This document shows, in pieces, positions 1 to 36,826 of a stretch of DNA of 36,826 nucleotides (the stretch's first letter is position 1; the number at the start of each line of letters is the position of its first letter). A program made the position numbers and the translations under genes. The stretch is from assembly GCA_017615275.1 (NCBI GenBank), contig JAGAAO010000016.1, positions 1 to 36,826 on the forward strand. Reading direction: 5' to 3'. The notes under the pieces are model-generated. The model was not told where the DNA came from and searched no databases. It worked only from the letters and a program-made list of their open reading frames with translations. This stretch comes from Butyrivibrio sp. (GTDB lineage Bacteria; Bacillota; Clostridia; Lachnospirales; Lachnospiraceae).

Positions 1-63
1 ATGTAGTTTGGGGTAGGGCAAGAGATACAGTTACTTATAAGTTGTAAATATGGTTTTGCAATT

Positions 64-324
64 ATGAATAAAACAAGGATAATCAAAAAAATAATAGGAA
101 CAGTACTTGCTGAAAAGGGATTTAAGTATATACGTTGTGAAAGAAGACTTGTATGGACATTTGGAAGGAAAGTAGGAGATGTTGAACAGGAAGTATACAT
201 TCAACAGCATGATTATCTAGAGGATGATTATAAATTGATGTTCTTTAGTTCTGCGGAAGGTAACGGCATGGAGGAGATAGGAGGAGTGCTTCCTGAATAT
301 ATAAGGTTCAGTATCAAGGGATGA
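64..324 (+). CDS. Short hypothetical protein, possibly a truncated remnant
   Basis: An 86-residue ORF of mixed alpha/beta composition, with a basic N-terminus followed by a hydrophobic/aromatic stretch (FGRKVGDVEQEVYIQQHDY) and no signal peptide or membrane segment. I see no catalytic motif. It may be the N-terminal piece of a larger DUF4304-like protein, but that is only an impression. No strong ribosome binding site precedes the ATG. It ends 10 bases before the next ORF, in the same direction, so the two could be co-transcribed. The upstream gene context lies outside the window. Confidence 0.45.
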   Translation: MNKTRIIKKIIGTVLAEKGFKYIRCERRLVWTFGRKVGDVEQEVYIQQHDYLEDDYKLMFFSSAEGNGMEEIGGVLPEYIRFSIKG

Positions 325-334
325 TTGGACCACA

Positions 335-1123
335 TTGGAAATTATGGAAAACAAATATTTTGATCTGTCGGGTAGAGTTGCGGTGATCACAGGTTGTTCT
401 TCGGGACTTGGTGTTCAAATGGCGAAAGCATTGGCATCACAGGGATGCAATATTGTGGCGGTCGCACGACGTAAGAATCTTATCGATGAGGTCGCAAAAG
501 AAATCAGCGAGACCTATAAGGTAAAAGCAATCGGTGTTCCTTGTGACATCACAAGTACGGAGAATGTAAACAGTGCGGTTGATACTGTTATGAAGGAATT
601 TGGAAGAATCGATATTCTTATTAACAACGCGGGCACAGGTTCAGGTGCTACAGCGGCTGAGGATGTTGAAGATGCTCAGTTTGAGGGCGAAGTTGCCATT
701 GATCTTACAGGAAGTTTCAAGATGGCAAGGGCTGTTGCCAAAAAAGCAATGCTTCCCGCTGCGTACGGAAGAATCATTAATATTTCATCAATGTATGGCC
801 TTGTCGGAAATAACGTTGCTCCTGCAGTTGCATATCATGCTGCAAAGGGCGGTGTAGTCAATCTTACAAGAGCGCTGGCTTCCGAATGGGGAAATAAGGG
901 AATCACAGTTAATGCAATCTGTCCCGGATACTTTGAAACACCTCTTACTAAGGAGACATTGGACAGCGAATACTTCCAGCAGTATGCACGTACAATGATC
1001 CCTCTGCAGCGTTACGGTAAAGAAGGAGAGCTGGACAGCGCAGCAATATTCCTTTCGGCGCCTGCAAGTTCCTATGTCAACGGAGTTATCCTTCCTGTTG
1101 ATGGCGGATATACAGCGATGTAA
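335..1123 (+). CDS. SDR-family oxidoreductase (gluconate 5-dehydrogenase / FabG-like)
   Basis: Classical short-chain dehydrogenase/reductase of 262 residues, the usual family length. Visible motifs are the dinucleotide-binding glycine loop TGCSSGLG (19-26), the structural NNAG (97-100), and the catalytic Ser152, Tyr167 and Lys171 (YHAAK). The C-terminus PVDGGYTAM is typical of the FabG/gluconate 5-dehydrogenase branch. Members reduce ketones or oxidise secondary alcohols with NAD(P)H; the substrate cannot be read from sequence, and a sugar-acid or polyol is as likely as an acyl-ACP. The start is ambiguous: TTG at 335 (GGA 5 bases upstream) or ATG at 344 (MENKYFDL), neither with a strong ribosome binding site. 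Confidence 0.9.
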   Translation: MEIMENKYFDLSGRVAVITGCSSGLGVQMAKALASQGCNIVAVARRKNLIDEVAKEISETYKVKAIGVPCDITSTENVNSAVDTVMKEFGRIDILINNAGTGSGATAAEDVEDAQFEGEVAIDLTGSFKMARAVAKKAMLPAAYGRIINISSMYGLVGNNVAPAVAYHAAKGGVVNLTRALASEWGNKGITVNAICPGYFETPLTKETLDSEYFQQYARTMIPLQRYGKEGELDSAAIFLSAPASSYVNGVILPVDGGYTAM

Positions 1124-1136
1124 TAAGATTTTGCTA

Positions 1137-1165
1137 TTGTAAATAAGAGAATATGATGGTATACT
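1137..1165 (+). promoter_or_regulatory. Sigma-A-type promoter for the 1228 gene
   Basis: TTGTAA (1137-1142), a 17-base spacer and TATACT (1160-1165) form a good vegetative promoter about 60 bases before the start codon at 1228. Downstream, an imperfect inverted repeat (ATGTAGT / ACTACAT) occupies part of the 5' leader. Confidence 0.5.
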
Positions 1166-1227
1166 TCATGTAGTAATGAAAACTACATCAAACGATTATT
1201 GAATCGACATGCTTTTGGAGGTATACC

Positions 1228-1485
1228 ATGAACACCAAAGAATTGAAGAAATTCTTTAAGGAACATCTTGTTCCTTCGAAATTATATAAGGTTGGCGGAC
1301 ATCACAAGAATCGTGTATGTCTTGATAAAACAGAAAACGGTTGGGCTGTATTCTTCCAGGATAAGAAAGAGAGAATCGGCGTGATCAACTTCTCTGATGA
1401 AGCTTCGGCATGTGACAAGATGAAGGAAGAACTTCGCAAGATAATGGAGCAGATGTACGGAGTTACATGGGCAACCGCAAGATAA
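1228..1485 (+). CDS. Small conserved-looking hypothetical protein
   Basis: An 85-residue, lysine-rich cytosolic protein with an excellent ribosome binding site (GGAGGT just before ATG), its own promoter and an intrinsic terminator directly after the stop. It is therefore a single-gene transcription unit and very likely expressed. The sequence has an N-terminal amphipathic helix (TKELKKFFKEHL), a central beta-like segment (RVCLDKTENGWAVFFQDKKERIGV) and a C-terminal helix. No domain is recognised. The lack of signal peptide or membrane span suggests a cytoplasmic role. Confidence 0.75.
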   Translation: MNTKELKKFFKEHLVPSKLYKVGGHHKNRVCLDKTENGWAVFFQDKKERIGVINFSDEASACDKMKEELRKIMEQMYGVTWATAR

Positions 1486-1486
1486 G

Positions 1487-1530
1487 AAAAAAGGTTATTT
1501 CTCGAACAAAACTGAGAAATAACCTTTTTC
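1487..1530 (+). terminator. Intrinsic terminator after the 1228 gene
   Basis: A 16-base perfect stem (1487-1502 with 1514-1529) closes an 11-base loop and ends in a run of T. The stem carries A on its 5' side and T on its 3' side, so it could terminate in both directions. Confidence 0.85.
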
Positions 1531-1565
1531 TATGCATATTTATTATGTTAAAATACGAATACAGG

Positions 1566-1595
1566 TTGCAATATGGGTGAAAGTTGGCATATATG
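1566..1595 (+). promoter_or_regulatory. Possible promoter of rubrerythrin
   Basis: TTGCAA (1566-1571), an 18-base spacer and TATATG (1590-1595) lie about 30 bases before the rubrerythrin ATG. The match is moderate. No Fur or PerR box was recognised. Confidence 0.3.
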
Positions 1596-1626
1596 TACCC
1601 ACAATAATTGAAAAGGAGACTATATT

Positions 1627-2181
1627 ATGGCAAATTTGGAACCAAGGAAAGAACTCAAAGGAACAGAAACCGAAAAGAATTTGCTTGCTGCATTCGCAGG
1701 TGAGTCACAGGCCAGAAATAAATATACATACTTTGCATCTAAGGCAAAGAATGACGGCTATGTTCAGATAAGCAAGATTTTTGAGGAAACTGCTGCTAAT
1801 GAGAAAGAGCATGCTAAGCTATGGTATAAGATTCTTACAGGAATCGGTTCAACTACCGACAATCTTGCAGCTGCAGCAGACGGAGAGGCACATGAGTGGC
1901 AGGAGATGTATCCTTCTTTTGCCAAGACAGCACGTGAAGAAGGCTTTAATGATATCGCATTCCTTTTTGAAAAGGTTGCTGAGATCGAGAAGGAGCATGA
2001 GCAGAGATACAGAAAGCTTCTTGAGAATATCGAGAAAGATCTTGTATTCTCATCAGACGGAGATTCTATCTGGATCTGTTCAAACTGCGGACATATCGTT
2101 GTAGGACCTAAGGCTCCCGAGATGTGCCCTGTATGTAATCATCCTAAGAGCTACTTCGAGAAGAAGGCAGAGAATTATTGA
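1627..2181 (+). CDS. rbr: Rubrerythrin
   Basis: Non-haem diiron peroxidase that reduces hydrogen peroxide to water in anaerobes, taking electrons through a rubredoxin-type iron. The protein has 184 residues. An N-terminal ferritin-like four-helix domain has the iron ligands in GESQAR (Glu25), [10 protein letters not shown] (about 53-62) and [10 protein letters not shown] (about 115-124). A C-terminal rubredoxin-like domain has CSNCG (Cys151, Cys154) and CPVC (Cys167, Cys170). Length and motif order match standard rubrerythrin. A strong AAGGAG site precedes the ATG and a terminator follows, so it is monocistronic. Confidence 0.97.
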
Positions 2182-2203
2182 TCCTAATTTCATAGAGATA
2201 AAT

Positions 2204-2238
2204 GTTAACTCCCGCAGAAATGTGGGAGTTAATTTTTG
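2204..2238 (+). terminator. Intrinsic terminator after rubrerythrin
   Basis: A 9-base perfect stem (TTAACTCCC at 2205-2213 with GGGAGTTAA at 2224-2232) is followed by a run of five T. Confidence 0.85.
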
Positions 2239-2255
2239 CTGAATACGAGATGACA

Positions 2256-2530
2256 TCCAGATAAAAATGCTGCGATTGCTTTTATTTATCTGGGATTTTG
2301 TGGTGATTTTGGTGGAGAAGAAGTGATGAATCCAGATAAGAACGTTGCGATTGCCATTATTTATCTGGAATTTCACGGAATTTTGCGGGGATTCTGGGAG
2401 GAAGATAGCGAAAAATACAGATAAAAGCGTTGTATATGCTGTTATTTATCTGGAACTTTGCAGAAATTTTGCGATGAAGATAGTGAAAATTCCAGATAAA
2501 ATGGTTAAAAGTGCATCTTTTTATCTGGAA
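2256..2530. repeat. Four-unit tandem array of hairpin-forming repeats
   Basis: Four degenerate units begin at 2256, 2331, 2416 and 2491 (spacing 75, 85, 75 bases). Each starts with CCAGATAA (CAGATAA in unit 3), has about 15 variable bases, then the complementary TTTATCTGG. Each unit can therefore fold into a hairpin, followed by a purine-rich tail resembling TTTTGCGGGGATTCTGGGAG. Short ORFs on both strands are only translations of the repeat. The family is unidentified. Because the inverted repeat lies within every unit, it is not a CRISPR array. Confidence 0.85.
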
Positions 2531-2815
2531 GTCTGCGGCTTATGAACAAGGTATTGCCTTGAACGCATGTTAATGAGATATTTCATAAAGTTCATTATTC
2601 GATTATTATCCTGAATCATTTCTGATTCATTATCCTGTGGTTTGCAAGAATGTTACAACAATATATAGTGTGGTATGAAATTATCTTTCTTTGTAAAGAG
2701 AAACTGAACATTTGCCCTGTCTTTATAAACGGCAGTAATCATGCGGATTGATAATAATGTGCCAAGCTCTGAATATTTTTATTGCAAAAAAGTGATAAAA
2801 GATAAATTTATTTTA
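2531..2815. other. AT-rich intergenic stretch without a gene
   Basis: No ORF with a ribosome binding site is visible. The only structure noticed is a small palindrome GAATCA-N4-TGATTC (2613-2628) flanked by a 9-base direct repeat ATTATCCTG (2605-2613 and 2629-2637). Confidence 0.5.
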
Positions 2816-2844
2816 TTTACATAAAATTAACAATGTGCTATAAT
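2816..2844 (+). promoter_or_regulatory. Sigma-A promoter for the 2867 gene
   Basis: TTTACA (2816-2821), exactly 17 bases, then TATAAT (2839-2844), a near-consensus vegetative promoter preceded by an A/T-rich stretch resembling an UP element. The predicted start of transcription is about 2851. Confidence 0.75.
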
Positions 2845-2866
2845 TCCATATATAACCGGAGAACAT

Positions 2867-4168
2867 ATGACAGGGGGATGTGGAATGGACGCACAGATTA
2901 GAAATGTGCCTATTCAAATGGCAGAAAAGATTAAAGACCGGTGGCAGGCAAATGAAGACAAACCGCTTGGATTGGGGTGGTACAAGATACTGATATACGT
3001 TCAGTTGCCGGGAATGATGATATCGGCACTGGTAGCTATATTGTTTTCTTTCTCCACTAATGGATTGGGATCTGCATTATATTTTGATGTATTGGCAAAT
3101 ATTTCATTGGTGGCATTTGTTTTCTTTGTACACTATGGTTTGAGAAAGAAATGTCTTTCTGCACCAAAATATTTACTTCTTGTTTACTTATTTGAGATAG
3201 TGCTTTCGGTTTTTCGCTGTGTTATGTATACGAAAAACTTTGGCGATATCAAAGATGAGTACATTACGATAGCGGTATATACAGCGCTGATCGTATTTAA
3301 CTATTTTTATTTCAGGAACAGGAAGCAGATATTTAACCGCGAAGATGCTAATCACAGATACTTATGCGCTATTTCTTGTATTACTGTGATTACCTGTATT
3401 TTGATGTATCCGGTGGTTGGTCACATAAGTTTTCATGATTCTGAGGAGACCAAGAGTGCATGTTTGAAGAGCATGCCGAAAGAAGCTACTGATAAGACTA
3501 TAACCGTGAATAATAAAAACCGGGTTATTCCCAAGATTGTGCCTACTAGTTCAAATGGACCCAGTGAGGCCGAGAATCGTGAAAATACAGTTGATCCACA
3601 GGAATATCTTTTTCCGAACTATAACGGTGACACATATGTGAGTAATGCTCTGGGCATCGAGTTTGATCTGCCTGAAGACATGAGGTACTTAAGTGTAGAG
3701 GAAGTTGCTCGAAACGATGGTGCCAAGGCAGATAATTTTGAAGCTAAACTCGCCAAAGATCTCGCTGCCGGAGAATTAAGAACCGAGATGGGTGCCGGAG
3801 TCGTATCAGAGAATAATTACGGTCAGGTTCTTGTGAGACTGAAATATTTCGGAATAGAAAATGAACAGCTTATTGAATCAATACCGCTTATGGCGGCAAT
3901 GGAATTAGCTGATGAGAATGTGGAAGAGAGACTGAGAGAGCATTATGGAGCAAAAGATGTTGAGATCAAAGAAGTCTCACCTTCATTTTGCGGCAGAACC
4001 TGTAAGGGAGTCAGCATTAAACTTGGTTATGAAAACGGAGACAACCTTTTCATTAACCAGACAGTATTTATAAACAACGGTTACGTGGGATATGTGGTTG
4101 TATTGGGACCCAGTGACGAGAGTTGTAATAAATACCTTGAATGTTTCCATAATACAGAGGGAAAGTGA
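2867..4168 (+). CDS. Multi-spanning membrane protein with C-terminal extracytoplasmic domain
   Basis: A 433-residue protein not recognised by function. Five hydrophobic segments lie at about residues 42-62, 73-91, 101-119, 132-149 and 165-185, resembling the polytopic part of DUF2569-type proteins. A hydrophilic domain of about 240 residues follows, probably outside the membrane. It begins with a low-complexity Asn/Glu/Pro linker and then a folded region (FPNYNGDTYVSNALGIEFDL onward). Two starts are possible: ATG 2867 (GGAG 5 bases upstream) or ATG 2885 (a GGGGGA tract about 6 bases upstream), the latter giving a more normal leader. The next small anchored protein follows by 63 bases and may be co-transcribed. 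Confidence 0.8.
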   Translation: MTGGCGMDAQIRNVPIQMAEKIKDRWQANEDKPLGLGWYKILIYVQLPGMMISALVAILFSFSTNGLGSALYFDVLANISLVAFVFFVHYGLRKKCLSAPKYLLLVYLFEIVLSVFRCVMYTKNFGDIKDEYITIAVYTALIVFNYFYFRNRKQIFNREDANHRYLCAISCITVITCILMYPVVGHISFHDSEETKSACLKSMPKEATDKTITVNNKNRVIPKIVPTSSNGPSEAENRENTVDPQEYLFPNYNGDTYVSNALGIEFDLPEDMRYLSVEEVARNDGAKADNFEAKLAKDLAAGELRTEMGAGVVSENNYGQVLVRLKYFGIENEQLIESIPLMAAMELADENVEERLREHYGAKDVEIKEVSPSFCGRTCKGVSIKLGYENGDNLFINQTVFINNGYVGYVVVLGPSDESCNKYLECFHNTEGK

Positions 4169-4231
4169 CGAGATGTAACAATTGTTTATGGGAAGATATT
4201 TATACGATTTTTATCGTGTTATGGTGGTATT

Positions 4232-4561
4232 ATGGCAGGAATTAAAAAGGTTATGGCTTTAATGATGCTTGTATTTATATTTATAGGATTGCTCATGTGT
4301 AATCCTTTTAGATATATTACAAATATGGATCAAAATGATCCGAACCAAGGCCTTGGTGAGAATAATGGATTATTTATATCCGAGGAGGGTGCTGTGGCTC
4401 AGGACAATGTGGATGAGGAGAACCAGATTGCGATTGGTGATGCAGTATTTGAGTATGACTCGAACTTGAATGTTTATATCCTTAAGGCAGATGGTGCCAA
4501 CGAGTACGAGCCTATGTACGAGCAATACGAATCACTTTTTCAACAGTATGATGAGCCATAA
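4232..4561 (+). CDS. Small membrane-anchored acidic protein
   Basis: A 109-residue protein with an N-terminal hydrophobic helix (about residues 6-24) after a short basic stretch, then a very acidic, Asn/Gln-rich extracytoplasmic tail. The helix ends in LLMCNPF; the Cys could be a lipobox-like residue, but the context is poor, so an uncleaved anchor is as likely. No known family is recognised. It lies just after the larger membrane protein in the same direction and before a terminator, suggesting a two-gene unit. Confidence 0.65.
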   Translation: MAGIKKVMALMMLVFIFIGLLMCNPFRYITNMDQNDPNQGLGENNGLFISEEGAVAQDNVDEENQIAIGDAVFEYDSNLNVYILKADGANEYEPMYEQYESLFQQYDEP

Positions 4562-4588
4562 GTATGAAAAAATCTATCATTGAATATG

Positions 4589-4622
4589 GCAGCTACTCAG
4601 TTTCTGGGTAGCTGCTTTTTGT
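4589..4622 (+). terminator. Intrinsic terminator after the 4232 gene
   Basis: GCAGCTAC (4590-4597) pairs with GTAGCTGC (4608-4615), followed by five T. The T run is also the outer end of the adjacent hairpin repeat. Confidence 0.85.
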
Positions 4623-4680
4623 TGTATAGAAATTTCTTCGAAATTTCTATACAACAAAAAGCGCTCCGCGAGGATGCACT
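4616..4680. repeat. Dispersed hairpin element, copy 1
   Basis: A perfect 21-base stem (4616-4636 with 4640-4660) closed by a 3-base loop has core TAGAAATTTC / GAAATTTCTA. It is followed by a tail containing CGCTCCGC and GATGC. The same core and tail recur at 6794, with different but still complementary outer stem bases. It sits directly on the T run of a terminator. Confidence 0.8.
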
Positions 4681-4754
4681 TTTCCAATTTAAGGAATTTT
4701 TAATAATTGAACTGCTATTATTTCATTATAGGATGTAACGGAGGAATAGTAGTT

Positions 4755-5309
4755 ATGAACGGAGAACAATTTTTAAAAGAACTAAATGTAAAACTCAAGT
4801 ATCTTCCTGAAGAAGACAGGGCAAATGCAATTAGGTTTTACGATGAGTATATTTCTGAAATGGAACTTGCGGATGACGAGGACGTTGTTGCAAGGCTTGG
4901 AACCCCAAAAGAAGTTGCGTCTGATATCATCAGTCAATGTACACAAAAACATATGTCAAATACACAAGAGCAGAAAACGGTTAGAGGCAGTGCAAAAACA
5001 ATCTGGCTGATAATACTGGGAATATTGACACTTCCGTTTTCTCTGCCTATTGCTATAGTAGCGTTTACATTTGTATTTGTCGTTGTTGTTATGATAATAA
5101 CAGCGTTTGTTATTGCAATAGTAGGAGCAATCGCTATTCCGTGGAGCTTATTTGTGCCGGGAATTGCGCAAAAAATATACACGCTTGGGTACGGCTTCAT
5201 GTGCTTGGGCATGGGAATTCTGTTTACATATGCGACTACAGCTGTATTGAAGAAAATATTTAATTCAATTACTTCGAGAAAGAGAGCGAGGATGGTCATA
5301 AATGAATAA
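4755..5309 (+). CDS. DUF1700 (HAAS-domain) membrane protein
   Basis: A 184-residue protein whose N-terminal ~60 residues match the DUF1700/HAAS signature: MNGEQFLKELNVKLKYLP, then EEDRANAIRFYDEYISEM and LGTPKEVASDI. Three or so hydrophobic segments follow and a basic C-terminus. Family members are usually encoded between a PadR-type repressor and a DUF4097 protein and are thought to act in envelope-stress-type regulation. Here the DUF4097 gene follows with an 8-base overlap, but no PadR gene is present upstream. ATG 4755 is chosen because GGAGGA stands 9 bases upstream; the in-frame TTG at 4707 lacks a ribosome binding site. Confidence 0.85.
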   Translation: MNGEQFLKELNVKLKYLPEEDRANAIRFYDEYISEMELADDEDVVARLGTPKEVASDIISQCTQKHMSNTQEQKTVRGSAKTIWLIILGILTLPFSLPIAIVAFTFVFVVVVMIITAFVIAIVGAIAIPWSLFVPGIAQKIYTLGYGFMCLGMGILFTYATTAVLKKIFNSITSRKRARMVINE

Positions 5310-6087
5310 AAAGGTACTTCTTATTGCTGCGGGTGTAATGATCGTCTCAGGTATTGCTTTGATGGTGAAAGCAAAATCAATGGGAGCATCCGGAAACATT
5401 GTTATATTTGGTAATGCAAAAGAATATTCGGGTGAAAAAACAGAAGGGACAGCAGATATTTCCGAATTTGACACGCTTACGATAGATGCTGAATCTGTAG
5501 GTGTGTATTTGGAAGAGGGCGATGAATATAAGTTTGAATATTGTACATATGAAGGGAATATTCCGGAAGTAACTCAGGACGGAAAAAGTCTGACGATAAA
5601 AGAACCGGAAAAGAAGGATGGATTCGTTTTTGAAATTGGTGTCTTTGAATTTGATATGGATAATCAATATTACAAGATCACGGTTCCAAAAGACATTGGT
5701 CCCTTGAACGTTGATATCAAAAATCATTCCGAGATTATCAAAATAGAAGGTGTAGATATAAACGGAACGGTCAGAACGGATAGTGATGGAGTTATTATCA
5801 GTGACTGTTCATCTGATAATCTGGATGTAAAGTCTATATATGACTATGTGAAACTTGATAATGTCAAGTTGGGCACGGTAAATATTGATGCAGATGACGA
5901 GATTATTATAAATATAGATGGCGGGAATGATTATTCCTTTGACCTTACAGCATCATTTGATGATGATATTATAGTGGAGAATACTGCTATGACAGAAGGT
6001 TCATTTAAGATGAACAATGCAAGCGGTAAGAGCATAACGGCAAAGTCTCATTCAGGAGATATCAATATTTCTTTTAGTGAGGAATAA
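5302..6087 (+). CDS. DUF4097-family beta-helix-like envelope protein
   Basis: A 261-residue protein with a single N-terminal hydrophobic helix (about residues 4-22), then a long repetitive beta-strand region. Patterns include FDTLTIDAESVGVYLEEGD, LNVDIKNHSEIIKIEGV and KSITAKSHSGDINISF, typical of DUF4097 (putative adhesin-like) proteins. It is probably anchored with its repeat domain outside the membrane. It overlaps the preceding DUF1700 gene by 8 bases, implying translational coupling, and ends at a strong terminator. The precise function of the family is unknown. Confidence 0.85.
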   Translation: MNKKVLLIAAGVMIVSGIALMVKAKSMGASGNIVIFGNAKEYSGEKTEGTADISEFDTLTIDAESVGVYLEEGDEYKFEYCTYEGNIPEVTQDGKSLTIKEPEKKDGFVFEIGVFEFDMDNQYYKITVPKDIGPLNVDIKNHSEIIKIEGVDINGTVRTDSDGVIISDCSSDNLDVKSIYDYVKLDNVKLGTVNIDADDEIIINIDGGNDYSFDLTASFDDDIIVENTAMTEGSFKMNNASGKSITAKSHSGDINISFSEE

Positions 6088-6102
6088 AGCCTTTGTTCAG
6101 GT

Positions 6103-6148
6103 AAATTGCGTACGAAAATCGTTCACGTACGCAATTTATTTTTTTTTT
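6103..6148 (+). terminator. Intrinsic terminator after the DUF4097 gene
   Basis: A 12-base perfect stem (AAATTGCGTACG at 6103-6114 with its complement at 6126-6137) is followed by about ten T. Confidence 0.9.
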
Positions 6149-6160
6149 AGAAATAAGTAC

Positions 6161-6189
6161 TTGATTTTCTGTTCCATATGTTCTATAAC
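6161..6189 (+). promoter_or_regulatory. Sigma-A promoter of the Hsp20 gene
   Basis: TTGATT (6161-6166), 17 bases, TATAAC (6184-6189). The expected transcription start is near 6196, just before the CIRCE operator. Confidence 0.7.
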
Positions 6190-6206
6190 ATACTTGTAAA
6201 GAGAAA

Positions 6207-6233
6207 TTAGCAGCCGAGTAATGAGAGTGCTAA
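6207..6233 (+). promoter_or_regulatory. CIRCE operator (HrcA binding site)
   Basis: TTAGCAGCC-N9-GAGTGCTAA. The right half is identical to the CIRCE consensus (TTAGCACTC-N9-GAGTGCTAA) and the left half matches at 7 of 9 positions, with the exact N9 spacing. It lies immediately downstream of the predicted promoter, the usual place for HrcA repression of heat-shock genes. Confidence 0.85.
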
Positions 6234-6261
6234 TAGAATTATTAAAAAGGAGTGATGACTT

Positions 6262-6726
6262 ATGTTAATGCCTATGTTATGGAGTAACAACAACTTATTT
6301 GATGAGATGGATGATTTCTTCAATGACAGGATTTTCGGAGATCTTGTGGGACAGAATTACGGTGCCGGAACCTTCGAGAATATGGCAGGGCTTATGAAGA
6401 CCGATGTTATTGAAAAAGACAACAGTTATCAGCTTGAGGCTGAGCTGCCCGGATTCAATAAAGAAGATATAAACATCGACCTTCAGAATGACATGCTTAC
6501 GATCACTGCTTCCCATAATGAGAACAATGACGAGAAGGATGATAACGGTAAATATATCCGAAGAGAGAGAAGAACATCATCTTACAAGAGATCCTTCCGT
6601 GTTGAAGGCCTTAAGGCTGAAGATATCATAGCGCAGTACAAGAACGGTGTACTCTCGGTAAATATCCCGAAGAAAGAGGCAATTCCCGAGAAGGAAGAGA
6701 AGATTAAGATCGAAGTTAAAGATTGA
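6262..6726 (+). CDS. hsp18: Hsp20 / small heat-shock protein
   Basis: An ATP-independent holdase chaperone that keeps unfolding proteins soluble. The protein has 154 residues. A short N-terminal arm (MLWSNNNLFDEMDDFF) is followed by the alpha-crystallin domain from about residue 45 (KTDVIEKDNSYQLEAELPGFNKEDINI) and the C-terminal signature GVLSVNIPKKEA. AAAGGAG stands upstream of ATG 6262. The gene is monocistronic, with its own promoter, a CIRCE element in the leader and a terminator. Control by HrcA is inferred from the operator; hrcA itself is not in the window. Confidence 0.95.
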   Translation: MLMPMLWSNNNLFDEMDDFFNDRIFGDLVGQNYGAGTFENMAGLMKTDVIEKDNSYQLEAELPGFNKEDINIDLQNDMLTITASHNENNDEKDDNGKYIRRERRTSSYKRSFRVEGLKAEDIIAQYKNGVLSVNIPKKEAIPEKEEKIKIEVKD

Positions 6727-6756
6727 TGAAAAGGAGCTGACAGATAATTAAATCAA

Positions 6757-6793
6757 AGGGCTACGCAGTAAAAAGGCTGCGTAGCCTTTTTTC
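6757..6793 (+). terminator. Intrinsic terminator after Hsp20
   Basis: GGCTACGCAG (6759-6768) pairs with CTGCGTAGCC (6777-6786), followed by six T. Confidence 0.9.
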
Positions 6794-6923
6794 ATTTGAT
6801 AGAAATTTCTCCGAAATTTCTATCAAATAAAAAACGCTCCGCTATGGATGCGCAGCTCGCGGAATGGTAGATAATTGCTTCGCAATACCACTCGCGCGCG
6901 AAAGAGTCGCGAGCGACTCTTTG
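6794..6923. repeat. Dispersed hairpin element, copy 2, with extra palindromes
   Basis: A perfect 16-base stem (6794-6809 with 6813-6828) with a TCC loop shares the core TAGAAATTTC / GAAATTTCTA and the tail CGCTCCGC...GGATGC with the element at 4616. Copy 2 extends further. It contains a short hairpin ATTGCTTCGCAAT (6873-6885) and an almost uninterrupted palindrome AAAGAGTCGC / GCGACTCTTT (6901-6922). No gene is seen here. Confidence 0.75.
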
Positions 6924-7044
6924 TTCTGTAATAAATAAATTAGTGAATAAATCTACGGCAAAAAAACAGGCTTTTCTGTTCGGACTATTTGTTCTAAAAT
7001 TCTTAGTATATGGCATTCCCATAGAAGAGGAGACAATTTTAAAT

Positions 7045-7245
7045 ATGGAAAAAGAATTCGAGTATGAAGGATATACAGGAACCGTTAACTATGATGAGAA
7101 ATGTGATTACTACACGGGGGAAGTGGTAGTGGACGGTAAGATATATACATATGAAGGTGATACGATTGAGGAGCTCAGAGAAGACTTTGAGGATATAATC
7201 GATTCTATCATCGCATTTGAAGAGATGGATGATGAGGGAGAATAA
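7045..7245 (+). CDS. Short HicB-like protein without toxin partner
   Basis: A 66-residue acidic protein. The stretch YEGYTGTVNYDEKCDYYTGE, VVDGKIYTYEGDTIEEL and EDFEDIIDSI follows the HicB antitoxin fold (partly degraded RNase H-like). Usual HicB proteins continue into a ribbon-helix-helix or HTH domain, which is missing here, and no hicA-like ORF is adjacent. It may be a stand-alone regulator or a remnant. ATG 7045 is preferred because GAGGAG lies upstream; the frame stays open back to 6943, but those residues look unrelated to the family. The stop is 6 bases from the MscS start, so co-transcription is likely. Confidence 0.7.
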   Translation: MEKEFEYEGYTGTVNYDEKCDYYTGEVVVDGKIYTYEGDTIEELREDFEDIIDSIIAFEEMDDEGE

Positions 7246-7251
7246 AGCGTA

Positions 7252-8055
7252 ATGGAAGCAAAGGAAGCATTAAAAGTATTGAATTTTTTTCTGAAGCATA
7301 TATTGCCGTTTATAGTGGCGTATGCTCTGAATCTGTATGCAAATAAGTATATCAGTATCAAGATGCTCAGGGGAAAGGTGTACCTTGTATTTTTTAAGAA
7401 TATAGTACTGGCTTTTATATGGCTGTTGGCTGCTGCTGTGGCTCTGCTCGGAATTCCGGACTTCAATTCACTTGAGGTACTGCTTACGTCATCCGGAGTT
7501 GTAGCTGTTGTATTCGGTCTCGGAGCCCAGTCAACACTTGCGAATGTGTTTGCGGGCATATCGATATCTGCGCCAAGATCAAGGCCTTTTGACATCGGTG
7601 ACAGAATAAAGATTGATTCCATAGATCCGGGCTATGTTGAGAATATAACGCTCAGACATACTGTTATAAAGACATATCAGAATGAGATAATCTATGTTCC
7701 GAACTCTGTAGTGGGATCGGCATCGATAATCAATTATACGCAGGAAGAGTCGTTTTCGTATCCTATCATTGTTTCCGTTGCATACGGAACCGATATGGAA
7801 AAAGCGATGAAGATTATGGCGGATGTAATTGTAGCCCATCCCAAGCATTACGGCGGAAGACCTCAGGTTCTGTGTAAGAGCTGCGACGAAAGTGGGGTTA
7901 CGCTGAGAGCGCTTGTGGAAACGCGTGATTTTAAGGATAATCCGAGTACGTGCTCAGAATGTCTCGTTGAGCTTATGAAGAGATTTGCAGAGGAAGGTAT
8001 CGAGATACCTTACAATAAGCTTGTTGTTTATAAGGGCGATAAAAAAGAAGATTAA
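7252..8055 (+). CDS. mscS: MscS-family mechanosensitive channel
   Basis: A small-conductance mechanosensitive channel that opens on membrane tension to release solutes during osmotic downshock. The protein has 267 residues. Two N-terminal helices (about 13-30 and 44-68) precede the pore helix TM3, whose signature GLGAQSTLANVFAGISI lies at about 89-105. The beta domain then begins with RPFDIGDRIKI, followed by the C-terminal alpha/beta domain. Gly/Ala packing in TM3 is intact. The gene follows the HicB-like gene closely and the thymidine kinase gene starts 21 bases later, so the three may share a transcript. Confidence 0.93.
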   Translation: MEAKEALKVLNFFLKHILPFIVAYALNLYANKYISIKMLRGKVYLVFFKNIVLAFIWLLAAAVALLGIPDFNSLEVLLTSSGVVAVVFGLGAQSTLANVFAGISISAPRSRPFDIGDRIKIDSIDPGYVENITLRHTVIKTYQNEIIYVPNSVVGSASIINYTQEESFSYPIIVSVAYGTDMEKAMKIMADVIVAHPKHYGGRPQVLCKSCDESGVTLRALVETRDFKDNPSTCSECLVELMKRFAEEGIEIPYNKLVVYKGDKKED

Positions 8056-8076
8056 TAACGATAAGGAAAATAGAAA

Positions 8077-8694
8077 ATGGGAAAACTGTATTTCAGATAT
8101 GGTGCAATGGGAAGTTCTAAGACGGCAAATGCTCTGATGGTACAATACAACTACATGGAAAAAGGCCAGAAGTGTATATTGTTAAAGCCTAAGACGGATA
8201 ACCGCGACGGAGAAAGAATTGTCAGATCGCGCATGGGACTTAGTGCTGAAGCGACTTTTGTGGAAGATTTTCTTTATGATGTAAAAAATCTTTGGTTTAC
8301 CAAAAAATCTGAAGGCTGGAGAGAACTTGACTGTGTTATAGTTGACGAAGCGCAGTTTCTTACCGAAGAGGAAGTGGATCTACTTGCTGAAGTTGTGGAC
8401 AGATATGACCTTCCTGTAATATGCTACGGGCTCAGAACGGATTTTACAAGCCATCTGTTTCCCGGATCAAAAAGGCTTATGGAGATCGCAAATTATATAG
8501 AGGAAGTGCCCACAGTTTGTTGGTGCGGCAGAAGAGCGCATTTTAACGCCAGAGTATCCGGTGGAAAAATTGTCAGAACCGGTGAACAGGTTATGGTGGG
8601 CGGAAATGAGTCATATGTTTCACTTTGCAGACGTCACTTCTTAAGCGGCGAGGTGTACGGTGAACGAGAAAGAGATCTTTCTGAGGAAGTATAA
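8077..8694 (+). CDS. tdk: Thymidine kinase
   Basis: A type II (TK1-like) thymidine kinase, which phosphorylates thymidine to dTMP in nucleotide salvage. The protein has 205 residues. The P-loop GAMGSSKT is at 9-16, the DEAQF motif (Asp90, Glu91 catalytic) at 90-94 and structural-zinc cysteines at CWC (148, 150). The lasso/lid segment MVGGNESYVSLCRRHF (about 173-188) includes Cys184 and the substrate-contacting Tyr180. The CWC arrangement, instead of CxxC, is seen in the clostridial branch of the family as I know it. A bidirectional terminator follows. Confidence 0.95.
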   Translation: MGKLYFRYGAMGSSKTANALMVQYNYMEKGQKCILLKPKTDNRDGERIVRSRMGLSAEATFVEDFLYDVKNLWFTKKSEGWRELDCVIVDEAQFLTEEEVDLLAEVVDRYDLPVICYGLRTDFTSHLFPGSKRLMEIANYIEEVPTVCWCGRRAHFNARVSGGKIVRTGEQVMVGGNESYVSLCRRHFLSGEVYGERERDLSEEV

Positions 8695-8703
8695 AGAAAA
8701 ATG

Positions 8704-8740
8704 CGACCGAGTGCTTTTTACGCACCCGGTCGTATTTTTT
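8704..8740. terminator. Bidirectional terminator between tdk and the EF-hand gene
   Basis: CGACCGAGTGC (8704-8714) pairs with GCACCCGGTCG (8722-8732), with one mismatch. T runs follow on the plus strand and A runs precede, giving T runs on the minus strand. It serves two convergent genes. Confidence 0.85.
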
Positions 8741-9810
8741 TACTTGTGCGCCACAAGATCTACTTGCTGAACGGTACCGACACCGCCGCTTTCGCGAAGG
8801 AATATCCCGCTTGAGCGGAGCATGGCGGAAGTATTGAATGAACTGTCGTACATTGCATAATTCGTTGTGCTGCTTCCAAGGTATATGGCACCTACGTCGG
8901 CTTCTTTAAGAGACAGGAGAGTATCTGTTCCGTCATCGTTTCTAAGCCATACTTTCAGTTTATTGAATATCTCATCATTCTCATCTATCCAACCGTTTCC
9001 GTCATGGTCATAAGCAGATAAGTCTTTGAAACCGTTCCCGCTCTTTGTGCCAAAGAGTTCGGAACCGTCGTTTATACGACCGTCTTCGTTTTTGTCATAT
9101 GCAAGAAAACCCGCGCCGGGTGCAAGATAAGACAATTTATCATCCTCGCCGTCGCAGTTAAGATCGAAATAGAATGACTGGTCGCTGATTGACGTAACTT
9201 CACTGCTTACATTTATTACAAGCGGGTCTATGAAGTTTACGGGACTTGAGATGCTTATGCCTGAGGATTGTACAAGTCTTGAGGACATGGAAAAACTCAC
9301 TCCGAAATCAATGCAGCGCCCATCTTCCGTAAGTGCTGTTCCGGTGCTTTGAAATGAAACAGATTGCTCTTGGATGTGAGTTTCCTGTACTGTGGTCACG
9401 GCGAGCATTCCGCCTGAATTTAGCATACCTGTCATACTTTCTAGCATACTTCTGAATTCGTTTGTCTTGTTGTTTCCGCCCAGAAGCTGCATATATTCGA
9501 GTATCTTTCTGAGAAGAGAAGTTCGTATAGCCATTATCTGTTCTTCCAAAGATGCATCTTCCTGCCTTAGACAAGATGACTTTGTCGGCTTTAATGAGTT
9601 GTAGTTCTCACTCTCAAGGGCGGTCTCATTTCCAAGCGATGAAGAATACTGCGAGTTGTTTCCGCTTTCGGAATCGTTTTTTTCTCTCTGAGCCTTAAGA
9701 TTGTCATTGAAGCTTCCTCGAGAAACAATTTTTGTCGAGTATTCCGTAGCAGTACTTTCATGGTACGTGGAATTCGAGATCAGGTTTACGTTACTTTGTG
9801 CAATTTTCAT
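8740..9810 (-). CDS. EF-hand-like calcium-binding protein, probable flagellar-regulon member
   Basis: A 356-residue protein of unknown function. The N-terminal half is polar and Ser/Asn-rich with no signal peptide. A helical segment at about 86-133 (EEQIMAIRTSLLRKILEYMQ) follows, then a beta-rich part. Two EF-hand-type loops come next: DKNEDGRINDGSE (239-251) and DHDGNGWIDENDE (268-280). An earlier acidic FDLNCDGEDD (215-224) may add a third site. The start is ATG 9810 because GGAGGA lies just upstream; the frame is open to 9948, but that part overlaps the leader. A sigma-28-type promoter sits at 9939-9966, so it is probably made with late flagellar genes. Without a Sec signal, export by another route is a guess. 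Confidence 0.8.
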   Translation of the reverse strand: MKIAQSNVNLISNSTYHESTATEYSTKIVSRGSFNDNLKAQREKNDSESGNNSQYSSSLGNETALESENYNSLKPTKSSCLRQEDASLEEQIMAIRTSLLRKILEYMQLLGGNNKTNEFRSMLESMTGMLNSGGMLAVTTVQETHIQEQSVSFQSTGTALTEDGRCIDFGVSFSMSSRLVQSSGISISSPVNFIDPLVINVSSEVTSISDQSFYFDLNCDGEDDKLSYLAPGAGFLAYDKNEDGRINDGSELFGTKSGNGFKDLSAYDHDGNGWIDENDEIFNKLKVWLRNDDGTDTLLSLKEADVGAIYLGSSTTNYAMYDSSFNTSAMLRSSGIFLRESGGVGTVQQVDLVAHK

Positions 9811-9839
9811 GGTTCTTTCCTCCGTCTGTACAGCCCGAA

Positions 9840-9868
9840 GGTTCTTTTTGGCGCAAAAAAATGAACCT
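9840..9868 (-). promoter_or_regulatory. Leader hairpin upstream of the EF-hand gene
   Basis: On the minus strand, GGTTC-A-TTTTT pairs with AAAAA-GAACC around a TTGCGCC loop. The ~120-base leader also contains several GGA motifs (for example in CAAGGAGGATGTC and the ribosome binding site), as CsrA-regulated leaders do. No known riboswitch was recognised. Confidence 0.4.
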
Positions 9869-9938
9869 CCAAAGCTGAAGATTTGACATCCTCCTTGAAG
9901 ATCCATGCTTTCCCTAGCTGATTGATGTTTCGAAATAT

Positions 9939-9966
9939 ATATCGGCATGCTGTATGAAATTCATTA
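9939..9966 (-). promoter_or_regulatory. Sigma-28-type promoter of the EF-hand gene
   Basis: On the minus strand, TAAT (9963-9966), a 16-base spacer and GCCGATAT (9939-9946). The -10 element matches the sigma-28 (FliA/SigD) consensus and the -35 has one mismatch. It overlaps the stop codon of the ANTAR gene upstream. Confidence 0.6.
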
Positions 9967-10509
9967 TACCTCAGACAGCGATATTATCATTTCGGCGGTC
10001 TCGACGAGGTCGGTTCCCGATTGCATAGAGCATTTCTGCAGATACTTGTGTGCTTCGGGTTCAGTCATGTGATGCCTTTCCATCAAAAGAGCCTTTGCCT
10101 GGTCGAGTATTTTTTTATCGGCGTCACTTCTGTGAAGCCTGCTTTCTTTTGTCTTTTTCTTCTTGGTAACAACACCCTCAAGCATAATGTTGATGGTGGA
10201 AAAAAGATCCGACTTCTTGATGGGAGACGGCAGATAGACTACCGAATCGTCAAACCCGGAGGGAGCTTTGTCGGGTGATGCTATCATCAGCATCTTAAAG
10301 TAGTTCGGAAGATCACAGGCGAGCTCACTGTAGAGCATGTCACTTAAGCGGTAGCCGCATATAACGACTCCGCTTCCCAAATTTTCCATGGCGGAAAGAA
10401 CCTGCGCTCCTGAAGTGCAGGTAATTATTCCGTCATAACCGCCACGGTTAAGTATGCTCTTAAAATTTTGCGAGTCAGCAGACTTCGCAAAAGCCACAAT
10501 GATATTCAC
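9964..10509 (-). CDS. ANTAR-domain RNA-binding antiterminator, glnA-associated
   Basis: A 181-residue protein. An N-terminal response-regulator-like domain (about 1-112) is followed by a Lys-rich linker and a C-terminal ANTAR domain (about 128-178, LDQAKALLMERHHMTEPEAHKYL). ANTAR proteins bind paired RNA hairpins and prevent transcription termination, often of nitrogen genes. In the receiver part the site where the phospho-acceptor Asp is expected reads VVICGYRLSDM, with Gly instead of Asp. Control by phosphorylation is therefore doubtful, and a ligand or protein partner is more likely. It starts 22 bases after the glnA stop. Similar glnA-linked ANTAR regulators are known in clostridia. Confidence 0.88.
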   Translation of the reverse strand: MNIIVAFAKSADSQNFKSILNRGGYDGIITCTSGAQVLSAMENLGSGVVICGYRLSDMLYSELACDLPNYFKMLMIASPDKAPSGFDDSVVYLPSPIKKSDLFSTINIMLEGVVTKKKKTKESRLHRSDADKKILDQAKALLMERHHMTEPEAHKYLQKCSMQSGTDLVETAEMIISLSEV

Positions 10510-10531
10510 CGAAAAACCTCAAGCTTCCTTG

Positions 10532-11866
10532 TTAAAAGATATTCAGATATTTCTCAATTTCCCACTGTGTAACACAGGTGCGGAAATCCTTCCATTCTTT
10601 TCTCTTGGCTTCAAGGAACTTATCGTAGATAGAGTCTCCGAGTACTTCTTTTACAAAGTCATCCTGCTGATATGCAGCGATTGCTTCGCCCAAAGTCATG
10701 GGGAGAATTTCGTGTGCGCTCTTGCGGAGGCTGTCGTAAGTCGCATCTTTGAGATTTTCGTTCAGCTCCTCGGGAGGAGTCATCTTTTTCTTGATTCCGT
10801 CAATACCCGCAGCGAGGATTAGCGCAATGGCAAGATAAGGGTTGCATGCGCCGTCGGGGTTTCTTACTTCGATTCTTGTATATTTGTCGCGCCTTGAAGG
10901 TATTCTGATAAGAGCGCTTCTGTTTGCAGAGTAAGATGACCATGTAATGTTCACGGGAGCATCATATCCGGGAACAAGTCTCTTGTATGAGTTGACCAAA
11001 GGATTGGTGACAAGAGTCATTGCCTTTACATGAGAAAGAACTCCCGCAATAAATGAAAGAGCAGTCTCGGAAAGATTGTTGTCATCAGCTAAGAATATAT
11101 TATTGCCGTTGTTGTCTTCGGCGCTGATGTTTATGTGCATGCCGGATCCGCTGATACCTTCGGTTGGCTTAGGCATGAATGTGGCGTAGAGACCGTGTTT
11201 TTTGGCAATTGTCTTAACAGCCATACGGAATGTCATGATCATATCGGCTACACGCTCTGCGTTCTCGGCTTTGAAGTCAATTTCATGCTGGGCGGGAGCT
11301 GTTTCATGGTGAGATGATGAGATATCAAAACCAAGTTCTTCCAGATTTAATATGATATCTCTTCTGACATTCTCTCCCTGATCCGCGGGGGCAACGTCAA
11401 AGTAGCCTGCCTTTTCCTTGGTGGTATTTGTAGGCTGACCTTCATCGTTATAATCAAATAAGAAGAATTCGGGTTCGGCGTTTATCTTGAAGCTGATACC
11501 CATTTCTTTTGCCATGGAAACCACGTTGTGGAGAACATTTCTGGGATCTCCCGCAAAAGGCTTCCTGTCTACCGTATATACGTTGCAGAACATTCTTGCA
11601 ACTTTACCTGCCTGAGGTCTCCAAGGGTAGATCTCGAAACTGTCGTAATCGGGATACAGGTACATGTCGCTCTCGTCGCTTCGAACGAATCCTTCAACGG
11701 ACACGCCGTCAAACATACACTCGTTGTTAAGAGCGCTTTCTAGCTGACTTGCAGCAATAGCTATATTCTTCGGGATTCCGAAAATGTCACAGAACTGGAG
11801 TCTGATAAATGCGATGTCTTCCTCTTCAACGATACGGAAAATGTCATCTTTGGTATATTTACTCAT
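10532..11866 (-). CDS. glnA: Glutamine synthetase, type I
   Basis: Makes glutamine from glutamate, ammonia and ATP, the main ammonium assimilation step. The protein has 444 residues, the length of the GSI-alpha class. Visible motifs are FDGVSVEGF near residue 52, the metal-binding NAEPEFFLF, HHETAPAQHEIDF, the ATP-site PTEGISGSGMHINIS, the glutamate-site NSYKRLVPGYDAPVNITWS and RNPDGACNPYLA. The tyrosine adenylylation site of GSI-beta enzymes is not evident. ATG 11866 is chosen because GGAGG stands just upstream; the frame is open to 11980, but that stretch is the untranslated leader and promoter. The ANTAR regulator follows in the same transcript. Confidence 0.97.
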   Translation of the reverse strand: MSKYTKDDIFRIVEEEDIAFIRLQFCDIFGIPKNIAIAASQLESALNNECMFDGVSVEGFVRSDESDMYLYPDYDSFEIYPWRPQAGKVARMFCNVYTVDRKPFAGDPRNVLHNVVSMAKEMGISFKINAEPEFFLFDYNDEGQPTNTTKEKAGYFDVAPADQGENVRRDIILNLEELGFDISSSHHETAPAQHEIDFKAENAERVADMIMTFRMAVKTIAKKHGLYATFMPKPTEGISGSGMHINISAEDNNGNNIFLADDNNLSETALSFIAGVLSHVKAMTLVTNPLVNSYKRLVPGYDAPVNITWSSYSANRSALIRIPSRRDKYTRIEVRNPDGACNPYLAIALILAAGIDGIKKKMTPPEELNENLKDATYDSLRKSAHEILPMTLGEAIAAYQQDDFVKEVLGDSIYDKFLEAKRKEWKDFRTCVTQWEIEKYLNIF

Positions 11867-11879
11867 ATATGCCTCCGCT

Positions 11880-11928
11880 AAAAAATAAGACGCCAAAACA
11901 GCGAGCGAACCTGCTCGTGTTATGGCGC
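11880..11928 (-). terminator. Leader terminator/attenuator of glnA
   Basis: On the minus strand CGCCA-AACA-CGAGC pairs with GCTCG-TGTT-TGGCG (minor mismatches) around a 6-base loop AGGTTC and ends in TTATTTTTT. It lies between the promoter and the glnA ribosome binding site, so it must be bypassed for expression. An alternative small hairpin, GGC-AAGGGC-GCC (11924-11935), uses bases of the terminator's 5' arm and has the A1/G4 hexaloop pattern of ANTAR targets. Confidence 0.75.
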
Positions 11929-11951
11929 CCTTGCCGTTTATTACTAAGAAT

Positions 11952-11980
11952 ATAATATTTTTTTTTGAAGCTTGTGTCAA
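11952..11980 (-). promoter_or_regulatory. Sigma-A promoter of glnA
   Basis: On the minus strand TTGACA (11975-11980), exactly 17 bases, TATTAT (11952-11957). This gives a leader of about 80 bases containing the attenuator. Confidence 0.85.
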
Positions 11981-12057
11981 TTCGTATTATTATAGTAGAG
12001 TAAGACGTATAAAGAATTTATGTTAGGATTTTGTAAAGAAAAAATATAAAATTACTC

Positions 12058-12085
12058 TAAAGTTTTTTCTTAATTAATCCGATAA
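12058..12085 (+). promoter_or_regulatory. Sigma-28-type promoter P1 of flgM
   Basis: TAAAGTTT (12058-12065), then TCCGATAA (12078-12085), with 16 bases between TAAA and the -10 octamer. It stands about 165 bases before flgM. Confidence 0.7.
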
Positions 12086-12142
12086 TAAATGTGTAGGGGC
12101 AAAAAGTGCAGGTATGCCTTGGGTATTTTAACCATAACCGAC

Positions 12143-12166
12143 AAAATTCCGGGGAAGAATTTTTTT
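12143..12166 (+). promoter_or_regulatory. Terminator-like hairpin between the two flgM promoters
   Basis: AAAATTC (12143-12149) and GAATTTT (12157-12163) form a perfect but A/T-rich 7-base stem with loop CGGGGAA, followed by further T. It is weak as a terminator but could attenuate transcripts from P1 only. Confidence 0.35.
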
Positions 12167-12177
12167 AGACTCAGAAC

Positions 12178-12204
12178 TAAAGTTATGGAAACTTCTTCCG
12201 ATAA
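12178..12204 (+). promoter_or_regulatory. Sigma-28-type promoter P2 of flgM
   Basis: TAAA (12178-12181), exactly 15 bases, TCCGATAA (12197-12204), an almost ideal sigma-28 promoter. It leaves a leader of about 40 bases before flgM. Confidence 0.85.
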
Positions 12205-12249
12205 ATGTAGTAAGAAGTGAAAAATACTCCAAGGAAGGAGGAAAAAGAT

Positions 12250-12537
12250 ATGCGTGTAGAAGCATACAGTCAGATCCAGCAGATCTACTCAAACAACAAA
12301 GTCAATAAGACCCAGCAGGCTAAGAAGACAAGCGATGTCAGGGATACAGTGTCATTTTCTTCTATAGGAAAGGACATACAGGTTGCTAAGCAGGCTGTTA
12401 ACGCTGCTCCTGATGTTAGAGAAGATGTAGTTGCTTCTCTTAAGGCTGCAATTAAGAACGGTACTTATGACGTAAGCGGAGAGGCTTTTGCTGATAAATT
12501 ACTGGCAAAATTCGAAGAAGCAAACGGCTTAACATAA
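12250..12537 (+). CDS. flgM: Anti-sigma-28 factor FlgM
   Basis: FlgM holds the flagellar sigma factor (FliA/SigD) inactive until the hook is complete. The protein has 95 residues. It has a Gln/Asn/Lys-rich flexible N-terminus, a DTVSFSSIGKDIQVAKQAV segment and a C-terminal sigma-binding region (VREDVVASLKAAIKNGTYDVSGEAFADKLL), which fits the family pattern of a D-x-V-x-x-L-K-x-x-I-x-x-G-x-Y-x-V signature. ATG 12250 follows an AAGGAGG site; an upstream in-frame ATG at 12217 has none. Two sigma-28 promoters drive it, the usual feedback arrangement. It heads the flgM-flgN-flgK-flgK cluster. Confidence 0.93.
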   Translation: MRVEAYSQIQQIYSNNKVNKTQQAKKTSDVRDTVSFSSIGKDIQVAKQAVNAAPDVREDVVASLKAAIKNGTYDVSGEAFADKLLAKFEEANGLT

Positions 12538-12565
12538 TTAAATATAACCCAGGAGGATGATTCCG

Positions 12566-13084
12566 GTGGCAAGCTTAATGGAAAATCTGATCGATGTACT
12601 CGATCAGGAGTGTACAATGTACGAAAAATTACTGGGGTTATCTAGCCAAAAGACCTCTGTTATAGTGCAGGGGGATCTTAAGGCACTTGCGGAAATCACG
12701 GATGAGGAGCAGTGCATAGTAGGTAATATTCAGACTCTTGAGAAAAAGCGTGGAGAGGCGATGAAGGATATTGCCAATGTACTTAACAAGGATGTTGATT
12801 CATTGAAACTGACCGATCTGATCGAAGTATTGGAGAAAAGACCTGTCGATCAGAAAAATCTGGCAGTGCAGCGCGACAGACTCGTTGGCGTTGCAGATAA
12901 TGTCAGACGTGTAAACGGACAAAATCAAGAGCTGCTGCGCAGTTCACTTGAAATGGTCCAATTCGAGATGAATATCATCCAGGCGTCGAAGAGAGCTCCG
13001 GAAACGGCTAATTATTCAAGAGCTTTAGGCACTACGGGCGATTGTCTCGGTTACACATCGGGCGGGTTTGATGCAAAGCAATAA
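12566..13084 (+). CDS. flgN: Flagellar export chaperone FlgN
   Basis: FlgN binds FlgK and FlgL and delivers them to the flagellar export gate. The protein has 172 residues, is all-helical and shows heptad-like coiled-coil patterning (LMENLIDVLDQECTMYEKLLGL, then EEQCIVGNIQTLEKKRGEAM). It lies between flgM and flgK as expected. The start is probably GTG 12566. The AGGAGG site ends directly against ATG 12557, too close to use, while GTG 12566 is 9 bases away and ATG 12578 is 21 bases away. Confidence 0.88.
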   Translation: MASLMENLIDVLDQECTMYEKLLGLSSQKTSVIVQGDLKALAEITDEEQCIVGNIQTLEKKRGEAMKDIANVLNKDVDSLKLTDLIEVLEKRPVDQKNLAVQRDRLVGVADNVRRVNGQNQELLRSSLEMVQFEMNIIQASKRAPETANYSRALGTTGDCLGYTSGGFDAKQ

Positions 13085-13108
13085 CGTACCACTGATCGTG
13101 GTGGTACG
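13085..13108 (+). other. Intergenic hairpin between flgN and flgK
   Basis: CGTACCAC (13085-13092) pairs with GTGGTACG (13101-13108) immediately after the flgN stop. No T run follows, so it is not a standard terminator; mRNA stabilisation or partial attenuation is possible. The rest of the gap to flgK (112 bases) shows no clear promoter. Confidence 0.5.
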
Positions 13109-13220
13109 GGGAGCATGTAGATAACCCACTCGATTAACCGTGTACAAAAGCGGTAGTGTCTTTTTTGTGCAAAAAAATAGATGATAATGGTAATAATTGT
13201 TCTATCAGGAGGAAAGATCC

Positions 13221-14879
13221 ATGTCCCTCATGGCGAACTTATATGTCGGTTCTTCGGGAATGCAGACATCGCAAAACGCATTAAATACAATAGCGCATAA
13301 CATGGCAAACCTTGATACCGAAGGCTATACAAGGCAGCAGATATCGCTTGGAACAAAAGCATATCAGACTCTTGAGCAGAGTAATAATTGTATTTCCTGG
13401 AAACAGATAGGAACCGGTGTCAATTACAATAATTGTAAACAGGTAAGGAGTACCTTCCTTGACAGTTCTTACAGACAGGAGTCGGGAAGATACGCTTTTT
13501 ATGACGTTTCCAAGAAAGCCATCGAAGAGGTAGAGGATCAGCTTCAGGAGATGAACGGAACTGAATTTGCCGAGTCACTTAATAACTTGTGGACAGCAGT
13601 TCAGGAACTTGCAAAAGACCCTACATCAGCAGTTACACAAAGTGCTCTGGTAACAAGAGCAAATGAGTTTTTGACAAGAGCTAAGAGCGTGTATGACGGA
13701 CTTGTTTCATATCAGGAGAATCTCGATTCGTCGATCACAGGAATAGTTAATGATATAAATAATTACGGAGACAGGATCAGAGAGCTTAACGAAGATATCG
13801 TAAATATTGAGGCAGGAAGACAGGAAAAGGCAAACGATCTCAGAGATGAGAGAAACCTCCTTCTTGACATGCTCGGACAGTACGGAAAGATTCAGTATTC
13901 CGAAGATGCTTTGGGAAATGTAACGGTTCTTTTTGAAGGATCGAGCTTTGTTACAACCGATCATGTCAATCATATAGGAATAGATACAAAACTTGAAAGC
14001 AGTGTCGGCTATGCAACTCCTTATTGGGAGTATGCTGCCGTTAAAGAATATGACAGAGACGGAAATGAGATTGTTACATCAATAGAAGGTGCACATATAT
14101 TCGATCTGTCACAGACTGTTTCTTCATCAATAAATACGGATATAGGAAAACTTAAGGCAGTTCTTCTTGCAAGAGGAGACCACAACGCAACATACCATGA
14201 CATAACTGAAAGCGAGGAATATTACAACAGAAACATCGCGCAGTCTGTAATTATGAATGTACAAGCTGAGTTTGATCAGATGGTGCATAACATAATGACA
14301 GAGATCAACAAGATCATGGAAGATGCTGAGAGTAATCCCGCTACAATGGATAATTCTCTCGGAAAAGCTTCGGATTTTTCAATGTTTATAGTTTCGAATC
14401 CCGATGATGTGATCGTCTACGATATAGATAAAGAGCATCCTGCGGGAAGCGTGTCAACAGGATTTACGATAAAGAATGCGCAGGTTAATCCCATTCTTTT
14501 ATCCGATCCGACAACTTTCACATTCAGGACAGTGGAAGGTAATGAGGATATAGCTACTATAAACGCGTTAAAAGAAGCTTTTACAAAAGAGCAATATACT
14601 TTGAACCCAAATGTTTCCACAAGAAACAATTTTATGACATATTACAACAGCTTCGTTTCACAGATAGCAGGATCCGGAGATGTATATAACAGTATCGCGG
14701 AAGCTCAGGAGCAGACGGTATCATCGATATCGGCAGCAAGAGAGCAGATAGTCGGAGTATCAAGCGATGAAGAACTTGAATATATGATCCAGTTCCAGAA
14801 TGCATATAACGCATCGAGCCGATATATAAACGTAGTAAGCGAGATGCTAGAGCACCTGGTAAGTACACTTGGTTCATAA
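13221..14879 (+). CDS. flgK: Flagellar hook-associated protein 1, FlgK (first copy)
   Basis: FlgK forms the first hook-filament junction ring. The protein has 552 residues. The N-terminal rod/hook signature is LYVGSSGMQTSQNALNTIAHNMANLDTEGYTRQQ (split here: LYVGSSGMQTSQNALNT, IAHNMANLDTEGYTRQ), followed by a long helical D1 region and a variable centre. The C-terminal helix EEELEYMIQFQNAYNASSRY-type segment is at about 518-552. ATG 13221 follows AGGAGG; the open frame upstream to 13197 is not used. A second FlgK follows 44 bases after the stop. The two differ enough to be separate paralogues. Confidence 0.94.
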   Translation: MSLMANLYVGSSGMQTSQNALNTIAHNMANLDTEGYTRQQISLGTKAYQTLEQSNNCISWKQIGTGVNYNNCKQVRSTFLDSSYRQESGRYAFYDVSKKAIEEVEDQLQEMNGTEFAESLNNLWTAVQELAKDPTSAVTQSALVTRANEFLTRAKSVYDGLVSYQENLDSSITGIVNDINNYGDRIRELNEDIVNIEAGRQEKANDLRDERNLLLDMLGQYGKIQYSEDALGNVTVLFEGSSFVTTDHVNHIGIDTKLESSVGYATPYWEYAAVKEYDRDGNEIVTSIEGAHIFDLSQTVSSSINTDIGKLKAVLLARGDHNATYHDITESEEYYNRNIAQSVIMNVQAEFDQMVHNIMTEINKIMEDAESNPATMDNSLGKASDFSMFIVSNPDDVIVYDIDKEHPAGSVSTGFTIKNAQVNPILLSDPTTFTFRTVEGNEDIATINALKEAFTKEQYTLNPNVSTRNNFMTYYNSFVSQIAGSGDVYNSIAEAQEQTVSSISAAREQIVGVSSDEELEYMIQFQNAYNASSRYINVVSEMLEHLVSTLGS

Positions 14880-14923
14880 CTTTGGTAAAAGAGTAAACTT
14901 CCTTGAAATCGGAGGAAAAGATT

Positions 14924-16771
14924 ATGCCATCTACTTTTTTTGGACTTAATATTGCTGCTTCGGGACTTAGAGCAGCCAATGCATCACTTAACACAACCGC
15001 AAATAACATATCCAATGCAAATACAGACGGATACAGCAGACAGGCTGTTAAACAGGAAGCAGCGAATGCAATCAGAGTATTTGCCAGATACGGCTGCGCA
15101 GGAGCGGGTGTTGATACTATCGCGATAGAGAGAGTTCGCGATAGCTTTTATGATGTTAAGTTCAGAAACAATGAGCAGCTCCTTGGAAATGTAAGTCAGA
15201 AGAATTATTACAACAAGCTTATCGAGCAGTATCTTGATGATGGAACTACCGGCTTTTCATCTCTTTTTAACAAGATGACGTCTTCGCTCCAGTCCGTTAT
15301 GACTGCGGCAGGAACATCAGAGACAAAGAGTACCTTCTTATCAAGCATGCGCAGTATCACAGAGTATTTTAACAACGCATACAATAATCTTCAGAGTGAG
15401 CAGGCTGACGTAAATGCAGAGGTTAAGCTCTGTGCCGACAGAATAAGTTCGATAGCGCAGGAGATCGCTTCGGTCAATAAGCAGATCAACATAATCGAGA
15501 TGTCGGGAAGTATTGCAAACGAACTCAGAGATAAGAGAGACGTGCTTATAGATGATCTTTCAAAGCTCGTTTCGGTAGAAACAAAGGAAACAGCTATTGT
15601 AGATGAGACACAGCCTGACAGAAATACGGGTGCAACACGTTTTCAGGTCTGGGTTGCGGGCGGATATGAGCTTGTTGATACTTATGAATACAGAAAGATG
15701 GTCTGTGTATCAAGAGATGCAGACGGCTCAATGAACCAGAATGACATAGAAGGTCTTTATGATATTAAGTGGGGAAGCGCAAGCTATAAGGATGGAGATA
15801 ATATAGCTGAGCTTGCTGATTTTGCCCTTGATTCAAGACTCATCGGCGGAGAACTTCAGGGACTTCTTGCTGTAAGAGACGGTAATAACGGACAGTATTT
15901 TAGCGGAAAGAGCGTAAAGGTTGACAGCAATGAAAAGCCTGTTAAGGTTACCGTTCAGGTTTCGGATACGCACCTTATGGATATGAATAAATGCACTATC
16001 CCTGTGACAGGATTGATCCATATCGGTGACAAGGACTATAAATATGATGATTGGGAATATAACGGAAGTGACACATATGTTTTCACTATAGATGATGACA
16101 CTCTTAAGAGTATTCCCGATGCGAATACAAAGGTAAACATCGGATATTTCAATGAATATCAGGGAATTCCGTATTATCTTGCTCAGATGAATGAGTGGAT
16201 AAGACAGTTTTCTTCAGCTGTTAACGATATCATGGTTTCAGGATATCCGTCAGGTTCGGATGAAGCGGGACAGAGCCTTCTTACAGGTGTTGTTGATCTG
16301 AATTCTACCGCTCAGTATACCTACGGGCAGTTTACTCAGGAATCGGAGAACAAAGGATATTACAGATTAAGAGGCGGAAATTTCGCTGTAAATGATGTGC
16401 TTTACAATGACTCTGACAGACTTGCTACAAGAGCGGATCTGACAGAGGGTGAGTCAGAATTCGGAAATCTCACCAAGCTGAGAGATATGTTTAATACTAA
16501 GAAGATATTCAGAGGAGCTACATCGGGTGAATTCCTAACCAAGATCCTTGCCGATGTTGCGCTTAATTCAAGCAATTCGGGAACACTTGAAAAAACATAT
16601 TCGGCACTCGAGACAACAATACAGAATCAGAGATTGTCCGAATCGGGCGTTGATGAGGATGAGGAAGCATCGAATCTTGTAAAGTTCCAGAATGCATACA
16701 CACTTTCATCCAAGATGATCCAGACTCTCACAGAAATATATGACAGACTCATACTTCAGACAGGGGTATAA
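14924..16771 (+). CDS. flgK: FlgK-type hook-associated protein (second copy)
   Basis: A 615-residue FlgK paralogue. The N-terminus (FFGLNIAASGLRAANASLNT, TANNISNANTDGYSRQ) keeps the family signature, with NISNANTDGYSRQ in the canonical form. The C-terminus (EEASNLVKFQNAYTLSSKMI) is the matching helix. It is longer than copy 1, and the central domains diverge strongly. ATG 14924 follows GGAGG; the frame upstream lacks a site. Whether both form one mixed ring or serve different positions or stages is unknown. A strong terminator follows, so flgM-flgN-flgK-flgK is probably one unit. Confidence 0.92.
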   Translation: MPSTFFGLNIAASGLRAANASLNTTANNISNANTDGYSRQAVKQEAANAIRVFARYGCAGAGVDTIAIERVRDSFYDVKFRNNEQLLGNVSQKNYYNKLIEQYLDDGTTGFSSLFNKMTSSLQSVMTAAGTSETKSTFLSSMRSITEYFNNAYNNLQSEQADVNAEVKLCADRISSIAQEIASVNKQINIIEMSGSIANELRDKRDVLIDDLSKLVSVETKETAIVDETQPDRNTGATRFQVWVAGGYELVDTYEYRKMVCVSRDADGSMNQNDIEGLYDIKWGSASYKDGDNIAELADFALDSRLIGGELQGLLAVRDGNNGQYFSGKSVKVDSNEKPVKVTVQVSDTHLMDMNKCTIPVTGLIHIGDKDYKYDDWEYNGSDTYVFTIDDDTLKSIPDANTKVNIGYFNEYQGIPYYLAQMNEWIRQFSSAVNDIMVSGYPSGSDEAGQSLLTGVVDLNSTAQYTYGQFTQESENKGYYRLRGGNFAVNDVLYNDSDRLATRADLTEGESEFGNLTKLRDMFNTKKIFRGATSGEFLTKILADVALNSSNSGTLEKTYSALETTIQNQRLSESGVDEDEEASNLVKFQNAYTLSSKMIQTLTEIYDRLILQTGV

Positions 16772-16790
16772 GACTAGTGTGCTACTTAGT

Positions 16791-16907
16791 TCCGGCGAGC
16801 AACATGATTTTTAAGATGAAAAAACTTGGTAATGCTGACTTCTTTGAGCAACGTCGAAAGGAAGCATTACCAAGTTTTTGAATTGTAAAAATCAGTGCGC
16901 AGACGAA
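16791..16907. repeat. Long imperfect cruciform containing the flgK terminator
   Basis: The central stem AAAACTTGGTAATGCT (16820-16835) pairs with AGCATTACCAAGTTTT (16862-16877), followed by T. It acts as the intrinsic terminator after the second flgK. Outside it, TGATTTTTA (16805-16813) pairs with TAAAAATCA (16885-16893), and looser complementarity (GTTC.../...GAAC) extends to the edges. The ~117-base symmetry is larger than a terminator needs and resembles a small palindromic repeat element. Confidence 0.7.
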
Positions 16908-17004
16908 CACAAGCGAATATGGCTGTATGCCGTCTCCTCCTGGCGCCTGACAAACAAACCACATGAACACAATGAATTAATGCGACAGCCCTTTTAAATT
17001 TTGC
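16908..17004. other. Intergenic stretch without a gene
   Basis: This is the remainder of the 347-base gap between flgK copy 2 and flgL, before the flgL promoter. No ORF with a ribosome binding site was seen. Confidence 0.4.
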
Positions 17005-17032
17005 TAAAGATATCGGGACTTCTGTCCGATAA
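17005..17032 (+). promoter_or_regulatory. Sigma-28-type promoter of flgL
   Basis: TAAA (17005-17008), 16 bases, TCCGATAA (17025-17032). It stands about 85 bases before flgL and downstream of the flgK terminator, making flgL the head of a separate transcript. Confidence 0.75.
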
Positions 17033-17118
17033 ACATATTGTAAGTAAATATCTGCTGCACGGATGCGCGTTTTGATTCAAGAGGACAAAGGATTGTCAGT
17101 ATCGGAGGTCTTTTTGCC

Positions 17119-19224
17119 ATGCGTATCACGAATAAGATAATGCAGAATAATTCACTATACAATATCAATAACAACAAGACTACTGAGGATCAGCTCAACA
17201 CCATGATGTCGACCGGAAAGAAGATTACAAGACCCTCAGATGATCCTGTTATCGCTATAAGATCATTGCGCCTTCGAAGCAATGTGACTCAGCTCTCACA
17301 GTATTATGAAAAGAATGCAAAAGATGCGGAAAGCTGGCTTGATGTAACTGCAGATGCACTTTCGACAGTGACATCAGTGCTTACGGATGCTGTTAAACAG
17401 GCAGGCAAGGGAGCCAATAAAGACCTCACGGTTGACGACCTTTCTACAATCGTTACTCAGATGGAGGCTCTTTCAAAAGAGTACTACGCTACAGGAAATG
17501 TGGACTACGCGGGAAGATATATTTTTACAGGTTACAGAACCGATACGGCTCTTACTTTCCCGGCTACCACAACAGCTGATTACAGAGGAATAAACGATGA
17601 GTTTAACGCGGTAGATATCGCAACGTCAAGCAGAGTTGCGGGACTTAGTAAACTTGAATCCACAAAGCTTCTTGACCCTGATACCGCTGCTGTTGCCGAG
17701 AACAATATCGTTGAGTACGATGTGGGAAAAATAAGACTTTCTTACGAGAACCTGAATTACAGAGAAAACGATCCTGATTTTGAAGCACCTACTCTTAAAT
17801 GGAGAGAAAATCTCAAGCAGCCCGCTACCAGCACGGTAAACGGAAATGTTGAACTTATCAATCTTACATATACGACAACCGCAGGAGCGACACATAATAT
17901 AGCACTCCCTGTATCCAAGGGACTTGAGCAGGGCGAGGCATACACGATAACAAGCGACGGAATAACATACAGCGTTACAAGTAATCCCGACGGATCACAT
18001 AGTATTAAGGCAAGCGAGCTGGGCGGTGAGTACGAATTCTATGTAGACAGTAACGGAGTATACGATCCGGCTAATCAGAGCATAAATGTAGCTTCAGGTT
18101 TTGTTTCTTTTGAAACTGTACAGAAGACAACACTGACTTTCACAGACGATAACGGCCAAAGAGTAAGCTTCAAGCTTCCTCTTGTCGATGCTATCGGACA
18201 GTCATACAACATGAAGCTTGAATATAACGGAAGAATTGCTACTGCTGTTATAAACAGTGACGGAACATATACTGTTACGGACGGCGAGGCTTCGATCAAC
18301 GATGACGGAACAATATCCCGAAACGTGATCAATGTAACAGGAAATGGAAGTGTACATTCTTCATACAAAGAGACATCGCTTGAGATCGGACCTGACAATA
18401 TAATATATACAACAACAAGCGAAGAGAAAGTCGATGAGATATACAAGACCATCGATTCTACCAAGAAAGGTACGGTAGCATATCTCAACGCTGCAACGGG
18501 TGAAATCCTTCTCAATAAGGAATTGTCCGACAAGTTTTCTACTCTGCCGGATATCATAAATTCAAAGTCTATCGATGTTGTTTATGATAAAAAAGAGTGG
18601 GATACCGGAGATATAAAGCCACAGAACCTCTTTAATTGCACATATATTGATGACAACAACAGGCAGATACTCTATAATAAAGGCTCAGCAGCTCATGATA
18701 TCGCTTATGATGTGGGATTCTCACAGTCGGTGGTCGTAAACACCACAGCTGATGCGGTTTTCACAACAAGCGTGAAAAGAGATATTGATGACCTTTCCAA
18801 TATGGTAAGTAAGCTTGCCCAGATCAATGCCACTATCGCTACACTCAAGGATAAACTTGAGAACTCAAGCGATGAAGAGGAACAGGATAGGCTCAAAATG
18901 GAAATTGATGCGGCGAATAAAGCCTATAATTACCAGAGAGAGAATATACAAAAAGAGTTCGAGCACAAGATAACTTCTATGCAGAAAGCTCTTGATACTG
19001 CCAATATAGCCGTTACCGAGAACGGAACAAGATCAAAGAGACTTGACCTTATCAATTCAAGACTTATGACTCAGACAACAACATTTAAGGAACTTCAGTC
19101 GGAAAATGAGGATATCGATCTTGCGACAGCGGTGACACAGCTTACATCGGCACAGGTAACATATGAGGCGAGCCTCATGGCTACGGGAAAGATTAGCCAG
19201 ACATCACTTATGAACTACATTTGA
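17119..19224 (+). CDS. flgL: Hook-associated protein 3, FlgL, with a large central insertion
   Basis: FlgL forms the second junction ring beneath the filament. The N-terminal flagellin-like domain (about 1-145) starts MRITNKIMQNNSLYNINNNK, has the STGKKITRPSDDPVIAIRS motif and includes DYAGRYIFTGYRTDT. The C-terminal helix (about 650-701) reads ENEDIDLATAVTQLTSAQVT. At 701 residues it is more than twice the usual ~300. The extra ~400 residues are beta-rich and contain a degenerate duplication: LTYTTTAGATHNIALPV (249-265) resembles LTFTDDNGQRVSFKLPL (339-355). A coiled-coil segment (about 555-625) follows. GGAGGT stands upstream of the ATG. Confidence 0.92.
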   Translation: MRITNKIMQNNSLYNINNNKTTEDQLNTMMSTGKKITRPSDDPVIAIRSLRLRSNVTQLSQYYEKNAKDAESWLDVTADALSTVTSVLTDAVKQAGKGANKDLTVDDLSTIVTQMEALSKEYYATGNVDYAGRYIFTGYRTDTALTFPATTTADYRGINDEFNAVDIATSSRVAGLSKLESTKLLDPDTAAVAENNIVEYDVGKIRLSYENLNYRENDPDFEAPTLKWRENLKQPATSTVNGNVELINLTYTTTAGATHNIALPVSKGLEQGEAYTITSDGITYSVTSNPDGSHSIKASELGGEYEFYVDSNGVYDPANQSINVASGFVSFETVQKTTLTFTDDNGQRVSFKLPLVDAIGQSYNMKLEYNGRIATAVINSDGTYTVTDGEASINDDGTISRNVINVTGNGSVHSSYKETSLEIGPDNIIYTTTSEEKVDEIYKTIDSTKKGTVAYLNAATGEILLNKELSDKFSTLPDIINSKSIDVVYDKKEWDTGDIKPQNLFNCTYIDDNNRQILYNKGSAAHDIAYDVGFSQSVVVNTTADAVFTTSVKRDIDDLSNMVSKLAQINATIATLKDKLENSSDEEEQDRLKMEIDAANKAYNYQRENIQKEFEHKITSMQKALDTANIAVTENGTRSKRLDLINSRLMTQTTTFKELQSENEDIDLATAVTQLTSAQVTYEASLMATGKISQTSLMNYI

Positions 19225-19232
19225 TGGCGGCA

Positions 19233-19259
19233 TAAAATCTTATAGAAATAATACGATAT
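19233..19259 (+). promoter_or_regulatory. Weak sigma-28-like promoter of fliW-csrA
   Basis: TAAA (19233-19236), 15 bases, TACGATAT (19252-19259), with one mismatch in the conserved CCGAT. It lies about 60 bases before fliW. It may be a weak internal promoter. Confidence 0.4.
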
Positions 19260-19319
19260 AACGTATATAATTAATGAGTAATAATATTGTTACTTCATTA
19301 GAGACTATGGAGGTACAGC

Positions 19320-19778
19320 ATGAAATTAACAACTAGAGTATTCGGAGAGGTTGAAATTGAGGATAGCAAGATTATTTCTTTTCCTAACGGAATAATCGGT
19401 TTTCCCGATCTTAAGAGATTTACCCTTATGCACGATGAAGAGCAGGGAACAAATACGATCAAGTGGTTACAGTCAATCGAGGAGCCTAATTTTGCAATGC
19501 CCGTTATGGATCCCCTTGTTGTATGCCCGGACTATAAGCCTGTTGTAGATAAGGAATCTGTTTCAGAGATTGGAGAGCTTGATGATGAGGAGCTTTTGGT
19601 GCTCGTTACCGTTACGGTTCCGCATGATCTCAAGCAGATGACTGTGAACCTTAAGGGACCTTTTATTATCAATACCAAAGAAATGAAAGCTTCGCAGACA
19701 ATTATTGATAATGATGAGTATCCGGTAAAGTTCCCTATTTATGAGATTTTGCAGAATAACAAAGCAACGAAAGCTTAA
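19320..19778 (+). CDS. fliW: Flagellar assembly factor FliW
   Basis: A small beta-rich protein (152 residues) that binds flagellin and, when free, binds and blocks the RNA-binding protein CsrA. It thereby links flagellin secretion to translation. The family signature is visible: KIISFPNGIIGFPDLKRF (17-34), WLQSIEEPNFAMPVMDPL (about 50-67) and TVNLKGPFIINTKEMKASQ near the C-terminus. GGAGGT precedes the ATG. csrA starts 26 bases after the stop, the conserved fliW-csrA arrangement of Firmicutes. Confidence 0.95.
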   Translation: MKLTTRVFGEVEIEDSKIISFPNGIIGFPDLKRFTLMHDEEQGTNTIKWLQSIEEPNFAMPVMDPLVVCPDYKPVVDKESVSEIGELDDEELLVLVTVTVPHDLKQMTVNLKGPFIINTKEMKASQTIIDNDEYPVKFPIYEILQNNKATKA

Positions 19779-19803
19779 TCACACAATCGTGGAGGGATAG
19801 GAT

Positions 19804-20019
19804 ATGTTAGCATTATCAAGAAAAAAGAACGAAGCAATCGTTATAAATAATAATATAGAGATAACTGTACTCGATATCAGAGGAGATCAGGTCAAGATTG
19901 GAATCGCCGCTCCCAAGGATATCCCGATTTACAGAAAAGAAGTTTATATTCAGATTCAGAATGAAAATAAAGAAGCAACGGATGTATCCGGAATCGAGGA
20001 ACTCAAGAAATTGCTTTGA
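19804..20019 (+). CDS. csrA: Carbon storage regulator CsrA
   Basis: A dimeric RNA-binding translational repressor of 71 residues. The N-terminus MLALSRKKNEAIVINNNIEI and the core GDQVKIGIAAPKDIPIYRKE contain the conserved Leu4, GIxAP and Arg44-type residues that contact GGA in RNA. In the related Bacillus system CsrA blocks flagellin translation and FliW relieves it. The flagellin leader in this window has suitable GGA sites. GGAGGG stands before the ATG, and a hairpin terminator follows 13 bases after the stop. Confidence 0.96.
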   Translation: MLALSRKKNEAIVINNNIEITVLDIRGDQVKIGIAAPKDIPIYRKEVYIQIQNENKEATDVSGIEELKKLL

Positions 20020-20031
20020 ACAAGAAATGCA

Positions 20032-20065
20032 ACGGCTGCTACCGGAAGGGGCAGCCGTAATTTTT
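20032..20065 (+). terminator. Terminator after csrA with GGA in the loop
   Basis: ACGGCTGC (20032-20039) pairs with GCAGCCGT (20051-20058), followed by AATTTTT. CC and GG inside the loop can pair further, leaving GGAA as the tip. The ribosome binding site of the next gene begins 3 bases after the T run, so read-through transcripts would place this hairpin in the glycosyltransferase leader. Confidence 0.8.
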
Positions 20066-20076
20066 ATAGGAGCACT

Positions 20077-21261
20077 ATGCACATTCTATACTACTATTGG
20101 GATGAATTTAACGGCGAAGATTGCATGGATGCCATGAGAAGGCTCGGGCATGAAGTCGATATACTGAGGCTTGATCTTAAGACTTTCGAGCTTACGGATG
20201 AAGTAGAGGCAAGATTCAGAGAGGCCCTTACAAGAGAAGAGGTGGGGAAAAAATATTATGACATCGTATACAGCTTCGATTATTTCCCATGCATTTCGGA
20301 TGCCTGCCAAAAATACGGTACGCCCTATGTATCATGGGTATTTGATTGCCCGCACTATACACTGGATTCTCATACCATAAACAACCCTGTGAACAGAGTT
20401 TTTGTTTTTGATAAGGAATTATTCAGACTCATGAGGAACAAAGGAGTGGAGACAATAAATTATTCTCCGCTCGGAGTCAATGTAAAGAGATTGTCCCGGT
20501 TCTGCAAAGAACTGGATGAAGAGAACGGCGGCAGGATCTTCTATCGCCATGATGTGACTTTCCTCGGAAATCTGTATGATAACGAATATAACTTTTACGA
20601 TCAGGTGACATGTCTTCCTCCTGAACTGAAAGAATATATAGATGATGTGATCGGTCTTCAGGAGAAGATTTACGGTCGCGATCTTTTTACGGATGATAAA
20701 TATATAACTCCGGAACATGTGAAAAAGCTTCGTGAGTATATAAATTTTGAAAGAACAGGAAACTATGAGCTTGATTATGACGGCATAATTCTCGATATGC
20801 TCAGACATAAAGTGACTGTAAATGAGAGAAGACATATATTGGAGAAGATGGGAGAGAGGTTTGACACTTTTCTTTATACAACTCCCGATGCAAAGCATAT
20901 TGAAGGTGTGAAAAATATGGGCACTGCGGATTATTCCACGAAGATGCCGCTGATCTTCAGACAAAGTAAGATCAATCTCAATATTACGCTCAGATCCATT
21001 TTGTCGGGAGTGCCTCTTAGAGTAATCGACATTCTGGCTGCGGGCGGATTTCTTATCACTACGTATCAGAAAGAGATAGATGAGTATTTCGAGGACGGAG
21101 CGGATCTTGTTATTGCAAGAACTCCTGAGGAGATGATAGAAAAGACAGCATATTATCTTGAACATGAGGATGAAAGAAAAGCGATAGCGGCAAACGGACA
21201 GAAAAAAGTATTTGAAAAATTTGCTTATACAAAGCTTTTGCCCGGTATTTTGGAGGGATAA
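20077..21261 (+). CDS. CgeB/DUF3880-like glycosyltransferase in the flagellar operon
   Basis: A 394-residue GT-B-fold glycosyltransferase of the CgeB/DUF3880-Glyco_trans_1_2 type. The N-terminal Rossmann half starts MHILYYYWDEF and includes VSWVFDCPHY (about 89-98). The C-terminal nucleotide-sugar half contains KINLNITLRSILSGVPLRV, DILAAGGFLITTY and EIDEYFEDGADL (about 305-347), then the YLEHEDERKAIAANGQKK helix. No membrane segment is seen. It is paralogous to the minus-strand gene at 26644. Its place between csrA and flaG suggests glycosylation of flagellin or another filament protein. AGGAG precedes the ATG. Confidence 0.88.
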   Translation: MHILYYYWDEFNGEDCMDAMRRLGHEVDILRLDLKTFELTDEVEARFREALTREEVGKKYYDIVYSFDYFPCISDACQKYGTPYVSWVFDCPHYTLDSHTINNPVNRVFVFDKELFRLMRNKGVETINYSPLGVNVKRLSRFCKELDEENGGRIFYRHDVTFLGNLYDNEYNFYDQVTCLPPELKEYIDDVIGLQEKIYGRDLFTDDKYITPEHVKKLREYINFERTGNYELDYDGIILDMLRHKVTVNERRHILEKMGERFDTFLYTTPDAKHIEGVKNMGTADYSTKMPLIFRQSKINLNITLRSILSGVPLRVIDILAAGGFLITTYQKEIDEYFEDGADLVIARTPEEMIEKTAYYLEHEDERKAIAANGQKKVFEKFAYTKLLPGILEG

Positions 21262-21306
21262 ATCTTAAATTTTTATTAAATCTTCAAATTTATTTTTCTT
21301 TGGATA

Positions 21307-21333
21307 TAAAGAATCGGATATATAGTCCGATAT
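21307..21333 (+). promoter_or_regulatory. Sigma-28-type promoter of flaG-fliD-fliS
   Basis: TAAA (21307-21310), exactly 15 bases, TCCGATAT (21326-21333). The expected start is about 21340, giving a leader of nearly 100 bases before flaG. The spacer contains ATCGGATATATAGTCCGAT, a palindrome overlapping the -10 that could also be an operator. Confidence 0.8.
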
Positions 21334-21435
21334 AATTTGTAAGAAAAACTATGCTTATTTTGAATAAGTTTTATGGTGCGTGTAAATTGTGATAGATACA
21401 GGTTATTCCTGATTCTGACATGGAGGTATAGGATT

Positions 21436-21909
21436 ATGGGAATGGATGCAATCAATGGTTATGGCCCGCTTATTCAGCAGGCACAGCCACAGGTAAAAAC
21501 ACAGATAAAAGATCAGAACCGTGATCAGAGCGAGATCGTTAACTATGAGGCTAACGGTTCTGTTCAGGCTATGGATCTTAAGGTTGAGGCAGCAGATAAC
21601 TCTGCGGGCGCAGGCAATGAGTCGCTTGCTCAGAATTTTGCAAACAATCAGAGCAAAAGAGCTGAGACTGAGGAACAGATACAGGCTGACAACGCCAAGA
21701 TCAAGAAGACAATCTCTGAGATGACCAAAAAGGTTCAGTCCAACGCTGAAGCTGTATTTGGAATTCATGAGAAGACAAACAGAGTGACCATCAAGATGGT
21801 TGATAAGGATACCAAGAAGGTTATAAAGGAGTTCCCGCCGGATGAGACGCTTGATATGATCGCCAAAGTATGGGAGATCGCAGGCATCTTGGTTGACGAG
21901 AAGAGATAA
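21436..21909 (+). CDS. flaG: FlaG-family flagellar protein
   Basis: A 157-residue protein. The first ~95 residues are a low-complexity Gln/Asn/Ala-rich region. The C-terminal FlaG domain (about 96-157) is NRVTIKMVDKDTKKVIKEFP followed by PDETLDMIAKVWEIAGILVDEKR-type residues. FlaG is associated with filament length control and is usually encoded next to fliD, as here. ATG 21436 is chosen from the GGAGGT site; the frame is open further upstream to 21373 without a site. The gene is headed by a sigma-28 promoter. Confidence 0.88.
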   Translation: MGMDAINGYGPLIQQAQPQVKTQIKDQNRDQSEIVNYEANGSVQAMDLKVEAADNSAGAGNESLAQNFANNQSKRAETEEQIQADNAKIKKTISEMTKKVQSNAEAVFGIHEKTNRVTIKMVDKDTKKVIKEFPPDETLDMIAKVWEIAGILVDEKR

Positions 21910-21997
21910 CTGATAATTTAGAAGCCGGAAGCTCACAGCATTTCTTTAGGAAAAGGATTTCCGAGAATATCTCACGGATTGAGAAAGGAGAACGATT

Positions 21998-23536
21998 ATG
22001 CCTATTAGAATTACAGGAATGAATTCAGGTCTGGATACAGAGAGCATTATTACTGCGCTTACCCAGAGCAAAAAAGATAAAGTAAATACTTATACAGGAG
22101 ATCAGAAGAAGCTCACCTGGAAGCAGGATAAGTGGAAAGAACTCAATAAGAAAGTTAATAATTTTTATAACAACGCTCTCGACAAGATGAGATTTGGATC
22201 CGCTTATGTAAAGAAGATTACAACAGCTTCGAATGCAAACGCGGTCACGGTTGTAACGGGTGACAGTGCTATGAATGCGATGCAGACGCTTGATATAGAC
22301 AAGCTTGCAAAGGCTGCTTATCTTACCGGTGAAAAAGTGCAGGTGGGTGGCAAGAATGCAACTCTTCAGACTAAACTTAGTGAGCTTGATATTGGTAAAG
22401 GTGAAGAGCTTGAGTTTAAAATTGGTGGCGCAGGTTCAAATGACTCTATTAAAGTAAGTGTTGATGAGAATGAGACAATAGAAAGCCTTTTAAATAAGCT
22501 CAGAAAAGCAAAATCTGAAAGCGGGGTATCACTCGACTTTAATTTTGATGAAGGAAACGGAAGATTCTATGTTTCTTCGAAGGAAATGGGCGAAGATGCT
22601 TCTTTTGAAGTTGAATTAAAGAAGGAGAACGACGAGAATCCAAGTGCAATGAGCAAACTTGGATTTGTCAACAACGGAAAGAATTATATTAAAGGCAGCA
22701 GTGCACAGATAACCCTTAACGGAGAGAAGTATTATTCCAATTCAAATACATTTGAGATAAACGGTCTTACTATCACGGCAAATGAGGAAGCTAAGGGAAT
22801 AACTCTTTCAACAAAGCAGGATACCAGTGGAATTTACGATAACATCAAGAATTTGCTCAAAGAGTACAACGATCTTATGAAGGAATTTGCTACCGCTTAC
22901 AATGCGGATAAGGCAAAGAAGTACAAGATGCTTACCGATGAGCAGAAAGATCAGATGTCAGACAAAGAGGTTGAGGAGTGGGAGAAGAAGATTAAAGACG
23001 GACTCCTCAGCGGTGATGAGACAATAGCAAATGTAAGGAATGCTCTTAAAGGAATCATGAACATGTCTTTTGAGGTTACTTCAAAGGACGGTGTAAAAAG
23101 TAATCTTTCTCTTGCAAACTTTGGTATTTCAACCGGAAGCTACTTTACAACAGAGGATAATGAAAGAGATGTTTTCCATATCGATGGAGATAAGGATGAT
23201 TCGGTAAGCGGCAACAATACGGATCTTTTGAGTGCCATGATCTCATCCGATCCCGGAATGGTACAGGATTTCTTTACACAGCTTGCTAATAATCTTCATA
23301 ATAAGTTATTTGATATGATGAAAGGAACTGAGTACAGAAGTGCTTTCACTATCTATGAAGATAAGCTTATGGCTTCACAGTACAGTGCGTACAATACCAA
23401 GATATCCGATGCGCAGAAGGCACTTGAGGCAGCGCAGGATAAGTATTACAAGAAGTTCTCTGTAATGGAGACCACACTTTCCAAGATCAACAGTAGCAGT
23501 TCATCCCTCTCCGGTTTCTTTGGCGGAGGAAATTAA
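21998..23536 (+). CDS. fliD: Flagellar filament cap protein FliD
   Basis: FliD forms the cap at the filament tip, under which flagellin folds and inserts. The protein has 512 residues. The N-terminal domain starts MPIRITGMNSGLDTESII with the conserved SGLDT. The middle D2-D3 region is beta-rich. The C-terminal coiled-coil domain ends near YDNIKNLLKEYNDLMKEFAT, later FFTQLANNLHNKLFDMM and SQYSAYNTKISDAQK. A strong AAAGGAG precedes the ATG. fliS follows 62 bases after the stop. Confidence 0.95.
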   Translation: MPIRITGMNSGLDTESIITALTQSKKDKVNTYTGDQKKLTWKQDKWKELNKKVNNFYNNALDKMRFGSAYVKKITTASNANAVTVVTGDSAMNAMQTLDIDKLAKAAYLTGEKVQVGGKNATLQTKLSELDIGKGEELEFKIGGAGSNDSIKVSVDENETIESLLNKLRKAKSESGVSLDFNFDEGNGRFYVSSKEMGEDASFEVELKKENDENPSAMSKLGFVNNGKNYIKGSSAQITLNGEKYYSNSNTFEINGLTITANEEAKGITLSTKQDTSGIYDNIKNLLKEYNDLMKEFATAYNADKAKKYKMLTDEQKDQMSDKEVEEWEKKIKDGLLSGDETIANVRNALKGIMNMSFEVTSKDGVKSNLSLANFGISTGSYFTTEDNERDVFHIDGDKDDSVSGNNTDLLSAMISSDPGMVQDFFTQLANNLHNKLFDMMKGTEYRSAFTIYEDKLMASQYSAYNTKISDAQKALEAAQDKYYKKFSVMETTLSKINSSSSSLSGFFGGGN

Positions 23537-23598
23537 AGGCATAAAGCGACTACACTAATCATAGGGATATAATTTTTACAGAATGCGAGGGAACACAT

Positions 23599-23997
23599 AT
23601 GCCGATAACAACTCAACAGAAAGCTTATGCTCAGTACAAGAATAATAAAGTCATGGGAGCTAGCGGTCCGGAGCTGACTTTGATGCTCTATGACGGGGCA
23701 ATAAAGTTTTTGAATATTGCCGATCTTGCAATAGAGAAGAAAGATATTCCTAAGGCGCATGAGAATATCATGAAGACAGAGAGGATAATTGATTACCTCA
23801 GGAATACGCTTGATATGAAGTATGCTGTTGCGCAGGACTTTGAAAATATGTATTCTTATATTGGAAGAAGGCTTGTTGAGGCAAACCTGGCAAAGGACAG
23901 AGAGATCGTTGCCGAAGTCAACAAGCACATGCATGCCATCAGGGACAACTGGATAGAAGTCATGAAGGCTAATAATATAATAGTTAAGGATGCATAA
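23599..23997 (+). CDS. fliS: Flagellin export chaperone FliS
   Basis: FliS binds the C-terminus of flagellin and keeps it unpolymerised until export. The protein has 132 residues and is all-helical. The family motifs AYAQYKNNKVMGASGPELTL and MLYDGAIKFLNIADLAIEKK are near the N-terminus (about 9-47), and YIGRRLVEANLAKDREIV follows. Length and position between fliD and flagellin are standard. In Firmicutes FliS also helps the FliW-CsrA cycle indirectly by clearing flagellin. Confidence 0.96.
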   Translation: MPITTQQKAYAQYKNNKVMGASGPELTLMLYDGAIKFLNIADLAIEKKDIPKAHENIMKTERIIDYLRNTLDMKYAVAQDFENMYSYIGRRLVEANLAKDREIVAEVNKHMHAIRDNWIEVMKANNIIVKDA

Positions 23998-24014
23998 TTA
24001 AGGGGGACTTTCAT

Positions 24015-24494
24015 ATGCTGGCTTCAAGTCTTGATATGTTAGAAGAGAGCCTTGTAAAGAAGATCGACATTATGGCAAAAATCGAAGCGGAGAACGAGAG
24101 ACAAAAAGAAATACTTTCGGATCCCGATACTGTTGATGAAGCCGAGTTTGACAAAACGGTCGATAATAAAGGAGAGCTTATAGATAAGCTTCTTGCGCTG
24201 GACGAAGGCTTTCAGCTACTTTTTGACAGAGTCAAAGAAGAAGTTGGTGAGAATAAGGATAAGTATGGCGAGCAGATCGGCCGCATGCAGGGGCTTATTC
24301 AGGAGATAACCTCAAAGAGTGCTTCTATAGAAGCCGCAGAGCATAGAAACAAGAAACTTGCCGAGAGCTATTTTGATACGGCTCGTCGCAAGATGAATTC
24401 AAGTAAGCAGTCATCGGCGGTTGCGTTCAATTATTACCAGACAATGAACAACTACAAAGATGTACCACCGCAATTTTTAGATAAAAAGAACTAG
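24015..24494 (+). CDS. fliT: FliT-like flagellar export chaperone
   Basis: A 159-residue, helical, charged protein with heptad patterning (MLEESLVKKIDIMAKIEAEN, then LLALDEGFQLLFDRVKEEV). Sequence similarity to FliT/FlgN-type chaperones is at the level of composition and pattern. The position directly after fliS (17-base gap) is where fliT normally lies, so it is probably the chaperone of FliD. The start at 24015 follows AGGGGGACT, an adequate site. A strong terminator follows. Confidence 0.7.
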   Translation: MLASSLDMLEESLVKKIDIMAKIEAENERQKEILSDPDTVDEAEFDKTVDNKGELIDKLLALDEGFQLLFDRVKEEVGENKDKYGEQIGRMQGLIQEITSKSASIEAAEHRNKKLAESYFDTARRKMNSSKQSSAVAFNYYQTMNNYKDVPPQFLDKKN

Positions 24495-24518
24495 CGAGAG
24501 CAGAACTACCAAAAAATC

Positions 24519-24559
24519 AAAACGGAATCGTAGGATACAAGTCTTACGATTCCGTTTTT
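24519..24559 (+). terminator. Terminator after the fliT-like gene
   Basis: AAAACGGAATCGTA (24519-24532) pairs with TACGATTCCGTTTT (24545-24558), followed by T. Confidence 0.9.
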
Positions 24560-24659
24560 CATATATCGGCAAGCATTCTCAAATACTTTATAGCAAACAC
24601 AAAAAAACAAAATAAAATTTCATTTTTTTATTTTTTTTGAAAAAAAATTGAAATAAGGG

Positions 24660-24686
24660 TTAAGTATACAGGAACGGAGCCGATAA
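24660..24686 (+). promoter_or_regulatory. Sigma-28 promoter of flagellin
   Basis: A TTAAG-type -35 (24660-24664) and a canonical GCCGATAA -10 (24679-24686) are separated by 14-15 bases. Long A/T tracts upstream (24600-24658) could act as an UP element. The expected start is about 24693. Confidence 0.8.
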
Positions 24687-24692
24687 TAATAG

Positions 24693-24800
24693 TGTAAAAC
24701 AAAAAACAAGCAGCCATGGAAGGGACTCCGCGTAAGCTGCAAAATATTAAAGGATGAAAAGGCAGCAGGGAAGCGGGCCCCGTTCATGGAGGATAAGAAT
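24693..24800 (+). promoter_or_regulatory. Flagellin leader with candidate CsrA sites
   Basis: About 108 untranslated bases. A hairpin (GCAGC at 24710-24714 with GCTGC at 24736-24740) has GGA in its loop. AAAGGATGA contains GGA at 24752, and the ribosome binding site TGGAGGAT contains GGA at 24788 and 24791. A GGA upstream paired with one over the Shine-Dalgarno is the layout by which CsrA represses flagellin in Bacillus. The palindrome GGGCCC (24776-24781) could also fold. Confidence 0.5.
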
Positions 24801-25631
24801 ATGGTAGTACAACACAACGTCACAGCGATGAACGCTAACAGACAGCTTGGAATTACAACAAACGTACAGGCTAAGTCAAGCGAGAAACTTTCTTCAGGTT
24901 ACAAGATCAACAGAGCAGCAGATGATGCAGCAGGACTTGCAATTTCAGAGAAGATGAGACGTCAGGTGAGAGGTCTTACACAGGCTTCAGCAAATGCTCA
25001 GGATGGTATTTCAGCAGTACAGACTGCAGAAGGTGCTCTTAACGAAGTTCATGATATGCTTCAGAGAATGAATGAACTTGCAGTTAAGGCAGCAAACGAT
25101 ACTCTTACAACTGCAGATCGTAGTTACATCCAGAGAGAGGTTGATGCCCTTGTAAGCGAGATCCATAGAACGGGTGAGGCCACATCTTTCAACGACACAA
25201 AGCTTCTTGACGGAACATTCAAGAACAAGAACCTTCAGGTTGGTGCAGATAAGGACGATAACAACGTTATCAAGATCGATATCGTAGCTCTTACATCTTC
25301 AGGTCTTGAGATTGACGGATCAAAGGTTAAGGTTACAGGTTCAGACGGTGTTAATGCAAGAAACTCTATCGGAACAATTAAGGCAGCTCTTGAGAAGGTT
25401 TCTAAGCAGAGATCAGATCTCGGTGCTATTCAGAACAGACTTGAGCATACTATCAAGAACCTCGACAACGTAGTTGAGAATACACAGGCAGCTGAATCAC
25501 AGATCCGTGATACAGATATGGCTGAGGAAATGGTTAGATATTCTAATAACAATATCCTTGCTCAGGCAGGTCAGTCAATGCTTGCTCAGGCTAACCAGAC
25601 AAACCAGGGTGTACTTTCACTCCTTCAGTAA
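24801..25631 (+). CDS. hag: Flagellin (filament protein)
   Basis: The major filament subunit, 276 residues, a compact flagellin with D0/D1 and a very small central domain. N-terminal motifs are MVVQHNVTAMNANRQLGITT, SSEKLSSGYKINRAADDAAG and LAISEKMRRQVRGLTQASAN. The C-terminal ones are ESQIRDTDMAEEMVRYSNNN and ILAQAGQSMLAQANQTNQGV. The short exposed centre (about 160-200) has several Ser/Thr that could be glycosylated. ATG 24801 follows GGAGG at 9 bases; an in-frame ATG at 24786 lies over the site. It is a monocistron with its own sigma-28 promoter and terminator. Confidence 0.97.
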   Translation: MVVQHNVTAMNANRQLGITTNVQAKSSEKLSSGYKINRAADDAAGLAISEKMRRQVRGLTQASANAQDGISAVQTAEGALNEVHDMLQRMNELAVKAANDTLTTADRSYIQREVDALVSEIHRTGEATSFNDTKLLDGTFKNKNLQVGADKDDNNVIKIDIVALTSSGLEIDGSKVKVTGSDGVNARNSIGTIKAALEKVSKQRSDLGAIQNRLEHTIKNLDNVVENTQAAESQIRDTDMAEEMVRYSNNNILAQAGQSMLAQANQTNQGVLSLLQ

Positions 25632-25647
25632 TATGATAAAAAAATTA

Positions 25648-25673
25648 AGGGCTTCGGATTTTTCCGAAGCCCT
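25648..25673. terminator. Bidirectional terminator after flagellin
   Basis: AGGGCTTCGGA (25648-25658) pairs with TCCGAAGCCCT (25663-25673). On the minus strand it is followed by a strong T run, so it also ends the convergent glycosyltransferase transcript. Confidence 0.85.
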
Positions 25674-25693
25674 ATATTATTGCGTGGACTGTA

Positions 25694-26647
25694 TCAAAGA
25701 GTTTGTATTTTGGATAAAAATGTTTTGCAATCTTCATTAAATCGATTTTTTTCTCCGGCTATCATCTTCCTGTAGCTTTCGAAATCATTCTGATGGTCTT
25801 TGAAATTATCGCATATTTCATGAAGAAGAGTATCAAGATCATCAAGGGAATCTGCGGGAGATTCGAATTTGTATTTATCGGGGATGGGTACGTCACCTTC
25901 AAAAGCGGCGGCACCTTTTTTATTGGTGATAACACAGCAACCGTTGGCAGCGGCCTCGCGCGGAATGCGGTCTTTGCCGGGGTGATTTCCGAAGTCGACA
26001 TAGATCTTGCTGTTTTGCATCATAAATACCATGTGTTCGACATCGAGACCTGTAAGTGCCATCCATTTAAGCCACGATGTCTTGTCGATAAGAGGCTTAA
26101 GGTCTTCGTAGCCCTTGGCTGGATTATACAGCGCAATGTCCTGACGAAGATGCGCCGGGAAAATAAACTGTCCGTGCATATCGTTTATATAGTCTGAGAG
26201 ATACATCCCGTTCGCGCCGGGGATTTTTTTCTCTACATAATCTTTGGAATAATAGGATTGATAGAGGTGGAGAGATATTTCTTTTTTTATCCTTTCAAGG
26301 TTTGTTTCCTTGGTCGAAACGATGTAATTATCGACGCTCATCCACCAGAGGACTTTTTTTGCGTGCTTTATATACGGAATTGCAAGAGTGAGTCCTTCGG
26401 GGAATACAAAAACGGAATCCTCCTTATCCACTGCAGCGTAATCCACAACATGCTGCGTGTTATAGATTTTGTATGCTTCGGGAGCGGGAGTATCGGCTCC
26501 GAGATCCTCGCCGATTGGGAGATTTAAATCAACGTATATCATGTAAGCTGTTCCCGGAGCCAGTTCATTTAATCTGTGACACATTTGGTGTGCCAGTTCC
26601 GGGCCGCCGCTTGTTCTGTTTGCAGGTGCAAGTATGTATACGTTCAT
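25694..26647 (-). CDS. Glycosyltransferase-like protein (GT-B fold)
   Basis: A 317-residue protein. It has an N-terminal MNVYILAPANRTSGGPELAHQ (start of a nucleotide-binding half) and a central YLSDYINDMHGQF. The C-terminal half shows KIYVDFGNHPGKDRIPREAA and NGCCVITNKKGAAAF (about 220-255), the pattern of GT4-type polysaccharide enzymes, where Asp/Arg and Glu bind the sugar donor. No membrane segment is seen. It overlaps the upstream gene by 4 bases (ATGA), so the two are translationally coupled. Convergent with flagellin, it is a candidate for filament glycosylation. Confidence 0.8.
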   Translation of the reverse strand: MNVYILAPANRTSGGPELAHQMCHRLNELAPGTAYMIYVDLNLPIGEDLGADTPAPEAYKIYNTQHVVDYAAVDKEDSVFVFPEGLTLAIPYIKHAKKVLWWMSVDNYIVSTKETNLERIKKEISLHLYQSYYSKDYVEKKIPGANGMYLSDYINDMHGQFIFPAHLRQDIALYNPAKGYEDLKPLIDKTSWLKWMALTGLDVEHMVFMMQNSKIYVDFGNHPGKDRIPREAAANGCCVITNKKGAAAFEGDVPIPDKYKFESPADSLDDLDTLLHEICDNFKDHQNDFESYRKMIAGEKNRFNEDCKTFLSKIQTL

Positions 26648-27828
26648 GTGTTGTTCTCCATAATGATTTTGATGATCGCCATAACTCTGTTAAGAACGGA
26701 ATCTTCCGCGCACACTTTGTTGTAACCGTTTAGTGCGATGGCTTCGCGCTCTTCGTCGTGTTCAAGATAGTAATTTGTCTTTTCAACAAGTTCATCAAGT
26801 GAAGAATAAGTTTCCAAGTGGACACCCGGAGTAAGAAAAAGATCGATCTCCGGCTGATGATTGGTGAGAAGAAATCCGCCGCAGGCAAGGATGTCCCATA
26901 TTCTCTGAGGGAGTCCCGAACGGATCGATCTCATGGTTGTATTTATATTTATTTTGCTCTTTTTGAAAATGACGGGCATTTCCGTAAAGGATTTTGCAAT
27001 TCCGTTTTTATGCACCAGAGGAGAGATGTCTTTAGTATCACTTCCGGTGAAAAGATCGAGCCTTGCATCATGTATGTTTTCTGCAAGCGTATTTATCAGG
27101 AGTTTTCGCTCCATGACAGTGACGTGCGATCCGATATATTCATCAAGTGCGATCTGTCTGTCGAGATTTCTGACGCTGAGCGCAGAAGAATAGAAGTTCG
27201 GATCGGCATTTTTAATGCAGCTTATCTCATTATCCGTTAAAGTGCTTTCGATGTATTCAAGACCGTAGATCTTATCTTGCAGCTGATGTTTCATTTTTTC
27301 TTCGAGAGAATATTTCACATCAGACGGGATGGAAAGGGCACTGTACGGATCTTTCTCGGTATAAAGAGATCCGATAAAAGATACATCGTAGTCGTAGCCT
27401 TTTACGTTTTTCGTCGTGTCGGTCATTCTGTCTGTTGCCGCGCCAAGCGGAAGGTGATATATGCACTTCGGATTCACGCCTTTGATGGATTCATATTGTT
27501 TCTGATCAAAGAGAAAAAGCCTGTTGTAAGGACTTTTTATGGCATTGTTGTAGATCTCAAAGACAGGACAGTCTACTGAGACACAGATGTAGGGAATCTT
27601 AACCCTTTCACACACCATGGCAACAAATGGAAAAAAATTGATGGAAAAGATAAAAAGAGGCATATTGTCGGCGATGAGCTTTCCTAGATAGGTGATCTTG
27701 TCATTGACAGGGAGGGAATCGTCAAGTTGCCCCTGATTGTCTTCGATTATCGTTAAACCGACAGCCTTCAAAGCATTGATGTAGTAAGGCTCGCATATGC
27801 TGTTATATCTGTAAACAATCACATTCAT
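26644..27828 (-). CDS. CgeB/DUF3880-like glycosyltransferase, paralogue of the 20077 gene
   Basis: A 394-residue GT-B protein, the same length as the paralogue at 20077. Aligned motifs: ICVSVDCPVFEIYNNAIKSP (N-half); KININTTMRSIRSGLPQRI, DILACGGFLLTNHQ and EIDLFLTPGVHLETYSSLDE (C-half); and YLEHDEEREAIALNGYNKV. It is cytosolic. The start ATG 27828 has no strong ribosome binding site. It is divergent from the 27883 gene across 54 bases, so their promoters overlap. It overlaps the downstream glycosyltransferase by 4 bases. Confidence 0.88.
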   Translation of the reverse strand: MNVIVYRYNSICEPYYINALKAVGLTIIEDNQGQLDDSLPVNDKITYLGKLIADNMPLFIFSINFFPFVAMVCERVKIPYICVSVDCPVFEIYNNAIKSPYNRLFLFDQKQYESIKGVNPKCIYHLPLGAATDRMTDTTKNVKGYDYDVSFIGSLYTEKDPYSALSIPSDVKYSLEEKMKHQLQDKIYGLEYIESTLTDNEISCIKNADPNFYSSALSVRNLDRQIALDEYIGSHVTVMERKLLINTLAENIHDARLDLFTGSDTKDISPLVHKNGIAKSFTEMPVIFKKSKININTTMRSIRSGLPQRIWDILACGGFLLTNHQPEIDLFLTPGVHLETYSSLDELVEKTNYYLEHDEEREAIALNGYNKVCAEDSVLNRVMAIIKIIMENNT

Positions 27829-27852
27829 AGATTTATTTTACCACAATTTTGA

Positions 27853-27858
27853 TATAAT
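27853..27858 (+). promoter_or_regulatory. Possible promoter of the glycan operon
   Basis: An exact TATAAT at 27853-27858 stands 24 bases before the 27883 start. The -35 is poor: TTTATT at 27832 gives a 15-base spacer. The signal lies in the 54-base gap shared with a divergent gene. Confidence 0.35.
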
Positions 27859-27882
27859 GATGATTGGGGGATTGGAGAAATA

Positions 27883-28962
27883 ATGAAGAATACTGAGCTT
27901 ATAAAACAGATCAACGAGATTTTGGCGTATATATACGATAACTGCGAGAAGATGGGAAAAAGCGGAGTGCATGACAGCTTTTTGTCTGTGTATAAAACAC
28001 TTAGCGAAAACATCAGCTGTCCTGAAAATGAGAATTCTCTTCTGCAGTTGTATAAAGAGGCGGATGAAAATATTCTGGATATAGGCAGGCTCAGAATACT
28101 TGCGATGGATGCAATCATTAAATATGCATGCAGCGCGGAAGATGACGGATTGTCTTCGAAAGTGACGGACAGTCTGAAAAGTGCCTACGATGAGATTAAG
28201 AAGAAAAATGAACAGATCGAAAACGTAATGGAATACGTCGATCAGATAAATCATATAAGAACAAAATATCACATGAGGTATTCAGAGCCCTCCGACAGAT
28301 TTGAGGGGAAGGGCGTTGTCTATACCGTGATAACAGGCGATTATGACCATATAAGAGAGCCTGAAACAGGTGAATCGGGGCTTTCCTATATTCTTTTGAC
28401 AGATAAAGAAAAACCCGGATACACGGGAAAGTGGGAAGTACGGCTTATTGATAACCCGGAAAACCTCGACAGTGTGAGATTTTCGCGATATCCCAAAATG
28501 CTTCCGCATATTTTTTTCCCGGACTATGACTATTCTGTATATGTAGACGGTTCTATCGTTATAAAAAAAGATATGCGAAGTTTTATAGATACTTACAGAA
28601 GAGATTCGGGTATGTTGTGTTTTCCACATTTTAGTTCAAACAGCATAGAAGATGAGGCAGAGCTCCTTGTTGAGCGCGGAAAGGCTGATAAGGAAGTGCT
28701 TGATAAACAGATAGAGGATTACAAAAAGAGCGGCTACTCATCAAGAGGTTATATTGCAGAACTTGGCTGTATTGTCAGAGATCACAGAGATGAAGCGCTT
28801 AAGAAAGTGATGCAGGACTGGTGGGATGAATATATGGCATATGATCATAAGAGAGATCAGATGAGTTTTGATTATGTCTGTCAAAAGAACAATTATATTT
28901 ATGATCTGTGTGATCTTTCGGTATATGTAAATCCATGGTTTGACATAGATAAGATACATTGA
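27883..28962 (+). CDS. DUF616/TOD1-type glycosyltransferase with N-terminal helical domain
   Basis: A 359-residue protein. Residues 1-135 are helical (ENVMEYVDQINHIRTKYHMR ends this part). Residues ~144-350 match the DUF616 (TOD1/MUCI70) glycosyltransferase pattern: GVVYTVITGDYDHIREP, YILLTDKE, the acidic YSVYVDGSIVIKKDM (a DxD-like VDGS), FPHFSS, KSGYSSRGYIAELGCIVRDH and QDWWDEY...KRDQMSFDYVCQ. The family is known from plants and bacterial polysaccharide loci. The start at 27883 follows GGAG. Position at the head of the glycan run suggests a step in the same pathway. Confidence 0.82.
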   Translation: MKNTELIKQINEILAYIYDNCEKMGKSGVHDSFLSVYKTLSENISCPENENSLLQLYKEADENILDIGRLRILAMDAIIKYACSAEDDGLSSKVTDSLKSAYDEIKKKNEQIENVMEYVDQINHIRTKYHMRYSEPSDRFEGKGVVYTVITGDYDHIREPETGESGLSYILLTDKEKPGYTGKWEVRLIDNPENLDSVRFSRYPKMLPHIFFPDYDYSVYVDGSIVIKKDMRSFIDTYRRDSGMLCFPHFSSNSIEDEAELLVERGKADKEVLDKQIEDYKKSGYSSRGYIAELGCIVRDHRDEALKKVMQDWWDEYMAYDHKRDQMSFDYVCQKNNYIYDLCDLSVYVNPWFDIDKIH

Positions 28963-29007
28963 GAAAATACTAAAAAAAGTATTGTTTATTGTTTGCGAGG
29001 GGGTAAT

Positions 29008-29715
29008 ATGAGTAATTTCAGGCTTACGGCGTCTATGATGTGCGCCGATTTCGGCAATCTTGAGAAGGAGGTCAGAGAACTTGAGGCTGCCGGGATAGAT
29101 TCTTTTCATATAGACATAATGGATGGTCGTTATGTCCATAACTTCGCTATGTCACTGTATGATATGGCAAGCATAGCAAGGATCAGCAGTAAACCCCTTG
29201 ATGTGCATCTTATGATAGAACATCCGAGAAACAATATAGATCTTTTTCTGAGTGCGCTCAGGAAGGGAGATACGGTCTATATCCATCCTGAGGCGGAGTA
29301 TCATCCGTCTGCGACAATCCAGAAGATAATTGATTACGGAATGCATCCGGGAATCGCGATCAATCCGGGAACCAGTGTGGAGTCTGTCAAAGAGCAGCTT
29401 CGTATCGTCGACAAAGTTCTTGTAATGGCGGTAAATCCCGGAAATGCGAGCCAGATGTTCCTTCCGTTTGTAGGTGAGAAAGTGGATGCGCTTCTGCATC
29501 TCAGAAAGAAGATGGGATTTGAGCTTTGGTGGGACGGAGCCTGCGGAGCAGACAGAATGAAAGAATATGTTCCGAAGAAGATGGACGGTTTTGTCCTCGG
29601 TACAACGGTTCTGTTCGGAAAATCAGCAACATACGCCGAAATAATACCGGCGATCAAAGAACTTGATTTTTCATATCTGTATAAGGAGATACCTGTAGGT
29701 GATGGAGTTTATTGA
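29008..29715 (+). CDS. Ribulose-phosphate 3-epimerase-family protein
   Basis: A 235-residue TIM-barrel enzyme of the RPE family. The expected metal ligands are visible: Ser9, His34 and Asp36 (HIDIMDG), His67 (DVHLMIEHP) and Asp176 (WWDGACG). GIAINPGT is also present. The phosphate-binding loop differs from standard Rpe, with VNPGNASQMF instead of VEPGFGGQ-like and WDGACG instead of VDGGI. Another sugar phosphate is therefore possible. ATG 29008 is chosen because GAGGGGG precedes it. It sits between two glycan genes and overlaps the LicD gene by 17 bases, tying it to the polysaccharide pathway rather than the pentose phosphate route. Confidence 0.85.
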   Translation: MSNFRLTASMMCADFGNLEKEVRELEAAGIDSFHIDIMDGRYVHNFAMSLYDMASIARISSKPLDVHLMIEHPRNNIDLFLSALRKGDTVYIHPEAEYHPSATIQKIIDYGMHPGIAINPGTSVESVKEQLRIVDKVLVMAVNPGNASQMFLPFVGEKVDALLHLRKKMGFELWWDGACGADRMKEYVPKKMDGFVLGTTVLFGKSATYAEIIPAIKELDFSYLYKEIPVGDGVY

Positions 29716-31798
29716 TAACAGAGAAGAAATGAATACGGTTCCGCTTGAGAATATCAGTTTTCCAAAATCTTTTTTCAGAGAGGAAGTCAGAAACGGTTTC
29801 TACATCCCGACGATGATAAAGCGTTATTGGGCGGGGCAGTTGCAGATCCTTTCCGAGATACACAAACTGTGTAAAAAACATAACATCAAGTGGTTTGCCG
29901 ATTACGGAACGCTTCTTGGCGCAGTCAGGCACGGCGGATACATTCCGTGGGACGATGATTTTGATATCTGCATGATGCGCGATGATTACGAGCGCTTTTT
30001 TGAGATTGCCAAAAAAGAGTTTCCAAAAGAATATATTATTCTCTTGCTCAGGGATTACGAAGAATATGACAATGCTCTCGGCAGGATCGTCAATTGCCAT
30101 TCGATAGATTGCAGTAAGGATCATATGGATATGTTCAGCGGATGTCCTTATACTGTCGGAGTCGATATTTTCCCGCTCGACGGCATGTACAGAGATGAAG
30201 CCAAGGAAAAAGAGCGAGTTGAGAGACTTAAGAGGGCTGTCATTGCTCATGATGCGGTAGCAATGCAAAACGATCTGGGTGAACTTGCCAAAAATATTGA
30301 ACTTCTTATATTGGGAGTTGAAAAAGATAATCATGTTAAGCTTAAAAGAGGAAAGAAGCTGAAACATGAGCTTGAGAAACTTATTGAAAAAATATATATG
30401 GAGTGTCCTGTATCCGAGGCTGATAAAGTAGCTTTGATGCCTTTTTATTTTATGTACGGAGATCATGTGTATCCCAAAGAGTTCTATAATGATGCTTTTG
30501 ACATGAAGTTTGAGAATACAACAGTAAAAGTTCCGTGTTGTTATGATCAGAAATTGTCGAGCGATTACGGCAACTATATGGAGATACGAAAAGGCGGCGG
30601 TATGCATGAGTATCCCGCATATGTCAGTCAGGAGAGGGCTCTCAGAAAGAAGCTCGGCAATAATCCTTACACATATACTTTTGATCCAAACGAGATGCTT
30701 GTATCCGTAAAAAGATATATGGTAAGAACATTGTCTCAGCGTTCCGAAAAAGAGAAGAAGAAAGTTGTGTTCCTTCCTTGCAGAGCACAGTGGTGGAATA
30801 CAATGGAAGGCCTTTGGTATGACTATAAGACAAAAGGACATGATGTCCATGTTGTTCCGATAAATTTCTACGACTGTGATTATTTCGGAGGCGTGGGAGA
30901 AATGCATGATGAGAGGAGTCTTTTCCCGAAATACCTAGACGTTGAGGATTGCGAGACATTTGATTTTGTGGAAGACAGACCTGACGTTATTGTGATTCAG
31001 GTTCCTTATGATGCGTACAATACTGCACTTACGGTGCATGAGCTTTTTTATTCGAAAAGTCTTTTGAACGTGACTGATGAGCTCGTATATGTGCCGTGCT
31101 TTGATATTGACGATCCGATAGACAGTGAAGATAAGGCGTGCAGAGGAATTGAGATACTTGCGGAGCAGTCTGCGGTTGTCAATTCTGACAAGGTGCTGCT
31201 TAAATCCGAGAAGCAAAGAGAACTTTATCTTAAGAGGCTTATAGAACTTGCAGGAGAAGAGACACGCGCCTATTGGGAGCAGAAGATTCAGGTTTCACCT
31301 CTTGTCGGAGCGGATTGGAGAGAACGCGCAGACATAGACGCATCAGGTGCTATACAGGCCGCTATAGATGAAGAAGCTGCGAAAGATGCAGAAACTCTTG
31401 ATTCTGAGTGGAATGAGTTTCTTGGCGAGTATAAGGGACGCAAGGCTGTTGTATATTATTTTGGCATCAGTACATTTATGCAGCACAAGGATAAAGCTGT
31501 AGATAAGTTTGAGAGAGTTCTGGAAACATTTGAGGAGAGCTCCGATAAGGTTGTGGCTGTCTTTGTTCCTCAGGATTATCTGACGGCTAATATTGATATT
31601 GCGGATCCTAAGCTTGTTGAAAGATACAACGCTTTTGTAAAAAAGGTAAAAGAGACTAAAGGTTGCATCTTTGATGAGGAGAACAGGAGCCTTAAGTTTG
31701 TGGAAAAATGGAGTGGATATTACGGAGATACGGGAGTTGTTGCCATGGACTGCCTGGGAAAACATATACCCGTAATGCTTCAGAATATTAATATTTGA
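29699..31798 (+). CDS. LicD-family phosphotransferase fused to a large C-terminal domain
   Basis: A 699-residue protein. The N-terminal ~300 residues form a LicD/nucleotidyltransferase-fold domain with WFADYGTLLGAVRHGGYIPW and DDDFDICMMRDDYERF (65-100), the metal-binding DDDFD cluster. LicD proteins attach phosphocholine or phosphorylated sugars to glycans. Residues ~365-699 (from KKVVFLPCRAQWWNTMEG) form a second alpha/beta domain resembling the GT-B/CDP-glycerol phosphotransferase type, common in Lachnospiraceae LicD fusions but not assignable here. The start may be GTG 29699 (AAGGAG 10 bases upstream) or ATG 29702. It overlaps the preceding gene. Confidence 0.85.
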   Translation: MMEFIDNREEMNTVPLENISFPKSFFREEVRNGFYIPTMIKRYWAGQLQILSEIHKLCKKHNIKWFADYGTLLGAVRHGGYIPWDDDFDICMMRDDYERFFEIAKKEFPKEYIILLLRDYEEYDNALGRIVNCHSIDCSKDHMDMFSGCPYTVGVDIFPLDGMYRDEAKEKERVERLKRAVIAHDAVAMQNDLGELAKNIELLILGVEKDNHVKLKRGKKLKHELEKLIEKIYMECPVSEADKVALMPFYFMYGDHVYPKEFYNDAFDMKFENTTVKVPCCYDQKLSSDYGNYMEIRKGGGMHEYPAYVSQERALRKKLGNNPYTYTFDPNEMLVSVKRYMVRTLSQRSEKEKKKVVFLPCRAQWWNTMEGLWYDYKTKGHDVHVVPINFYDCDYFGGVGEMHDERSLFPKYLDVEDCETFDFVEDRPDVIVIQVPYDAYNTALTVHELFYSKSLLNVTDELVYVPCFDIDDPIDSEDKACRGIEILAEQSAVVNSDKVLLKSEKQRELYLKRLIELAGEETRAYWEQKIQVSPLVGADWRERADIDASGAIQAAIDEEAAKDAETLDSEWNEFLGEYKGRKAVVYYFGISTFMQHKDKAVDKFERVLETFEESSDKVVAVFVPQDYLTANIDIADPKLVERYNAFVKKVKETKGCIFDEENRSLKFVEKWSGYYGDTGVVAMDCLGKHIPVMLQNINI

Positions 31799-31853
31799 CG
31801 GTTTGCGTTATTAATGGCTGAAACTCGCATACTTAAAGCATATTACAAAAAAA

Positions 31854-31883
31854 TTAGCAATTTTATGTGAAAAGTAGTATATT
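31854..31883 (+). promoter_or_regulatory. Possible internal promoter before rfbF
   Basis: TTAGCA (31854-31859), 18 bases, TATATT (31878-31883) in the 118-base gap. No terminator is present in this gap, so the operon may also read through. Confidence 0.35.
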
Positions 31884-31916
31884 GCTAGAAGAACCAATGG
31901 AAGGAAAATGATTTAA

Positions 31917-32696
31917 ATGAAAGTTGTAATTTTAGCGGGAGGCTTCGGAACACGAATCAGTGAAGAAAGCCATCTTCGCCCAAAGCCGATGATAGAGATC
32001 GGTGGCAAGCCGATTCTTTGGCACATAATGAAAGAGTATTCATATTACGGTTTTAATGAATTCATAATATGCGCGGGATATAAGCAGGAAGTCATAAAGG
32101 AGTATTTCGCAAATTATTATCTTCACAACTGCGATGTGACTTTCGATTTTGCAAATGAGAACAAGACAACGTTCCATTCACAGAAGGCGGAACCTTGGAA
32201 GGTAACCGTCGTTGATACCGGATACAGCACTATGACCGGTGGACGTATCAAGAGAATAAGAGAGCATGTCGGAAATGAGGCCTTCTTCATGACTTATGGA
32301 GATGGTGTGTGCGATATCGACATGACAAAGCTTCTTGAGTTTCACAAGGCAAACGGCAAGCTTGCAACAGTTACAGCGATTCTTGCAGGCCAGCGTTTTG
32401 GTGTATTTGATATTGATAAAGACGATAGTTCAGTCATTAAGGATTTCAGAGAAAAGGCAAGTATGGACGGAGCCAGAATAAATGGCGGTTATATGGTACT
32501 TGAGCCCGGAGTTTTTGATTATATCGAGGGCGACGCAACATTCTTTGAAAAAGAGCCTATGCACAATCTTGTAAAAGACGGACAAATGGCTGCATACAAG
32601 TATGACGGCTTCTGGAAATGTATGGACACAGCAAGAGAAAGGGATGAGTTGTCGGAACTTGTTGAGACCGGTAGAGCGCCCTGGATCAGGTGGTAA
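31917..32696 (+). CDS. rfbF: Glucose-1-phosphate cytidylyltransferase
   Basis: Makes CDP-glucose from CTP and glucose-1-phosphate, the first step to CDP-3,6-dideoxyhexoses. The protein has 259 residues. The nucleotide-binding signature LAGGFGTRISEESHLRPKPM is at 6-25, followed by EIGGKPILWHIMKEYS, the acidic TYGDGVCDID (about 125-134) and NGGYMVLEPGVFDYI. Length and motifs match RfbF (DdhA). AAGGAAAATG precedes the ATG. No 4,6-dehydratase (RfbG) is present in the window, so the pathway must use genes elsewhere or a different route. Confidence 0.95.
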   Translation: MKVVILAGGFGTRISEESHLRPKPMIEIGGKPILWHIMKEYSYYGFNEFIICAGYKQEVIKEYFANYYLHNCDVTFDFANENKTTFHSQKAEPWKVTVVDTGYSTMTGGRIKRIREHVGNEAFFMTYGDGVCDIDMTKLLEFHKANGKLATVTAILAGQRFGVFDIDKDDSSVIKDFREKASMDGARINGGYMVLEPGVFDYIEGDATFFEKEPMHNLVKDGQMAAYKYDGFWKCMDTARERDELSELVETGRAPWIRW

Positions 32697-32698
32697 GA

Positions 32699-34546
32699 AT
32701 GAGAGTTTCTGATTATATAGCGGAATTTTTGGTAAAGAAGGGCGTCACCGACTGTTTCACTGTAGTAGGCGGTGGCGCTATGTATTTGAATAATTCTTTT
32801 GGACATACCGAAGGTATGACATGTACGCACTTTCATCATGAGCAGGGAGCTGCAATAGCGGCTGAGAGCTACTCAAGGTACGATGGGAAAGTTGCGGCGC
32901 TTTGCGTGACTTCAGGCCCCGGCGGCACAAATGCCATAACGGGAGTTTTGGGAGGATGGCTTGATTCGCTTCCGATGTTTGTTGTGAGCGGACAGGTCCG
33001 CTATGACACTACGGTAAGGTACGCCAATAAACTTTGGGGAAAAGAGTACGACTGCGAGGGAATCCGCTCTCTCGGAGATCAGGAGTACGATATAACCCGC
33101 ATGACGGAGCATATGTGTAAATATGCCGTGATGCTTGAGGATCCTGCGGATATAAGATATCACATGGAAAAAGCGTGGCATCTTATGAATACGGGAAGAC
33201 CCGGACCTGTATGGATCGATGTTCCCGTCAATTTCCAGGGGGCTGAGATCAATCCCGAAGAGCTTAAGGGATACAGTGAGGAAGAGGCGGCAGCTTATGC
33301 GGCAAAAGTTCCTCCTGTGGAAAAAAAGACTGTAGATAAAGTAATTGAGATGATAAAAGAGGCGGAGCGCCCTGTAATATATGCAGGCGGCGGAGTCCGC
33401 ATTTCGGGAGGCTTTGAAGCCTTCAGGAAAGTTGTTGATAAACTCGGCGTTCCCGTGTGCACATATTGGAACTCGGTTGATCTGATCGAGAGCGAGAATC
33501 CGCTTTACTGCGGACGTGGCGGCAATATGGGAGACAGACCGGGTAACTTTGCGATACAGAATTCGGATCTTGTTCTTGTCATAGGCAGCAGGCTTTCCAT
33601 AAGACAGGTCGGATATACCTGGGGAACATGGGCAAGAGCGGCAAAGGTCATTATGGTCGATATCGAGCCATATGAGATGGAGAAGCATACGGTTCATGTT
33701 GATATGAAGATCCATGCGGATGCCAAGGATTTTCTTGAGAAACTGCTTGGCGCAGCACAGGAGCTTGGAAACGAAGGCTATGTTTCTTCGGCAGATGCCT
33801 GGAGAAAACAGTGCGTTCTCTGGAAGAAAAAATATCCTGTAGTATCTGAGGAGCAGTTCCACACAGGAGATGCACAGGTCAATGTATACGGATTTATGAA
33901 GGCTCTTTCTGAGGAACTTCCCGCCGGAAGTCTTACTGCGGTAAGTAACGGAGCTTGCTGCGTTGCGGGACATCAGAGCTGGTTTATAAAAGAGGGTTCA
34001 AGATTTATAATAAATAATGCAGTGGCAAGTATGGGATACGGTCTCCCTGCTGCGATAGGACTTTGCATTGCAGCGGGCAGAAAAGAGACTATATGTCTTG
34101 AGGGAGACGGAAGCATAATGATGAATCTTCAGGAGCTTCAGACTGTTATTACGAACAAGCTTCCCATCAAGGTATATCTCATAAACAATGAGGGCTATCA
34201 TTCCATAAGGCTTACTCAGAACAATCTTTTCAAAGAGTATTCCAAAGTGGGAATCGGTCCCGAGAGCGGAGATCTGGCTTTTCCTTCATTTGAGAAGATA
34301 GCGGATGCCTTTGGTTATCCTTATATGGTCATCCATAAAGGAAAAGAGCTTGAGCAGAAGATCAAGGAATCCATCAATATGACCTCTCCGATATTTGTTG
34401 AAATTTACACAGACACGGAGCAGGTATGGGCGCCTAAGAGTTCTGCAAGAAGAGAGCCTGACGGTAGCCTTACCAGTCCTCCTTTGGAGGATCTTGCACC
34501 TTTCCTTTCAAGGGAAGAACTCGCTGAAAATATGTATATAGACTAA
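32699..34546 (+). CDS. IlvB-like thiamine diphosphate-dependent enzyme
   Basis: A 615-residue three-domain TPP enzyme (PYR, central, PP). The N-terminal part shows VVGGGAMYLN and FHHEQGAAIAAESYSR with the catalytic Glu, then SGPGGTNAITGVLGGW. The central domain has RPVIYAGGGVRISGG. The PP part has GDGSIMMNLQELQT and VYLINNEGYHS (the diphosphate-binding GDG-x-NN). Members include acetolactate synthase; in CDP-sugar loci a relative (YerE) adds a two-carbon unit to a keto-sugar. Directly after rfbF (2 bases), a role in making a branched sugar is plausible, but it is inference. An alternative GTG at 32690 overlaps rfbF. Confidence 0.88.
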   Translation: MRVSDYIAEFLVKKGVTDCFTVVGGGAMYLNNSFGHTEGMTCTHFHHEQGAAIAAESYSRYDGKVAALCVTSGPGGTNAITGVLGGWLDSLPMFVVSGQVRYDTTVRYANKLWGKEYDCEGIRSLGDQEYDITRMTEHMCKYAVMLEDPADIRYHMEKAWHLMNTGRPGPVWIDVPVNFQGAEINPEELKGYSEEEAAAYAAKVPPVEKKTVDKVIEMIKEAERPVIYAGGGVRISGGFEAFRKVVDKLGVPVCTYWNSVDLIESENPLYCGRGGNMGDRPGNFAIQNSDLVLVIGSRLSIRQVGYTWGTWARAAKVIMVDIEPYEMEKHTVHVDMKIHADAKDFLEKLLGAAQELGNEGYVSSADAWRKQCVLWKKKYPVVSEEQFHTGDAQVNVYGFMKALSEELPAGSLTAVSNGACCVAGHQSWFIKEGSRFIINNAVASMGYGLPAAIGLCIAAGRKETICLEGDGSIMMNLQELQTVITNKLPIKVYLINNEGYHSIRLTQNNLFKEYSKVGIGPESGDLAFPSFEKIADAFGYPYMVIHKGKELEQKIKESINMTSPIFVEIYTDTEQVWAPKSSARREPDGSLTSPPLEDLAPFLSREELAENMYID

Positions 34547-34558
34547 AGAGGTACAGAA

Positions 34559-35197
34559 GTGAATTTTAACAGAAAAAAAGGAAGCAAAGGAGTTAGGCTG
34601 ATCGCACTGATTCTTTTGGCATTTATGGTTTTGACCGCAATAAGTTCAGGTCTTATGGCGGCAAACAGTTATTCGGAAAATGAACCTGGAGCGGCAAATT
34701 CCGGACAGGTGGTCGACTTTTCGGCAGAGGATCTGTCACTGTTGTTTCCTGACGGATCCGGAGATGAGTCGGCAAATGCCATAACTCTGGACGCGAGAGA
34801 TCTTTTGTCAATGTCTTCCGAAGAAACATCGGACGTGGGGCAGCAGACGGATAGCACTCTTGCAGAGGACGGAGTCTATACTTCAAAAGAGGATGTGGCT
34901 CTTTATATTCATACTTACGGTAAACTGCCTTCAAACTTTATCACCAAGAATGATGCAAAAAAACTTGGCTGGAACGGCGGCGGTCTTGAAGAAGTTGCTC
35001 CGGGAAAAAGCATAGGCGGAGATACTTTCGGAAACTACGAAGGAAAACTTCCCGAGGATAAAAAGTATAAAGAATGCGATATCGATACTATGGGAGCCGC
35101 TTCAAGAGGAGCAAAGAGAATAGTTTACTCCGATGACGGCTATGTATATTATACAGACGATCATTACGAGAACTTTGAACAGCTGTATGAACCTTAA
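34559..35197 (+). CDS. Secreted barnase-type ribonuclease
   Basis: A 212-residue protein. The N-terminal signal is LIALILLAFMVLTAISSGLMA (split: LIALILLAFMVL, TAISSGLMA) after a basic stretch, followed by an acidic propeptide-like region (about 40-105). The C-terminal ~105 residues align with barnase: KLPSNFITKNDAKKLGW, EVAPGKSIGGDTFGNYEGKL, KECDIDTMGA and RIVYSDD, TDDHYENF. The catalytic residues of barnase, Glu73, Arg87 and His102, correspond to Glu172, Arg187 and His202; Lys27 to Lys130. Arg59 is replaced by Tyr160. GTG start 34559 follows GAGG. A barstar-like gene follows. Confidence 0.92.
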   Translation: MNFNRKKGSKGVRLIALILLAFMVLTAISSGLMAANSYSENEPGAANSGQVVDFSAEDLSLLFPDGSGDESANAITLDARDLLSMSSEETSDVGQQTDSTLAEDGVYTSKEDVALYIHTYGKLPSNFITKNDAKKLGWNGGGLEEVAPGKSIGGDTFGNYEGKLPEDKKYKECDIDTMGAASRGAKRIVYSDDGYVYYTDDHYENFEQLYEP

Positions 35198-35219
35198 GGA
35201 TTATAAAGGGAACACTACT

Positions 35220-35495
35220 ATGGAAAAGGTTTTTTATATTGATCTAAATGAGATATCTACACGGGAAGGATTGCAGGAGGCAATAGCAAGTGCACTTCCT
35301 TTTCCCGATCATTACGGTAAAAATCTTGATGCATTGCACGATTCGTTGTGTGAGTTTGGATCGGATTGGAACATTATTTTTTATAACGTCAGAATTGCCC
35401 GGATGTCTCTGGGCAAATATTTTGATGCGTTAAAACGCCTTTGTTCTGAGGCGTGCGAAGAATGTGCCGGACTAAAAATAAGATTTTTTTCTTAA
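35220..35495 (+). CDS. Barstar-family inhibitor of the adjacent RNase
   Basis: A 91-residue cytosolic protein. PDHYGKNLDALHDSL aligns with barstar PEYYGENLDALWDCL, keeping the inhibitory Asp35 and Asp39. A Glu near the C-terminus (SEACEEC) occupies the place of Glu76. Barstar blocks barnase in the cytoplasm so that the cell survives making it. It begins 22 bases after the RNase stop, the standard toxin-inhibitor pair order. ATG 35220 follows a poor AAAGGG; an upstream open frame to 35133 overlaps the RNase and is disregarded. Confidence 0.9.
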   Translation: MEKVFYIDLNEISTREGLQEAIASALPFPDHYGKNLDALHDSLCEFGSDWNIIFYNVRIARMSLGKYFDALKRLCSEACEECAGLKIRFFS

Positions 35496-35524
35496 GATTA
35501 AAAAGAGAAAAATGAGGTGAAAAC

Positions 35525-36793
35525 TTGAAAACATTGGCAATTATCTTATTTGTACTGATGTATGTACTTATGATCGCGCTTCCTAAGAAAAGAGCGCTTG
35601 TTGCGTTGTCTACGGCAGCGATCTTTGTTATAGCGGGAATACTTCCGTTTGGTGAGGTGTTCTTCGCGATAGACTGGAACGTTCTTATGATGATCTTTGG
35701 AACCATGGTCATCGTTGATTATTTTATAGAATCCAAAATGCCCAATCTTATAGCGGATAAGCTACTTGATCTGGCACCGAACGTTATGTGGGTAACAATC
35801 CTGATGTCACTTTTTTCGGGAATCATTTCAGCATTTATCGATAATGTAGCGACTGTTCTTATGGTCGCACCTGTCGGACTTGCAATCTGCAAAAAGTTAA
35901 AGATATCTCCCGTGTCAATAATCATATGCATCGCAGTTTCATCCAATCTTCAGGGGGCTGCGACACTTGTAGGTGATACAACATCCATCATGCTTGCGGG
36001 CGCGGCAAAGATGGATTTCAATGATTTCTTCTGGATGAACGGCCATCCCGGAATTTTCTTTGCGGTAGAGCTGGGAGCTCTGGCGACAGTGCCTATCATG
36101 ATGTGGATCTTCCGTAAGGACAAAGAGCCTGTAGGTTCTGAAGAAAAGACAGTGGTTACAGACTATGTTCCCACTATCATGATGCTTGGACATGTGGTCT
36201 TACTTGTTATCGCATCATTTTTCCAGAACAAGCCCGAGATAACAAACGGTGTTATCTGTATGGTCTGCGGAATTATCAATATTGTCTGGGAAATATTCCT
36301 TTCAAAGGGTACAGACAGCATGTGGCACTCACTTAAAGCAATCGATTATGAGACAATGTTCCTACTGGCAGGACTTTTCTGCGTTATCAAGGGAATCACC
36401 AATGTCGGAATAATAGATGAGCTTGCGGGCTTTATCGCGAGTGCGGGAAAAGGTAATGTTTTCCTTCTGTACACGGCTATAGTATTTGGATCTGTTGCTG
36501 TTTCTGCGTTTATTGATAACATTCCGTACGTTGCGACGATGCTGCCCGTACTTGGAAGCTTGTCGGCAGTAATGTCGGCAAATCCGCTTCTTTTGTACTT
36601 TGGACTTCTTGTGGGAGCAACTTTGGGAGGAAACCTTACACCCATCGGCGCTTCAGCCAATATCGCAGGTGTGGGAATGCTCAGAAAAGACGGTTATGAA
36701 GTATCTTTCGGAGATTTCATTAAGATAGGCGTTCCGTTTACTTTGACTGCGGTTTTCGTGGGATACCTTTTTATCTGGTTTGTATACGCATAA
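35525..36793 (+). CDS. Ion transporter of the ArsB/NhaD/SLC13 superfamily
   Basis: A 422-residue protein, very hydrophobic with about 10-12 membrane segments in two halves. Each half carries a repeated signature: SAFIDNVATVLMVAPVGLA (about 99-117) and SAFIDNIPYVATMLPVLG (about 321-338). The second half also has GATLGGNLTPIGASAN. This inverted-repeat arrangement is that of the ion transporter superfamily, with arsenite, Na+/H+ or dicarboxylate transport as options. The substrate cannot be called. TTG start 35525 follows GAGGTG at 5 bases. It starts 29 bases after the barstar gene and nearly reaches the end of the window; no terminator is visible. Confidence 0.88.
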   Translation: MKTLAIILFVLMYVLMIALPKKRALVALSTAAIFVIAGILPFGEVFFAIDWNVLMMIFGTMVIVDYFIESKMPNLIADKLLDLAPNVMWVTILMSLFSGIISAFIDNVATVLMVAPVGLAICKKLKISPVSIIICIAVSSNLQGAATLVGDTTSIMLAGAAKMDFNDFFWMNGHPGIFFAVELGALATVPIMMWIFRKDKEPVGSEEKTVVTDYVPTIMMLGHVVLLVIASFFQNKPEITNGVICMVCGIINIVWEIFLSKGTDSMWHSLKAIDYETMFLLAGLFCVIKGITNVGIIDELAGFIASAGKGNVFLLYTAIVFGSVAVSAFIDNIPYVATMLPVLGSLSAVMSANPLLLYFGLLVGATLGGNLTPIGASANIAGVGMLRKDGYEVSFGDFIKIGVPFTLTAVFVGYLFIWFVYA

Positions 36794-36826
36794 AATGCTT
36801 TGAAATACTGTTCGTGCGTGGAAGGG

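Follow-up and report, generated by a model that had tools for sequence, protein, structure and literature searches.

Gene content of the island downstream of flagellin

The window, which is the whole stretch of DNA analysed (36,826 nucleotides), is one contig of an 84.8% complete genome of Butyrivibrio, a rumen-type bacterium. Directly downstream of the flagellin gene it contains seven glycan ORFs, all with complete frames and at the positions given by the initial annotation (Table 1). The neighbourhood of sugar genes and flagellin described in that annotation is borne out by Pfam and NCBIfam matches, as are the epimerase similar to ribulose-phosphate 3-epimerase, the LicD fusion and RfbF. Two of its three glycosyltransferases belong to Pfam families. 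The third, the ORF adjacent to flagellin, matches no Pfam or NCBIfam family and its structural model has low confidence (pLDDT 55.7); since the model resembles GT-B glycosyltransferases (best PDB match 8xsh, E 6.6e-6), the label is plausible but weak and the fold is a hint only. Copies of this ORF are 57-81% identical in five aligned relatives. A further glycosyltransferase, with families identical to those of the second ORF of the island, is in the flagellar operon and outside the 25694..34546 segment. In the LicD fusion, the C-terminal part matches no Pfam family; UDP-GlcNAc 2-epimerases and further enzymes with a GT-B fold make up most of the Foldseek matches listed for the model (pLDDT 77.6), the TM-score by target being at most 0.45 among the 50 matches listed, and this part is assigned a predicted GT-B-like fold and nothing more specific. 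The phosphate-linked decoration that LicD had suggested receives some support from one relative, G010, which shows genes encoding a BCCT (betaine/carnitine/choline) transporter, a choline kinase and a nucleotidyltransferase near the island LicD. The start of the TPP enzyme gene overlaps the end of rfbF. By hydropathy, none of the seven ORFs shows six or more predicted membrane segments, and no segment at all is predicted. A scan of the window for sigma-D-like promoters gives five strict matches (null mean 0.77), at 12058, 12178, 17005 and 21307 on the forward strand and 24590 on the reverse strand. No match lies ahead of the glycan genes, and fliC has none upstream on the strand that encodes it; the scan therefore neither supports nor excludes co-regulation.

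Table 1. Flagellin, the glycan genes of the island and a related gene of the flagellar operon in the window.
Feature	Coordinates	Strand	Evidence
DUF3880/Glyco_trans_1_2 glycosyltransferase, flagellar operon between fliW and flaG	20077..21261	+	Pfam
fliC, flagellin, presumed acceptor protein	24786..25631	+	Pfam Flagellin_N 4e-41, Flagellin_C 2e-29
Probable GT-B type glycosyltransferase without Pfam family	25694..26647	-	Weak fold match
DUF3880 + Glyco_trans_1_2 glycosyltransferase	26644..27828	-	Pfam
TOD1/MUCI70-like glycosyltransferase	27883..28962	+	Pfam PF04765, E 1e-16
Ribulose-phosphate 3-epimerase-like protein	28993..29715	+	Pfam 7e-45; 163 bits vs rpe equivalog cut-off 213
LicD phosphotransferase fused to a C-terminal region with GT-B-like model	29699..31798	+	Pfam LicD 2e-39
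rfbF, glucose-1-phosphate cytidylyltransferase, predicted to make CDP-glucose	31917..32696	+	TIGR02623 377 bits (cut-off 300); PDB 1tzf 318 bits
YerE-like TPP-dependent carboligase (predicted)	32690..34546	+	Three TPP-enzyme domains; 8rph 412 bits; SPPLEDL motif; RfbG co-occurrence

The TPP enzyme and the genes of the probable CDP-sugar pathway

The last gene of the island had been described as IlvB-like. It does show three TPP-enzyme domains, but among PDB sequences it scores higher against 8rph, a YerE-like enzyme (412 bits), than against the best of the acetolactate synthases (AHAS, 215 bits). The record of 8rph is titled only thiamine pyrophosphate-binding protein, and we take it to be JanthE of Janthinobacterium. 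This closest solved sequence matches over its full length, shares the C-terminal SPPLEDL motif and aligns its HHEQ to that of the window enzyme, but has CDG in the cofactor motif where the window enzyme has GDG. The CDG motif of 8rph fits the account of JanthE in the available part of PMC12247030. The YerE-like class assignment is based on the 8rph match and on co-occurrence, in a comparison that includes no Yersinia sequence. The GDG at residue 472, in a cofactor motif ending in NN, and the HHEQ at residue 49, with the catalytic glutamate, are common to acetolactate synthases and thus not specific to the YerE-like class. Among 75 loci examined, some from the same genome (L014-L020 repeat genomes also among L021-L041), 54 gave a TPP frame with the motif used; all 54 show the canonical GDG and 44 match the strict C-terminal pattern. 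A plasmid collection was discarded as a source of relatives, as the matches listed are about 30% identical and mostly ilvG-type genes.

The 4,6-dehydratase and later CDP-sugar enzymes, noted at first as missing from the window, are indeed absent from its scanned ORFs and are located on another contig of the same genome, C61. The search of the genome for rfbG and rfbH, proposed as a check in the initial annotation, found both of them there (RfbG 426 bits, cut-off 278; RfbH 709 bits, cut-off 423), so that RfbF, RfbG and RfbH are all present in this genome and all exceed curated cut-offs. Adjacent to rfbH is a gene encoding an SDR of the Pfam Epimerase family, which reaches no specific family cut-off. 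The operon that holds these genes is near secA-prfB, contains no ORF with a predicted membrane segment and recurs in 15 of the 20 loci fetched. Contig C61 also carries a gene encoding a GT2-TPR protein. In RfbH, His227 aligns with the PLP lysine of PseC, and Cys196, 258, 260 and 268 form a C-X61-C-X-C-X7-C pattern, a near match to the iron-sulphur pattern. An E3 reductase is expected to have a FAD_binding_6 domain; a search for this domain gives no match in the window's genome (84.8% complete) and only weak matches of 21-27 bits in 25 of the 79 genomes of the genus.

RfbF, RfbG, RfbH and the TPP enzyme are found together in 38 of the 79 genomes of the genus; 32 genomes show none of them and nine show a part. 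Of the 43 TPP-positive genomes, 40 contain RfbH and three (G041, G053 and G063) do not. Among 397 sampled Lachnospiraceae genomes, 133 contain the TPP enzyme, and RfbG is present in 122 of these vs 31 of the 264 genomes without it (p 2e-58, with genomes treated as unrelated). Besides the window's genome, 40 of the 42 TPP-positive genomes of the genus were fetched (G041 and G054 were left out). The genes are also linked: locus L054 shows a cluster of RfbG, RfbH, RfbF, an SDR and the TPP enzyme, and four loci (L049, L051, L056 and L057) show SDR, TPP enzyme and RfbG in that order. In other genera, RfbH adjoins the TPP enzyme in 10 of 28 short loci, and the arrangement RfbH-TPP-SDR is found in 7 of 28 loci, with SDRs 26-29% identical to that of C61. 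The proposal of CDP-branched-sugar synthesis is strongly supported by the presence of rfbG, rfbH and the SDR in the genome, by the co-occurrence and by the clusters of relatives, and the pathway is well supported save for the E3-type reductase.

A putative flagellin glycosylation island with a split CDP-sugar pathway

Clusters of glycosyltransferase and nucleotide-sugar genes adjoin flagellin in the window and in relatives. Eight relatives show RfbF and the TPP enzyme at the end of an island of 20-76 kb downstream of flagellin. These islands do not form a random sample, because each was picked for having a flagellin gene no more than about 85 kb away on its contig; two of the stretches, those of G004 and G050, are cut short by the start of the contig. 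By hydropathy, only one of their 315 ORFs shows at least six predicted membrane segments, the BCCT transporter. The corresponding counts are 9 of 50 ORFs for an exopolysaccharide-type region of the same genome and 30 of 330 ORFs for the surroundings of RfbG/H. Pfam families were counted in the 116 ORFs of two islands (G003 and G007), each whole in one tile. Eight polytopic ORFs of the exopolysaccharide-type control were scanned: three match a Pfam family, one of them EpsG, and none matches a flippase family. In locus L134, from another genome of the genus, a single strand carries flagellin (8356-9795), rfbF (9958), rfbH and rfbG in succession, and in L059 about 150 bp separate flagellin from the start of rfbF. 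The TPP enzyme gene is beside fliW, flgL and flgK in L042, and genes encoding the pseudaminic acid enzymes PseC and PseB directly precede rfbF and the TPP enzyme gene in L018. The role in a flagellar glycan suggested earlier is supported by this context, because the island is directly downstream of flagellin, almost no membrane segments are predicted and fliC-rfbF-rfbH-rfbG are contiguous elsewhere in the genus, but at the family level the pathway shows no tie to the presence of flagellin.

The segment is probably a short flagellin glycosylation island, in which rfbF and the YerE-like TPP enzyme, at the distal end, would supply the first and the branching steps of a CDP-linked C-4-branched 3,6-dideoxy sugar. 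In this pathway, whose enzyme activities, exact sugar and flagellin acceptor we infer, RfbF would make CDP-glucose, RfbG would convert it to CDP-4-keto-6-deoxyglucose, and RfbH, with some electron donor, would remove the 3-OH. The TPP enzyme may then decarboxylate a 2-keto acid, either pyruvate or a longer one, and place the acyl group on C-4, and the SDR of C61 may reduce the new ketone to give a yersiniose-like CDP-sugar. Before export, flagellin would receive an O-glycan that contains the branched sugar and is built by the cytoplasmic glycosyltransferases of the island, possibly with the GT2-TPR protein; a phospho-substituent, e.g., phosphocholine, could come from the LicD fusion.

The genome resembles the YerE/CDP-yersiniose system of Yersinia pseudotuberculosis in having RfbF, RfbG, RfbH and a single-chain YerE-like TPP carboligase, with the SDR as candidate ketoreductase. 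It differs in that the host is a Bacillota anaerobe, the genes are divided between the flagellar island and a separate operon, and no E3-type reductase was found. In the available text of PMC4753412, AviB1/AviB2-type enzymes are proposed to put an acetyl branch on C-4 of a keto-sugar; these are two-protein systems of Gram-positive antibiotic producers, whereas the window encodes a single-chain YerE-like enzyme. Flagellin glycosylation islands of Geobacillus, Enterobacteriaceae and Clostridium likewise show glycosyltransferase and nucleotide-sugar genes beside flagellin, with variable length and content, but the window island also has a YerE-like branching enzyme and a LicD fusion, and the words thiamine and LicD are absent from the main text of the three papers compared. 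The gene set, regarded at first as new, is less so: the available text on enterobacterial islands reports CDP-4-keto-6-deoxyglucose genes in type 23 (PMC4875605), and that on Butyrivibrio proteoclasticus B316 describes, in 2010, two polysaccharide loci flanking the flagellar cluster, EPSL3 and EPSL4, likens them to flagellar glycosylation islands and cites glycosylated flagella of a related strain (PMC2914790). EPSL3 and EPSL4 share with the window the genus and the position around flagellar genes; they differ in that the word CDP is absent from the main text of PMC2914790, the part covered by this comparison. Glycosylated flagella and a flagellar island are thus already reported for Butyrivibrio-type bacteria; we found no published account of a YerE-type pathway within such an island.

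There is about an even chance that the flagella of Butyrivibrio are decorated with an O-glycan that contains a C-4-branched 3,6-dideoxy octose, similar to yersiniose or erwiniose, and possibly phosphocholine as well; that it is the product of a split CDP pathway, with the first and the branching enzyme encoded at the distal end of a highly variable flagellin glycosylation island; and that single-chain YerE-like synthesis is common in Lachnospiraceae outside the LPS setting. Branched sugars are so far known mainly from lipopolysaccharides and antibiotics; sugars that receive their branch from YerE-like enzymes are reported in LPS, including one of mycobacterial origin, in the available part of PMC12247030. 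If the proposal is true, gut and rumen commensals would gain a rare sugar on a protein recognised by host immune receptors, and the YerE-like pathway would exist in about a third of the sampled Lachnospiraceae, in Butyrivibrio tied to flagellin. These genomes would also be a source of candidate enzymes in a class sought for tertiary-alcohol synthesis.

Destination and identity of the proposed branched sugar

The CDP-branched sugar may be real and destined for exopolysaccharide or another envelope glycan, the proximity of flagellin being due to chance or a shared integration site; we consider this unlikely, although several data point to it. The TPP enzyme does not track flagellin across the 397 family genomes (74 of 133 vs 138 of 264, p 0.59, with genomes treated as unrelated), and in many species the pathway must therefore act in the synthesis of other glycans. 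Outside the genus, 12 relatives share 60% identity or more, and seven of these have no flagellin match; among the matches listed, G028, G036, G047 and G070 show no flagellin on the contig containing RfbF and the TPP enzyme. Flagellin is present in all 79 genomes of the genus, including the 32 without any of the four pathway genes, and according to the available text of PMC2914790, Butyrivibrio makes abundant exopolysaccharide. The position of the C61 operon near secA-prfB is in line with such a destination, and flagellar genes are found inside 8 of 41 TPP loci vs none of 20 RfbG/H loci (p 0.04), or inside 6 of 41 without two weak matches (p 0.16). However, the ORFs of the window island and of the C61 operon lack predicted membrane segments, so neither encodes a flippase or polymerase, and the scarcity of polytopic ORFs in the eight islands and the immediate proximity of flagellin and rfbF in L134 and L059 argue in the same direction, for a glycan of flagellin. 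Flagellin and exopolysaccharide could also both draw on one pool of the CDP-sugar.

It is also improbable, to a similar degree, that the TPP enzyme belongs to the YerE-like class and makes a different sugar, either with a 2-keto acid that is longer or hydroxylated, as in the case of ErwE, or from CDP-4-keto-6-deoxyglucose without 3-deoxygenation; this would be a variant of the flagellin island proposal and would leave its core unaffected. The donor varies among the characterised YerE-like enzymes in the available part of PMC12247030, the FAD_binding_6 search of the window's own genome gave no E3-type partner for RfbH, and three genomes have the TPP enzyme without RfbH. Against this variant, RfbH accompanies the TPP enzyme in nearly all TPP-positive genomes of the genus and adjoins it in the short loci of other genera described above. 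That the TPP gene encodes an ordinary acetolactate synthase located beside rfbF by chance is very improbable and was rejected on scores and co-occurrence: its best NCBIfam score, 327 bits for the acetolactate synthase large subunit, is below the cut-off of 538, 8rph scores well above the best AHAS, the enzyme co-occurs with RfbG, and the scanned window ORFs include neither an ilvN-like gene nor any other gene for branched-chain amino acids. For the branched sugar on flagellin peptides, our arithmetic predicts a residue mass of 174.089 Da in the hydroxyethyl form (C8H14O4) and of 172.074 Da in the acetyl form (C8H12O4).

Gene content of the window

Butyrivibrio is a genus of Lachnospiraceae (Bacillota). 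The window, 36,826 bases long, makes up all of contig C81 of the draft genome G000. It shows a flagellar operon containing two FlgK-like genes, FlgL, fliW, a gene encoding a DUF3880 glycosyltransferase, flaG, fliD, fliS, an FlgN-like gene and fliC; a flagellin-domain protein was taken as FlgL, and the FlgN-like gene scores under its cut-off. The FlgK-like genes are in tandem. A scan of the window for sigma-D-like promoter patterns showed none before fliC on its strand and none before the glycan genes (positions found are in the table).

The flagellin-linked genes form a short island with the order flagellin, three glycosyltransferases, RPE-like protein, LicD, RfbF, thiamine-pyrophosphate (TPP) enzyme, barnase, barstar and CitMHS transporter. 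The seven ORFs between flagellin and barnase, which the initial annotation had described as a candidate flagellin-glycan island, are all present where it placed them. The families that it gave for the RPE-like protein, the LicD fusion, RfbF (above the curated cut-off) and the TPP enzyme were borne out, and Pfam agreed with two of its three glycosyltransferases, a weak fold match being the one backing of the third. The barnase-type ribonuclease has a signal-peptide-like start; the barnase/barstar pair occupies the same place in five loci of relatives (L014, L015, L016, L017 and L020) and is more distant in L018 and L026-L029. The island is also carried by cultured relatives, among them Butyrivibrio hungatei XBD2006, sp. 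LB2008 and sp. M55.

Coordinates of the features in the window, on contig C61 of the same genome (G000) and in loci of relatives
Feature	Locus	Position	Strand	Remarks
Sigma-D-like pattern	window	12058	+	
Sigma-D-like pattern	window	12178	+	
Two FlgK-like genes	window	13197-16771		560 and 622 aa
Sigma-D-like pattern	window	17005	+	precedes the FlgL-like gene
Sigma-D-like pattern	window	21307	+	precedes flaG
Sigma-D-like pattern	window	24590	-	
Seven genes after fliC	window	25694-34546		
TPP enzyme gene	window	32690-34546		beside rfbF
Barnase-type ribonuclease, then barstar	window	34559-35495		directly 3' of the TPP gene
rfbH	L011 (C61)	5586-6968		
Flagellin	L134	8356-9795		confirmed by translation
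rfbF	L134	9958		
rfbH	L134	10803		
rfbG	L134	12183		
pseC and pseB	L018	6867-9162		directly 5' of rfbF-TPP
BCCT transporter, nucleotidyltransferase, choline kinase	L034 (G010)	481-3582		lic-like set in flagellar island

The probable CDP-branched-sugar pathway

Searched against named genomes, the TPP protein matched seven loci, all of Butyrivibrio, with 66-88% identity. Its best match among solved structures is 8rph (412 bits, residues 3-615), versus 215 bits for the best acetolactate synthase structure. The record title of 8rph is merely 'thiamine pyrophosphate-binding protein', and we take this protein to be JanthE. It has a C-terminal SPPLEDL motif in common with the window enzyme and shows in their alignment a CDG motif, which agrees with the account of JanthE in a passage of PMC12247030. 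Passages of this source also describe YerE-like lyases as the one subclass of decarboxylases for which isolated ketones are known substrates, and YerE as taking activated acetaldehyde from pyruvate and adding it to CDP-3,6-dideoxy-4-keto-D-glucose.

The genome search for rfbG and rfbH that the initial annotation had proposed located both on contig C61, in the same gene run (RfbG, TIGR02622, 426 bits; RfbH, NF011936, 709 bits). This run also contains an SDR, two GT2-type proteins, one of them with TPRs, and a putative UDP-galactopyranose mutase; as read from translation, the run sits near prfB and secA. The C61-type gene set recurs in 15 of the 20 RfbG/H loci fetched, which were picked from 45 RfbG-positive genomes. 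L049, L051, L056 and L057 show a C61-like cluster with the TPP gene between rfbG and an SDR gene, whose product shares 42-45% identity with the C61 SDR, and in L054 the genes for RfbG, RfbH, RfbF, SDR (30% identity) and TPP adjoin. RfbF immediately adjoins TPP in 26 of 40 fetched TPP loci. Among 28 short loci of other genera, seven (L108, L112, L115, L118, L120, L122 and L126) show the order RfbH-TPP-SDR, with 26-29% identity to the C61 SDR. This varied linkage indicates that the pathway genes are split differently across lineages, yet kept as one set.

Within the genus, 79 genomes contain RfbG in 45 cases, TPP in 43, RfbH in 42 and RfbF in 41: all four are present in 38, none in 32 and some in nine. 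A CDP-branched-sugar pathway is well supported, and it looks common in this gut family: TPP (called at E up to 1e-80) is present in 133 of 397 family genomes, RfbG in 153 and both in 122, counts that are uncorrected for relatedness. A flagellin match is lacking in 59 of the 133 TPP-positive genomes.

RfbH shows Cys196, Cys258, Cys260 and Cys268, and its His227 aligns to the PLP lysine position of PseC; these residues suggest a dehydrase and not an aminotransferase. The E3 reductase serving RfbH is expected to have a FAD_binding_6 domain. None was found in G000, a draft of 3.18 Mb in 99 contigs that is 84.8% complete, and the genus shows weak matches of 21-27 bits alone, in 25 of 79 genomes. 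RfbH occurs in G000 with no recognisable E3-type reductase. In this anaerobe, ferredoxin may be the electron donor.

Proposed link between the pathway and flagellin

In B. proteoclasticus, a flagellar cluster separates two exopolysaccharide loci, an arrangement likened to flagellar glycosylation islands in a passage of PMC2914790, which also points, by citation, to flagellar glycosylation in Pseudobutyrivibrio ruminis OR77. Parts of PMC5109656 and PMC13317340 count Butyrivibrio as one of a small number of Gram-positive genera whose flagellin is glycosylated, and one enterobacterial island type has CDP-4-keto-6-deoxyglucose genes, according to a passage of PMC4875605. Among the open-access papers listed, judged by title and start of abstract, none was recognised that joins yersiniose-type sugars with flagellin, and 'flagell', 'Lachnospir' and 'Clostridi' are absent from the main text of one review.

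The stretch between flagellin and RfbF-TPP ranges from 20 to 76 kb in eight genomes picked for having flagellin on the same contig; in G004 and G050 it is truncated at the edge of the contig and contains a flagellin. In all eight, RfbF-TPP is 3' of flagellin on the same strand. A polysaccharide locus needs a flippase and a polymerase somewhere, and cytoplasmic flagellin glycosylation needs neither. Among 315 island ORFs of at least 100 aa, three show at least three predicted membrane segments and one at least six, versus at least six in 9 of 50 ORFs of a 60-kb exopolysaccharide-type control region of the same genome and in 30 of 330 ORFs surrounding RfbG/H. Eight polytopic control proteins were scanned with Pfam: three received a family, EpsG among these, and none matched a flippase family. 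Glycos_transf_2 is present in 17 and Glyco_trans_1_2 in eight of 116 island ORFs scanned, and L014, L017 and L020 show a single GT2-TPR gene between LicD and RfbF. L134 shows an independent arrangement, with flagellin, rfbF, rfbH and rfbG consecutive on one strand. In L059, about 150 bp separate flagellin from the start of rfbF, and in L042 the TPP gene is beside fliW, flgL and flgK. In L018, from a Butyrivibrio of goat reticulum, the genes just 5' of rfbF-TPP encode the pseudaminic acid enzymes PseC and PseB, both above cut-off. This gene context makes flagellin the likely glycan acceptor.

Against flagellin as the acceptor, it is present in all 79 genus genomes, yet 32 of these lack all four genes of the pathway, which flagella therefore do not require. 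Across the 397 family genomes, TPP and flagellin are not associated (flagellin in 74/133 TPP-positive vs 138/264 remaining genomes, p 0.59), seven of 12 relatives outside the genus at 60% identity or more have no flagellin match, and in G028, G036, G047 and G070 none of the flagellin matches listed lies on the RfbF-TPP contig. Of the TPP loci, 8 of 41 contain flagellar genes, two of these by weak matches, vs 0 of 20 RfbG/H loci (p 0.04); with the weak matches dropped, the count is 6 of 41 (p 0.16). The fair reading is that of a general CDP-branched-sugar pathway that in Butyrivibrio became linked to the flagellin island.

The sole polytopic island protein is a BCCT family transporter (betaine/carnitine/choline) of the relative G010, part of the lic-like set. 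The choline kinase and nucleotidyltransferase genes stand beside the transporter gene, whose immediate neighbour on the opposite side is LicD-like, its product being 40% identical to the window's LicD; this grouping suggests phosphocholine in that species.
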